Below, one piece after another: positions 1 to 48,468 of a DNA stretch of 48,468 bases; positions within the stretch are counted from its first letter, which is position 1; every line of letters begins with the position of its first letter. The DNA lies in NCBI GenBank assembly GCA_019240755.1, contig JAFAXS010000005.1, positions 1 to 48,468 of the forward strand, in the 5' to 3' direction. Source of the DNA: Vulcanimicrobiota bacterium (GTDB lineage: Bacteria > Vulcanimicrobiota > Vulcanimicrobiia > Vulcanimicrobiales > Vulcanimicrobiaceae). The notes beneath the pieces are model-generated. The model was not told the origin of the DNA. It saw only the letters and a program-made list of their open reading frames with translations, and did no database searches. A program made the position numbers and the translations under genes.

Positions 1-107
1 CCGCGTGGCAACGCCGATCATAGTGCCCCCTCCCGATCGCGAAGCTTACTTTCGATTTGTCTGGTCCCCTGTTTTAGCCTCGACCACGCCGGGGGAGAAG
101 TGCTCGT

Positions 108-1040
108 ATGAAAGCCGCCGTCGTCGAGCATCGTGGCCAGTCCGGAACCGTCAAAGAGGTTGCCGCACCGCAGCCCGGACCGCACGACGTGCTCGTGCGC
201 GTCGTCGCGGCCGGCGTGAATCCCATCGATTGGAAGCGTCGCGATCGCCCCGAGTCGCCGTTGCCGCTCGTGCTCGGTCAAGACTTCGCCGGGATTGTCA
301 GCGACGTCGGCGACCGCGTTACGAAATATCGCAAAGGGGAGCGCATCTTTGGAATCTCGCGAGAGCACGGCACGTATGCGCAGTATACGCTCGTGCCGGA
401 AGACGATCGCGCGCAGCCGATCGCAAAGATTCCGGATGACGTCGGGGACGCCGATGCGGCCGCACTCCCCACCGCCGGACTAACGGCGCTCGGAGCGATC
501 GAAACACTCAGCGTATCGAAGGGAACGCCGCTCCTCGTGCTCGGCGCAACGGGCGGCGTCGGCTCATACGCGGTGCAGATCGCGCGCGATCGCGGCGCCC
601 AGATCGTCGGCAGCGCGCGCTCGTCGAACGAAAGCCTGGCGCGTTCGCTCGGAGTCGATAAGTTCGTCGCCTATGACAAAGAAGACGCCGCGGAGCGCCT
701 GCGCGGTAGCGACATCGAAGCGGCGCTGGATCTGGTCGACGACTCCGACGGCATCAAACGCCTCGCCGGCGTCATTCGAGAGGGAGGCCGAATCGTTTCG
801 ACGATCGGCGCGGCGGACGTGGGGTGGTTTGCGACGCGCAAGATCGCCGCAACGAACCTCTATGCCGTCGACACGCCGCAATGGTCGCACGCCGGATTGC
901 GCACGCTCTTGGAACTGGTCGAACAGGGGCGCATCCGCACGATGATCGCCGGCGAAAGGCCGCTCGCCGAAGCCGTGGACGCACTCGAGGAGAGCAAAAG
1001 CGGCTCCGTCGACGGCAAACTCGTTATTACGATCGACTAA
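108..1040 (+). CDS. Zinc-independent MDR/quinone oxidoreductase-like NADP-dependent reductase
   Basis: A 310-residue medium-chain dehydrogenase/reductase. The N-terminal GroES-like catalytic domain spans about residues 1-120, with the family pattern GVNPIDWK near 36-43. The nucleotide-binding fold begins with the glycine-rich GATGGVG at 146-152. The cysteine and histidine ligands of zinc-dependent alcohol dehydrogenases are not seen, so this is closer to quinone oxidoreductase/enoyl reductase members that reduce C=C or quinone bonds with NAD(P)H in the cytoplasm. The ATG at 108 follows a G-rich stretch (GGGGGAG near 90-96) that can serve as ribosome binding site. It converges on the enoyl-CoA hydratase with a 7-base gap. 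The substrate cannot be read from sequence; a role in the adjacent acyl-CoA locus is only possible. Confidence 0.85.
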   Translation: MKAAVVEHRGQSGTVKEVAAPQPGPHDVLVRVVAAGVNPIDWKRRDRPESPLPLVLGQDFAGIVSDVGDRVTKYRKGERIFGISREHGTYAQYTLVPEDDRAQPIAKIPDDVGDADAAALPTAGLTALGAIETLSVSKGTPLLVLGATGGVGSYAVQIARDRGAQIVGSARSSNESLARSLGVDKFVAYDKEDAAERLRGSDIEAALDLVDDSDGIKRLAGVIREGGRIVSTIGAADVGWFATRKIAATNLYAVDTPQWSHAGLRTLLELVEQGRIRTMIAGERPLAEAVDALEESKSGSVDGKLVITID

Positions 1041-1047
1041 TGCGCGG

Positions 1048-1905
1048 TTACTTGTTCTTGAAGCGCGCGACGCGTTTTTCGTTGTAGGCGGCAAGACCTT
1101 CTTTCGCGTCCTCGCTCTTGAACAGCAGCGACTGCAACTCGCGCTCGAGCGCCAGCGCATCTTGGAGCGGAAGCTCCGATCCGGTCTGCACGCTGCGCTT
1201 GATGTGGCCGACCGCCATCGGCGCTTTATTCGGCGAGCAGAACTGCTTCGCGTAATCCGTGATCTGCTCCCGGAACTCTTGCGCGCTGCCTTCGTAGAGA
1301 TCGTTGATCATCCCCCATTCCAGCGCTTGCTCGTAGCTCACCGTCTTACCGGTTGTCATCATCTCGATCGCGCGCGACTTTCCGAGCAATCGCGCGAGAC
1401 GCTGCGTGCCGCCCGTCCCGGGCAGAACGCCGAGGGCGACTTCGGGCAGGCCGATCTTTCCGGCGTCCTTGCGCGCGATGCGGATGTCCGCGGCCATCGC
1501 GATCTCCAGGCCGCCGCCGACGCAGTGGCCGTTGAGCGCGGCGATCACGAGCTTGGGCGTCTGCTCCAGCCGCGCCAGCGTCTCGTTGGCGTGCAGGCAG
1601 AACATGTACTTGAACTCAGGCACCACCTTATTGAGCATCGCGATGTTGGCGCCGGCCGAGAAGAATTTTTCGCCCTTGCCGGTGAGAACGATCACCTCGA
1701 CGTCGCTGTCGAAGCGCGCGTCGAGAATCGCCTCGTCGAGCTGGCGCATCATCTCGTGCGTGTACGTGTTGGCGGGCGGATCGTCCATCTCGACGAACGC
1801 CACGTGTCCGTCTTTCCAATAGTTGATGACGCGCTTGCCGTCGAACGGACGCGCCTCGCGTCCGAAGGGCGTCTGTTGCGTCGCTCCGTTGACAGTCGTG
1901 CTCAT
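1048..1905 (-). CDS. Enoyl-CoA hydratase/isomerase (crotonase family)
   Basis: A 285-residue crotonase-fold protein that would hydrate or isomerise enoyl-CoA esters. Both active-site glutamates are visible, E134 in GGGLEIAMAAD and E155 in GLPEVALGV, and the oxyanion-hole region FFSAGANI lies at 81-88. The ATG at 1905 is chosen because its bases overlap the stop of the upstream epoxidase gene (ATGA), which implies translational coupling; an open frame extending upstream is only antisense to nothing useful and lacks a better start. Placed directly behind a BoxB-like epoxidase, it may act on the ring-epoxide product or on an open-chain intermediate, a role comparable to BoxC or PaaG/PaaF. It is much shorter than true BoxC (about 550 residues). 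Confidence 0.92.
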   Translation of the reverse strand: MSTTVNGATQQTPFGREARPFDGKRVINYWKDGHVAFVEMDDPPANTYTHEMMRQLDEAILDARFDSDVEVIVLTGKGEKFFSAGANIAMLNKVVPEFKYMFCLHANETLARLEQTPKLVIAALNGHCVGGGLEIAMAADIRIARKDAGKIGLPEVALGVLPGTGGTQRLARLLGKSRAIEMMTTGKTVSYEQALEWGMINDLYEGSAQEFREQITDYAKQFCSPNKAPMAVGHIKRSVQTGSELPLQDALALERELQSLLFKSEDAKEGLAAYNEKRVARFKNK

Positions 1906-3023
1906 TGTAAGTTTCCTTTTGGCGCGATCCAGCTGGGGTTCTTCATGAGTTCTTTGAGTTTCGCATCGTCGTCCGTCGTGGGGAGCACGGTCGGCACGTA
2001 CGCGTTCCACTCTTCTTCCGTCAGCCGGTTGCCTTCCACGGTATAGCGCTGGCCCCCGTAGTCGCCGATCTTGCGGTTGAAGCGCATGTCCGGCAGAAAC
2101 AGCTTCGTCCCGCTCGGGTTCACCTCGTTGACGCGCGCGACCGTCGTCTTCGCTTCCTCGTAGAACTGCGTGCGCGCGCGCTCGTTGAGGCGCTCCTTGT
2201 CGGCTCCGTCCGCGGTCTTATCCTCGTCCACCCGGCCTTTGATGCCCCAGGTGTACGCCCACTGGGCCGAGCCGGAATGATCGGTGCCGAAGAGGTCGAG
2301 CGAGCCCGAGAACCATTTATTGTAGTACTTCTGCTGCAGATCCACCGGAATGACGCCGGCTTTCGCGATTCGGCGCAAGCCCGTGATGCCGGTGCCCATG
2401 TGGAACGACTCTTCACGCAGCATCGGACCCATCGACTGGGCGAGCGGCGCGAAACTCGAGTGCGAGAGCATCGTCAGCTGAAACTTGCCGTCGCGGTCCA
2501 TGAAGTTCGTGTACGCGAAGAAGTCGAGCCAGTGCGTCACGTCTTCGTTGAAGGCGTTGAGCAGACGATTCTTCTTCCCGAAGGCGCGCCGCTCGAGCAT
2601 CTTCTGTGCTTCGATCTTTCCCTCGCTGCCGAAGTGCTCGACCATCAGGTGACACATCTGGTAGCCATGCCGCGTCTCCTCGACCATGATGCGCACCAGC
2701 GAGGCGAGGTCGTACTCGGTCGGCGCGTTGTTTACGAGGAAACGTTGCTGCTCGTTCGAGGCAAACTCCGTATCGCCCTGATAGACGATCATGTTCAGCA
2801 CCGCGTCACGCATACGCTGATCCGGGATCTCCCGAACCCGCTCCCAGCGGCGCTCACCCTTGAAATCGCCGAAGTAAATCTCCGGCGTCGGCAGCTCGCC
2901 GTACTTCGCCTCAAACTGATATCCGGGCATGAACCGGTCGACGAGCTCTCGATCGAGGCCGATATCGCGCCTCCACTCGTCGAGCATGCCGATCCAGTCG
3001 TCAAACGTCGAAACGCGATTCAC
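1902..3023 (-). CDS. boxB: BoxB-like diiron benzoyl-CoA/aryl-CoA epoxidase
   Basis: A 373-residue ferritin-like diiron oxygenase resembling BoxB, which epoxidises benzoyl-CoA in the aerobic hybrid pathway. With the start used here, the candidate iron ligands are E86 (in GDTE), E116 and H119 (EExRH), D176 (in MDRDGKFQL) and E205 and H208 (EESFH). Their order and spacing match the six ligands I recall for BoxB to within one residue. The GTG at 3023 is preferred: it follows GGAAGG with 5 bases spacing, while the farther TTG at 3104 lies inside the promoter -35 box. The protein lacks about 30 N-terminal residues and some C-terminal length relative to typical BoxB (about 470). No BoxA reductase is nearby, so the electron donor and exact substrate are unknown; PaaA-like function is the alternative. 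Confidence 0.82.
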   Translation of the reverse strand: MNRVSTFDDWIGMLDEWRRDIGLDRELVDRFMPGYQFEAKYGELPTPEIYFGDFKGERRWERVREIPDQRMRDAVLNMIVYQGDTEFASNEQQRFLVNNAPTEYDLASLVRIMVEETRHGYQMCHLMVEHFGSEGKIEAQKMLERRAFGKKNRLLNAFNEDVTHWLDFFAYTNFMDRDGKFQLTMLSHSSFAPLAQSMGPMLREESFHMGTGITGLRRIAKAGVIPVDLQQKYYNKWFSGSLDLFGTDHSGSAQWAYTWGIKGRVDEDKTADGADKERLNERARTQFYEEAKTTVARVNEVNPSGTKLFLPDMRFNRKIGDYGGQRYTVEGNRLTEEEWNAYVPTVLPTTDDDAKLKELMKNPSWIAPKGNLQ

Positions 3024-3051
3024 AGTCACCTTCCACAAATGTAACGGATTT

Positions 3052-3080
3052 TTGTCGGTCGTCAGGAATATCGTTATATT
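3052..3080 (+). promoter_or_regulatory. Sigma-70-type promoter of the paaX-like gene
   Basis: On the plus strand TTGTCG (3052-3057) and TATATT (3075-3080) are separated by 17 bases. The -10 box occupies almost the same bases as the -10 of the opposing epoxidase promoter, so the two polymerases would face and exclude each other. The predicted start near 3087 leaves a leader of about 20 bases with GGAGG at 3094-3098 before the TTG start at 3108. Confidence 0.6.
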
Positions 3081-3104
3081 AGGCCTCGGCTTCGGAGGTG
3101 TCAA
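3076..3104 (-). promoter_or_regulatory. Sigma-70-type promoter of the epoxidase operon
   Basis: Read on the minus strand, a perfect -35 TTGACA (3104-3099) and a -10 TAATAT (3081-3076) are separated by exactly 17 bases. Transcription would begin near 3069, upstream of the GTG start at 3023. A short inverted repeat AATAT-N4-ATATT (3067-3080) covers the -10 and start site and could be part of an operator. PaaX proteins typically repress such adjacent promoters; binding here is inferred. Confidence 0.75.
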
Positions 3105-3107
3105 CCC

Positions 3108-3983
3108 TTGACTTCACCGGCTTCGGCGGCGCCCGCAGAAGCGGCTAAGCGCAGCGTCGCTCGGCCGAGTTCCTTCATCTTTACACTCTACGGCGACGTG
3201 GTCGCGCGTTCCGGAGGAAGCGGCTGGCTGCGGGTCGGCGCGCTGATCCAAATCATGGGAGCATTCGGACTTTCGGCGCCCGCGGTGCGCCAGGCCGTCT
3301 CGCGGATGAGCCGCCAAGGCTGGCTGCGGGCACGGCGCGAGAGGGCACGAGCGTATTACGCGGTGACGGAGCGCGGCAGCCGGCGCATCGCGGAGCTGAG
3401 CCCGCGGATCTATGGGCCGATCATCGAGTGGGACGGCCGCTGGCGAGTTCTCGATTATGCCATCGGCGAAGCGCACCGCAAGCGCCGCGAGAGCCTGCGC
3501 AAGGAGTTGAGCGTTTTGGGCTGGGGAGTTCTGTCGCCCTCAACTTGGATCTCGCCGGCCGACACACTGGAAGCGGCGCGCGAGGCCGCTCGCACGACGG
3601 AGACCCTCCACGCCGTGGCGCTCTTCGAGAGCGTCTACCGGGGACCGCTCTCCGATCGGGAGCTGCTCGAACGCTGTTGGGACGTGCAGTCGATCGCGCT
3701 CGCGTACCGTGGATTTATCGCTCGGTACGCTCCTCGCTTAGAGCACGAACGAACTACCGCGGCGCTTGGCGACCAAGCCGCATTGGTCGAGCGTCTGTGG
3801 CTCGTTCACGACTATCGCAAGTTCGCGTACATAGACCCGGGCCTGCCGAGCGAACTTCTGCCGGCGCATTGGCCTGGCACGGCAGCGGCGTCGCTCTTTC
3901 GGGAATATTACGTTGCGCTCGAAACCAAATCGCAACGATACTTTCATCTCTGCGCTGGCGAGGCAAACGGGGGGAGCGGTTGA
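3108..3983 (+). CDS. paaX: PaaX-family transcriptional repressor
   Basis: A 291-residue protein with the PaaX layout: an N-terminal winged helix (about residues 20-95, including the FGLSAPAVRQAVSRMSRQGW helix-turn-helix), then the PaaX central and C-terminal domains (about 100-280). PaaX proteins repress phenylacetate-type catabolic operons and are released by an aryl-CoA such as phenylacetyl-CoA. The TTG start follows GGAGG by 9 bases. It is divergent from the BoxB-like operon and shares overlapping promoter elements with it, so control of that operon plus autoregulation is likely. Which aryl-CoA is sensed is not visible. Confidence 0.9.
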   Translation: MTSPASAAPAEAAKRSVARPSSFIFTLYGDVVARSGGSGWLRVGALIQIMGAFGLSAPAVRQAVSRMSRQGWLRARRERARAYYAVTERGSRRIAELSPRIYGPIIEWDGRWRVLDYAIGEAHRKRRESLRKELSVLGWGVLSPSTWISPADTLEAAREAARTTETLHAVALFESVYRGPLSDRELLERCWDVQSIALAYRGFIARYAPRLEHERTTAALGDQAALVERLWLVHDYRKFAYIDPGLPSELLPAHWPGTAAASLFREYYVALETKSQRYFHLCAGEANGGSG

Positions 3984-4003
3984 GGCGTCGAAGGCCCGCG
4001 CCC

Positions 4004-4402
4004 ATGCCAAAACGCTTCCTCGTTATTCTTGCGATCGTTGCCATGGCGGTTGCGGCCTGCCACAGCAACTCCGCCTCGGTCTCGCCGCCTGGGCCGTCGA
4101 GCTCGCCGAGCACCCCGAGCCCCGATCCTTCAATTAAGAAGACCAGCGTTTTGGTGACGGTCTTCGGGACGCCCGCGCCGGGAGTTCCCGTTCAAGAGTC
4201 CACGCCGAAATCTACGTCGAGCCCTCGTCCCGGTGAGCCCTTCGAAACGATAAAGACCAATGCGAAGGGCGTGGCCCACTTCTATCATCTGGATCCCGAC
4301 AGTTATTACTGCTGGGTGGCGCTGCTCGGCCCACATCAAAAGTCATCGCAATGCGGCAGTTGGGCGCTCTGGCAACACAGCCAAATCATCCTGGGAACCT
4401 GA
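4004..4402 (+). CDS. Small secreted lipoprotein with Cna_B/carboxypeptidase-regulatory-like domain
   Basis: A 132-residue predicted lipoprotein. The N-terminus has a positively charged start, a hydrophobic stretch and a lipobox-like VAAC with the acceptor cysteine at residue 19. A low-complexity Ser/Pro/Thr linker follows (about 20-45). The remainder looks like a small beta-sandwich with the pattern 'TNAKGVAHFYHLDPDSYYCWV' in part (residues about 84-104), reminiscent of prealbumin/Cna_B-type domains. Two cysteines near the end could form a disulfide. The function is unknown. It starts 20 bases after the paaX-like gene and could be cotranscribed. Confidence 0.65.
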   Translation: MPKRFLVILAIVAMAVAACHSNSASVSPPGPSSSPSTPSPDPSIKKTSVLVTVFGTPAPGVPVQESTPKSTSSPRPGEPFETIKTNAKGVAHFYHLDPDSYYCWVALLGPHQKSSQCGSWALWQHSQIILGT

Positions 4403-4421
4403 GGTCCCCTAACCGAAACGC

Positions 4422-4751
4422 TCAGCCGTTATCGTCGTCGTGAAGGTGCAGATGGCAGCCGTCTTCGGCCTCTGACAACACGTCGCGCGCTTCCGCCAAG
4501 ACTGCGTGCGAGAGCGGCCGGCTCGGCCGCTCGATAGAGCCCTCTTCGGCGAGAAAATCCACCTCGGTCCAGTCTTCCCAAGTCTCCAGCGGCTCGCCCT
4601 CGACCGTCGCGGGAAAGCGGACGCAAAATCCTTGATCGAGGTGCAGGCCGACGATGGTGACTTCAGTGCCGCGAGGAAAGTAGGTTCCGTCCTTCCACAG
4701 GGTTCCATAGGTGGTGCTGTACTGCTGCCCGATCTTCAGCGCTTCTCGCAT
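4422..4751 (-). CDS. Small acidic protein of unknown function
   Basis: A 109-residue protein I do not recognise. It has an aromatic and glycine-rich N-terminal half (YSTTYGTLWKDGTYFPRGTE), an acidic middle (ETWEDWTEVDFLAEEG) and a His/Asp-rich tail (CHLHLHDDDNG) that might bind metal. No signal peptide or membrane segment is seen, so it is probably cytoplasmic. It begins 8 bases after the stop of the aldehyde dehydrogenase gene on the same strand and is therefore likely the last gene of the dehydrogenase-thiolase-ALDH operon. Other minus-strand frames across the same bases look like shadows, because only this frame has ordinary protein composition. Confidence 0.65.
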   Translation of the reverse strand: MREALKIGQQYSTTYGTLWKDGTYFPRGTEVTIVGLHLDQGFCVRFPATVEGEPLETWEDWTEVDFLAEEGSIERPSRPLSHAVLAEARDVLSEAEDGCHLHLHDDDNG

Positions 4752-4759
4752 ACGTACGC

Positions 4760-6253
4760 CTATACCCCAAATGGATTCATCGGTTTCTCGCCGATGTACG
4801 TCAGCACGCTTTTCGTCTCGGTGTAGAGTCGCATCGTTTCCATGCCGAGCTCTCGCCCGTATCCGGACTGCTTATATCCGCCAAACGGCACGCCGGGAAA
4901 TACCGCGTACGGCGTGTTGATGGCGACCGAGCCGCTGCGGATCGCTCGAGCGACGCGATTCGCCCGGCCGAGGTTCGTCGTCCAGACGCTGGCGGCAAGG
5001 CCGTACTCGCTGGCGTTGGCGATCGCGATTGCTTCCGCTTCATCCGAAAAACGAGTGAAGGTTGCGACCGGTCCGAAAACCTCTTCCTGCGCGATGCGAT
5101 GCGTGCTCTGAGCTTCAAACGCCGTCGGACTCCAGAACATCCCCGATGCCAACGCACCCTCCATCGCGGCGGCCTCGCCGCCGAAGAGCGCGCGGGCGCC
5201 CTCAGTTCGCGCGACGTCGCAATAGCTGCGAATCTTTTCGAATTGATCCCGCACCGTGATCGCGCCGATCTGCGTCTGGGGATCTTGCGGGTCGCCGACG
5301 CGAAGCCGCGCGGCCTTTTCCGAAAAACTCCCTACGAAGCGATCGAAGATCGCGGATTGCACCAAGATGCGCGAACGTGCCTCGCAACACTGGCCCGCGT
5401 TGTAGTAGACGCCGTATAAAGCGCCGGCGACCGCTGCATCTACGTCGGCGTCGTCGAACACGACGGACGGCGACTTACCGCCAAGCTCCAACGTCACGCG
5501 CTTCAGAGTAGCGGCTGCAGCGGCGGCGACGCTCTTTCCCGTAGCCGTCGAACCGGTAAAGGCGATTTTATCCACGTCGGCATGTTCGACGAGCCACGCG
5601 CCGATCGGATCCGACGCGCCCGTCACGACGTTGAGCACGCCCTCTGGAAGCCCCGCCTCCAGCGCGATTTCGCCGAGCGCGATCGCCGTCAGCGGCGTGA
5701 CGGATGACGGCTTGAGAACGATCGTGCACCCCGTCGCGAGCGCCGGCGCAACCTTCCAGGATGCCAGCAAGAGCGGAAAGTTCCACGGAACGATCGCGCC
5801 GACGACGCCGACCGGCTCGCGAACCGTGCTCGCCAAATAGGTCGGCAACGGCGGCGGCATCGTTTCGCCGTAATTCTTGGTCGCCGCGCCCGCATAGAAC
5901 TCGAAGCAGTCGACGATCGCGCCCAACTCGCCCTTGGCCGTCGCAATCGCCTTACCGTTGTCGCGCACTTCGAGCGCTGCGATCTCCGCGCTGCGCTCCG
6001 AGATCAGCTGCGCCATCTTGTAGATGATCTTCGCGCGGCGCGACGCCGCCATCGTCGGCCATTTTCCACCGTCGAAGGCGCGCCGTGCCGCGGCGACCGC
6101 CGCATTCAGGTCGTCACGCGTCGCATCAGCAACGTCGGCGAGCTTCTGTCCGGTCGCCGGATTGAAGTCTTCGAAGGTGCGGCCGTCGCCGGCGTGGCGC
6201 CACGCGTTGCCGATGAAGAGCTGCGCTTTTGTTGCCTCGACCAAGGTGCTCAT
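4760..6253 (-). CDS. NAD(P)-dependent aldehyde dehydrogenase
   Basis: A 497-residue aldehyde dehydrogenase that oxidises an aldehyde to the acid. The cofactor region PWNFP is at 156-160 and GSTATGK at 234-240. The general base E256 sits in LELGGKSP and the catalytic cysteine is C290 in NAGQCCEARSR. Family length is normal. The ATG at 6253 overlaps the stop of the thiolase gene (ATGA), indicating coupling. In this context the likely substrate is an aldehyde released during aromatic or acyl-CoA breakdown, for example an aromatic aldehyde or a semialdehyde; it lacks the hydratase domain of PaaZ. Substrate assignment is inference from the operon only. Confidence 0.93.
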   Translation of the reverse strand: MSTLVEATKAQLFIGNAWRHAGDGRTFEDFNPATGQKLADVADATRDDLNAAVAAARRAFDGGKWPTMAASRRAKIIYKMAQLISERSAEIAALEVRDNGKAIATAKGELGAIVDCFEFYAGAATKNYGETMPPPLPTYLASTVREPVGVVGAIVPWNFPLLLASWKVAPALATGCTIVLKPSSVTPLTAIALGEIALEAGLPEGVLNVVTGASDPIGAWLVEHADVDKIAFTGSTATGKSVAAAAAATLKRVTLELGGKSPSVVFDDADVDAAVAGALYGVYYNAGQCCEARSRILVQSAIFDRFVGSFSEKAARLRVGDPQDPQTQIGAITVRDQFEKIRSYCDVARTEGARALFGGEAAAMEGALASGMFWSPTAFEAQSTHRIAQEEVFGPVATFTRFSDEAEAIAIANASEYGLAASVWTTNLGRANRVARAIRSGSVAINTPYAVFPGVPFGGYKQSGYGRELGMETMRLYTETKSVLTYIGEKPMNPFGV

Positions 6254-7461
6254 GCGGCTGCGTTCTCCTCGATGCGCTCGAATACCGTTGCAATGCCCTG
6301 CCCCACGCCGATGCACATCGTCGCCAGCGCAAAGCGGCCCCGCCGCCGGCGCAGTTCGTGCAGCAGCGTCGTCGCGATGCGCGCGCCGCTTGCGCCCAGA
6401 GGGTGACCGAGTGCGATCGCTCCACCGTTCACGTTGGTGCGCTGCCCGTCAAATCCCAGATCGCGCATGCACGCGATTGCCTGCGATGCGAACGCCTCGT
6501 TGATTTCGATCAAGTCGAGCTGCCCCACGTCGATTGTCGCATTCGCGAGCGCCTTGCGCACTGCGCGGATTGGTCCCAAGCCCATCAGGTCCGGCGCCAC
6601 GCCAGCCGACGCGCACGCCACGATCCGCGCCATGGGAGAGAGTCCCATTCGCCGCGCGACCGCCGCCTCGCAGAGCAGCAACGCGGCCGAACCGTCGTTG
6701 ATGCCGGACGAGTTTCCGGCGGTTACAGTGCCGTCGCTCGCAAATGCCGGAGCGAGCCTGCCCAAGCGCTCCATCGTCGTGTCGGGACGCGGATGCTCGT
6801 CGCGCGTGACCACTCGCCGCTCCTTCTCGCCTACAATCTCCACGGGCACTATCTCATCCGCGAACGCGCCCCGCGCCGTGGCGTCGTTGCACTTCATTTG
6901 AGACTCGTACGCAAAGCGGTCTTGCTCGGCCCGGTCGATCGCGTAGCGTTGAGCGACGCGCTCGGCGGTCTCGCCAAGAGATATCGTATACTCGGTGGGC
7001 ATTCTGGGATTGACCATGCGCCAGCCAAGCACGGTATCGAAGATGCGCTGGTGCCGGGCGAACGCCGCTTCCGCTTTGGGCAACACGTACGGCGCCCGCG
7101 TCATGGACTCGACGCCGCCGGCGACCATTACGTCGCCTTCGCCGAATGCGATGGCCTGCGCCGCCGAATTGATCGCCTGAAGGCTCGAACCGCAGAGCCG
7201 GTTCACCGTCACGCCCGGAACTTCAACCGGCCAGCCGGCGAGCAACACCGCCATGCGGGCGACGTTGCGATTATCTTCGCCGCTCTGATTCGCCGCGCCC
7301 AAATAGACGTCGTCTATCGCGTCCGGCGCAATCGCCGTTCGATCGACGAGCGCACGGAGCGTCACCGCCGCCAAGTCGTCGGGGCGCACTCCGGCGAGCA
7401 CTCCGCCGACGCGGCCGATCGGCGTTCGTACGGCGTCGATCACCCAAACGTCACGCTTCAT
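6250..7461 (-). CDS. Acetyl-CoA acyltransferase (PaaJ/PcaF-like thiolase)
   Basis: A 403-residue thiolase II-fold enzyme. The acyl-accepting cysteine is C90 in VNRLCGSSLQA, and the second pair is H353 in GHPLGASG and C383 in MCIGVGQG, with NEAF at 321-324. Length and motifs match degradative thiolases such as beta-ketoadipyl-CoA thiolase. The start at 7461 (MKRDVWVIDAVRTP) gives the standard N-terminus and overlaps the preceding dehydrogenase gene by 11 bases. It would cleave a 3-oxoacyl-CoA to acetyl-CoA and a shortened acyl-CoA, the step after the neighbouring 3-hydroxyacyl-CoA dehydrogenase. Degradation of 3-oxoadipyl-CoA is the favoured guess given the BoxB/PaaX genes. Confidence 0.93.
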   Translation of the reverse strand: MKRDVWVIDAVRTPIGRVGGVLAGVRPDDLAAVTLRALVDRTAIAPDAIDDVYLGAANQSGEDNRNVARMAVLLAGWPVEVPGVTVNRLCGSSLQAINSAAQAIAFGEGDVMVAGGVESMTRAPYVLPKAEAAFARHQRIFDTVLGWRMVNPRMPTEYTISLGETAERVAQRYAIDRAEQDRFAYESQMKCNDATARGAFADEIVPVEIVGEKERRVVTRDEHPRPDTTMERLGRLAPAFASDGTVTAGNSSGINDGSAALLLCEAAVARRMGLSPMARIVACASAGVAPDLMGLGPIRAVRKALANATIDVGQLDLIEINEAFASQAIACMRDLGFDGQRTNVNGGAIALGHPLGASGARIATTLLHELRRRRGRFALATMCIGVGQGIATVFERIEENAAA

Positions 7462-9052
7462 GCGCGGTTCCCGCGGACGCGGCTTCCTCTTCGACCTCTT
7501 CGACGTCGAGCAGCCACAGCGAACGATGCGGCGCAAAGACGCTTCCCTCGTCGTCTGCGAGGCGCCGCAAGATCCGGCCAATTCGCGCGCCGCGGATCGC
7601 TCGCCCCCAGGCAATGGGGCCGAGCGGATAGTTCGCGCCGAATCGCATGGCGGTATCGATGTCTTCCGGTGAAGCGACGCCGTCGTGCACGGCAATCATC
7701 GCTTCGTTGACGATCGATCCGACGGTGCGGCCCAAGAACAGCGCCGGCGCGTCCTCCACCAAGATGCTCGCCTTACCTAGCACCGCAAAAAATTCTTGCG
7801 CAAGCTCCAGCGTCTCATCGCTCGTAGACTCTAAATCGACGATCTCGACGATCCGTTGCGCGTGCAACGAATCTAGGATCCCGAATCCAAGCAATCGCTC
7901 CGGGTGACGCAGCCGACGCGCGCAGGCGCTCACGTCGGTAGCGTACGCGTCGGCGATCAACAGCGTTTCGGGACCGAAGGCCGCATCGAGCCGCTCGAGA
8001 ACGCCGCTGCGATCGGCGACGCCGTCGCCGGTGTCGATGAGGATGGTCGTCTGGGCCGATAGATCGGGCAGCATGTCGTCATTTTCGACGCGCTGGACGT
8101 GCGCGTACCGTGCGCCCACCGCTTCGCCGAGCTCCGCGGCGAGGTCGCCGAGCCCCACGACCGCGACGTTCTCCTCCGCGAGCGCAGAATCGGACGTGGG
8201 CGCAACGCCGGGCTCGAAACGGGATGGGACACCCTCGTCATAGCGATAGAAGCCGACGCCGCTCTTGCGTCCGAGCTCGCCGCGCGCGATCATCTCCTCT
8301 TGCAAAGCGACCGGAGCGAAGCGTGGCGATCCAGTACGCTCGTACAACGACTGCGTCGTCGCCAGATTGACGTCGAGGCCGATCAAGTCCATTAACTCGA
8401 ACGGTCCCATGCGAAAGCCCGCGCCGCGCGCCAATGCGTCGAGCTCTTCGACGGTGGCAAGGCCGCGACACAGAGCGCGGAGGCTCTGAAGATAGAATGG
8501 CCGGGCAACGCGATTGACGATGAATCCCGGCGTATCTGCCGTTACGACCGGCGTCTTTCCCAGTGCGTGAACGATCGCCAGACCTCGCTCGACCGCGTCC
8601 GGGCTCGACTGCGCTCCGCGCACGACCTCGACGAGTCGCATTCGCGGCGGCGGGTTGAAGAAATGCAGCCCAATCACGCGCTGCGGATTCGATACGCTGT
8701 CCGCGAGCTCGTCGACGCTCAGCGACGAGGTGTTCGTTGCAATCAGCGCATCCGGCGCAAGCGCGCGAGCGAGCGCGGCGAAGACCTGGCGCTTCATCTC
8801 GAAGCGCTCCGGCACCGCCTCAATCGCCACCGTCGCTTCCGAACCGCTCGGAATTTCTGCGTTCCAGCGGATTCGTGCCGCGAGGCCCTCGACGCCGCAT
8901 CGCGCTTCCTCGCGCTCGAAGTATTGTGCGGCGCGTTCGCGCGCGTCGACTTGCGGCTCGACGAGTTCTACCTCGTAACCCCCGGTTGCGGCCACGGCGG
9001 CGATGCCGGCACCCATCGTTCCGCCGCCTACCACCAGTAAGGTTTCTGGCAT
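7451..9052 (-). CDS. 3-hydroxyacyl-CoA dehydrogenase, PaaH-like
   Basis: A 533-residue NAD-dependent dehydrogenase. The Rossmann fold starts at the very N-terminus with VGGGTMGAGIA (7-17), and the catalytic histidine is H130 in GLHFFNPPPR. A 3HCDH C-terminal domain follows (about 180-280), then a second, more divergent Rossmann/3HCDH pair (about 300-510) in which the HFFNP motif is replaced by GFGILDS. This two-unit layout is like PaaH of phenylacetate degradation but longer. The ATG at 9052 follows the AAGG-like stretch on the minus strand. It is the first gene of a coupled operon with the thiolase and aldehyde dehydrogenase. The reaction would be 3-hydroxyadipyl-CoA-type oxidation; exact chain length is unknown. 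Confidence 0.9.
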   Translation of the reverse strand: MPETLLVVGGGTMGAGIAAVAATGGYEVELVEPQVDARERAAQYFEREEARCGVEGLAARIRWNAEIPSGSEATVAIEAVPERFEMKRQVFAALARALAPDALIATNTSSLSVDELADSVSNPQRVIGLHFFNPPPRMRLVEVVRGAQSSPDAVERGLAIVHALGKTPVVTADTPGFIVNRVARPFYLQSLRALCRGLATVEELDALARGAGFRMGPFELMDLIGLDVNLATTQSLYERTGSPRFAPVALQEEMIARGELGRKSGVGFYRYDEGVPSRFEPGVAPTSDSALAEENVAVVGLGDLAAELGEAVGARYAHVQRVENDDMLPDLSAQTTILIDTGDGVADRSGVLERLDAAFGPETLLIADAYATDVSACARRLRHPERLLGFGILDSLHAQRIVEIVDLESTSDETLELAQEFFAVLGKASILVEDAPALFLGRTVGSIVNEAMIAVHDGVASPEDIDTAMRFGANYPLGPIAWGRAIRGARIGRILRRLADDEGSVFAPHRSLWLLDVEEVEEEAASAGTAHEA

Positions 9053-9097
9053 CGCAACGGCTTCGCGAAAGGAAGGTCAAACGCTTCGTCGGTAGTT

Positions 9098-9664
9098 GTG
9101 GGCGCGATGGAGAAGCCGCGCTGGCAACGCCGGTCGTCACGCTACATCGTCGACTCGCCGTACATGCGGTTGCGCGTCGACGAGCTCGTGCTGCCGAACG
9201 GAACCATCGCGCCGGAATACTACGTGCGCGAGTCACCCGGGTACGCGACAATTATGGCGCTCACACCGAACGACGAGGTCGTGCTGGTTCGTCAATACCG
9301 TTACGGCTCCGACGCGATCCATCTCGAGCTTCCCGCCGGAATGTTGCAGGAGGGCGAAGACCCACGCGACTGCGCGATTCGCGAGCTCGCCGAAGAGACA
9401 GGGTATGCGACCGAAGACTGCCGCCGCGTCGCAGTGTATCTGCACGAGCCCGTGCGCTCGCCGGCGCGCGCGTACGTCTACCTGGGACTGCGAGCGCGCA
9501 AGACCAGCGACGCGCGGCTCGATCCAACCGAACACCTACAGGTGGAGGTCGCACCACTGCAACGGTTTCGCGAGATGCTCCGGGACGGCACGATCGATGC
9601 CGGCGGATCCATCGCGGCGGGGTACTGCTGCCTCGACTACTTACGGCGCTTGGGCAGCGCCTGA
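9098..9664 (+). CDS. NUDIX hydrolase, ADP-ribose pyrophosphatase-like
   Basis: A 188-residue NUDIX protein. The Nudix box GX5EX7REXXEEXG is complete at residues 81-102, beginning GMLQEGED and ending RELAEETG. The preceding strand pattern VLVRQYRYG and length fit the ADP-ribose/nucleoside-diphosphate-sugar pyrophosphatase subgroup, which clears toxic ADP-ribose in the cytoplasm. The GTG at 9098 is given; an ATG at 9107 is an equally possible start and loses only three residues. It is divergent from the PaaH-like operon with 45 bases between, and nothing links it to aromatic metabolism. Confidence 0.88.
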   Translation: MGAMEKPRWQRRSSRYIVDSPYMRLRVDELVLPNGTIAPEYYVRESPGYATIMALTPNDEVVLVRQYRYGSDAIHLELPAGMLQEGEDPRDCAIRELAEETGYATEDCRRVAVYLHEPVRSPARAYVYLGLRARKTSDARLDPTEHLQVEVAPLQRFREMLRDGTIDAGGSIAAGYCCLDYLRRLGSA

Positions 9665-9700
9665 AACTTCGCCGCGGGCCCGCCGGTAGCTAAAAACGCT

Positions 9701-9901
9701 ATGCGTACCACCATGCATCCGATGCTCGCGCTGTTCCTCCGCTTGACGGCGGTCGTCGCCATTGCGATCGTCGTGTTAGTCGTCGCCGGCTTCCTGTTGA
9801 AGATCGCGGTCATCGCGGCCGTCATTGCCGCCGTCGTCATCGGCGCCTACTTCCTCTACACGTGGATCTGGCGCAAGCCGAGGCTCCCGATCATCCGCTA
9901 A
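9701..9901 (+). CDS. Small two-helix membrane protein
   Basis: A 66-residue protein that is almost entirely hydrophobic: one long Val/Ile/Ala stretch from about residue 12 to 54 that can form two membrane helices separated by a lysine near 34, followed by a basic tail WRKPRLPIIR. No family is recognised. Its last four bases overlap the stop of the convergent hydrolase gene. Confidence rests on composition and on the continuous codon usage; the function is unknown. Confidence 0.6.
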   Translation: MRTTMHPMLALFLRLTAVVAIAIVVLVVAGFLLKIAVIAAVIAAVVIGAYFLYTWIWRKPRLPIIR

Positions 9902-10704
9902 CGCGGCTCGTCGCGCAGCCATTCCTCCAGCGCGGCGCTAACGCAGTCAGGTTCTTCCAACATCGGCAGGTGACCGCTGCGCTGACACACGACCAATCGT
10001 CCTTGCGGAAAGCGGGCCGCAATCTCGTGCGCCTCCTGCATGGGGATCGTCTGATCGCACCCACCGGCCAGCATCAGCACCGCGACGTCGAGATCCTCGG
10101 CGATATCCTCCGACGGCGCCCGTAGCGCCATGCCGCGGAGAGCGGCGGCCGCGCCCCGAGGGCTCGTGCCGCGCGCGACGTCATAGGCGCGGCGCGCGAC
10201 CTCCGGCGCTTGCGACGGCGTGTCGGGCGCGAGCAATCGCGGCACGTATGCGCCGATCACCGGTTCGATGGAACGCTCGCGCTCCGCGACGTCCGCTAGC
10301 GCTCGGCGCGCAGCGGCCTGCTCCGGAGTGTCCGCGCCGAGCCGGCTCGGCACGAGCGCGAGACGCGCAACGCGCTCGCTGAACATGCGCGCAAACGCGA
10401 GCGCCACGTATCCGCCCATCGAGTGTCCCGCGAGCGATGCGCGTCGCACACCCAACGCATCGAGCAGCACCGCGACGTCAGATGCCAGCGTTTCCATGAG
10501 ATAGGGACCTTCGGGCACACCGGATTTTCCAAAGCCGCGCAGGTCGGGAGTGATGACGAAGTGATTGCGCGCGAGCGGTGCGCGCTGTGCGTCCCAGATG
10601 CCGCGCGCGAGCGGAAAACCGTGGATCAAAACGACGGCGTGCGCGCCTTGCACGCCGTCAACGTTCGCGTCGATGCGCGTGCCGTCGTCGGCAAAAACTT
10701 GCAT
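9898..10704 (-). CDS. Alpha/beta-fold hydrolase
   Basis: A 268-residue alpha/beta hydrolase. The oxyanion motif LIHGFPL is at 26-32, the nucleophile is S95 in GHSMGG, and D217 (GGCDQTIP) and H245 (SGHLPMLEEP) complete the triad. The C-terminal histidine motif is that of the 3-oxoadipate enol-lactonase/haloperoxidase-like group, but these motifs do not fix the substrate. The ATG at 10704 overlaps the -35 of the divergent histone-like gene; a longer in-frame extension upstream is antisense to that gene and is rejected. The adjacent small membrane protein converges with a 4-base overlap. PcaD function for the nearby aromatic locus is conceivable but unsupported. Confidence 0.88.
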   Translation of the reverse strand: MQVFADDGTRIDANVDGVQGAHAVVLIHGFPLARGIWDAQRAPLARNHFVITPDLRGFGKSGVPEGPYLMETLASDVAVLLDALGVRRASLAGHSMGGYVALAFARMFSERVARLALVPSRLGADTPEQAAARRALADVAERERSIEPVIGAYVPRLLAPDTPSQAPEVARRAYDVARGTSPRGAAAALRGMALRAPSEDIAEDLDVAVLMLAGGCDQTIPMQEAHEIAARFPQGRLVVCQRSGHLPMLEEPDCVSAALEEWLRDEPR

Positions 10705-10727
10705 TAGCGCTCGTAATACTGTATAAG
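10699..10727 (+). promoter_or_regulatory. Promoter of the histone-like gene
   Basis: TTGCAT (10699-10704) and TATAAG (10722-10727) are separated by 17 bases, a good sigma-70-type match. Transcription would start near 10734. The leader then contains a short hairpin CTGGTC-N6-GACCAG (10741-10758) directly before the purine-rich AGAAAGG. The -35 shares bases with the start codon of the divergent hydrolase gene. Confidence 0.55.
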
Positions 10728-10780
10728 GTAGGCAACACCCCTGGTCGCTTGTGACCAGAGAAAGGATGATGCCACGACCA

Positions 10781-11047
10781 ATGGCAGCAAAACGTAGAAA
10801 GAAGGCCGCGGCAGCCGCGCCAAAGCGCAAAGCACGCAAAGCGGCCCGTAAAGTTACGCGCAAGGTCGGTCGTAAGGTGCGTAAAGCGGCACGCAAGGGT
10901 GGTCGCAAGACCCGCAAAGCCGCGCGCAAGACCGCTCGCAAGACGCGTAAAACCGCACGCAAACGCGCTCGCACAGTGCGCAAAGTCGCCCGCAAGGGCG
11001 CCCGCAAAGCGCGCAAAACGACGCGCCGCAAGAAGGCCGCCGCCTAA
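10781..11047 (+). CDS. Histone H1-like Lys/Arg/Ala-rich DNA-binding protein
   Basis: An 88-residue protein made almost only of Lys, Arg and Ala with some Thr, Val and Gly, like bacterial histone H1 homologues (Hc1, AlgP or BpH1 tails) that coat and compact DNA. Five 11-residue tandem units with consensus RKxxRKxRKxA occupy residues 27-81. There are no acidic residues and no fold is expected without DNA. The start MAAKRRKK at 10781 is chosen as the most natural N-terminus; upstream ATGs at 10766 and 10769 are possible and add 4-5 residues, but lie very close to the AAAGG ribosome site. It has its own promoter and a strong terminator, so it is a single-gene unit likely expressed at high level. 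Confidence 0.8.
   Translation: MAAKRRKKAAAAAPKRKARKAARKVTRKVGRKVRKAARKGGRKTRKAARKTARKTRKTARKRARTVRKVARKGARKARKTTRRKKAAA
10859..11023 (+). repeat. Five 33-base tandem coding repeats (11-residue units)
   Basis: Five consecutive 33-base units encode RKVGRKVRKAA, RKGGRKTRKAA, RKTARKTRKTA, RKRARTVRKVA and RKGARKARKTT. The DNA units have drifted at synonymous positions but keep the protein pattern, suggesting old internal duplication under selection for basic periodicity. Confidence 0.75.
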
Positions 11048-11060
11048 GACGGTCCTCATC

Positions 11061-11096
11061 AAGCTCCGCCGGCATTTTGCCGGCGGAGCTTTTTTA
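11061..11096 (+). terminator. Rho-independent terminator of the histone-like gene
   Basis: A perfect 12-base stem AGCTCCGCCGGC (11062-11073) / GCCGGCGGAGCT (11079-11090) with loop ATTTT and a run of six T (11090-11095). It lies 14 bases after the stop codon. On the other strand there is no T tract, so it serves mainly the plus-strand gene; the convergent MFS gene ends at 11110. Confidence 0.93.
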
Positions 11097-11109
11097 TGCT
11101 CGAGGGAAC

Positions 11110-12348
11110 CTAAATCGTCCGCACGATCGGGCGAAACATCCAGATCGCCACGAACATGGCCGCGCAGACGGCGCCCGCGAGCGCAAACGACTGGCGCAAC
11201 CCGATAGCCGATGCGATCGCGCCGTCCACCAAAGATCCAAGGGGAACCACGCCGATCGCGATCATCGTGTAGATGGAGAGCGCCCGACCTCGCAGCGCAT
11301 CGGGCGATAAGGTTTGAATCAACGTGTTGGTGACGCCGAGCGACGCCAGCGTTCCGACGCCCGCGGCAAAGAGCACGGGGAGCGCGAATGCCAGCGCCGG
11401 CACGAACGCCAGCGCAAAGACGCTGAGCGACATCAAGAGCCCGGATTGCAGCCAAAGCGCGGCGCGCCGCTCGCGCTGGGCGAAGTATGCCGTCACCAGC
11501 GCGCCGCCGAAGCCGCCGGCGCCGATGGCGGAGACGCTCCAGCCTAAGCCTCGCGGCCCCGCGTGCAAAAGGTTGACCGCGAGGGCCGCGACAAGCTGAC
11601 TGTAGGGTCGCGTGAGCAGCGCCGTAATCAGTTGGGAGAGCATAATCCAACGCAGCACCGGGTGGCGAACGATGAACGCGATCCCCTCGCGCATGGCCCG
11701 CAACGTCGGCTCCTTGCGCGTCACCGATGGCGGCGACGGTCGCATGTAGAGCACGGCGACGACGACGGCCAGCGTTGCCGCCGCGTTGCAATAAAACGCG
11801 CCCGCGACGCCCGCCCATACGATCAACCCTCCGGCGATCGCGGGCCCCACGACGGCCGGCGCATTGAACGCTACGGAGTTCAGGCCAACGGCATTGCCGA
11901 CGTAACGGCGGTCCACGAGCAGCGGTACCCAGCTCTGTCGCGTCGGCGAATCGAAGCCCATCGCCGCCGAGCTGAGTGCCGAAATCGCCACGAGACCCGC
12001 GAGATTCAGAAGATGCATCGTCGACAGCACCGCGAGCATCAAGCCGCAGAGCGCCATCGTTACGTTGGTCACCAGCAGGACGCGGCGTCGCGGCAGATGA
12101 TCGGCCACGACGCCGGCGAGCGGCGAGAGCAGCAAGACGGGCACGGCGCGCGCGGCACCGAGGACGCCAAGAAACAGGGCGGCCTGATGCGGCGACGCGG
12201 CGATGCGCGCCACGAAGAATCCCATCGCCGTGAACTGCATCCACGTTCCGAGGTTGGAGATTAGCAGGCCAAGCCACAGAAGCCGAAAATCGCGGAAGCG
12301 CAGCGCCGCGTAGAGCGGCACCGGACGCGCGGCAACTTCTTGAATCAC
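11110..12348 (-). CDS. MFS transporter, EntS/enterobactin-exporter-like
   Basis: A 412-residue integral membrane protein with about 12 hydrophobic helices. The N-terminal pattern LRFRDFRLLWLGLLISNLGTWM up to residue 20 of that stretch, and the loop DHLPRRRVLL between helices 2 and 3, are typical of the EntS-like major facilitator group that exports siderophores or drugs by proton antiport. The GTG at 12348 is chosen because it overlaps the stop of the upstream kinase-like gene (GTGA). An open frame continues into that gene but is a shadow. The transported compound is not visible; no siderophore genes occur in the window. Confidence 0.88.
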   Translation of the reverse strand: MIQEVAARPVPLYAALRFRDFRLLWLGLLISNLGTWMQFTAMGFFVARIAASPHQAALFLGVLGAARAVPVLLLSPLAGVVADHLPRRRVLLVTNVTMALCGLMLAVLSTMHLLNLAGLVAISALSSAAMGFDSPTRQSWVPLLVDRRYVGNAVGLNSVAFNAPAVVGPAIAGGLIVWAGVAGAFYCNAAATLAVVVAVLYMRPSPPSVTRKEPTLRAMREGIAFIVRHPVLRWIMLSQLITALLTRPYSQLVAALAVNLLHAGPRGLGWSVSAIGAGGFGGALVTAYFAQRERRAALWLQSGLLMSLSVFALAFVPALAFALPVLFAAGVGTLASLGVTNTLIQTLSPDALRGRALSIYTMIAIGVVPLGSLVDGAIASAIGLRQSFALAGAVCAAMFVAIWMFRPIVRTI

Positions 12349-12956
12349 GCCACGCGCGCGCGGATCGCGGCGACGATCAACGCCGTGCACTGATCGGCGG
12401 TTAGTCGCGACGTATCGATGCAGAGATCGTAGTCCCGGACGTCGCCAAACGTACGCCCGTACCACTGCCGAATATAGGCGCTGCGCGCGCGATCGACACG
12501 GTCGACTTCGGCTTCCGCGGTCTCGGGGCGCTCGCCGGTCGCCGCCACGATGTTGCTCACGCGCCACGCGCGCGGCCCGTGCATGAACACGCGCAGAACG
12601 TCATCGCGCGCGCCGAGAATCGCGGAGGCTCCGCGCCCGACGATCACGACGTTCCCGCGGGATGCGTAGTCGCGAACGGCGTCGGCCACCGCAGCGACGA
12701 GCTCTTCGTCGGGCGGCTCGGCCGCCGAGGATTGGGCCAGTTCCGGCGTCGCTCGCTCGAGGCTCGTCAGCAGGCGCTGGCCCAACGAGCGTCCGCCATC
12801 CTCGCTGGCATCAACCGTCTCCGGGCTCACGCGCAGGCGCTTAGAAACGACGACCGGCAGCTGCTGATCGACGTACTCGTACTCCAACTCCCGCGCGACG
12901 CTCAGCGCGATCGCGAGGGCGCCGCATCCATACTCGTTGGAGACAGTGACGATCAC
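12345..12956 (-). CDS. Cytidylate kinase-like family protein
   Basis: A 203-residue protein of the cytidylate kinase-like group (P-loop kinase relatives). The N-terminus VIVTVSNEYGCGALAIA corresponds to the family motif SRxYGSGG.xIA, and VVIVGRGASAIL at about 117-128 is the second conserved strand. The classical Walker lysine is not present, as is usual in this family. The GTG at 12956 puts the first strand at the N-terminus; longer versions would run antisense into the divergent ABC gene (start 12973). The role is unclear in the family; some members are found next to transporters. It is translationally coupled to the MFS gene. Confidence 0.78.
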   Translation of the reverse strand: MIVTVSNEYGCGALAIALSVARELEYEYVDQQLPVVVSKRLRVSPETVDASEDGGRSLGQRLLTSLERATPELAQSSAAEPPDEELVAAVADAVRDYASRGNVVIVGRGASAILGARDDVLRVFMHGPRAWRVSNIVAATGERPETAEAEVDRVDRARSAYIRQWYGRTFGDVRDYDLCIDTSRLTADQCTALIVAAIRARVA

Positions 12957-12972
12957 CGGGAAAAGAGTAGCG

Positions 12973-13998
12973 ATGGCGAAGCGTCGTGTCCTGCCAATCA
13001 TCGAGTGCACGAAGCTACGCAAGATCTTTCGCACGCCGAAGCGGATGCCCGGTCCCCTCGGTGCGCTGCGGTCGCTCGTTTCACGCGCCTACGAAGAGCG
13101 CGCCGCCGTTGACGCGGTCTCCTTCCGCCTCGAACCCGGGGAGCTCGTTGGATATATCGGCCCCAACGGCGCGGGGAAGTCTACGACGATCAAGATGCTG
13201 ACCGGCATTCTCGTCCCCACCTCCGGGGAGGTGCGCGTCGCGGGAATCGTTCCGTGGCGCCAGCGCAAGGAGAACGGACGCAACATCGGCGTCGTCTTCG
13301 GTCAACGCAGTCAGCTGTATTGGGATCTTCCTCTGATCGAGTCGTTCGAGCTGCTGCGAGCGATCTATGGAATCGGGAGGGACCAGTACCGGCGTAACCT
13401 CGACGAGTTCATCGAGATCTTGCAGCTCGGCGATTTTCTACGGACGCCGGTGCGTCAGCTTTCGCTCGGGCAGCGCATGCGCGGAGATTTTGCCGCGGCG
13501 CTGCTGCATGGACCGCGCGTCGTCTATCTGGACGAGCCGACCATCGGCCTCGACGTCGTGGCCAAGGAGTCCATACGCGAGTTCATCGCGCGCATCAACT
13601 CAGAGCGCGGAACGACCGTCATACTCACGACCCACGACCTGGCCGACGTGGAGCGACTTTGCCGGCGCATCATCTTGATCGATCGAGGCACGCTCATCTA
13701 CGACGGCGATATCGAGCGCATCAAGACCGAGTACGGCCAGTTTCGGACGCTCATCGTCCGGTTTAGCGAGCACGTCGCCCGGCCGGCGCTCGAGGGGGCC
13801 GAACTGGTGAACACCGAGGACTCGAGCGCGCGCTTCAGGTTCAACCGCAACCTGCAGCGCGCCGATCTGCTGGTGCGCCAAGCCAGCGAACGCTACAGCG
13901 TCGAAGACGTGAGCCTGGAGGAACCGGACTTGGAATCGATCATTCGGAGAATTTACGTGGAAGGGTACCAGTCGAGCTCTGCGGAGAACGGCGCATGA
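12973..13998 (+). CDS. ABC-2 type exporter, ATP-binding subunit
   Basis: A 341-residue ATPase with Walker A GPNGAGKST (63-71), signature LSLGQ (164-168), Walker B VVYLDEP (183-189) and the H-loop TTHD. The insert after the Walker A domain with VFGQRSQLYWDLP matches the large ATPases that pair with ABC2_membrane_6-type permeases. The C-terminal 90 residues form an accessory domain. The ATG at 12973 is preferred over an upstream frame that overlaps the divergent kinase-like gene. Its last bases overlap the next gene (ATGA). Two permeases follow at 14789 and 16459, so this ATPase likely drives a heterodimeric exporter of unknown substrate. Confidence 0.92.
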   Translation: MAKRRVLPIIECTKLRKIFRTPKRMPGPLGALRSLVSRAYEERAAVDAVSFRLEPGELVGYIGPNGAGKSTTIKMLTGILVPTSGEVRVAGIVPWRQRKENGRNIGVVFGQRSQLYWDLPLIESFELLRAIYGIGRDQYRRNLDEFIEILQLGDFLRTPVRQLSLGQRMRGDFAAALLHGPRVVYLDEPTIGLDVVAKESIREFIARINSERGTTVILTTHDLADVERLCRRIILIDRGTLIYDGDIERIKTEYGQFRTLIVRFSEHVARPALEGAELVNTEDSSARFRFNRNLQRADLLVRQASERYSVEDVSLEEPDLESIIRRIYVEGYQSSSAENGA

Positions 13999-14777
13999 TA
14001 ATTTCCACCGATTGTCATTCCGAGCGGAGTCGAGGAACCAAACGCCCGAAGATCCATTCGAGCGCCTACGTCGCTCCCACCGCGGTCGTGAGCGGCGAGG
14101 TAACGATCGCAGCGGGATGCGCCGTCCTACACGGCGCCGTCATCACCGCCGAGGGCGCTGCGATCGAGATCGGCGAGCACTGCGTCGTGATGGAACATGC
14201 GGTCATCAAAGCGAGCGGTGGAAGCGCGCTGTCGTTTCCGGCGACGATCGGAGCTCGCTGCATCATCGGACCGCACGCCTACGTTGTCGGGGCCACCGTC
14301 GGTGACGGCTGCTTCGTCGCCTCCGGCGCGAAAATTTTTAACGGGGCGACGCTCGAGCGCGGCAGCGGGGTCGCACTCAACGGAATCGTCCACGTGAAGT
14401 CGCGTCTGACGGCCGGAGCCAGCGTGCCGATGCAGCACATCGCCTTCGGCGACCCGGCGACCGTATATCCTCCCGAGAAGGCGCCCGGCGTCCACGCACG
14501 CATGGATTTCTACGCGGACGTCTTCAATCTGGAGGCGAGCGACGACGTCCGCGCGCGCGCCGCGGAAACGTACGCCCGGTTTCTCCGCAAGATGCACGCA
14601 TCGGACGCCACGCTCGCCGAGCACCGCGGCACCAAACCCACGCCGCGGCGTTCGGCCGACGAACCCCCGCCGACGCAGGCGACGCAAGTCGACAAAGTGG
14701 TGGACGTCATGATGCTCGAGCTCGAAGAGATGGAGCATCGCCGCCAAGAGGCGATCAAGCGGCAAAAACAGCGCTAG
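13995..14777 (+). CDS. Left-handed beta-helix protein, gamma-carbonic-anhydrase/acetyltransferase-like
   Basis: A 260-residue protein with hexapeptide repeats from about residue 20 to 160 (for example AVVSGEVTIAAGCAVLHGAV), the left-handed beta-helix fold of gamma-carbonic anhydrases and acyltransferases. Histidines in VMEHAVI, IGPHAYV and GIVHVK are candidates for metal ligands, but the exact gamma-CA triad is not certain. The C-terminal 80 residues are charged and end in a helix rich in Glu, Arg and Lys. The first 16 residues include a translation of a dispersed CHSERS-type repeat. The ATG overlaps the stop of the ABC ATPase gene (ATGA), so it is coupled to the exporter. Function is not determined. 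Confidence 0.75.
   Translation: MIISTDCHSERSRGTKRPKIHSSAYVAPTAVVSGEVTIAAGCAVLHGAVITAEGAAIEIGEHCVVMEHAVIKASGGSALSFPATIGARCIIGPHAYVVGATVGDGCFVASGAKIFNGATLERGSGVALNGIVHVKSRLTAGASVPMQHIAFGDPATVYPPEKAPGVHARMDFYADVFNLEASDDVRARAAETYARFLRKMHASDATLAEHRGTKPTPRRSADEPPPTQATQVDKVVDVMMLELEEMEHRRQEAIKRQKQR
14013..14039 (+). repeat. Dispersed CHSERS-type repeat element inside a coding start
   Basis: The 27 bases beginning TGTCATTCCGAGCGGAG and ending AGGAACC match the family of short dispersed repeats often translated in databases as CHSERSEE-like peptides. Here it is in frame near the 5' end of the beta-helix protein gene, giving CHSERSRGTK. I saw no second copy in the window. Confidence 0.55.
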
Positions 14778-14788
14778 GACGCGGGATC

Positions 14789-15586
14789 GTGCGCGTGCGG
14801 GTTGCTCCCTACGTCGAGTTCGCAAAAAAAGCGTTCGCTCGGGAGGCGACTTACCGGATGGAAGTCCTCACCGAGATCGGCTCGCTCGTCTTGCGGGTGT
14901 ACATCTTGCGGTCGCTCTGGACCGCACTCTACGCGCAAAATGCCGCGCCCATCAATCTGCCGCTACACGGCATGATCACGTACGCGACCGTCGCGATGCT
15001 GATGTCGCTGATCCTGGAGGTTGACGGCACGCGGCTCATTCGAGAGAAGGTTCGCGAAGGCACGATCGCCACCGACCTCATGAAGCCGATAAGCGTGCCT
15101 CTGTATTTCTTCAGCGACGGAATAGGTCAGACGCTGCTCCACGCGGTGCTGGTCGTCCCGTCACTCTTCTGTGCGCTGCTTCTCGTTCGCATCGACGTGC
15201 CGAGCCCAGCGACGATCGCGGCGTTCGCGCTCTCGTTCGTCATCGGTTACGGCGTGAACTTCTTCCTTAATTTTTTGATGAACAGCATCGCGTTCTGGAC
15301 GCTCGAGACGTTTGCGGCGCAGCTGATCGTTCGCTGGGCGTCGGACCTGCTCTCGGGTCAGATAATTCCATTGACCCTCTTCCCCGGAATCTTCGGGCGG
15401 ATCGTGTTTGGGCTTCCGTTTGCGGCCATCTATTCGACGCCGCTCCTCATCTACGTCGGCGTTATTCCTTCCTCGCAGTGGGCGCTGAGCATCGCGTTAC
15501 AGGCCGTTTGGCTCGTCGCCTTTGCGGCCATCGCCTCCGTCGTCTGGCGTGCGGCGTCGAACCGCGTGATCGTCCAAGGCGGCTAG
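14789..15586 (+). CDS. ABC-2 type exporter, permease subunit 1
   Basis: A 265-residue membrane protein with about six hydrophobic helices and the ABC2_membrane_6 pattern LIREKVREGTIATDLMKP near 84-101, a coupling region between helices. It would form half of the membrane channel with the second permease. GTG at 14789 starts 11 bases after the beta-helix gene. The last 90 bases overlap, on the opposite strand, the 3' end of the alkA-like gene. The partner permease is beyond that antisense gene at 16459. Confidence 0.88.
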   Translation: MRVRVAPYVEFAKKAFAREATYRMEVLTEIGSLVLRVYILRSLWTALYAQNAAPINLPLHGMITYATVAMLMSLILEVDGTRLIREKVREGTIATDLMKPISVPLYFFSDGIGQTLLHAVLVVPSLFCALLLVRIDVPSPATIAAFALSFVIGYGVNFFLNFLMNSIAFWTLETFAAQLIVRWASDLLSGQIIPLTLFPGIFGRIVFGLPFAAIYSTPLLIYVGVIPSSQWALSIALQAVWLVAFAAIASVVWRAASNRVIVQGG

Positions 15587-16456
15587 CCGCCCCAGCAGCA
15601 AATGGTAGTACAACATTCCGCGCACGGGCCCGAGGCGCTCGAGCAGCTCCGCTTGATCGACGTTCCGATTGCCCGCAAGCAACGTCAGGGTGCGGGCGAC
15701 GCCGGAGTCCCGCAACGGGAACACGTCGAGCCGCCCCAAGCCGCGCAACATCGCAACGGACGCGCTCCACGGGCCGATTCCCCGGTTTTCGGCCAGCCGC
15801 GCGGCGGCCTCGGCCGTCGGCAAGCGCGCCAACTCCGCTTCGTCGACCCGCCCGTCCAGAAACGCCTGCGCCGTAGCGCGCAGATGCGCAACTTTGTTGC
15901 GCGACAGGCCTGCGCCGAACAGATCCTCGTCCGCGCTTTCCAGCCAGCGCCGGGGCGCGGGAAACGGGACGCAGCGGACTCCGGGCGCGCGTACCGCTCC
16001 GGCCAAGCGTTCGATGGCGCGCCGCATGATCGCGCCTGCGGCGTAAATCGAGATCTGCTGGAAGACGATCGCGTGCGCGCAGGCTTCCCACAGCGTCGGA
16101 TACGTCGGCGGCTTGACGCCGCGCAAGTTCTCGGCGAGCGGCCGCAACCACGGGACGCGACGGGCTCGAGCGTACCAGGCCGACAAGTCGACGCTCGTGC
16201 CCAATATACGCTCGACGGCCGGCGCATAACGCGATGCGTCGGCGCCCGTGCAGCACAGCTCGATCGCGCCGGCGTCGACCTGCCGCACCGCAAGCACCAC
16301 GATTCTTCGTCCGTCATGAAGCGCGCGGTAGTACGCGCCATCCTCGCCGACGACGTCCACGACGTTGCTTGCGATGCGGCGGAGCGCTCGTACCGTGAGA
16401 TCGAGCCGAAACGGCGCTCGAACGGGGAGCACCACCGGGAGACCGAACCGTTTCAT
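15497..16456 (-). CDS. alkA: DNA-3-methyladenine glycosylase II (AlkA-like, HhH-GPD family)
   Basis: A 319-residue base-excision DNA glycosylase. The helix-hairpin-helix is at about 213-238 (LAENRGIGPWSASVAML) and the catalytic aspartate is D250 in FPLRDSGVARTL. An N-terminal AlkA-type beta domain occupies about 1-110. It removes alkylated bases in the cytoplasm. The conserved domain ends near residue 293 (YYHLLLGRLA); the last 25 or so residues are a charged tail that lies antisense to the 3' end of permease 1, suggesting loss of an original stop. The ATG is only two bases from the ATG of the divergent permease 2, so no private promoter region exists between them. Confidence 0.9.
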   Translation of the reverse strand: MKRFGLPVVLPVRAPFRLDLTVRALRRIASNVVDVVGEDGAYYRALHDGRRIVVLAVRQVDAGAIELCCTGADASRYAPAVERILGTSVDLSAWYARARRVPWLRPLAENLRGVKPPTYPTLWEACAHAIVFQQISIYAAGAIMRRAIERLAGAVRAPGVRCVPFPAPRRWLESADEDLFGAGLSRNKVAHLRATAQAFLDGRVDEAELARLPTAEAAARLAENRGIGPWSASVAMLRGLGRLDVFPLRDSGVARTLTLLAGNRNVDQAELLERLGPVRGMLYYHLLLGRLAALDDHAVRRRTPDDGGDGRKGDEPNGL

Positions 16457-16458
16457 TG

Positions 16459-17253
16459 ATGTTGCGCGCGTATCTCCAGTACTGGCGAATAAACTTTTTG
16501 ACGCTGCTCGAGTATCGTGCCAACTTCGTGATGTGGTTTTTCTTCACGATCATCTATCACGGCGTGGCGCTCGCCGCGCTCTACGTGACGATGCGCCAGT
16601 TTCCGTCGATGAACGGCTGGAGCTTTCGGGAAGTCTTCTTCCTCTACGCGCTGTGGATGTGCGGGCACGAACTTCACAACACGCTCTTCTTCACCGTCGT
16701 CAGCGTCCCCGACTACGTTCGCGAGGGACGCTTCGATCGATTTCTCGTGCGGCCGCTCGATGCGCTCTTCCAAGTGCTGACCGTACCGCAACAGATCGTA
16801 CCCGACGGCCTCGTGCTCGCGGTGGCAACCCTCGTTGTGGCGACTACCGCCACCCACGTGCGCGTGGACTGGATCTTTCTCATCTTCGTGCCCCTGGTGG
16901 TCCTCGGCGGCGCGCTCATCGATCTGGGCATCTCCTTGACGGTCGCGACTATCTCATTTTGGTTCGTGCGCGTGGACACGCTTCGCTGGGTGGTCATGTC
17001 GCTGGAGCAAGACTTCACCCGCTACCCGATTAGCATCTACACGCGCGGGGTACGAATCGTGCTGACCTTCGTCTTTCCGTTCGCATTCATGAACTATTTC
17101 CCGGCCAGCTATTTCTTGCAGAAGAGCGATACCGGACTCCACCTCAGCCCCGCGATCGGGCTGCTGACCCCCGTCATCGGCGCCGCCTGGCTTGCCGCGT
17201 CGTACGCCTTTTGGCTCGTCGGCCTGCGCCACTATCAGGGCACGGGCTCGTGA
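16459..17253 (+). CDS. ABC-2 type exporter, permease subunit 2
   Basis: A 264-residue membrane protein with about six hydrophobic helices and the loop VPDYVREGRFDRFLVRPLDA near 87-106, equivalent to the coupling loop in permease 1. It completes the exporter with the ATPase at 12973 and permease 1 at 14789. ATG 16459 is used; the TTG three bases upstream is in frame but not needed. Any ribosome site or promoter must lie within the antisense alkA-like coding region. The stop overlaps the following gene (GTGA). Confidence 0.88.
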   Translation: MLRAYLQYWRINFLTLLEYRANFVMWFFFTIIYHGVALAALYVTMRQFPSMNGWSFREVFFLYALWMCGHELHNTLFFTVVSVPDYVREGRFDRFLVRPLDALFQVLTVPQQIVPDGLVLAVATLVVATTATHVRVDWIFLIFVPLVVLGGALIDLGISLTVATISFWFVRVDTLRWVVMSLEQDFTRYPISIYTRGVRIVLTFVFPFAFMNYFPASYFLQKSDTGLHLSPAIGLLTPVIGAAWLAASYAFWLVGLRHYQGTGS

Positions 17254-18125
17254 AGCGCGTCGCGTTCCTCCACGGTTGCGGCGCGGCGCTCGTTGGGGCG
17301 CCCGCGCTCGCGCAAACCTCACTGCGCGAGCGGATCGCGGCCGTCGCGCGATCCATGCCGGGCGACATCGGCGTGTACGCGCGGACGATGGCAGCGCAAC
17401 TGCCGGTGATTTCGTATGCCGCACGCGACCACTTTCCAACGGCATCAACGATCAAAGTGCTGATCATGGCCACGGCCTTTCGCGCCGAAGAGTTGCACCC
17501 CGGAGCGCTCGAGGAACGAGTGACCTTTCACGAATCCCAGCTGATCGGCGGCTCGGATTTCATGGACCAAGTCTCCGACGGTGCGCGGTTGAGCGTACGC
17601 GAGCTCCTCTATCCCATGATCACCCTCAGCGACAACACCGCCGCGAATCTCCTGATCGAACACTTCGGGCTGCACGCGATCAACGGGATGGCAAAGCGCG
17701 CGGGAATGCTGCGGACCAGGTTGGCACGACGGTTCATGGACTTCAGCGCTATCGTTCATCATCACGATAACGTCTCAACGCCGTCCGATATGGCGAGGCT
17801 GCTCTACCTCTTAGAACAAGGTGCACGCGAAGGAACGCCGACGATTATCTCGCCGCGGCACTGCCGGGCCGCGATCTCGATCATGCTGCAGCAAACGGAC
17901 CGAGACGGAATTCCGGCCGCGTTGCCCAGCGGCACGCGCGTTGCCAACAAGACCGGCGAGCTCGAGGGAACGCGCAACGATATCGCCATCGTCGAACCGT
18001 TTGGCGACTCGCCGTTCGTTTTGGCAATCATGACGCGCGGTGCGTACGATTACTCCGCCGCGTACCGCGCCATTCACACGGTGACCAGGTTGGCGTATGC
18101 CGCCGTGGCCGGAACCGAGACGTAA
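17250..18125 (+). CDS. Class A beta-lactamase-like serine hydrolase
   Basis: A 291-residue exported protein with a signal peptide ending near ALAQ (residue 22). The three penicillin-recognising motifs are present: S66-T-I-K69, S127-D-N129 and K234-T-G236, at spacings normal for class A beta-lactamases. The omega-loop glutamate (E166 in standard numbering) is not obvious; the region reads RRFMDFSA, with D164 near that place. It may therefore be a D-Ala-D-Ala-type peptidase, or a beta-lactamase with unusual deacylation. GTG 17250 overlaps the permease 2 stop (GTGA), tying it to the exporter operon. It would act in the periplasm on beta-lactams or peptidoglycan. Confidence 0.85.
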   Translation: MKRVAFLHGCGAALVGAPALAQTSLRERIAAVARSMPGDIGVYARTMAAQLPVISYAARDHFPTASTIKVLIMATAFRAEELHPGALEERVTFHESQLIGGSDFMDQVSDGARLSVRELLYPMITLSDNTAANLLIEHFGLHAINGMAKRAGMLRTRLARRFMDFSAIVHHHDNVSTPSDMARLLYLLEQGAREGTPTIISPRHCRAAISIMLQQTDRDGIPAALPSGTRVANKTGELEGTRNDIAIVEPFGDSPFVLAIMTRGAYDYSAAYRAIHTVTRLAYAAVAGTET

Positions 18126-18139
18126 CGGTTGCATCGCAG

Positions 18140-18310
18140 ATGACCGAACTCGAGTTGAGCATCCCCCCGTTGCCGCGCTATGCCGCCACCGCCCGCTTGG
18201 CGCTGACGCGCTTTGGATCGACTCATCGCGTGGCGCCCGCCCACGTCCGAGGAACCGTCGTGACCCTCGGCCGGCGCCTGAGCAATCAGGAGCCGCAAGC
18301 CGTCTCGTAA
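18140..18310 (+). CDS. Short ORF, possible remnant of an anti-sigma/RsbW-like protein
   Basis: A 56-residue frame (ATG 18140, stop TAA at 18308) fills the gap between the beta-lactamase-like and M28 peptidase genes. Its start, LELSIPPLPRYAATARLAL, vaguely resembles the first strand and helix of serine kinase/anti-sigma ATPase domains, but no ATP-binding N box follows. It may be a decayed gene or a small protein. No good ribosome site is visible, so support is weak. Confidence 0.3.
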   Translation: MTELELSIPPLPRYAATARLALTRFGSTHRVAPAHVRGTVVTLGRRLSNQEPQAVS

Positions 18311-18321
18311 AACGTTGCGGC

Positions 18322-19674
18322 ATGAGACCGCATCAGCTCTTCGCGCTGCTGTGCGCCCTCGCCGTCGGCGGGTTTGCCGTCGCGCGCGGCGCGGCGCAAC
18401 CGGCCCGCACGCCGTATTCGCCGATCGCTTCGATGGTGGATGCTGTGAATGCGGATCGCCTGCAGGGGACAATCGACGCGCTCGTGGCATTCGGCACGCG
18501 CAACGATTTCTCGGAACAGAGCTCCACCGCGCGGCACGGCGTCTTCGCAGCGCGGGACTGGATCGCGGCGCAGCTTCGCCGGATCGCGGCCGGCGCCGAC
18601 GGCCGGATGACCGTTGCGCTCGACACGTACCTGCAGCCGAAGACGCGCAGAACGCCGCGTGCCGTGCTCGAATCGAGCGTCATTGCGACGTTGCGGGGCG
18701 ATTCGCCCGGTCGCATCTACGTCATGTCGAGCCACTTCGACGACTGCGATGGCGATTGCACAGACGGCGCGGGCGTCGCCCCGGGAGCCGACGATAACGG
18801 CTCCGGCGTCGCGGCGGTGTTGGAGGCCGCGCGTGTGATGTCCGCAACGCACTTTCGCGGCACGATCGTCTTTGCGTGCTTCGACGGCGAGGAGCTCGGG
18901 CTCTGGGGCTCGTCGCACTTTGCGCGCGGACTCGCAGCAGCAGGGAGACCGGTGCTCGCGGTCCTCAACAACGACATCATCGGCAACTCTTTGGGGGGCG
19001 ACGGAGCGTCGGAGCCCAACATGATTCGCGTCTTCAGTCAGGCGCTGCCGCTGCACGCCGACTTCGCGCGCGTGAACCTGGTGGGCTCGGAGAACGATTC
19101 GCAGTCGCGCGAGCTCTCGCGGTTCATCGCAGAAACGGTGCCGCTCTACCTGCCGGACTTCGGCGTTCGCCAAATCTTTCGCGCGGATCGTTTCCTGCGC
19201 GGCGGCGATCAGGAGTCGTTTCAGGACGCGGGATACTCGGCCGCGATTCGCTTCGTGGAACCGCACGAGAACTTCACGCACCAGCATCAGAACGTCCGCG
19301 TTCAAGACGGCGTACAGTACGGCGACCTTCCCCAATACATCGATCGCGCGTACTTGCGGCGCGCGACGCAAGCGAACGTTGCGGCGCTGGCGACCCTGGC
19401 GCTGGGGCCGGCGCCGCCATCGGCCGTGCAAATGGTGCTCAAGCGTCTCGGCTACGACTCGACGCTGCGCTGGCGTGCTGCTCCGGACGCAGTTTCCTAC
19501 GAGATCGTCTGGCGCTCGACCGATGCCCCGCAGTGGCAGCAGGTGCGAAATGTGGGAGACGTAGCGCAGGCCACGGTGCCCGTCTCCAAGGACGACTACG
19601 TGCTGGCGGTCCGCAGCGTGGACTCCAACGGACTGCGCAGCCCGGCGGTCTATCCCGTCGCGGTGCGGGAATGA
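18322..19674 (+). CDS. Secreted M28-family zinc peptidase with fibronectin III-like tail
   Basis: A 450-residue metallopeptidase with an N-terminal signal peptide (residues 1 to about 25). The di-zinc site can be read: H138 (SSHFDD), D157 or D158 (GADDNGSG), the catalytic E190 and ligand E191 (DGEELG), D218 (NNDIIGN) and a histidine in VEPHENFTHQH. These are features of aminopeptidase Y/S-like M28 enzymes. The last 90 residues (TLRWRAAPDAVSYEIVWRST) look like a fibronectin type III domain, probably for binding or spacing. It likely acts in the periplasm or outside the cell on peptides. ATG 18322 gives the signal peptide directly. Confidence 0.9.
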   Translation: MRPHQLFALLCALAVGGFAVARGAAQPARTPYSPIASMVDAVNADRLQGTIDALVAFGTRNDFSEQSSTARHGVFAARDWIAAQLRRIAAGADGRMTVALDTYLQPKTRRTPRAVLESSVIATLRGDSPGRIYVMSSHFDDCDGDCTDGAGVAPGADDNGSGVAAVLEAARVMSATHFRGTIVFACFDGEELGLWGSSHFARGLAAAGRPVLAVLNNDIIGNSLGGDGASEPNMIRVFSQALPLHADFARVNLVGSENDSQSRELSRFIAETVPLYLPDFGVRQIFRADRFLRGGDQESFQDAGYSAAIRFVEPHENFTHQHQNVRVQDGVQYGDLPQYIDRAYLRRATQANVAALATLALGPAPPSAVQMVLKRLGYDSTLRWRAAPDAVSYEIVWRSTDAPQWQQVRNVGDVAQATVPVSKDDYVLAVRSVDSNGLRSPAVYPVAVRE

Positions 19675-19728
19675 GCGCGGCCGGCCGCGCCGTGGTCACA
19701 GAACCAGGCGTGCGGGCGCTCTGACCGC

Positions 19729-20520
19729 ATGAAATCGGCCTACTACGGGCGGCTGTTCTTCGGCGCCGCAGCGGTGCTCTTCGGCGTCATCGCCCTGCTC
19801 TGGCACGACGCCGACACGTGGCAGGCGCTCCGGCGACTCTGGAGCCTCCCCTTCGGCACCGCGATCGGGAACGGCCTGATGGTCGGGCAGATCCTCGGCG
19901 GAGTCGCCATCGCGATCCCCCGAACCGCGCGCGCCGGATCGCTGCTCCTGTGCGCCGTTTACGCGCTGTTTGCGCTCGCCTGCGTCGCCGGCATCGCCGC
20001 GCATCCCGCAGTCTTCGGGCAATACGACGCTTTCTTCGAGCAGTTCTCGTTGCTGTCGGGGGCGCTTGCTTTGTACGCGGTGACCGGCCCGAACGCGGTC
20101 GGGTCGACCGCGCTTCGCCAAGCGGCGCGCATCGGGTTCGGGCTGTCCGCAGTTTCATTTACGCTGGCCCAGGCAGTGTATCTTCACCCCACCGCCAGGC
20201 TGGTGCCGGCATGGATACCACCGAACCAAATGTTTTGGGCGATACTGACAACCGTCGCATTTGCGCTTGCCGCCGTGGCGATTCTCGTCAATATTCAAGC
20301 GCTGCTCGCGATACGGCTCTTGACGGCGATGCTGGCCGGCTTCGGCCTTCTCGTCTGGGTACCGTTGCTGGTGGCCCACGGATCCGTGCACGGCTTTTGG
20401 TCGGAGTTCGCGTTGACCGTTCTCATCACGGGCGCCGCCTGGGTCGTGGGCGACGCGATTACGCCGTACGGGGCTCCCGATTATCGAGCTCGAGCCGCGG
20501 CGGCGGCCAGATCGCGTTGA
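19729..20520 (+). CDS. Polytopic membrane protein, DoxX-like
   Basis: A 263-residue protein with seven or more hydrophobic helices. The start YYGRLFFGAAAVLFGVIALLW is up to 20 residues typical of DoxX/SURF-type small membrane proteins, seen here duplicated in length. No catalytic motif is visible. The C-terminal 20 residues are hydrophilic and basic and lie in the 62-base overlap with the convergent regulator gene. Function unknown. Confidence 0.7.
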   Translation: MKSAYYGRLFFGAAAVLFGVIALLWHDADTWQALRRLWSLPFGTAIGNGLMVGQILGGVAIAIPRTARAGSLLLCAVYALFALACVAGIAAHPAVFGQYDAFFEQFSLLSGALALYAVTGPNAVGSTALRQAARIGFGLSAVSFTLAQAVYLHPTARLVPAWIPPNQMFWAILTTVAFALAAVAILVNIQALLAIRLLTAMLAGFGLLVWVPLLVAHGSVHGFWSEFALTVLITGAAWVVGDAITPYGAPDYRARAAAAARSR

Positions 20521-21835
20521 GCAACGCTTTGAAGCGCGCGCGTTGCGCGATCGGCGCAAACCACGGCAGGCTGCGCAGCATCAACAGCGCCGGCTCGCGG
20601 CGCTGCAACCCCTCTTCCAAATAATCGAGCGCCTCGCCGAACCGCTTCAAACCGACGGCGACCGTCGCCAGATTGAAGCCGACGACGTACTCGGTGCGCG
20701 CCATCTCGCGCAGCGCGCGGTAGATTTCTTCGGACCGTTCGACGTCGCCGCAGTCGGCGTACGCCCGCGCCAACAGGGGCAAGCGCAGCGCAACGTCTTC
20801 GGCCCGATCTTGCGGCCCCAGCAATAAGTCGGTGACTGCGTCGGCGGGCCGCCCGCTTAAGATGAAGGCCTGCGCGCGATGGCGGCGCGCGATCGAAAAA
20901 TCCGCACCGCTTTCAATGAGGCTGGAAAAGGAATCGATGGCCCGGTGGTAGTCGCCGGTGTGCAGGAAGATGCGGGCGATAAAGAGCTGCAGCGCAGGCG
21001 ACGCCGGCTCCACGAGCAGCGCGCGCTGCATCCTGCGAAGCTGCACGTCGCTCGACCCTCTGCACATGTAAAACCACGCGGCATTCACGTACACCGACGA
21101 GGATTTTGGACCGAGCGCGAGCGCGGCTTCGATTTCACGCTCCGCCGCGGCCCAGTCCCAGTCGCAAAACAGCAGGATGTTGCCCAGCGTCGCGCGCGCT
21201 TCGGGCGAGCGAGGATCGATTTCCAACGCGCGAACGACGGCTGCCTTGGCCTTCGGAAACATGACCGATCCCGACGCGTACCAGTACTCTGCCAGCAGCG
21301 CGTAGGCGCGCGCCAAGCCGATCAGCGACGGTACGTGGGCGTTATCAACCTGCAGTGCGGCCTCGAACTGTTCCGCGGCCGCCGTCAGGGCCTCCGCAGT
21401 GCGCTTGTCGAGCAAGTACGATCCCCGCCAGTAGTGATGGAGTAGCTGCGGATCGCTGCGCAAGGTTCCATCGTTGGGTTCGTCCCGGGGCGGCGGTGCG
21501 GCGAGCGCGAGCTCGGGCACCACGACGGTCACCGGCGCGACGAAACGGTAGCCTCGTCCGCGCACGGTCACGATATACTCGCGGTCTCGTGCACGCTCGT
21601 CCAAGATTTGCCGCAGCATATGCATGTGCTGCGCTAGGTTGCCTTCGCTGACAACGCCGCCGGGCCAGATCCGGGACGCGATCGCATCCTTATCGATGAC
21701 GTCGCCGTTGGCGCGAATCAGGAGCGTTAGGATTTGCGCCAACCGCTCCGGCAGCGCCTTCACGACCGTCCGATGCGCCAGCAAGCCGCGAGCGACGTCG
21801 AAGCGGAACGATCCGAAGGCGTAGATAGGCGGCAT
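20459..21835 (-). CDS. OmpR/CadC-type winged-helix regulator with TPR repeats
   Basis: A 458-residue protein. Residues 1-104 form an OmpR/PhoB-type winged helix (the recognition part near SEGNLAQHMHMLRQIL, and the wing GRGYRFVAP at about 94-102). From about 130 to 440 the sequence is alpha-helical with tetratricopeptide-like units (for example ARATLGNILLF and KAAVVRALEIDP). There is no transmembrane segment, unlike CadC, so it is probably a cytoplasmic regulator that senses a ligand or protein through the TPR array. It is divergent from the TonB receptor gene and may bind the inverted repeats in the 204-base interval. The ATG at 21835 starts a standard winged-helix N-terminus. Confidence 0.87.
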   Translation of the reverse strand: MPPIYAFGSFRFDVARGLLAHRTVVKALPERLAQILTLLIRANGDVIDKDAIASRIWPGGVVSEGNLAQHMHMLRQILDERARDREYIVTVRGRGYRFVAPVTVVVPELALAAPPPRDEPNDGTLRSDPQLLHHYWRGSYLLDKRTAEALTAAAEQFEAALQVDNAHVPSLIGLARAYALLAEYWYASGSVMFPKAKAAVVRALEIDPRSPEARATLGNILLFCDWDWAAAEREIEAALALGPKSSSVYVNAAWFYMCRGSSDVQLRRMQRALLVEPASPALQLFIARIFLHTGDYHRAIDSFSSLIESGADFSIARRHRAQAFILSGRPADAVTDLLLGPQDRAEDVALRLPLLARAYADCGDVERSEEIYRALREMARTEYVVGFNLATVAVGLKRFGEALDYLEEGLQRREPALLMLRSLPWFAPIAQRARFKALLNAIWPPPRLELDNREPRTA

Positions 21836-21903
21836 CCTTCTTTACAAATGCGCGATGCAGCGCAATTGTGACTAACTGCGTCGCGGTTTTGAAGTTACTT
21901 GAT

Positions 21904-21963
21904 TTTTGAAACTCGTTGATGCGAAAGTGCCCGATCGCCGAGGCACCTTAACGAGCATCAAAA
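21904..21963 (+). promoter_or_regulatory. Long imperfect hairpin in the TonB-receptor leader (element 1)
   Basis: Three nested pairings are visible: TTTTGA (21904-21909) with TCAAAA (21958-21963), CTCGTT (21912-21917) with AACGAG (21950-21955), and GTGCC (21927-21931) with GGCAC (21942-21946), with a ten-base loop. Seventeen base pairs in register are unlikely by chance and suggest a structured RNA or a protein-binding palindrome. No known riboswitch consensus was recognised. Confidence 0.55.
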
Positions 21964-21979
21964 GGCGCACCGAGCAACG

Positions 21980-22030
21980 CTTTATAAGCGAGTCCAAGCG
22001 CCACCATAGGCGCAACGCACGCTTATAAAG
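21980..22030 (+). promoter_or_regulatory. Hairpin overlapping the ribosome site of the TonB-receptor gene (element 2)
   Basis: A perfect 11-base inverted repeat CTTTATAAGCG (21980-21990) / CGCTTATAAAG (22020-22030) encloses a second one, GCGCC (21998-22002) / GGCGC (22009-22013). The right arm ends with AAAG of the ribosome site AAAGGA (22027-22032), seven bases before the ATG at 22040. Folding would hide the ribosome site. Confidence 0.65.
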
Positions 22031-22039
22031 GAAACAATA

Positions 22040-25000
22040 ATGAAACAGGAGCGAACGCTCCGGTTTGCGCGTGCGGCGGCTCTGCTCATCGGTCTCTTCC
22101 TGTTCCAGGAAACGTGGACACTGGCGGGAGTGACCGGAAACATCGCAGGGACCGTACGCGACAACGCCGGAGCTCCGGTCGCCGCCGCACAGGTGCAGGC
22201 GGTTTCGCCGTCGCAGTCCGCGACGGCCGTCACCGACGATCAAGGACACTTTCTCTTCTTAGCTTTGGCTCCCGACACGTACACGATCAACGTCGCGAAG
22301 CCGGGCTATCAATCGACGGCATTCCCGGGCAACACCGTGTTTGCCGACCAAACGCAACACCTCGCCTTCGTCTTGCCGAAGTCGCTCAAGACGATCGCCC
22401 GCGTCACGTCGCAAGCCGGCGCGGCGCTCGTGAAGTCGGGAGTCGGCGGGGACATCTATAACGTCAACTCCACGCAGGCCGCGGCGGCCGCACCGCTCGG
22501 GGGCGGCGGCAGCTTGAACAGCGCGTACTCCGCGATCGCTTCGGTGCCGGGCGTGCTGGTCGGCATCGGCCAGATGGGCTGGATGCAGCCCACGTTCATT
22601 CGCGGTCAGAACACCTACTTCACGGGCTTCGAGTACGACGGCATTCCCGTGAACCGCGCCTTCGACAACTACAATACCTCGACGGAATCGAGCCTCGGTC
22701 TGCAAGAGCTGCAGGTCTACACCGGCGGCGGCCCGGCATCGATCTCGACCTCCGGCACGTCGGGGTTCATCAACCAGGTGATCAAGACCGGAACGTTTCC
22801 GGGCTTCGGCAACTTCCACGGTTCGCTCGCAACGCCGACGTTCTACCACCAAGCGGCGGTCGAAGCCGGCGGCTCGACGCCCGACCGCACCTTCTCGTAT
22901 TACGTGGGGCTCTCGGGGTACAATCAGGCCTTCCGTCTGCTTGACAACAGCAACGGCACGAGCCTGCTCGACGCTCCCCGGCCGGAGGCGCTCTACTCCG
23001 GCGGCGGACCGCAGGGCTTCGGCGTGACGGCGCTGTGCAATCCCGTGACGGGCGCTCCTCCGTCGGCATATGCGACCATGTCATGGGGCAACGGCGGCTG
23101 CTTCGTCGGTTTGAGCGGCATCGCCGGATTCCCCGGCTACATCACCGACCGCGAGAACATCGTCAACTTCCACTTCGGCATTCCGCGCGGCAACGGACTG
23201 CGCGACGACGTTCAGGCGCTCTGGAGCTCGTCGGCGCTCGGCACGTACGGTTACGATACGCCGTCGCAGTTCGGCATCTATCCGTACACGCTGATCAACA
23301 CCGGATCCCCGTACTGCCCGAATAAGGGCGGCTGCACGGGCGGCATCTACGGCGCCAACGCGTACCCGTACAATCCGGGCGTTCCGTGGCTCGACAGCGT
23401 CGTCTACAACAAGCCGTTCGGCACGGCCGTCGCGACGAACCCCGGGCAAACCTCGCCCGCGATCAACTACTTCTTCCCATCGAGCGACACGAATCGGGCG
23501 CCGAACGCGCCTGCGCCGTTCAACGCCGGAACGACGCTCAACAACGACACGGGGATCGCGAAGCTGCAGTACACGCACGCGCTCAGCAGTACGGCGTATT
23601 TGCGCGCTTTCGCGTACTCGTTTTACTCCGATTGGCTGATCAACTCGCCGGAGGCGTTGGCGTTCTTCCAGGGAGCCTACGACTACGAGCTCGACACCCA
23701 CACGGTCGGTGGCGAGCTGCAGTTCTCCGATCAGATCAGCGATAAGAACCTCCTGACGTTCACCGGCAACTACACGACGGCGAACGTGATGCGATTCAAC
23801 AACTCGACGATCGCCACGGCCTCGCCCATCGGCTATTTCAGCGGATCGGGCGCCTCCATGACATGCTACGACCCAGGAGCGCCTTCGTCGAGCAACCCCG
23901 GCGGCGGCAAGCCCGTGCCGTGCTCGCCGAGCTCCTACTGGGACACGAGCGCCGGCGGTGTCGTGCACCCGACCTGGGTCAGCAATGCGGCCGCCGGTCC
24001 GACCGGGTTCTCCGGCCCGTCGAACGCGACGTGGAACACGCTGTGGTCGGGGGACGTGAACGGCTCGCTCAATACTATCCACCCGAAGTTCGCGTCGCTG
24101 TCGCTGACCGATCAGTTCCGCCCGAGCGATCATCTCTTGTTCGAAGGCGGGATCCGCTTCGACAACTACCTCTACGCGCTGCCCGACTCGTCGACGCCGG
24201 CGACGCAATACTACGCGAACGTCATGGCGAAGTTTACGTGTTACAACGTCCTGACTCATCAGCTCTTGACGGAACCTATCCTGCCGTCGCTGGCGCCGCC
24301 GATTCCGCCGCCGCCGTTCTACGTGAACGGCGACTGCAACACCGCGGTCAACCAGTCTGAGCAGACCACGGGCGCCAAGGGTTGGGTCCATCCCAACGGC
24401 AAGACGCAAGACGGCTTCGCGGCGCCGCTCTTCACCGCAAACTCGCCGGGATCGTACGGTTTGACGTACTGGTCGCCGCGGATCTCCGGCACGTACACCA
24501 TCTCGCCCGATACCGTTCTGCGCGCGTCCGCCGGCCGGTTCGTTCAGCCGCCGCTATCGGCGTCGGTGCAGTATCTCTCGGCGAGCGGCGACGACCGCAG
24601 CGTATGGGCGTCGAGCATGAACCTCGGGTTCTTTTCGCCGTTCCATCCGATACCCGGCATATCGTCGGGACAGTACGACATGTCGCTCGAACACCACATC
24701 CGAGGAACGGACTGGAGCTTCAAACTCTCGCCGTTCTTCACCGACATCAGCAACTGGCAGACGCAGGTCTTTATCGGCCGAGGTTTCGTGACGCAGATTC
24801 CCTACGGGCAGGCGCACAATCTCGGTGCGGAGCTCGCGGTCACCAAGGGTGACTTCACCCGCAACGGCTGGTCGGGACAGGCATCGGTCACCTACACCAA
24901 CGCGGTGGTTCAGTTCGAGGGTCTCGGAGGCGCGCCGAACCAAATCTCCGTCCTCAACAACGCCGTCGACTACTTCAACGCACTCACGAAGGCGGGCGGC

Positions 25001-25846
25001 GGATCGCCCTGCTATACGCCGGCGAGTCCGACGACCGGCACGTTCGGCCGTGGGACCACCAACTGCCGGCCGGGGTCGGGGAACATCCTGAATCCGTACT
25101 ATCACATGCAACCGCAGCCGCTCGAAAACGCGGCGGGATGGTACCCGGCGCCGAACATCGGCATCGGGCCGAGCCTCAACTACGGCCCGAACTTCTATCA
25201 GGCACCCTGGGTGTCGAGCCTCATCTTGAACTATCGCCACAACGCGCTGGCGATAACCCCGAGCGTACAGTTCGACACGGGCACGCACTACGGCGAGCCG
25301 ATGGACATCATCGGGCTCGATCCGCGCTCGTGCGCGGCGAACTCGCTGACCTCGAAGGTGCCGGGAGCCGGCATCTCGTTCCCGGCGACGCAATGCAACT
25401 ACACGACCGCGATCGCGCCGGGTGCAACGCCCTACGGCTATCTCTACATCCCGAATCCGCAGACGGGCAGATTCGCAAGCTACGGTCAGTATACGAGCCC
25501 CAACATCCTGGTGGCGAACCTCTCGGCAACCTACGACATCAGCCCGAAGGTACGGCTCCAGGCGACCGCGACGAATCTGTTCCATACGTGCTTCGGCGGT
25601 TCGTCGGAGCCGTGGACGACCGCGTATCCCGCCGGTCGAAACGTCTGCTACTACGTTCCGCAAGGAAATAATCTCGACAACCTCTACGTGTCGAACTTCT
25701 ACAATGGAACGGGCCCGCTCGATAAGAAGGCCAATGGGATCACGCCGCAGCCGTGGCAGCTCCAATCCTACGGACCCGCCAACGGTTTGTTCAACACGAT
25801 CCCGCCGCCGCTGAACTTCTACCTCGGAGCGGAGGTGAAGCTCTAG
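22040..25846 (+). CDS. TonB-dependent outer-membrane receptor with carboxypeptidase-regulatory N-domain
   Basis: A 1268-residue outer-membrane protein. A signal peptide (about 1-30) is followed by a carboxypeptidase regulatory-like beta-sandwich (GTVRDNAGAPVAAAQVQAV and TDDQGHFLF, about 35-120), a plug domain (about 125-260, with PTFIRGQNTYFTGFEYDGIP) and a large Gly/Asn/Tyr-rich beta-barrel ending in EVKL. This architecture is common in Acidobacteriota, Bacteroidota and related groups, where substrates are often carbohydrates or large molecules. The ATG is well placed after AAAGGA. Upstream are a divergent regulator and two hairpins; downstream is a thioredoxin-like protein. The substrate is unknown. 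Confidence 0.88.
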   Translation: MKQERTLRFARAAALLIGLFLFQETWTLAGVTGNIAGTVRDNAGAPVAAAQVQAVSPSQSATAVTDDQGHFLFLALAPDTYTINVAKPGYQSTAFPGNTVFADQTQHLAFVLPKSLKTIARVTSQAGAALVKSGVGGDIYNVNSTQAAAAAPLGGGGSLNSAYSAIASVPGVLVGIGQMGWMQPTFIRGQNTYFTGFEYDGIPVNRAFDNYNTSTESSLGLQELQVYTGGGPASISTSGTSGFINQVIKTGTFPGFGNFHGSLATPTFYHQAAVEAGGSTPDRTFSYYVGLSGYNQAFRLLDNSNGTSLLDAPRPEALYSGGGPQGFGVTALCNPVTGAPPSAYATMSWGNGGCFVGLSGIAGFPGYITDRENIVNFHFGIPRGNGLRDDVQALWSSSALGTYGYDTPSQFGIYPYTLINTGSPYCPNKGGCTGGIYGANAYPYNPGVPWLDSVVYNKPFGTAVATNPGQTSPAINYFFPSSDTNRAPNAPAPFNAGTTLNNDTGIAKLQYTHALSSTAYLRAFAYSFYSDWLINSPEALAFFQGAYDYELDTHTVGGELQFSDQISDKNLLTFTGNYTTANVMRFNNSTIATASPIGYFSGSGASMTCYDPGAPSSSNPGGGKPVPCSPSSYWDTSAGGVVHPTWVSNAAAGPTGFSGPSNATWNTLWSGDVNGSLNTIHPKFASLSLTDQFRPSDHLLFEGGIRFDNYLYALPDSSTPATQYYANVMAKFTCYNVLTHQLLTEPILPSLAPPIPPPPFYVNGDCNTAVNQSEQTTGAKGWVHPNGKTQDGFAAPLFTANSPGSYGLTYWSPRISGTYTISPDTVLRASAGRFVQPPLSASVQYLSASGDDRSVWASSMNLGFFSPFHPIPGISSGQYDMSLEHHIRGTDWSFKLSPFFTDISNWQTQVFIGRGFVTQIPYGQAHNLGAELAVTKGDFTRNGWSGQASVTYTNAVVQFEGLGGAPNQISVLNNAVDYFNALTKAGGGSPCYTPASPTTGTFGRGTTNCRPGSGNILNPYYHMQPQPLENAAGWYPAPNIGIGPSLNYGPNFYQAPWVSSLILNYRHNALAITPSVQFDTGTHYGEPMDIIGLDPRSCAANSLTSKVPGAGISFPATQCNYTTAIAPGATPYGYLYIPNPQTGRFASYGQYTSPNILVANLSATYDISPKVRLQATATNLFHTCFGGSSEPWTTAYPAGRNVCYYVPQGNNLDNLYVSNFYNGTGPLDKKANGITPQPWQLQSYGPANGLFNTIPPPLNFYLGAEVKL

Positions 25847-25883
25847 GCAGAACGCATCGCGCTGAAGAAGCGTCAGCACCGGT

Positions 25884-26948
25884 ATGAAGAGAATGCTTCA
25901 TGTGGCTGCAACGGCGCTTCTTCTGGCGATGAATCCTCTCGCCGGCGCCGCGAGCGCCGCCGGCGATCGCATCCCCTCGTTTGATGGGGGGGCCGCTTGG
26001 ATCAACAGCGCGCCGCTGACGCCCGAAGCGTTGCGCGGTAAAGTCGTGCTCGTGGATTTCTGGGAGTACACCTGCATCAATTGCTTGCGCACGCTGCCCT
26101 ATCTGCGCGAATGGTACCGTCGCTACCATGACCATGGCTTCGTTATCGTCGGAGTGCACACGCCTGAGTTTGAATTCACGCACGATCCGAAGAACGTCGA
26201 GCCGGCGACCAAACGGCTGGGCGTCGTGTGGCCCGTGGTGCTCGACAACCGTATGGCGATTTGGAAACGGTATGAGAACACCGTGTGGCCGCATGAGTAT
26301 CTCTTCGACCCGACCGGACGGCTCGTCGAGAGCGTCCTCGGCGAAGGCGCGTATCAACAGACGGAAGCGAAGATTCAAGCCCTGCTCAAGGCCGCGAACC
26401 CCGGCCTAACGCTTCCGCCGGTGATGCCGCTGTTGCCGCAAGACAGCTACGACAAGCCCGGCGCCGTCTGCTATCCGCAGACGGCGGAGGTTCTGATCGA
26501 GCACGGCGCGGTGCGCAACGTGCCGGGCGGGAGCGCTACCGGCCAAGACGCCAACTTCGCATACGAATCGTCGAATCCGCAAGACGGCGCCGTCTATCTC
26601 CAGGGCTACTGGCGACTCACGCCCGGCGCCGCGATCTCGGCCGAGAGCGACGGTCACTTATGGCTGCGGTATCACGCGATCCAGCTTATGGCGGTGTTGC
26701 GTCCCGAGGAGGGTCGCGCCGTTCGCGTGGACGTGCAGCAGGACGGCCATCCAATTTCGAAGGCGGACGCGGGAACGGATCTGCGCTACGATGCGGCGCA
26801 GCGCTCCTACGTGCTCGTCGATCAGCCGCGCGCGTACGACCTGCTGATGAATGCGCGCTTCGGCAATCACACGCTGGAACTATCGCCCAAAGGCGGAGGC
26901 GTCGGCGTTTACGACATCGCCTTCGAGTCGTGCGAAATTCCAAAGTGA
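25884..26948 (+). CDS. Exported thioredoxin-like (TlpA/DipZ-type) protein
   Basis: A 354-residue protein with a signal peptide (residues 1 to about 25) and a thioredoxin-fold domain (about 30-180) carrying the redox motif C64-I-N-C67 in WEYTCINCLRT, as in the soluble half of DipZ. The remaining half (about 190-350) is a beta-rich domain like that C-terminal to thioredoxin in DipZ proteins. It would act as a periplasmic thiol reductant. It begins 37 bases after the TonB-receptor gene and is probably cotranscribed. Its 3' end overlaps the convergent hemL-like gene by 40 bases. The membrane electron donor CcdA is not encoded nearby. Confidence 0.87.
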   Translation: MKRMLHVAATALLLAMNPLAGAASAAGDRIPSFDGGAAWINSAPLTPEALRGKVVLVDFWEYTCINCLRTLPYLREWYRRYHDHGFVIVGVHTPEFEFTHDPKNVEPATKRLGVVWPVVLDNRMAIWKRYENTVWPHEYLFDPTGRLVESVLGEGAYQQTEAKIQALLKAANPGLTLPPVMPLLPQDSYDKPGAVCYPQTAEVLIEHGAVRNVPGGSATGQDANFAYESSNPQDGAVYLQGYWRLTPGAAISAESDGHLWLRYHAIQLMAVLRPEEGRAVRVDVQQDGHPISKADAGTDLRYDAAQRSYVLVDQPRAYDLLMNARFGNHTLELSPKGGGVGVYDIAFESCEIPK

Positions 26949-28180
26949 GCCGCCGCTAGCGTCGCATCGACGTCTTCGACGCTGTGAGCCGTCGAGAGAA
27001 ACATCACCTCGTTCTGCGACGGGGGAAGGAGAACGCCGCGATGCAGCATCGCGTGACAGTAGCCGGCGTAGGCGCTCGTGTCGGCGCGCCGCACGTCATC
27101 GAAGTTACGGCTCGGCGCGCCCGCGCGAAACTTGAAGTCCACGACCGATTCGTCCTGGACCACCGCATAGGGAAGCCCGTGCTGCGACAGGATCGCGCGT
27201 AAGCCTTCGGCAAGGCGCGCCGCCAGCGTCTTCACGTCTGCATAGTACTGCGGATTACTTTCGAGCAGGTCGAGAACGCGGTGCGCCATCGCCACGCAGA
27301 ACGGATTGCCGCCGTGCGTCCCGCCGGTGAACGCGGCACCTTGGGGCGCGAGCGCCGACATCACGCCGGCCCTTCCGCCGAACGCCGCGATCGGCACCCC
27401 GCCGCCCATGATTTTTCCGAGCGCGGTGAGATCCGGGACGACGCGCAGTCGTCGCTGCGCGCCGCCGAGCCCGAACCGCAGCCACGTGACGACTTCGTCG
27501 AATATCAACACGGCGCCCCAGCGGCTCGCGCGCTCGCGCAATCCCTCCAGGAAGCCCGGCTCCGGCAAAACAAGCCCCATGTTCGCGGCGATCGGCTCGA
27601 CGAGGATCGCCGCAAGGTCGTGCGTGCGCGTGCTGACGGCGTCGTCGACCGAACGCAGATCGTTGTAACGGGCGACGAGCACGTCGCGCCGTACGCCCGA
27701 CGGGATGCCGCCGGCGCCGTCTCCCGCCGAAGCGCCCGCGTCTATGAGCGCGGCATCGAAGTGGCCGTGGTAGTTTCCGGCAAACTTGAGAACCGCGTCG
27801 CGGCGGGTGAACGCTCGCGCGACTCGCACCGCGCTCATCATCGCTTCGGTTCCGGTGCTGACGAAGCGCAAACGCTCCATCGAGGGTAGATGCTCGCGAA
27901 TCCGGCGCGCTAGGCGAACTTCGTCCCGATGCGTCGTGCCCCACACGAACCCGGCGGCGGCGCGCGCGTCTAAATCGCGCGTCAACGCGGGATGCGTATG
28001 CCCGAAGAACAAGGGTCCGTACGCCATCACGTAGTCAATGTAGCGGCGCCCCGCTTCGTCGTACGCATAGGCGCCCGACGCGCCGCCTTGAACGAACATC
28101 GGACCGCCGACCGCCCACCCGGAGCGAACCGGGGAATCGCATCCTCCGGCCAAGAACTCCGTCGCGCGTTCCACCTGCAT
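26909..28180 (-). CDS. hemL: Glutamate-1-semialdehyde 2,1-aminomutase
   Basis: A 423-residue class III PLP enzyme. The N-terminal GGCDSPVRS and YVMAYGPLFFGHTHP are the HemL signatures, STGTEAMMSAVRVAR at 108-122 binds cofactor phosphate, and the PLP lysine is K256 in LGKIMGGG. The enzyme converts glutamate-1-semialdehyde to 5-aminolevulinate, the C5 route to tetrapyrroles. HemA is not in the window. Some HemL relatives serve in secondary metabolism and this one stands alone, so a non-heme role is possible. ATG 28180 is divergent from the Mrp-like gene by 35 bases. Confidence 0.85.
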   Translation of the reverse strand: MQVERATEFLAGGCDSPVRSGWAVGGPMFVQGGASGAYAYDEAGRRYIDYVMAYGPLFFGHTHPALTRDLDARAAAGFVWGTTHRDEVRLARRIREHLPSMERLRFVSTGTEAMMSAVRVARAFTRRDAVLKFAGNYHGHFDAALIDAGASAGDGAGGIPSGVRRDVLVARYNDLRSVDDAVSTRTHDLAAILVEPIAANMGLVLPEPGFLEGLRERASRWGAVLIFDEVVTWLRFGLGGAQRRLRVVPDLTALGKIMGGGVPIAAFGGRAGVMSALAPQGAAFTGGTHGGNPFCVAMAHRVLDLLESNPQYYADVKTLAARLAEGLRAILSQHGLPYAVVQDESVVDFKFRAGAPSRNFDDVRRADTSAYAGYCHAMLHRGVLLPPSQNEVMFLSTAHSVEDVDATLAAAHFGISHDSKAMS

Positions 28181-28215
28181 ACTCCGGCGCGCTTCGCAGG
28201 TTCAACGAAGAAGCC

Positions 28216-29307
28216 ATGCCCAACACGCACGCCGAGATCACGGCGCAGACAAAGATCGACGAGCTCGTTGCGGACTTTCCGCTCGCGGCTGAGGTGTTGC
28301 GCGCCTTCGGACTCGGCTGCAGCGGCTGCGGCGTGAGTAAGTACGAGACGATCGAGCAGGGCGCGGCCGCGCACGGCTTGCAGGTAGCGCCGATTTTGCG
28401 CACCCTCACGCAAGCGCGCAGCACGGGCACCGTGCCGCCAATTGACGAAGCGGACCGGCTGCCGCAACGACGCGCTCCCGGCGCCTTCTCGGGGCGCGCG
28501 TCGATCGCGCACGCGATTCCGATCATGTCGGGGAAGGGCGGCGTCGGGAAGTCGCTGGTGACGGCGCTGCTGGCCATCGGATTGCGCCGCAAACATTATC
28601 GGGTCGGAATTCTCGACGCCGACATCACGGGGCCGTCCATTCCCAAACTGTTCGGACTGCAAGAACCGCTCGCGATTTCTGCGGATCCGCACAAGACGAC
28701 GCCACAAGGCCAACCGCAACCGCTGATCACGCCGGCGGTCTCGCGCAGCGCGATCGAAATCGTCAGCGCCAATCTGCTCACCGATAAAGAGGATACGGCC
28801 ATGATCTGGCGCGGCCCGATCGTCGCCGGCGTCATTCGGCAGTTTTACGAACAGGTGCTCTGGAGCGACTTGGATTTCTTGCTCGTCGATCTGCCGCCGG
28901 GCACGTCGGACGCTCCGCTGACGGTCGTGCAGTCGCTCCCCATCGAGGGCGTCGTTTTGGTGACGATGCCGCAAGCGCTGGCGACGATGATCGTGCGTAA
29001 GGCCGCCAACTTGGTGCATCAGTTGCACAAGCCGGTCTTGGGGATTGTCGAGAACATGTCGTACTTCGTGGCCCCCGACACCGGACGGCGCTACGACATC
29101 TTCGGGCCATCGTATGCGCAGCGGGTCGCCGAGCTGGCGCAAGCGCCGGTGCTGGCGCGATTGCCGATCGAGCCGCGAAACGCCCTGCTCGCCGACGAAG
29201 GCAGGATCGAAGAAGTCGAAGACGCGACGCCCGATCGCTTGGCGGAGGCGCTCGTTGCGGAGCTCGCCGCGCGGCCGAAGCACAAAGAAACGATCTCGAT
29301 CGTCTAG
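28216..29307 (+). CDS. Mrp/NBP35-type P-loop ATPase fused to DUF1858 domain
   Basis: A 363-residue protein. Residues 10-65 are a DUF1858/ScdA-N-like domain with the cysteine pair C35-S-G-C38 in GLGCSGCG. Residues 95-350 are an Mrp-type deviant P-loop ATPase (GKGGVGKS at 106-113, DADITGPSIPKLFG at 134-147, DLPPGTSD at 225-232), the family that carries Fe-S clusters to apoproteins. The cysteine pair normally in the ENMSYF region is replaced: residues 286-289 read APDT. The only CxxC is thus in the fused domain. The MIP18-type domain found in some Mrp proteins is absent. Cytoplasmic Fe-S assembly is the likely role. Confidence 0.87.
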   Translation: MPNTHAEITAQTKIDELVADFPLAAEVLRAFGLGCSGCGVSKYETIEQGAAAHGLQVAPILRTLTQARSTGTVPPIDEADRLPQRRAPGAFSGRASIAHAIPIMSGKGGVGKSLVTALLAIGLRRKHYRVGILDADITGPSIPKLFGLQEPLAISADPHKTTPQGQPQPLITPAVSRSAIEIVSANLLTDKEDTAMIWRGPIVAGVIRQFYEQVLWSDLDFLLVDLPPGTSDAPLTVVQSLPIEGVVLVTMPQALATMIVRKAANLVHQLHKPVLGIVENMSYFVAPDTGRRYDIFGPSYAQRVAELAQAPVLARLPIEPRNALLADEGRIEEVEDATPDRLAEALVAELAARPKHKETISIV

Positions 29308-29335
29308 GGAACCTCTTAGTGGGTAGAACCGACGA

Positions 29336-29611
29336 ATGGCTACTCGTCGCTGGTCCAAAGGCGTCACTCGAAACAGCAACGCGCTCGATCTCGACCCCGA
29401 TGTCTTCACCCAAGACGATCCGCGAGCGATTGCGCGGTCGCTTAAGCGATCGGCGGAGCGCAGCACGCGGCGAAAGAGCTCACCCTATCGCTCGGCAATG
29501 TCGATGCTCACGTTCTACATCAACCGTGCCGGCAAGAATCTTCCGAAGAAGCAACTCCGGGTACTCGAACAAGCGAAGGACGCATTGCGGGCCGAGTACG
29601 GTCGCCGCTGA
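29336..29611 (+). CDS. DUF3175 family protein
   Basis: A 91-residue basic protein matching the DUF3175 pattern: RRWSKGVTRNSNALDLDPDV, then DPRAIARSLKRSAE and SAMSMLTFYINRAGKNL. The function is unknown in the family; its basic charge suggests nucleic-acid contact. The ATG at 29336 lies 28 bases after the Mrp-like gene and the stop touches the GTG of the M48 protease (TGA-GTG), so the three may form one transcript. Confidence 0.85.
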   Translation: MATRRWSKGVTRNSNALDLDPDVFTQDDPRAIARSLKRSAERSTRRKSSPYRSAMSMLTFYINRAGKNLPKKQLRVLEQAKDALRAEYGRR

Positions 29612-30817
29612 GTGAAGCTGCGGAAGCTTCTCGCGGGCGTGGGCGCCGGCGTCGCCGCGGGGTATGCCGCCATGCGCGCGATCGAAGCGATCGGCGAGTG
29701 GCGCAGTCCCGCACCGTCACGTCCACGTGATGCCAAAGCATATGCGCGCGCTCGCCGCGCACTCGAAGTCGCAGCAACCGTTCGCGGCCTCGTGGCGACG
29801 CCGGCGTTTGCCTATGGGCCGGCGGGTGCGGCACTCGACCGCGCGAGCGTCCGCGTTCCGGCGGCATTGCGTCCGGCACTCTTCGGCGGCGTGTTTTCGT
29901 TGGCCGTTGCGCTCGCCGACCTGCCGGTCGCGTTCGTGGAAGAGCACGCGCTGGAACGCCGCTACGGACTGACGGATCAAACGCGCTCGAGCTGGCTGAG
30001 CGATTACGCGAAGAGCACGCTGGTGGCGACGGTGATGGCGAGCATCGTCGCGACGCTGTTCGGCGCGGCGGTGCGGCGAACACCGCGGTGCTGGCCGTGG
30101 CTCGCGAGCGCGGGAGCGTTTCCTCTTTTCGTGTTCGGCAATCTGATCGTGCCGATTTATATCATGCCCTTATTCAACGCGTTTACGCCCGTGGAAGGGC
30201 CGCTCGAGAAACGCCTGCGCGCCTTGGCCGGCCGGTACGGCGTCGGCGATGCGGCGATTCTGCGCATGGACATGAGCCGTCAGACGCGCAAGGCCAACGC
30301 GTTCGTCACGGGCATCGGCGCGACGCACCGCATCGTGGTGGGCGACACGCTGGCCGACGCATTTCCGGAGGACGAAACGGAGTTCGTCGTCGCGCACGAG
30401 CTCGGCCACTATATCCACCGCGACACGTGGCGGCTGATCGGACTCGGGGAGGTGCTCGCCACGACGCTCTTTTTGGTGGCGAACGGCGCCGTTTCGCGCA
30501 ACGATCGCGACGCGCTGCGGGACCGTCCGCTCCTGCTATTGCGGATTTACGCCGTCATGCTGCTCGCATCGCAAGCGCTGCGGCCGCTGCTCTTTGCATT
30601 CTCGCGCTCGCGCGAGTGGGCGGCGGACCGCTTCGCCGTCGCGGCGACGCAGAATGCGGCCGCCGGCGCCGCCGCATTTGCGCGGCTGCGCGACCAGAAC
30701 TTGGCCGACGACGATCCTCCGCGGTGGTACGAAACGCTCTTTGGCTCACATCCGTCGCTGCGCGCGCGCATCGCGGCGCTGGAGCACGCCGGAACGCCGC
30801 TACGGCAGGATCGCTGA
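29612..30817 (+). CDS. M48-family membrane zinc protease (Ste24/HtpX-like)
   Basis: A 401-residue integral membrane protease. The zinc motif is H262-E-L-G-H266 in VVAHELGHYIH and the third ligand is the glutamate in SREWAADRFA about 60 residues later. Hydrophobic helices lie at about 92-110, 135-150, 165-190, and on either side of the HExxH region, as in CAAX-type Ste24 proteases. It probably degrades or trims membrane proteins. The GTG at 29612 directly follows the stop of DUF3175. The last 18 bases overlap the convergent folate gene. Confidence 0.88.
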   Translation: MKLRKLLAGVGAGVAAGYAAMRAIEAIGEWRSPAPSRPRDAKAYARARRALEVAATVRGLVATPAFAYGPAGAALDRASVRVPAALRPALFGGVFSLAVALADLPVAFVEEHALERRYGLTDQTRSSWLSDYAKSTLVATVMASIVATLFGAAVRRTPRCWPWLASAGAFPLFVFGNLIVPIYIMPLFNAFTPVEGPLEKRLRALAGRYGVGDAAILRMDMSRQTRKANAFVTGIGATHRIVVGDTLADAFPEDETEFVVAHELGHYIHRDTWRLIGLGEVLATTLFLVANGAVSRNDRDALRDRPLLLLRIYAVMLLASQALRPLLFAFSRSREWAADRFAVAATQNAAAGAAAFARLRDQNLADDDPPRWYETLFGSHPSLRARIAALEHAGTPLRQDR

Positions 30818-32245
30818 CGGGCGCGTGCGCAGCCACGTCGCGATGTCGGTCTTCGGCGTCACGTGCGATCCCGTCGCCAGCTCCGCGCGCAGTTCGCCGA
30901 AGAGTCCGAAGCCCTCGGCGAAGGCGTCGTGTTTGTGAATGGACTCCTCGTTGATTTGACTGGCGAAGACGAACGTCGAGTCGTCCAGGTCGGCGTAGAC
31001 GTCGAGCGCGCGCGCCAGAATGCCGCGCACCACGTCTTCGACGAAACGCGGGTTATGGTGCGCCTTGTTGACCACGAAAAACTCGTCGGGGCGCTTCAAC
31101 AGGTCGTACGTCTCGCTCGACATCGAGTTCTCGACGATTTCGACCAGATCTTCCGCGCGAATCGCCTCCGCATGGCGTTCGTCCGCGCCTAAGAGAATCA
31201 CGCCGCGGCCGCGCTGATTGTGCGTCGCGACGGGCAACGCATCGAGCGCGCGCGTCGCGTCCTTCTCGCTGAAGCCCGCCTCGCCCAACTGGCGCATCGC
31301 GTGTTCCCGCACCATCGCCTGCGCGCAGGGACAAGCCGTCATGCCTTCCGCTTCGACGCCGACGATCCGGCGCGTGCCGCCGGCGTCCGCGTGCGCGATC
31401 CCGACGAGCGTGTAGGTCTCTTCGCCACGCCTGCCGCTCACCGGCGTCCAGCGCTCCAGACCGAAATCCGCGCGTAGCCGCACGTCGGCGCAGACGGCGC
31501 GTTGGCTGCGAACGATTTCGGTCGCGATCGCCTCCGCCAGCCGTTCGACGCGCGCTGGCTGCGCATCGCGCGACAGCACGTCGAGCGTTGCCTCTTCCAG
31601 GATTTCGGCGAATCGCGACATGTGGACGCCCGCCTTATCCGGCGCCAAGTCGGCGACCATCGCGAACTCACCGTTGTACGCGCGCGGTTTTCCGTCGATC
31701 TCCAGGTGCACGACGCGCCGCACGCCGGAGACGCCGGCCCGTTCCAACGAGAGACGCACCTCGGGTTCTTCCGACTGCCGATCGGTGTCGAAGCGCAATG
31801 CGCGCTCGCGCCGGCGAACGCTGCCGTTGCTCGGCGGCAGGGCGAGCTCGGGAGCAATTTCCGCGAGTGGTGCGGCGTTGTAAGGCCGCACGTCGAGGTG
31901 CGGCTCGACGATGGTCCCGTCGACCGCCAACAAATCCACGTCGATGGGTCGCGGCGCGAGCCGCTTCGTTCCCCGCGCACGCCCGACGGCCAACTCAACC
32001 TCGCGCGCGTAGCGCTTGAACTCGTCCGGCGTGAGCTCGGTACGCAAAGCAGCGGCCACGTTCAAGTACGCCGGGCCTTCCGCGCCGTGGGCGGCCTCGG
32101 ACTCATAAAACGATGAAACGGCCACGATCGTCGCCCGCGCGCGCAACCGCTGCAGCGCCGCCAGAATATTGCTCTGGCGATCGCCGAGGTTCGAACCGAT
32201 CCCGATGTGGAGGTGGTGCACGCACGCATGCTTCGCGGTGCCCAC
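30800..32245 (-). CDS. Bifunctional FolK-FolE2: HPPK fused to type IB GTP cyclohydrolase
   Basis: A 481-residue two-enzyme fusion. Residues 11 to about 150 are 6-hydroxymethyl-7,8-dihydropterin pyrophosphokinase (GIGSNLGDR at 15-23, FYESEA near 47, PRPIDVDLL at 98-106). Residues about 160-481 are a FolE2/MptA-type GTP cyclohydrolase IB (GVHMSRF at 206-212, ACPCAQ at 304-309, THNQRG near 340, HHNPRFVEDV near 395). One protein would thus carry the first ring-opening step and the pyrophosphorylation step of folate synthesis. FolB and FolP are not adjacent. The GTG at 32245 is uncertain: another GTG shortly downstream (before HHLHIGIG) is also reasonable. Confidence 0.9.
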   Translation of the reverse strand: MGTAKHACVHHLHIGIGSNLGDRQSNILAALQRLRARATIVAVSSFYESEAAHGAEGPAYLNVAAALRTELTPDEFKRYAREVELAVGRARGTKRLAPRPIDVDLLAVDGTIVEPHLDVRPYNAAPLAEIAPELALPPSNGSVRRRERALRFDTDRQSEEPEVRLSLERAGVSGVRRVVHLEIDGKPRAYNGEFAMVADLAPDKAGVHMSRFAEILEEATLDVLSRDAQPARVERLAEAIATEIVRSQRAVCADVRLRADFGLERWTPVSGRRGEETYTLVGIAHADAGGTRRIVGVEAEGMTACPCAQAMVREHAMRQLGEAGFSEKDATRALDALPVATHNQRGRGVILLGADERHAEAIRAEDLVEIVENSMSSETYDLLKRPDEFFVVNKAHHNPRFVEDVVRGILARALDVYADLDDSTFVFASQINEESIHKHDAFAEGFGLFGELRAELATGSHVTPKTDIATWLRTRPSAILP

Positions 32246-32305
32246 GTGCGGCGCCCCGCACGGCGCGCGGAATGGGAATTTGAGAGGGCCGAGCGTAACC
32301 GTGCA

Positions 32306-33409
32306 ATGACGATGGCAAGCGACGCGCTCTATCCGTACCTCCTCGATCCCAAGCTCACGACGCAGGTGTGGGGAGGTGACGAGCTGGTCAAACTGTACGG
32401 TAAGAACGGCGATCCGAACGCGCGTCTCGGGGAATCGTGGGAATGCTGGGATGAGGATCGGGTTCGCAACGGGCCGCTGAGCGGCTCGACCGTTGCAGAG
32501 TTGCGCGCGCGACTAGCCGCGCGGCTGCTCGGCGACGTCGACTCGTCGCGAATCTTCCCCGTGCTCACGAAGATCATCACCGCGCACGACTGGCTCTCGG
32601 TGCAAGTGCACCCCGACGACGCGTACGCCCAGCGCGTCGAGCATCAGCCGTTCGGCAAGACGGAATGCTGGTACGTCCTGGCCGCGCAGCCCGATGCGGA
32701 AATCGTCTACGGCTGGAACCGGGACACGTCGCGCGACGAGTACGAAGCTCGTGTGGCGGACGGAACTCTCGGCGAGTTGCTGCGCAAGATTTCGGTGAAG
32801 GAAGGCGACACCGTGTACATTCCCCACGGCTTGGTCCATGCGATCGGGCCCGGGGTGACCGTCTTCGAGACGCAGCAGGCCTCCGACCTTACGTACCGGA
32901 TGTTCGACTACAACCGGCTCGGGCTTGACGGCAAACCGCGCCAACTGCACGTCGAGAAAGCCGCCGACGTGCTGGACTACGCGCAGACGACGAGCGGGAC
33001 GCTGCGCCAGATCGAATACAACTTCGAAGGGCTCGACCGAACCGCACTGATTGCGGACGAGAATTTCATCGTCGAGCGAGTGACCGCCGTTGCCGAACCG
33101 GCGACGATGGCGACGTCGGACCGCCCGTTGATTTTGATGACGCTGGACCACGCGATGGATGTGAGCGCGGCTGGCGGAAGCGCGGTTCTGGAGCGCTATC
33201 AGACCGCACTGATCCCGGCCGCGGCGGGGCGCTGCACGGTGGCATCGCGCGGACCCAACGCCCCGTTTATGTACGTGACGCCGCCTGCGAACGACCATCA
33301 ACTGCCGGCGCGACTGCTGGCCGCCGGCGTCGCGCAGGCCGATGTGGACGCCTTCATGGCACAATTCCGCAGCGGCGATGCATCCGAGCTCGAGCGCGCC
33401 CCGTTGTAG
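32306..33409 (+). CDS. manA: Class I mannose-6-phosphate isomerase
   Basis: A 367-residue type I phosphomannose isomerase that interconverts fructose-6-P and mannose-6-P. Zinc ligand motifs are visible: [20 protein letters not shown] and [12 protein letters not shown]. The start [15 protein letters not shown] at 32306 avoids overlap with the divergent FolK-FolE2 gene; longer frames upstream are antisense to that gene. It supplies mannose for glycans. The msrA gene begins 2 bases after its stop, so they are likely cotranscribed. Confidence 0.9.
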
Positions 33410-33411
33410 TA

Positions 33412-33894
33412 ATGATGGACACACAGACGGCGACCTTTGCGGCCGGTTGTTTCTGGGGAGTCGAAGCGGCGTTTCGGCAAGTGCCCGGCGTCATCGAGGT
33501 GGTCTCGGGGTATACCGGCGGCCATGCCGAGCATCCGACGTACCGGCAAGTCTGCGGCCACTCGACCGGGCACGCCGAAGCCGTGCAAGTAACCTTCGAT
33601 CCGCAACGGGTCGGCTACGATCGGTTACTCGAGGAGTTCTGGAAAATTCACGATCCGACGCAGCTCAACCGGCAAGGACCCGACGTCGGCGACCAATACC
33701 GGTCGGCGATCTTCACGCACGACGATGAACAGCACGCCGCCGCCGTTGCATCGCGCGACCGCGAACAGGCTCGGCACGCGCGTCCGATCGTAACGCAGAT
33801 CGCTCCGGCGACGAAATTTTGGCCCGCGGAAGAATATCACCAGCGTTACTTTGAGAAGCATGGGATGGTGCAATGTCACGTACCGGTTCGATGA
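33412..33894 (+). CDS. msrA: Peptide methionine-S-sulfoxide reductase A
   Basis: A 160-residue MsrA with the active site GCFWG (catalytic C13) and the conserved GYTGG and STGHAEAV motifs. A cysteine near the C-terminus (VQCHVPVR) could be the resolving residue. There is no signal peptide, so it acts in the cytoplasm on methionine-S-sulfoxide. The ATG at 33412 overlaps a second ATG. The 3' end overlaps msrB, so the two stereospecific reductases are coupled. Confidence 0.93.
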
Positions 33895-34364
33895 CGCGGC
33901 GACGCTTCGCGGCGACTCTGGCGGGAGCGGCGTGCCTCGTTGGCGCGTCGCGTCGAGTCTTCGCCGCCGAGCATTTTGAAGTGACGCACTCGGACGCCCA
34001 GTGGCGCGAGCTGCTCGGTCCGGAGCGTTACGAGATTCTGCGCCAAGGCGGCACCGAGCCCGCCTTCTCCAGCCCGCTGCTGAACGAGAAACGCGCCGGA
34101 ACGTACCGCTGCGCGGGCTGCGAACTCGCGCTCTTCTCCTCGCGGGTCAAGTACGACAGCGGCGACGGCTGGCCGTCCTTCTGGGACGTGCTGCCGCGCA
34201 CGACGGCCACGCAGAACGACTACGCGCTGCTCGAGCAGCGCACCGAGGTGCACTGCCGGCGATGCGGCGGCCATCTCGGTCACATCTTCGATGACGGGCC
34301 GCCGCCGACGCACCTGCGTTACTGCATCGACGGCTTGGCGTTACGCTTCGTACCCGCGAGCTGA
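33873..34364 (+). CDS. msrB: Exported peptide methionine-R-sulfoxide reductase B
   Basis: A 163-residue MsrB. Zinc cysteines are C80-A-G-C83 and C128-R-R-C131, and the catalytic C151 is in [11 protein letters not shown]. Residues 7-33 form a Tat-like signal: twin arginines in TRRRF, then a hydrophobic core ending in FAA. It therefore repairs proteins outside the cytoplasm, while MsrA in front has no signal. An ATG at 33891 overlapping the msrA stop (ATGA) is an equally likely start and leaves the signal intact; 33873 is kept as a longer option with GGGATGG upstream. The 3' end overlaps the DAHP synthase gene by 24 bases. Confidence 0.9.
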
Positions 34365-35270
34365 CACGACGCCGTCGGTCCGATCCGCTCGTTGCGGCAG
34401 CCGCCGACCCGCGAACTCAGCGACCGGCATGAGCCGCCGCATTAGCCGATCGAACTGCGCGCAATCGAGGGATTGTGCGCCGTCGGAGAGCGCGTTCGGC
34501 GGATCGGGATGGACCTCGATAAGCAGCCCATGGGCTCCCGCCGCCACGCTTGCGATCGCGACCGGCGGCACCAGTCGCGCGATTCCCATCGCGTGGGACG
34601 GATCGACGATCACCGGAAGGTGAGTCAGCTCTTCCAACAGCGGAACGACGGCGATGTCGAGCAAATTGCGAGTCGCAACGTCGAACGAGCGCACGCCCCG
34701 CTCGCACAGCACGACGTTGTCGTTGCCGCGGAGCACGATATATTCGGCGGCCAACAGCCATTCTTGCACCGTCGCGGAGAGCCCGCGCTTCAGTAGCACC
34801 GGCATGTCGCTGTCGCCGGCTTCTCGCAGGAGCGGAAAGTTTTGCATGCTGCGCGTACCGATCTGCAGCATGTCGGCGTAGCTTGCGACCTTCTCGACGT
34901 CGCGCGGGTCCAGCACTTCGGTAACGACGCCTAGGCCGAATGCATCGGCGGCCTCGCGCAGCATCTTCAGCGCCTCTTCTCCGAGGCCCTGAAACGAATA
35001 GGGCGACGTTCGGGGCTTGTACGCTCCGCCGCGCAAAACGTTTGCGCCCGCTTGGGCCACGCCCTCAGCCGCGCGGTGAAGCTGTTCGTGCGATTCAACG
35101 CCGCACGGCCCCGCACAGATCGCCAACTCATCGCCGCCGAAGCTCGCGCCGGTTCGCAGCCGTACGACGGTGCGGTCGGGGCGCGCATCCCGGCGGACGA
35201 GCCGATACGATTGCGGTACGTTCACCCCTCGCTCCACCATCGTCGCTTCGACGGATGATTCGCCCTTCAT
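34341..35270 (-). CDS. aroF: 3-deoxy-7-phosphoheptulonate (DAHP) synthase, short AroF type
   Basis: A 309-residue type I-beta DAHP synthase of the KDO8P-like clade, making DAHP from PEP and erythrose-4-phosphate as entry to the shikimate pathway. Motifs: AGPCGVES with metal cysteine C56, VLRGGAYKPRTSPY at 78-91, and DPSHAMG near the end. The N-terminal ferredoxin-like or ACT regulatory domain is absent, suggesting loss of aromatic amino-acid feedback. The ATG at 35270 is likely, but an ATG at 35240 is an alternative. It is divergent from the ketoacyl synthase gene with 64 bases between and could supply shikimate for the neighbouring cluster. Confidence 0.9.
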   Translation of the reverse strand: MKGESSVEATMVERGVNVPQSYRLVRRDARPDRTVVRLRTGASFGGDELAICAGPCGVESHEQLHRAAEGVAQAGANVLRGGAYKPRTSPYSFQGLGEEALKMLREAADAFGLGVVTEVLDPRDVEKVASYADMLQIGTRSMQNFPLLREAGDSDMPVLLKRGLSATVQEWLLAAEYIVLRGNDNVVLCERGVRSFDVATRNLLDIAVVPLLEELTHLPVIVDPSHAMGIARLVPPVAIASVAAGAHGLLIEVHPDPPNALSDGAQSLDCAQFDRLMRRLMPVAEFAGRRLPQRADRTDGVVSARGYEA

Positions 35271-35334
35271 GCCGCCCGTCAGCATCCAAACGCATGCAGG
35301 CCGCCGGCATCGCGCTGTCTGAAAAGCATTCCCG

Positions 35335-36543
35335 ATGGAGCACGTTGCCGTTACCGGAATGGGTGTGGTGTCGCCGCTGGGCAGCAGCATCGACGCCTTC
35401 TGGCGCGGTCTCATGAACGGCACGTCGGCCATTGGACCAATGCACAACCGCGAGCGCGTCTCCGGTAACGGCTTCTGGGCGGCGGTGCCCGATGATTTCG
35501 TGGGCGGCGCGCAGCTGCCGGCAGGCGCCCTGCGCAACACCGACCGCTTTACGCAGTACGCGATGGTGGCCGCAAGCGCCGCGCTGGCGCAGGCGTCGCT
35601 GGATCCGCCGGCGGAGCGCACGGCCGTAATCGTCGGAAATACGATGGGTGGATTTCCGCTCGTCGCCGAGACGCAGAGCCGCTACCTCGACGGCGGCGGA
35701 CATGTCGTGACGCCGAAGCTCATGGCATTGGTGATACCCAATATGGCGAACGCTTTGATCGCCATGCACTGGAAGCTGCACGGACCGTCGCTCGCGATCA
35801 GCACCGCGTGCGCGTCGTCGCTCGATGCGATCGGCCTGGCATCCGGAATGATCGAGCGCGGCACGATCGATGCGGCGATCGCCGGCGGAAGCGAGACGCT
35901 GCTGAGTCCGATCGTGTACGAAAGCCTCGTGCGCGCGGGCGCGCTCTCGCGAAATCCGGATCCGGCGCGCGCCTCGCGGCCCTTCGACCTCGATCGCGAC
36001 GGATTCGTCATGGGCGACGGCGCGGCGATCCTGGTGCTCGAGCGCGCCGAACGTGCGGCGCAGCGCGGCGCAACGATTCTGGCGCGCATCCGCGGGTACG
36101 GGTCGCTCGCCGATGCGTATCACATTACGTCGCCGGATCCGTCGGGCGAGTACGAAGTGCGCGCGATGCGCGCCGCTTTAGACGATGCGGGCGCGGCGGC
36201 GCAGCGTTCCGTCGTCTACGCCCATGCGACGGGCACGATCGTCGGCGACGCCGCCGAAGCGCGCGCGATCGACGCGCTCTACGCCGAACAACCTCCGATC
36301 GTCACGTCGATCAAAGGCCATCTCGGTCACAGCATGGCGAGCTCGGGCGCGATGTGCGCGATCGCAGCCATCGTCGGCATGCACGAGAGCCGCGTTCCGC
36401 CGACAATCGGCACGCAACGGATCGATCCCGCGGCGCGCTTCGACTTGGTGATGTCGCAAGCACGCGAACACGCGTATTCGTCGTTTCAAGTCAACGCCTT
36501 CGGTTTCGGCGGCCAGAATGCGTCGTTAGTTGTGACACGCTGA
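35335..36543 (+). CDS. 3-ketoacyl-ACP synthase (FabF/KAS II-like)
   Basis: A 402-residue condensing enzyme. The triad residues are C159 (STACASS), H297 (AHATGT) and H332 (KGHLGHS), with K327. Sequence and size are of the FabF type, which extends acyl chains on ACP with malonyl-ACP. As first gene of an operon with CoA-ligase and reductase genes, not in a fab locus, it may be dedicated to an unusual acyl chain. No chain-length factor or other KS is nearby, so it is not a type II PKS pair. There are 63 bases before the next gene. The start MEHVAVTGMGVVSPLG is standard. Confidence 0.92.
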   Translation: MEHVAVTGMGVVSPLGSSIDAFWRGLMNGTSAIGPMHNRERVSGNGFWAAVPDDFVGGAQLPAGALRNTDRFTQYAMVAASAALAQASLDPPAERTAVIVGNTMGGFPLVAETQSRYLDGGGHVVTPKLMALVIPNMANALIAMHWKLHGPSLAISTACASSLDAIGLASGMIERGTIDAAIAGGSETLLSPIVYESLVRAGALSRNPDPARASRPFDLDRDGFVMGDGAAILVLERAERAAQRGATILARIRGYGSLADAYHITSPDPSGEYEVRAMRAALDDAGAAAQRSVVYAHATGTIVGDAAEARAIDALYAEQPPIVTSIKGHLGHSMASSGAMCAIAAIVGMHESRVPPTIGTQRIDPAARFDLVMSQAREHAYSSFQVNAFGFGGQNASLVVTR

Positions 36544-36606
36544 CGTGCTGCAGGGCGCGTACGCCGCCGTTCGGAAGCTCTTGGCGAGCCGCGAGGTAGA
36601 GCGACG

Positions 36607-39600
36607 ATGAATCTGCTGGTCAAAGGAACGAGCGGACCGCTGGACGGTCGGGTCGAGGTTCCGAGCTCGAAGTATCACGCGCATCGCGCGTTGATTCTGG
36701 CGTCGCTCGCGTCGGGAACGAGCCGGATCGTCGGACTCTCCGATGCGCGTCACGTCAAGTACACGATCGACGTTCTGCGCGCGCTCGGAACGATGATCGA
36801 AGTTGCCGGCAACGACTTCCTGGTGACGGGCGGCCCATATCGCGTCAAACGAAGAGTCGTCTCCGTCGGCAGTTCCGGGTCAACGCTCTACTTCATGATC
36901 GGACTCGCGTCGCTCGCGGACGCGCCGATCACGATGACGGCGCAGAAGTACTTCCGGCGCCGTCCCGTCGGACCGCTGCTGCAGGCGCTCGCGGCGATGG
37001 GCGTCGAGTTCGAATCGTCCCACGGCTGCCCGCCGATCGGCATCACTCCACGTAAGCCGCGCGGCGGACGGATCGTCATTCCCGGAACGCTGTCGCAGTG
37101 GATCTCGGGTCTGTTGCTGCTTGCGCCGTTCGCGGACCAGCGAACCGTCATCGAAGTGGAAGGCGAGCTCAACGAGCGTCCCTACATCGATCTTACGATC
37201 CGCATGATGGGCGCGGTGGGCTTGCAGGTGGAGATCGGTCGCGACTACCGCAGCTTCACGATCGAACCCGATCAGCGGGCACATCCAGCGACGATGGAAC
37301 TTCCCGCCGACATCGGCTCGGCGGGCTTTGGGTTGGGCGTCACGGCACTCCATCCGTCGAACGTGCTGTTCTCGGGCCTGCAAACGTTGCCCGGCCAAAC
37401 CGCGGACCACCCCGAAGGCGCGTTCTTAGAGATCGTGCGCGAGATGGGGCTGCCGATGGCGTACGACGCGCAGGCGCGGGCCGTGCGAGTCAACCATGGC
37501 GGCATCGAGCTGCGGGGCGTGCGCGTGGACTGCCGCGATATTCCCGACATGCTGCCGATTCTGGCAACGCTCGGCACGTTCGCGCGCGGCCGGACGATCC
37601 TCGAAAACATTCGGCATGTTCGGCTCAAGGAATCGGATCGCGTCGCCGCGATGCTGCAACTCAATCGAATGGGCGGACGGCTGAACATCGAGGACGATCG
37701 CCTGACGATCGACGGCGTCGAGCAGTTGCGCGGCGCAAAGGTCTCTTCATTTAACGACCATCGTATCCTGATGTCGCTCGCCGTCGCCGGCTCGCGCGCG
37801 GAGGGGCAGACGACGCTCACCTATCCGAATGCCTATCGCATCTCGTATCCCCGTTTCTTAGAGGCGATGCGGGCCATCGGCGTGCCGATGTCGGTCGTCG
37901 ATCGGCCCGCAAACGACCGACGCACCACGTCGAAGGCACCGCCCCCGCTGAAGCCAAACGCCGCGGCCACGACGACGCTTATCGACCAGCTGCGTAAGCA
38001 GGCCGCAGAGAGGCCCGACGAGCTTGCGGTGGTCGAGGCGGCCGAGGATCACGATCGCGTTCTCTCCTGGGGCGCGCTGATGGAACGCGTGGACCGTACG
38101 GCGATGCTGCTGCTCCAACTCGGCGTGGCGCCGGGCGAATCCGTCGCGTTTCAGTTGCCCAACTCGCTCGACTTCGTCGTCGTCGCGTTGGCGGCGCTGC
38201 GCATCGGCGCCATCTGTTGCCCGCTGATGCCGATCTTCCGCGAGCGCGAAGTGCTGTTCTGTCTGCGGCGGTCGCGCGCGCGGGTGCTGTTCGTGCCGGA
38301 CCAAGTGCGCGGGCGGCACTTCGCGGGCGAAGTGGCGGCGCTGCTGGCGGAGACGTCGGTCTTCAGCGGCGACCTGCCGTTGCGACTCGAGCACGTGATC
38401 GTCGCGGCGTCGGGCCGCAAAGTGCATCCGCTGCCGGCACCGGATAATGCCGCGGGCGTTGCGTGGCTGCACTTCGCGGATGTCTTGACACAGATGGAGC
38501 CCGATGCTGCGGCGCTCGACCGGCGCGCCGCCGCGCCGGCGGCGCTCGCGCAGCTGCTCTTCACCTCCGGCACGTCGGGTGAGCCGAAGGGCGTGCTGCA
38601 TCGGAACGACGTTCTGATGCGCGCGGCGGCGATGGAAATCGAGCACCTCGGCCTCAACGCGCAAGACCGGGTCTTTATTCCGTCGCCGCTCGCGCACCAG
38701 ACCGGATTCCTCTACGGCATGTGGCTTGCGATCGGCCTGGGCGTCGCGCAAATCGTTCAGCCGGCGTGGAGCGCGGCACGCGCGCTGATGGCGCTCAACG
38801 AATGGGACGGGACGTTCGTCCAGGCGGCGACGCCGTTCTTAGCCGATATGGTGAAAGCGATCGAAGGAGGTGCGCGTCCACCGGCGGCGCTGCGGATCTT
38901 CGTTGCGACCGGGGCCGCCGTACCGCGCGGACTCGCGGAACGCGCAACTCGAATTCTCGGGGCCGCCGTCTGCGGCGCGTGGGGCACGACCGAGTCGTGC
39001 CTTGGATCCTTGGCAGCGCCCAACGACGAGCCCGCAAAGGTCTGGGGCACCGACGGCCGCGCGCTGCGCGGCATCGGGCTGCGTATCCGCGACGACGACG
39101 GAAGCACGCTGCCGCCGGGCGAGGAAGGCAACTTCGAGGTAAAGTCGCCGACGATGTTCGAGGGCTACGTCGATCATCCGGAATGGACGGCGGCTGCCTA
39201 CACGGACGATGGGTGGTTTCGCACGGGCGATCTTGGCGTGATCGACGAGTCGGGCTACGTGCGCATCACCGGGCGCGTCCGCGACGTCATCAACCGCGGC
39301 GGCGAAAAAGTGCCGGTGGCAGAGGTCGAGCAGCTGCTGGCGGATCATCCTGCGGTCGCGGAGATCGCGATCGTTGCGATGCCGGATCCCCGCTTAGGCG
39401 AGCGCGCGTGCGCCTTCGCCGTGCTGCGCGAGCGCGCCGCATTCGATTTTGCGCGCATGCAACACTACCTCGACGCGTGTCAGGTCGCGAAGCACTACTG
39501 GCCGGAGCGGCTCGAGATCGTTGCGGAGCTTCCGCGCACGCCCTCGGGAAAAATTCAAAAATACGTCCTGCGGCAGCGCGCGAAAGGGCTGCGCCCGCAG

Positions 39601-39627
39601 GAGCGCGCGAAGGAGCCGGTCGCATGA
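36607..39627 (+). CDS. EPSP synthase-like domain fused to acyl-CoA ligase
   Basis: A 1006-residue fusion. Residues 1-430 are an EPSP synthase fold (AroA). Active-site comparison with E. coli AroA: K22, R27, Q164, D314, K341-E342, R345 and N383-D-H-R386 are kept, but S23 is Y23, N94 is S89, T97 is S92, and the PEP-binding K411 becomes I412. Those changes fit a different reaction rather than ordinary EPSP synthesis. A Pro-rich linker (435-452) joins an adenylate-forming ligase (455-1000): FTSGTSGEPKG at 652-662, WFRTGDLG, GRVRDVINRGGEKV and the final PSGK lysine. The pair could convert shikimate or a derivative into an acyl-CoA. It overlaps the next gene by ATGA. Confidence 0.92.
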   Translation: MNLLVKGTSGPLDGRVEVPSSKYHAHRALILASLASGTSRIVGLSDARHVKYTIDVLRALGTMIEVAGNDFLVTGGPYRVKRRVVSVGSSGSTLYFMIGLASLADAPITMTAQKYFRRRPVGPLLQALAAMGVEFESSHGCPPIGITPRKPRGGRIVIPGTLSQWISGLLLLAPFADQRTVIEVEGELNERPYIDLTIRMMGAVGLQVEIGRDYRSFTIEPDQRAHPATMELPADIGSAGFGLGVTALHPSNVLFSGLQTLPGQTADHPEGAFLEIVREMGLPMAYDAQARAVRVNHGGIELRGVRVDCRDIPDMLPILATLGTFARGRTILENIRHVRLKESDRVAAMLQLNRMGGRLNIEDDRLTIDGVEQLRGAKVSSFNDHRILMSLAVAGSRAEGQTTLTYPNAYRISYPRFLEAMRAIGVPMSVVDRPANDRRTTSKAPPPLKPNAAATTTLIDQLRKQAAERPDELAVVEAAEDHDRVLSWGALMERVDRTAMLLLQLGVAPGESVAFQLPNSLDFVVVALAALRIGAICCPLMPIFREREVLFCLRRSRARVLFVPDQVRGRHFAGEVAALLAETSVFSGDLPLRLEHVIVAASGRKVHPLPAPDNAAGVAWLHFADVLTQMEPDAAALDRRAAAPAALAQLLFTSGTSGEPKGVLHRNDVLMRAAAMEIEHLGLNAQDRVFIPSPLAHQTGFLYGMWLAIGLGVAQIVQPAWSAARALMALNEWDGTFVQAATPFLADMVKAIEGGARPPAALRIFVATGAAVPRGLAERATRILGAAVCGAWGTTESCLGSLAAPNDEPAKVWGTDGRALRGIGLRIRDDDGSTLPPGEEGNFEVKSPTMFEGYVDHPEWTAAAYTDDGWFRTGDLGVIDESGYVRITGRVRDVINRGGEKVPVAEVEQLLADHPAVAEIAIVAMPDPRLGERACAFAVLRERAAFDFARMQHYLDACQVAKHYWPERLEIVAELPRTPSGKIQKYVLRQRAKGLRPQERAKEPVA

Positions 39628-40799
39628 AGCAGCTCGACCGTCCGGCAAGCTTCGATGCGGCGTCGTTCGCGCGGCTCAAGGACGAAGTCGCCGCCTACGT
39701 CGCCGGTCCCGCGGAAGAATGGTCACGGCGCATCGAGGCAGAGCGGCGCGTTCCGCCCGAACTGTGGGAGGAGTTGCGCGAACGCGGGTACCTCGCGCTG
39801 GCGGCGCCGGTCGAGTACGGCGGCCGCGGCATTCCGTTCTCGCGCTATTTGGAGCTGATCGAACTTTTTTCGATGTCCCACGCCTCGATTCGCATGATCG
39901 TACACGTCGTCAACGGCACGTGGCGCTCGATGGACCGTTTCGCGACGCCGGAACAGCGCGCGAAGTATATCCTGCCGTCGATCCGCGGCGAGATCAAGGT
40001 GGCCTTCACGCTGACCGAGCCGACGGCCGGAACGGGCGCCGACTTGCGCTGCAGCGTCGGCCGCGAGGGCGACACGTATTATCTCACCGGCGAGAAGCAC
40101 CTGATCACGTTCGGCACGATCTGCGACTACTGGCTGCTGTTTGCGCGCGTCGCTGGAACGCGCGGCGCCGACGGTACCGTCGCGCTGCTCGTCGACCGCC
40201 GCGTGCCCGGCGCCACCGTCACCGCGATGGACGAATCGATGGGCGTGCGCGGAACTGACCACGCGCACCTGCGCTTCGAACGAGCGCCCGTTCCGGTCGC
40301 GAATCGCATCGGCGATGAAGGTCAGGGCCTCGAGGTCGCGCTCGGCGGCTTCTTGACGCCGAGCCGCATCTCGGTCGCGATGAGCTGCGTGGGGCTCGCG
40401 CGCCGCGCACACGAGCTGGCGATCGCATACGCGACCGAACGGGAAACTTTCGGCAAGAAGCTCATCGAGCGCCAAGCGATCCGCTTCATGATCGCCGAGA
40501 ACGCCACCGACATCGAGGCCGCGCGTCAACTCGTCTTGCATGCGGCGCACGAGTGGGAGGTCGAGAGCGCCGGCGCGGCGCTGCTCTCCTCGATGTCGAA
40601 GCTGCAGGCCGTGGAGATGCTCACGCGCGTTACCGATAAGGCGCTGCAGATCCACGGCGGCATCGGGTTTTGGCAGCCCAATGCGATCGAGCGCGTCTAC
40701 CGCGACGCGCGAGCGCAACGCTTTGAGGAAGGAACCAACGAAATTCAAAAGACCGTGATCGCCCGCGAGTTGCTCTCCCTCCGCGGAAGCGAGTCGTGA
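39624..40799 (+). CDS. Acyl-CoA dehydrogenase
   Basis: A 391-residue FAD acyl-CoA dehydrogenase. The FAD and substrate motif [13 protein letters not shown] is at 128-140, and the catalytic base is E369 in [11 protein letters not shown]. Length is normal. ATG overlaps the stop of the fusion gene (ATGA) and its own stop is overlapped by the SDR (GTGA). In the proposed pathway it would introduce or shift a ring double bond on a cyclohexene/cyclohexadiene carboxyl-CoA, as acyl-CoA dehydrogenases in cyclohexanecarboxyl-CoA pathways are thought to do. General fatty acyl-CoA oxidation is the alternative. Confidence 0.93.
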
Positions 40800-41602
40800 A
40801 CCGCCGCTTCGACGGAAAAGTCGCGCTCATCACCGGGAGCTCGCGCGGCATCGGGCGGGCGCTGGCGCTGACATTGGCGCGCGAAGGCGCGGACATCGTC
40901 GTCAACTATCAGCGCAATGCCGACCTGGCGGAGAGCGCGGTACGCGAAATTACCGCGCTCGGCCCGCGAGCGATTGCGGCACAGGCGAACGTCGAGGAAC
41001 CGGCGGAGATCGACCGGCTGTTCGAGCGCGTTGGCTCCGAGTTTGGACGACTGGACTGTTTCGTTTCGAACGCCGCGGCGAGCTCGTTTAAGAAAATCGT
41101 AGATCTCAAGGCCCATAATCTCGACCGTTCGTTCGACCTCAACGTGCGCGCGTTCGTGCTCGGCGCGCAGCGTGCCGTTAAACTGATGCGCAACGGCGGA
41201 CGCATCGCAGTGCTCTCCAGTTACGGCAGCATCCGCGCGTATCCGACCTACGCGAACCTGGGCTCGAACAAGGCCGCAATCGAGGCCTGGGTGCGCTACA
41301 TGGCGGTCGAGTTCGCTCCCTACGGCGTGAACGTCAACGCCGTGAACGGCGGCTTGATCGATACCGAATCGTGCGCGTACTTCTACGAGCGCGTCGCGGG
41401 CATGGCGCCGATCGACTCGGTGCTCGCCAAGATTCCAAAGCGCCGCATGGGAACGCCGCAAGAGGTCGCCGATACGATCGCATTCTTGCTGGCGCCGGAA
41501 TCCGAGTACATCACCGGGCAGACGTTCTGCGTTGACGGCGGCCTCAGCGTGATCGCTCCTCCTTTTTACTCCGACACGACGCCGCCGCTCGCGCTCTCGT
41601 AA
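40796..41602 (+). CDS. SDR enoyl reductase, FabL/ChcA-like
   Basis: A 268-residue short-chain dehydrogenase. The cofactor motif is TGSSRGIG (13-20) and NAAA near 92-95. The catalytic pair is Y152-x6-K159 (YANLGSNK) rather than the usual Y-x3-K of ketoreductases. That wider spacing is typical of enoyl reductases, and the surrounding pattern [10 protein letters not shown] and [13 protein letters not shown] closely follows FabL. It would therefore reduce a C=C bond next to a thioester with NAD(P)H. In this operon the substrate may be a cyclohexene carboxyl-CoA, the role of ChcA. The GTG at 40796 overlaps the preceding stop (GTGA). Confidence 0.88.
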
Positions 41603-41613
41603 CGGCCACGCCG

Positions 41614-43662
41614 ATGTTCCCGTACGCGCTCCGCGAGGGCTCGATCGGCACGCTGCTGCTGCGCAATCGCATCATCATGGGCTCGATGCACCTCGGCGTC
41701 GAGCGCGACGCGGCGACACTCGCCGAGTTCTACGCCGTTCGGGCGCGCGGCGGCGTCGGCCTGATCGTCACGGGCGGCTCCGCGGTCAACCGCAGCGGCG
41801 CGGGCGGCGTCAACTACAGCCTGGTCAACGACGACGGCTGGGCGCCAAGCTTGCGCGCCGCCGCAGAGGCCGTGCACGCCGCCGGCGGCCGCATCGCGCT
41901 ACAACTCTTCCACGCGGGACGCTACGCACTCAAGGAATCGTACGGGCTGCAACCCGTCGCGCCGTCTGCGATTCCGTCGCGCTTCTCGCCTGACGCGCCG
42001 CGAGCGCTGAGCGACGACGAGATTCGGGAAACGATCGCCGACTTCGCGCGCGGCGCGTTGCGCGCGCGCGAGCTCGGCTACGACGCGGTCGAGGTGATGG
42101 CGTCCGAAGGCTATCTGCTCAACCAGTTTCTTTCGCCGCTGACCAATCGGCGCGACGACGCGTGGGGCGGCGACCTCGATCGGCGGATGAACGCCGCTCG
42201 CGCCGTGTTGCGCGCAATCCGCGACCTTGCCGGCAGCGACTTTCCCGTGATCTTTCGCATCTCGGGCGCCGACTTGATGACCGGCTCTACCACGCAGGCA
42301 GAGACGCTGCAGTTTGCGCGCACGCTTGCGGCCGACGGCGTCGACGCGCTCAACGTCGGCATCGGCTGGCACGAATCGTCGATCCCGACCGTGCAGCAGG
42401 TAGTGCCCGGCGGAGTGTGGATCCCGTATGCCGCCGCTATAAAGCGCGCGGTGACGGCGTTGCCCGTCATTGCGAGCAATCGCATCAACAGCATCGCCGC
42501 GGCCGAGGCCGCCCTGGCCGAAGGAAGCGCCGATTTTATCTCGATGGCGCGGCCGTTTCTCGCGGACGCGGCGATCGTGGCGAAAGCCACGGAAGGGCGA
42601 TCGGCCGATGTCGACACGTGCATCGCGTGCAATCAGGCCTGCATCGACCGCTCCCTGATCGATGCGCCGGTCTCGTGCATGGTGAATCCGCGAGCCGCGC
42701 GCGAGCTCGCGTTCCCGGAGCCGGACCTTGCGAGCAAAAATGGCGCTCGCTATGCAGTCGTCGGCGGCGGACCGGCGGGCATGGAAGCGGCGCGTGCCCT
42801 CGCGGCACTCGGCGGCCGCGTCGTGCTCTTCGAGGCCGACGACGAGCTCGGCGGCCAGTTTCGGATGGCGCGCAAGATTCCGGGGAAACGCGATTTCGGC
42901 GAGACGATCCGCTACTTCAGCAATGAGTTGCCGCGATTGGGCGTCGAGGTGCGATTGAACCGGCGCGTCGCGGCCAGCGACGAGTTGCGCGAGTTCGACG
43001 CGGTCGTTCTGGCAACCGGCGTGCTCCCGAGGCGGGCGCTCCTTGCGGGGGACGACCTCCCGCACGTCGTTTCGTATGCCGACCTGCTGTTGCGCGACGC
43101 CGCGGTCGGCGAGCGCATTGCCGTCGTCGGCGCCGGCGGCATCGGGGTGGACGTCGCGCACTACTTGAGCTTCGGCGAGGCGAACGCCGACGACACCACG
43201 CGGTTTCTCTACGAACAGGGTCTGGCCGCGCCGCTCGACGGCGAGTTGCTGGTCGTCGGGCGCAAGCGGGTGCGATTGCTACGGCGCGGAGCGCCAATCG
43301 GCGAGCGCATCGGCAAGACGACGCGCTGGGCGATCCTACGATCGCTGCGCGCGGCAGGCGTCGAAATGTACCCGAATATCGCTTACGAGCGCATCGTTCC
43401 GGAAGGCCTCGTGATCCGCACCGCCGACGGCGCGTTGCAGACGATTTTCGCGGATACGGTCGTGATCGCCGCTGGACAGGAGCGCAACGATGCGCTCCTG
43501 TCTGCGGTCGCCGGGTTACGCCGCCCCTATCGAATCGCCGGCGGCGCGCGCGACGCGAGCGAACTCAACGCCGTGCGCGCGTTCGACGAAGGGCTGCGCG
43601 CCGCTCACGAGCTGACGCGCGAGATGGGCTCAGCCGCCCACGTGCGTGCGAAAGCCCACTGA
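41614..43662 (+). CDS. 2,4-dienoyl-CoA reductase-like FMN/FAD/4Fe-4S enzyme
   Basis: A 682-residue FadH-type protein. The N-terminal TIM barrel (1-330) has the catalytic Y167 (SEGYLLNQFLSP) and H253 (GIGWHE), each one residue off the positions I recall in E. coli FadH. The 4Fe-4S cysteines C336, C339, C343 and C355 also match by spacing. A FAD/NADPH domain follows (VVGGGPAGMEAARAL near 376). It reduces 2,4-dienoyl-CoA to enoyl-CoA. As last gene of the coupled operon it may reduce a cyclohexadiene carboxyl-CoA. The start ATG 41614 is 11 bases after the SDR stop. The 3' end overlaps a lipoprotein gene by 33 bases. Confidence 0.92.
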   Translation: MFPYALREGSIGTLLLRNRIIMGSMHLGVERDAATLAEFYAVRARGGVGLIVTGGSAVNRSGAGGVNYSLVNDDGWAPSLRAAAEAVHAAGGRIALQLFHAGRYALKESYGLQPVAPSAIPSRFSPDAPRALSDDEIRETIADFARGALRARELGYDAVEVMASEGYLLNQFLSPLTNRRDDAWGGDLDRRMNAARAVLRAIRDLAGSDFPVIFRISGADLMTGSTTQAETLQFARTLAADGVDALNVGIGWHESSIPTVQQVVPGGVWIPYAAAIKRAVTALPVIASNRINSIAAAEAALAEGSADFISMARPFLADAAIVAKATEGRSADVDTCIACNQACIDRSLIDAPVSCMVNPRAARELAFPEPDLASKNGARYAVVGGGPAGMEAARALAALGGRVVLFEADDELGGQFRMARKIPGKRDFGETIRYFSNELPRLGVEVRLNRRVAASDELREFDAVVLATGVLPRRALLAGDDLPHVVSYADLLLRDAAVGERIAVVGAGGIGVDVAHYLSFGEANADDTTRFLYEQGLAAPLDGELLVVGRKRVRLLRRGAPIGERIGKTTRWAILRSLRAAGVEMYPNIAYERIVPEGLVIRTADGALQTIFADTVVIAAGQERNDALLSAVAGLRRPYRIAGGARDASELNAVRAFDEGLRAAHELTREMGSAAHVRAKAH

Positions 43663-44922
43663 GGGAAACGTCAGCGCCGGAAGGGCGAGCAACGCCTGCG
43701 GCAGGATCGCGGAGGGCGTCGTGACCTTGGTCGCGATCAGCACCTCGGTTCCGACCTGCTCCGACGTGAGGCCGCCCCAGTTGCCGCCGCTCATCGCCCA
43801 ACCGTTGGCATACGTGTCGTTGGTGTACGTCTCGACGATGCACGCAAACCAATATTGATTTTGCGCGAGCTGCGTCAGGTAGTAGTTCGCCGTGTAGGTG
43901 TTATAGAAACCCTGCACCGGATCGAGGTTCGCAAACGTCTCCACCACTTTCGTCGACGATTCACCGCGTCGAGCGCGGCAATCCGACGGCATCCTGGCGG
44001 GGCCCGCCACGCGGAAGTCGTCGGCGTAGAGCGTCTTGGGAAGCGGACCGCCGCCGGGATACCAATCCGGCACCTTGACCGTTCCGCGTTTGAACGGCAG
44101 CGGTTCTCGTCCCAGCGAACGGACGTCGATGAAGTCTCCCTTGGGCAGCTCGAAAAGCTGCGTCAACCGGTTGTAGCCGGCTGCTCGCTCCGACAATCGG
44201 TAGATCGACGGGCCATCGAGCACCACCCGCGTGGTTGAGGCGTAGTTGTCTTGATTGTGCCGGCCCTTGACGCTCGAGAACGACGTTTGACCGTGGTACG
44301 TGCCGTCGGCCGCTTCGGTGAACGACGTGTTTTGTGCAAACGGGTTTGAACCGGCCTCTTGAATGTTCACATAAGAGGTGTGCGCGGCCGCCGCGCTCCA
44401 GCGGCGTCCGGTGTACATCGGAAAGTCAATCGAGTTTTGACCGTTGGGATACGTGTCCATTCCAGTCTCGGTCAGCGTGCCGGCCGTAAAGGTAAAGTTG
44501 TCCGACAGAATGATTTGCGCGATGCCGCCGCGGTGACGCGCGAACGCGATCGCGGAGTTCAGGACTTCGAGCGATCCGGCCGTCCGCGACTTGACCCGTT
44601 CTACGACGTCATAGACGCCCGTCTTCTTGTCGATTCGGAACTTTACGGTAATGCGACCCGCATCGCTGCCGTTTGTGACCATGGGCGTCGCCGTCGGACC
44701 CGCCCACGTTCGCGTTGTCCAGCTATTCGTATAGGGATAGGCGATCAGAACGGGCGCCGTGACCGGCGGAGTGGCGGTTGCCGCCGGCAGCGGGCCGTTC
44801 TGCGCAGGCGCCTGCGGTGCGCTGGGAAGCGGGGCGTAGCCGGCGTGCCCGGAGCAGGCCGCAACGCCGATCGCCAACGCGCCCAACGCCGCGAGCACGC
44901 CGCCGCGAAGATATCGTTGCAT
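43630..44922 (-). CDS. Secreted lipoprotein of unknown function
   Basis: A 430-residue predicted lipoprotein with lipobox VAAC (cysteine at 23), then a Pro/Ala/Thr linker (about 28-55) and a beta-rich body of about 370 residues with many Tyr, Asn, Gly and Thr. I do not recognise the domain. Cysteines occur only sparsely (a CRARRG and a FACIVE segment). The start is secure: AGGAGGA lies just before the ATG at 44922, one of the best ribosome sites in the window. Its 3' end overlaps the dienoyl reductase gene. It may share a transcript with the ABC exporter upstream, 42 bases away. Confidence 0.75.
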   Translation of the reverse strand: MQRYLRGGVLAALGALAIGVAACSGHAGYAPLPSAPQAPAQNGPLPAATATPPVTAPVLIAYPYTNSWTTRTWAGPTATPMVTNGSDAGRITVKFRIDKKTGVYDVVERVKSRTAGSLEVLNSAIAFARHRGGIAQIILSDNFTFTAGTLTETGMDTYPNGQNSIDFPMYTGRRWSAAAAHTSYVNIQEAGSNPFAQNTSFTEAADGTYHGQTSFSSVKGRHNQDNYASTTRVVLDGPSIYRLSERAAGYNRLTQLFELPKGDFIDVRSLGREPLPFKRGTVKVPDWYPGGGPLPKTLYADDFRVAGPARMPSDCRARRGESSTKVVETFANLDPVQGFYNTYTANYYLTQLAQNQYWFACIVETYTNDTYANGWAMSGGNWGGLTSEQVGTEVLIATKVTTPSAILPQALLALPALTFPSVGFRTHVGG

Positions 44923-44964
44923 GAGGAGTCCTCCTAAGTAGCGAGTGCGTATCGCAACTATACC

Positions 44965-45708
44965 TCAGGAGTAGCGCCGGTGCTCGTCGCGGCGATATCC
45001 AATTGCTGCCGCGAGCGCGAAAATTGCGGCGTAGACGGCGAGCCCGGCAATCGCGGGCGCGGCGTGCGCGTAACCGGTAACGCTCCACAGGAGGTCGCCG
45101 AACTGCCGGGTCGGGAGATAGGGCGAGATCTTGGCGACGAAGCCGGGCAGATCGTCCGGCGGCATCCACAATCCGCCGCCGTAGGCGAGGAGCAAATTAC
45201 AGGCGGTGGCGAGCGGCACGGCGGCGCGCGGTGACGCCCAGTAACCGAGCGTGATCCCCATCAAGACGAATGGGACGCCGCCGCAAAGCGTGTAGACCGC
45301 GACGAGCGCCCACTGCGACCAGCTGAGGTCGATCGGCGTGAGCATCCGAGCGACGATCGCGACGAAACCCGCCGTTAGGATGCCGAAGATCATCGCCGTC
45401 GCGATGCGCGCCCCGAAGCGTACGCCGGCCGGCGCCGGCAGCGTTCGCAGGAATCGCTCCCAGGGGCGCCCCCGTTCTTGGGCGATGCCTACGCCGAACT
45501 GATAGAGCGCGACGCCCACGACCGCAAAGGCCATGAATGAGAGCGTCGTGACGTCTGCGATCCCGGCGTGCCGTCGCGCGAACGGCAGGTCGAAGAGCAC
45601 GTAAAACATCGCCGGGAACAGCAGCGTTGGCACTACGTAGCCCGGCCAGCGAACCAAGTCCAGAAACGCGACGCGCGTATGCGCGCGCAGCAATGCGAGG
45701 TCGTTCAT
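44965..45708 (-). CDS. ABC-2 type transporter permease
   Basis: A 247-residue membrane protein with six hydrophobic helices, of the ABC2_membrane type. The segment GVGIAQERGRPWERFLRTLP (72-91) is the cytoplasmic coupling loop with an EERG-like motif typical of drug-type exporters. The ATG overlaps the ATPase stop (ATGA). It would pair as a homodimer with the ATPase at 45705. The substrate is unknown; the accompanying small regulator suggests induction by a toxic compound or envelope stress. Confidence 0.9.
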   Translation of the reverse strand: MNDLALLRAHTRVAFLDLVRWPGYVVPTLLFPAMFYVLFDLPFARRHAGIADVTTLSFMAFAVVGVALYQFGVGIAQERGRPWERFLRTLPAPAGVRFGARIATAMIFGILTAGFVAIVARMLTPIDLSWSQWALVAVYTLCGGVPFVLMGITLGYWASPRAAVPLATACNLLLAYGGGLWMPPDDLPGFVAKISPYLPTRQFGDLLWSVTGYAHAAPAIAGLAVYAAIFALAAAIGYRRDEHRRYS

Positions 45709-46526
45709 TCTGATGCTCCCGTCAGCGTCAAAAAGGCCTCTTCGAGCGAAGGCCGGGTGACTTCCAGATCGGAAAAGTCGTTGCCGGAGCGAACCAGGGT
45801 ACGCACGTACTCGTCGGCATCCTCGGGCCGCACCGCTACGCGCCCGTTCGCGCCGACGTAGCTGACGCTTCGCCTGCCGACACGACCGCGTAATGCCTCC
45901 GGCTCGCCGTCGAACAAGGTGCGGCCTCGATCCAGCACGACGACTCGCGTGGCGTTGGCTTCGGCTTCTTCGAGGTAATGCGTCGTGAAGATCACGCAGC
46001 GGTCTTGGCCAAACCTTCGTAGCGTGCGCCAGAGGCGCCGCCGCGATTCGACGTCCAATCCCGTCGTCGGCTCGTCGAGCACCACGAGCTCGGGATTGCC
46101 GACGAACGCGAGGGCCAGCGCCACGCGCCTGGACTCGCCACCCGAAAGCGCGCCCGCCCTGCGTTTGGCGAGCTCGTCGAGTCCAAAATCGGCGAGCGCG
46201 TCGTGCAGCGCCATCGGACGTGGATAGTGCGCCGCGACGAATGCGAGAATCTCACCGACGCGAAGCATGTCCGGGAAGCCGCTCTCCTGCGGCGTGACGC
46301 CGATGCGTCGCCGCACGGCGGTGCTCCGCGGCGAGCCTCCGAAGATGGTGGCGCGGCCGCCGTCGGGGCTGCGCAGTCCGAGCGCTATTTCAATTGCCGT
46401 CGTCTTTCCGGCGCCGTTGGGGCCGAGCAGCGCGACGATCTCGTTGCGATCGGCCGCCAGCGACACGTCGCGCAGCGCTTGGATTGACCCGTATGCCTTT
46501 GAAACTTCTTGCAGCTCGAGTAACAC
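45705..46526 (-). CDS. ABC transporter ATP-binding protein
   Basis: A 273-residue ATPase of the drug-exporter (DrrA/CcmA) type: Walker A GPNGAGKTT (34-42), signature LSGGESRR, Walker B VVLDEPTTGLD, H-loop TTHYLEEAE. A short C-terminal accessory domain follows. The GTG at 46526 is 10 bases downstream of the winged-helix gene stop. The operon is membrane protein, regulator, ATPase, permease, all on the minus strand. Confidence 0.93.
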   Translation of the reverse strand: MLLELQEVSKAYGSIQALRDVSLAADRNEIVALLGPNGAGKTTAIEIALGLRSPDGGRATIFGGSPRSTAVRRRIGVTPQESGFPDMLRVGEILAFVAAHYPRPMALHDALADFGLDELAKRRAGALSGGESRRVALALAFVGNPELVVLDEPTTGLDVESRRRLWRTLRRFGQDRCVIFTTHYLEEAEANATRVVVLDRGRTLFDGEPEALRGRVGRRSVSYVGANGRVAVRPEDADEYVRTLVRSGNDFSDLEVTRPSLEEAFLTLTGASE

Positions 46527-46536
46527 GGCTATGCTC

Positions 46537-46809
46537 CTACGCTTTCAGTAATGATTGGAGTTCGGCGACGTGGCGACTGAACGCATCGCGGCCACGTTTG
46601 CTGAGACGATAACGGCTGAGGGGCCGCCGATTCACGAACGTTTTTTCTTCGTCCACGTAACCGGCATCCACGAGTTTGGCCAGATGCGCTCCCAGGTTGC
46701 CGTTACTGACCGCGAGCGAGCGCGCGAGCTCCGTGAAGGCGACCCAGTTGTAGCCGAGCAGCTCGGCAACGATCCCGAGGCGCACCTTCGATAGCAAAAG
46801 CTCGTCCAT
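46537..46809 (-). CDS. Small winged-helix transcriptional regulator
   Basis: A 90-residue ArsR/MarR-like winged helix (the PF13601-type 'winged helix DNA-binding domain'). The helix-turn-helix is in FTELARSLAVSNGNLGAHLAKL (26-47) and the wing in NRRPLSRYRLSKRG. Such one-domain regulators often control an adjacent ABC exporter and a small membrane protein, as here. It probably represses its own operon. No operator could be assigned with confidence. Confidence 0.9.
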   Translation of the reverse strand: MDELLLSKVRLGIVAELLGYNWVAFTELARSLAVSNGNLGAHLAKLVDAGYVDEEKTFVNRRPLSRYRLSKRGRDAFSRHVAELQSLLKA

Positions 46810-46815
46810 CGAATT

Positions 46816-47391
46816 TCAGCGGGCGAGGAGTTCGCTTACGCCAAATCCCGCGTAACCGACGAGCATACCGGCGGCCAAGATGTATCCGACGACGGTACCG
46901 CCGACGAAGGCGGCCGCAACGAGGGAGGCGATAACCACCGCGCCGCCGACTTGCGCGCGCGAGTTTCCATGCACGCCGATGTAGAGCAGCACGATCGACG
47001 CCGCAACGCTCCAGATTGCAGCCGCCGCCATTCCAGGGAAGAGCCGGATCGCCGCCGTGTCCGCGATGAAGGCCACGCCCAGCGTAATCCACAGCACCTT
47101 GAAGAACTCGCGCTGCACCACGGAGACTCCGCGCAAACACCTTCGCATCGAACGCCCCCGCACGATGGAAAACGCCGTGCAGCCCCCGAGGGCGATCGGC
47201 AGCCATAGGAACGCGGCGTTCGGAAGCAGCCCTTGGCTCAGCAACTGCATGACGACGGTGACCGAGGCCGAGGCGATGCCCCAGACGGCAAAGTACTCGC
47301 CGCCCGCTTCGAGCCGTTGCTGCGACTGGGCCAATATCCGGTCGACCATCTCGATGTGGTCGCGCGCCTGCATCGGGCTCAAGGGTTCCAT
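46816..47391 (-). CDS. Membrane protein of the ABC-exporter operon
   Basis: A 191-residue protein with a soluble N-terminus (about 1-35, MQARDHIEMVDRILAQSQQR) and about five hydrophobic helices. It is the kind of membrane protein often placed before a small winged-helix regulator and ABC exporter. Function unknown; it may be a sensor or an accessory subunit. The ATG at 47391 follows GGAGGAAAAC, a strong ribosome site. Upstream on the minus strand, TTGACA (47455-47450) is present but the nearest AT-rich -10 candidates are 20-23 bases away, so the promoter is uncertain. Confidence 0.8.
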   Translation of the reverse strand: MEPLSPMQARDHIEMVDRILAQSQQRLEAGGEYFAVWGIASASVTVVMQLLSQGLLPNAAFLWLPIALGGCTAFSIVRGRSMRRCLRGVSVVQREFFKVLWITLGVAFIADTAAIRLFPGMAAAAIWSVAASIVLLYIGVHGNSRAQVGGAVVIASLVAAAFVGGTVVGYILAAGMLVGYAGFGVSELLAR

Positions 47392-47513
47392 GTTTTCCTC
47401 CGCACAATGGACTACTCTATTTATTAGACTGCTCTGCCAGACGGGGAACTGTCAAGCCGCGAGCCGATTCCATCGTTGACGCCGGGGCGGCGCCTTGATA
47501 TCGTACCGGGGTC

Positions 47514-47825
47514 ATGTACGCGATCATCGAGACCGGCGGCAAGCAGTACCGGGTGGCCGAGGGCGACATCATTCGATGCGACGCGGCGGCGGATGCCGGC
47601 GCGGAGATAACGTTCGATCGCGTCGTGCTCGCCGGCGGTTCGGACGCCGTCAAGGTCGGCGGTCCCGTGCTCGAGGGCGCATCCGTCACCGGGACCGTGC
47701 TGCGCCAGGCCAAGGCAAAGAAGATCCTCGTCTTCCGCTACAAGCCGAAGAAACGGGTGCGTAAGCTGCGCGGCCATCGTCAGCCGTTCGCCGAAGTCAA
47801 GATCACCAAGATTACGCTCCCATAG
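47514..47825 (+). CDS. rplU: 50S ribosomal protein L21
   Basis: A 103-residue L21: MYAIIETGGKQYRV at the start, VLEGASVTGTV in the middle, and YKPKKRVRKLRGHRQPFAEV at the end are the family hallmarks. It binds 23S rRNA in the large subunit. It is followed by prp after 18 bases, the usual order before rpmA. A weak upstream match (TTGACG 47476, TATCGT 47499, 17-base spacer) would give a nearly leaderless message; I do not rely on it. Confidence 0.97.
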   Translation: MYAIIETGGKQYRVAEGDIIRCDAAADAGAEITFDRVVLAGGSDAVKVGGPVLEGASVTGTVLRQAKAKKILVFRYKPKKRVRKLRGHRQPFAEVKITKITLP

Positions 47826-47843
47826 GAGCACGACGGACAGGCC

Positions 47844-48236
47844 GTGTTGGCGGTTACTCTTTACCGTGACGCCCGCAATCGAGTCGCGGCGTTCGCTGCG
47901 AACGGTCACGCCGGCTTCGCGGAGCGCGGCCACGACATCGTGTGTGCCGGGGTTTCAGCGATACTGCAAGCCGCACGCCTCGGCCTCGAAGAGCATGCCG
48001 GCATCGCGCTCGACGTCGCGCAGCAGCCAGGTTCGATGACCGTGCGCTGGCCGGCGTCCGTTCGCGATTCGGAAAGCGTCCGCGCAATCGTCGCGACGGC
48101 AGCCCTGGCGATCGAAGCGATCGTGCGCCGCTTCCCGGATCACGTGCAACTCCATCGCCGTCCAATTTCCGCGATCGGTGGGAAGCGCCGAGGCAAGACG
48201 GGTATCAAGCTCGGCAAGCAACAAGGAGAAAAGTGA
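47844..48236 (+). CDS. prp: Ribosomal-processing cysteine protease Prp, with C-terminal extension
   Basis: A 130-residue protein with the Prp dyad H22 (NGHAGFAERGHD) and C34 (VCAGVSAI), the same positions as in the characterised family. Prp removes an N-terminal peptide from ribosomal protein L27 during ribosome assembly. The core ends near residue 104; about 26 extra residues follow, rich in Gly, Lys and Arg (GGKRRGKTGIKLGKQ). GTG 47844 is the start. The next gene overlaps by one base and is not rpmA within the visible part. Confidence 0.88.
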   Translation: MLAVTLYRDARNRVAAFAANGHAGFAERGHDIVCAGVSAILQAARLGLEEHAGIALDVAQQPGSMTVRWPASVRDSESVRAIVATAALAIEAIVRRFPDHVQLHRRPISAIGGKRRGKTGIKLGKQQGEK

Positions 48237-48468
48237 TGTCCGAGAGTTTTCGCAGCTCACCGCCGGAACAACCGTGGTCGACCTCGGGGACGGCCGGGAA
48301 CGGCTATCAAGGCGGCTTCGACCCCGATAAGTCCGCAGGCAACGACGCGGGACGCGCGTTGCTGGTCGGCGTGCTCGGGGGCCTGCTGTCAGCGGCCGGC
48401 TATCTGATCTACCAGCGGCTTCCCGAGGATCAAAAACAGCGCCTCGCCGGCCAGGCCCGCCAGCTCCT
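48236..48468 (+). CDS. Small membrane-anchored protein, truncated by the window edge
   Basis: An open frame from ATG 48236 (overlapping the prp stop as TGATG) runs off the end, giving at least 77 residues. The N-terminus is Ser/Pro/Gly-rich and hydrophilic (SSPPEQPWSTSGTAGNG), then a single hydrophobic segment ALLVGVLGGLLSAAGYLIY, then a charged helix. AAGGAG lies about 10 bases upstream, a good ribosome site. I do not recognise it. Its place in a ribosomal-protein operon, where rpmA is expected, is notable. Confidence 0.7.
   Translation, partial: MSESFRSSPPEQPWSTSGTAGNGYQGGFDPDKSAGNDAGRALLVGVLGGLLSAAGYLIYQRLPEDQKQRLAGQARQL

What the first reader, a model, noticed from the sequence alone, without database searches (positions are those of the whole stretch)
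36607..39627. EPSP synthase fold fused to an acyl-CoA ligase, with altered PEP and shikimate-phosphate residues
In the first 430 residues the AroA framework (K22, R27, D314, K341-E342, N383-D-H-R386) is intact, but S23, N94, T97 and the PEP-contact K411 of E. coli AroA are replaced by Y23, S89, S92 and I412. Loss of these contacts suggests the domain no longer makes EPSP but uses the same carbinol/elimination chemistry on a shikimate-like ring. Fusion to a ligase implies the product acid is activated at once to a CoA ester.
Basis: partly seen in the sequence, partly recalled or inferred. Interest (0 to 1): 0.75.

Follow-up and report, generated by a model that had tools for sequence, protein, structure and literature searches.

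The report
Cyclohexane-ring starter enzyme made from shikimate
A two-part enzyme heads a gene set of the known type that turns shikimate, a building block of aromatic amino acids, into a saturated six-carbon ring used to start fatty acids or antibiotics; here it is a near-constant trait of one genus of a mostly uncultured bacterial phylum, Eremiobacterota.

Summary
The fusion is real: an AroA (EPSP synthase) fold, residues ~9-421, joined to an AMP-forming acyl-CoA ligase, ~460-990, in one 1006-aa ORF. It heads a tightly coupled operon with an acyl-CoA dehydrogenase, a ChcA/FabL-like SDR and a 2,4-dienoyl-CoA-reductase-type flavoenzyme, preceded by a FabF-like ketosynthase. The four cassette genes recur at about 50-65% identity in eight Streptomyces loci beside the AHBA-pathway genes and NRPS expected of ansatrienin clusters, whose cyclohexanecarboxylate unit is made from shikimate. 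The best reading is a cyclohexanecarboxyl-CoA (CHC-CoA) cassette, probably priming omega-cyclohexyl fatty acids. The genome has a separate canonical aroA, aroK and aroC. It was wrong about the PEP site: position 411 is K in only 14 of 29 ordinary AroAs, and the other PEP-site residues are invariant. The informative changes are S23Y, D49H, R100Y, S197E and S169L, which suggest loss of the 3-phosphate pocket and action on unphosphorylated shikimate. This is a new member of a known kind; the exact role of the AroA-like domain, with or without PEP, is untested.

The parts
35335..36543 (+). FabF-like beta-ketoacyl-ACP synthase (KS), 402 aa; probable dedicated condensing enzyme for the ring starter (inference)
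   Evidence: PF00109/PF02801; fabF TIGR03150 367.6 bits, below its 493.75 cut-off; conserved upstream of the fusion in Eremiobacterota; a second KS, 39% identical, lies at C131
36607..37896 (+). AroA-like domain (residues 1-430), shikimate-handling half, altered 3-phosphate pocket
37897..39627 (+). Linker plus AMP-forming acyl-CoA ligase domain (residues ~460-990); P-loop TSGTSGEPKG at 653 and catalytic-lysine motif PRTPSGKIQK at 976 intact
   Evidence: best NCBIfam TIGR03208 cyclohexanecarboxylate-CoA ligase 459 bits, cut-off 792; 41% identical to ligases annotated aliA; motifs
39624..40799 (+). Acyl-CoA dehydrogenase, 391 aa, start overlaps the fusion stop (ATGA); catalytic-Glu motif FEEGTNEI present
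40796..41602 (+). SDR, FabL-like enoyl reductase, candidate ChcA (1-cyclohexenylcarbonyl-CoA reductase) equivalent; overlaps upstream gene by 4 bp
   Evidence: NF005975 FabL 263.9 bits, cut-off 328; conserved in cassette
41614..43662 (+). OYE/2,4-dienoyl-CoA reductase-type flavoenzyme, 682 aa, with 4Fe-4S motif CxxCx3Cx11C at 336-355

Best explanation
The fusion is the entry enzyme of a cyclohexanecarboxyl-CoA (CHC-CoA) biosynthetic cassette. Its AroA-like half takes free shikimate, not shikimate-3-phosphate, and removes the elements of water (in effect a 1,4-elimination of the 3-hydroxyl) to give a dihydroxycyclohexadiene carboxylate. Its ligase half makes the CoA thioester. The acyl-CoA dehydrogenase, SDR and dienoyl-CoA-reductase-type enzyme then strip the remaining hydroxyls and double bonds to give CHC-CoA. 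In this genus CHC-CoA most likely primes fatty-acid synthesis, with the adjacent KS, giving omega-cyclohexyl fatty acids. Shown here: domain make-up, operon and its conservation, homology to the cassette in ansatrienin-type clusters, presence of a separate canonical aroA, residue changes. Inferred: substrate, order of steps, product and its fate.
For: The gene order fusion/ACAD/SDR/OYE is conserved across Eremiobacterota and Streptomyces, and in most Solirubrobacterales. In eight Streptomyces loci, S. rishiriensis among them, it lies directly beside AHBA synthase-like, 'AHBA synthesis associated protein' (TIGR01454, 349 bits, over cut-off, in L034) and class II DAHP synthase genes, plus an NRPS. 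Ansatrienin combines AHBA, a D-alanine attached by an NRPS, and a cyclohexanecarboxylate labelled by shikimate (PMC8788734). A CHC-CoA gene cassette is known to supply CHC-CoA in S. avermitilis (PMC4581413), and CHC-CoA also primes omega-cyclohexyl fatty acids in Streptomyces (PMC4147253). The ligase is nearest to cyclohexanecarboxylate-CoA ligases. Canonical aroA, aroK and aroC lie elsewhere. S197E and S169L fall on residues that hold the 3-phosphate of S3P (role from memory of the E. coli structure); catalytic residues are invariant. No PKS or NRPS was found among the window genes scanned, which favours a lipid fate.
Against: No sequence of a biochemically proven CHC gene (S. collinus ansJKLM/chcA, or Alicyclobacillus) could be compared directly: I could not reach either in the collections and the single genome-contig scan did not return them. 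The domain passes NCBI's AroA equivalog cut-off (313 vs 287 bits). All PEP-site residues are kept, which plain dehydration would not obviously require. The one cultured Eremiobacterota isolate reports iso-branched, not cyclohexyl, major fatty acids (PMC9758169); whether its genome has the cassette was not established.
Confidence: 0.87

Rival explanations
1. Same pathway, different chemistry: the AroA-like half still uses PEP. It enolpyruvylates unphosphorylated shikimate and pyruvate then leaves, so dehydration is driven by PEP.
For: K22, R124, Q171, D313, E341, R344, D384, H385, R386 invariant in 45/45 members and in nearly all ordinary AroAs, while 3-phosphate contacts are lost.
Against: S197E puts an acid next to the C3 substituent, which equally suits direct loss of the 3-hydroxyl. 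No separate pyruvate-eliminating enzyme is seen in the cassette.
Confidence: 0.3
2. It is a genuine second EPSP synthase (perhaps feedback- or inhibitor-insensitive) fused to an unrelated ligase.
For: Passes TIGR01356 cut-off; catalytic framework and fold intact.
Against: Separate clade with a long stem; invariant S23Y, D49H, R100Y, S197E; tight linkage to a reductive acyl-CoA cassette; canonical aroA present.
Confidence: 0.04
3. The operon degrades alicyclic acids (an ali/bad-type catabolic set) rather than making them.
For: Ligase best matches AliA-type models and an acyl-CoA dehydrogenase is present.
Against: No BadK-type hydratase or BadI-type hydrolase in the operon, but an AroA homologue, an enoyl-reductase-like SDR and a dienoyl-CoA-reductase-type enzyme, which read as anabolic; homologues sit in antibiotic clusters.
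Confidence: 0.04
4. CHC-CoA (or a partly reduced ring acyl-CoA) feeds a secondary metabolite rather than membrane lipid in this genus.
For: In Streptomyces the cassette lies in antibiotic clusters.
Against: No PKS/NRPS among the window genes scanned; carried by 17 of 18 genus members, unlike a patchy metabolite cluster; extra FabF-like KS beside it.
Confidence: 0.15

Closest known systems
CHC-CoA biosynthetic cassette of ansatrienin-type Streptomyces clusters (S. rishiriensis L042, S. cinerochromogenes L034, S. seoulensis L037; the S. collinus ans genes from memory)
   Same: Same gene order: fused AroA-ligase, acyl-CoA dehydrogenase, SDR, OYE-type reductase; about 59% identity over the fusion, 51-65% for the others.
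   Different: No AHBA/NRPS genes here; a FabF-like KS precedes the cassette; about 40% divergence; apparently a genus-wide trait rather than a sporadic cluster.
Cassettes of Solirubrobacterales / Rubrobacteraceae (L040, L046-L059)
   Same: Same clade of AroA-like protein and same neighbours; the pair is 50-58% identical.
   Different: AroA-like protein and ligase are separate ORFs in all but one (L059); one subgroup lacks the SDR next to the cassette.
EPSP synthase (AroA), e.g. E. coli, PDB 1g6s
   Same: Fold and catalytic/PEP-site residues.
   Different: 27% identity; invariant S23Y, D49H, R100Y, S197E, S244G and S169->L; fused to a ligase; not the cell's only AroA.
AliA cyclohexanecarboxylate-CoA ligase (TIGR03208)
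   Same: Nearest curated model; 41% identity of the ligase domain to proteins annotated aliA.
   Different: Below the family cut-off; biosynthetic context; fused.

Membership tests
CHC-CoA biosynthetic cassette | AroA homologue, acyl-CoA ligase, acyl-CoA dehydrogenase, SDR enoyl reductase and dienoyl-CoA-reductase-type enzyme encoded together | tested here: met
CHC-CoA biosynthetic cassette | Homologous, syntenic cassette in clusters for a CHC-containing product | tested here: met
   Eight Streptomyces loci with AHBA genes and an NRPS; product itself inferred from gene content
CHC-CoA biosynthetic cassette | Direct homology to the S. collinus or Alicyclobacillus genes of proven function | not tested
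CHC-CoA biosynthetic cassette | Shikimate converted to CHC-CoA; omega-cyclohexyl lipids made | not testable with these tools
   needs expression and lipid analysis
EPSP synthase (AroA) | Fold and catalytic residues | tested here: met
   TIGR01356 313.3 vs 287.25
EPSP synthase (AroA) | S3P-binding serines (23, 169, 197) and invariant D49, R100 | tested here: not met
   Y, L, E, H, Y in all members
EPSP synthase (AroA) | Is the genome's only candidate for EPSP synthase | tested here: not met
   Canonical aroA at C164, aroK and aroC at C139
AliA cyclohexanecarboxylate-CoA ligase (TIGR03208) | Score over curated cut-off | tested here: not met
   459.4 vs 792.3

The most novel reading that the evidence does not exclude
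The AroA-like half is a PEP-using enzyme that enolpyruvylates unphosphorylated shikimate so that pyruvate can leave, a PEP-driven dehydration not described for the EPSP synthase/MurA superfamily to my knowledge. It would serve as the committed step to ring-tipped membrane lipids across a genus of uncultured Eremiobacterota.
Probability: 0.25. Interest if true: 0.65.

Novelty: new member of a known kind. Interest (0 to 1): 0.36.

Why it matters
It predicts omega-cyclohexyl fatty acids, known as major membrane lipids of acid- and heat-loving Alicyclobacillus (PMC10562698), as a trait of an Eremiobacterota genus; that is directly testable as a lipid biomarker. The residue pattern also gives a concrete, cheap test of how the CHC pathway begins: does an EPSP-synthase fold act on shikimate without its phosphate, and does it still need PEP? 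Finally, automated annotation is likely to call this protein AroA, because it passes the TIGR01356 cut-off.

Tried and rejected
K411I and T97S as evidence of lost PEP binding: rejected, because ordinary AroAs vary there. Second EPSP synthase: rejected on clade, residues and operon. Catabolic ali/bad set: rejected on gene content. Papers stating the role of the AroA homologue in CHC biosynthesis were searched for and none was found; two key papers are not in the library. No paper giving the EPSPS contact list by residue was found, so those roles rest on memory. Reaching Alicyclobacillus genomes through a plasmid record did not work. Plasmid collection: no record held most of the fusion. A first residue table included a few mis-framed rows and was redone with corrected reading frames.

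Full report
OBSERVATION. The ORF 36607-39627(+) encodes 1006 aa. Pfam places EPSP_synthase at 9-421, AMP-binding at 462-854 and AMP-binding_C at 906-982, all far above cut-offs. An AlphaFold model of residues 1-435 (pLDDT 93.5) matches E. coli EPSP synthase with S3P bound at TM 0.88. The ligase half keeps its P-loop and catalytic-lysine motifs. The same fusion occurs in 17 of 18 genomes of the genus, the window's own included; in one of them (G009) the ligase half is broken by frame breaks, and the single exception is a 68%-complete genome. It also occurs in two of four genomes of one genus in a sister family, in Streptomyces and in one Solirubrobacterales. It is not an assembly artefact.

SURROUNDINGS. 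The fusion is followed without gaps by an acyl-CoA dehydrogenase (39624, ATGA overlap), an SDR (40796, 4-bp overlap) and, after 11 bases, an OYE/2,4-dienoyl-CoA-reductase-type flavoenzyme with its 4Fe-4S cysteines (41614). A FabF-like ketosynthase ends 63 bp upstream. A second KS, only 39% identical, lies at C131, so this KS is extra. Nothing resembling a PKS or NRPS was found among the window genes scanned.

RELATIVES. One scan of 84,980 species gave 36 loci with the AroA-like/ligase pair: Eremiobacterota, Streptomyces, Solirubrobacterales, Rubrobacteraceae. The order AroA-ligase / ACAD / SDR / OYE is conserved where flanks are long enough, with these exceptions: no SDR beside the cassette in a Solirubrobacterales subgroup and in L050, no OYE match in L046 and L051, and a pair without further cassette genes in L038. 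It is rare outside the window's genus: 12 of 393 Streptomyces genomes and 3 of 199 in the class of Conexibacter. In the class of Conexibacter the AroA-like protein is a separate ORF in the three genomes found. In eight Streptomyces loci the cassette abuts an AHBA synthase-like aminotransferase, the AHBA-associated phosphatase (TIGR01454, over cut-off in L034), a class II DAHP synthase and an NRPS. That is the gene content expected for ansatrienin (mycotrienin): AHBA starter, D-alanine added by an NRPS, cyclohexanecarboxylate side chain labelled by [2-13C]shikimate (PMC8788734). S. rishiriensis as a mycotrienin producer is from memory. A CHC-CoA gene cassette is reported to replace CHC feeding for doramectin (PMC4581413). 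CHC-CoA also primes omega-cyclohexyl fatty acids in the asukamycin producer (PMC4147253). Several other Streptomyces copies lie near KS genes.

NOT THE CELL'S ONLY AroA. The genome has three PF00275 proteins: this one, a MurA-like protein (C86) and a canonical AroA (C164) (the MurA and AroA calls were read from the sequences and their alignment). It also has one aroC and one aroK, at C139. In a tree of 45 family members and 29 ordinary AroAs the family is one clade (100/100) on a stem of 1.17 changes per site, with the ordinary AroAs of the same genomes elsewhere (long branches make the exact root position unsure).

RESIDUES. Alignment of 45 members with 29 ordinary AroAs (E. coli numbering): K22, R27, R124, Q171, D313, K340, E341, D343, R344, D384, H385 and R386 are invariant in the family. 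Sites fixed differently in the family and in ordinary AroAs are S23Y, D49H, R100Y, S197E, S244G; N94 is S in all members; S169 is replaced by L if the one-residue gap is closed as in class II AroA. S23 binds the S3P carboxylate and S169/S170/S197 the 3-phosphate (established structure, from memory). The pattern says: phosphate pocket altered, PEP pocket kept.

MECHANISM. Best-supported: free shikimate enters the AroA-like half, loses water to a dihydroxycyclohexadiene carboxylate (the 1,4-elimination known from feeding work on this pathway, from memory), and the ligase half makes the CoA ester. The dehydrogenase, SDR and OYE enzymes complete the reduction to CHC-CoA. E190 (S197 position) would sit at C3 and could protonate the leaving hydroxyl (inference). 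The retained PEP pocket leaves a PEP-assisted route open. The order of ligation and elimination is not known. Unfused relatives suggest that fusion is helpful, not required. Fate: with no PKS seen, an extra KS beside it and near-universal presence in the genus, fatty-acid priming is the simplest reading. The cultured Vulcanimicrobium has iso-branched major acids (PMC9758169), but other sampled genera of the window's family lack the cassette, so this is not a contradiction.

VERDICT. A known kind of cassette in a phylum where I found no report of it, mis-callable as AroA.

Noticed in passing
window 30800-32245 (-): One 481-aa ORF joins HPPK (folK, residues 14-132) to GTP cyclohydrolase FolE2 (155-443), an unusual-looking folate-enzyme fusion.
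   Followed up: no
L038 9800-13015: S. albus NRRL B-1811 carries a second AroA-ligase fusion without ACAD, SDR or OYE, near P450s, a zinc-type reductase and a type II thioesterase (phoslactomycin-like?); its complete cassette lies on another contig (L115).
   Followed up: partly
L050, L053-L055, L057, L058: Solirubrobacterales cassettes (including Conexibacter sp. S30A1) lack the SDR between ACAD and OYE, so that reduction may be done by another enzyme.
   Followed up: no
L041 / G009:C263 and L082 (G161): Apparently broken copies: frame breaks in the ligase half of one Eremiobacterota genome, and a TGA inside the AroA-like half of one Streptomyces.
   Followed up: no
window 4760-9052 (-): Aldehyde dehydrogenase, thiolase and 3-hydroxyacyl-CoA dehydrogenase genes in a row, suggesting an aromatic-acid or fatty-acid degradation operon.
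   Followed up: no
window 33412-34364 and 34364-35335: msrA-msrB upstream of the KS is conserved in the genus, with a gap of about 1 to 3 kb of unassigned sequence before the KS.
   Followed up: no
window 36607-37911 (alignment A1): Family-invariant residues with no assigned role: H268-P269-E270, C309, W165, H49, Y95; candidates for substrate contacts.
   Followed up: no
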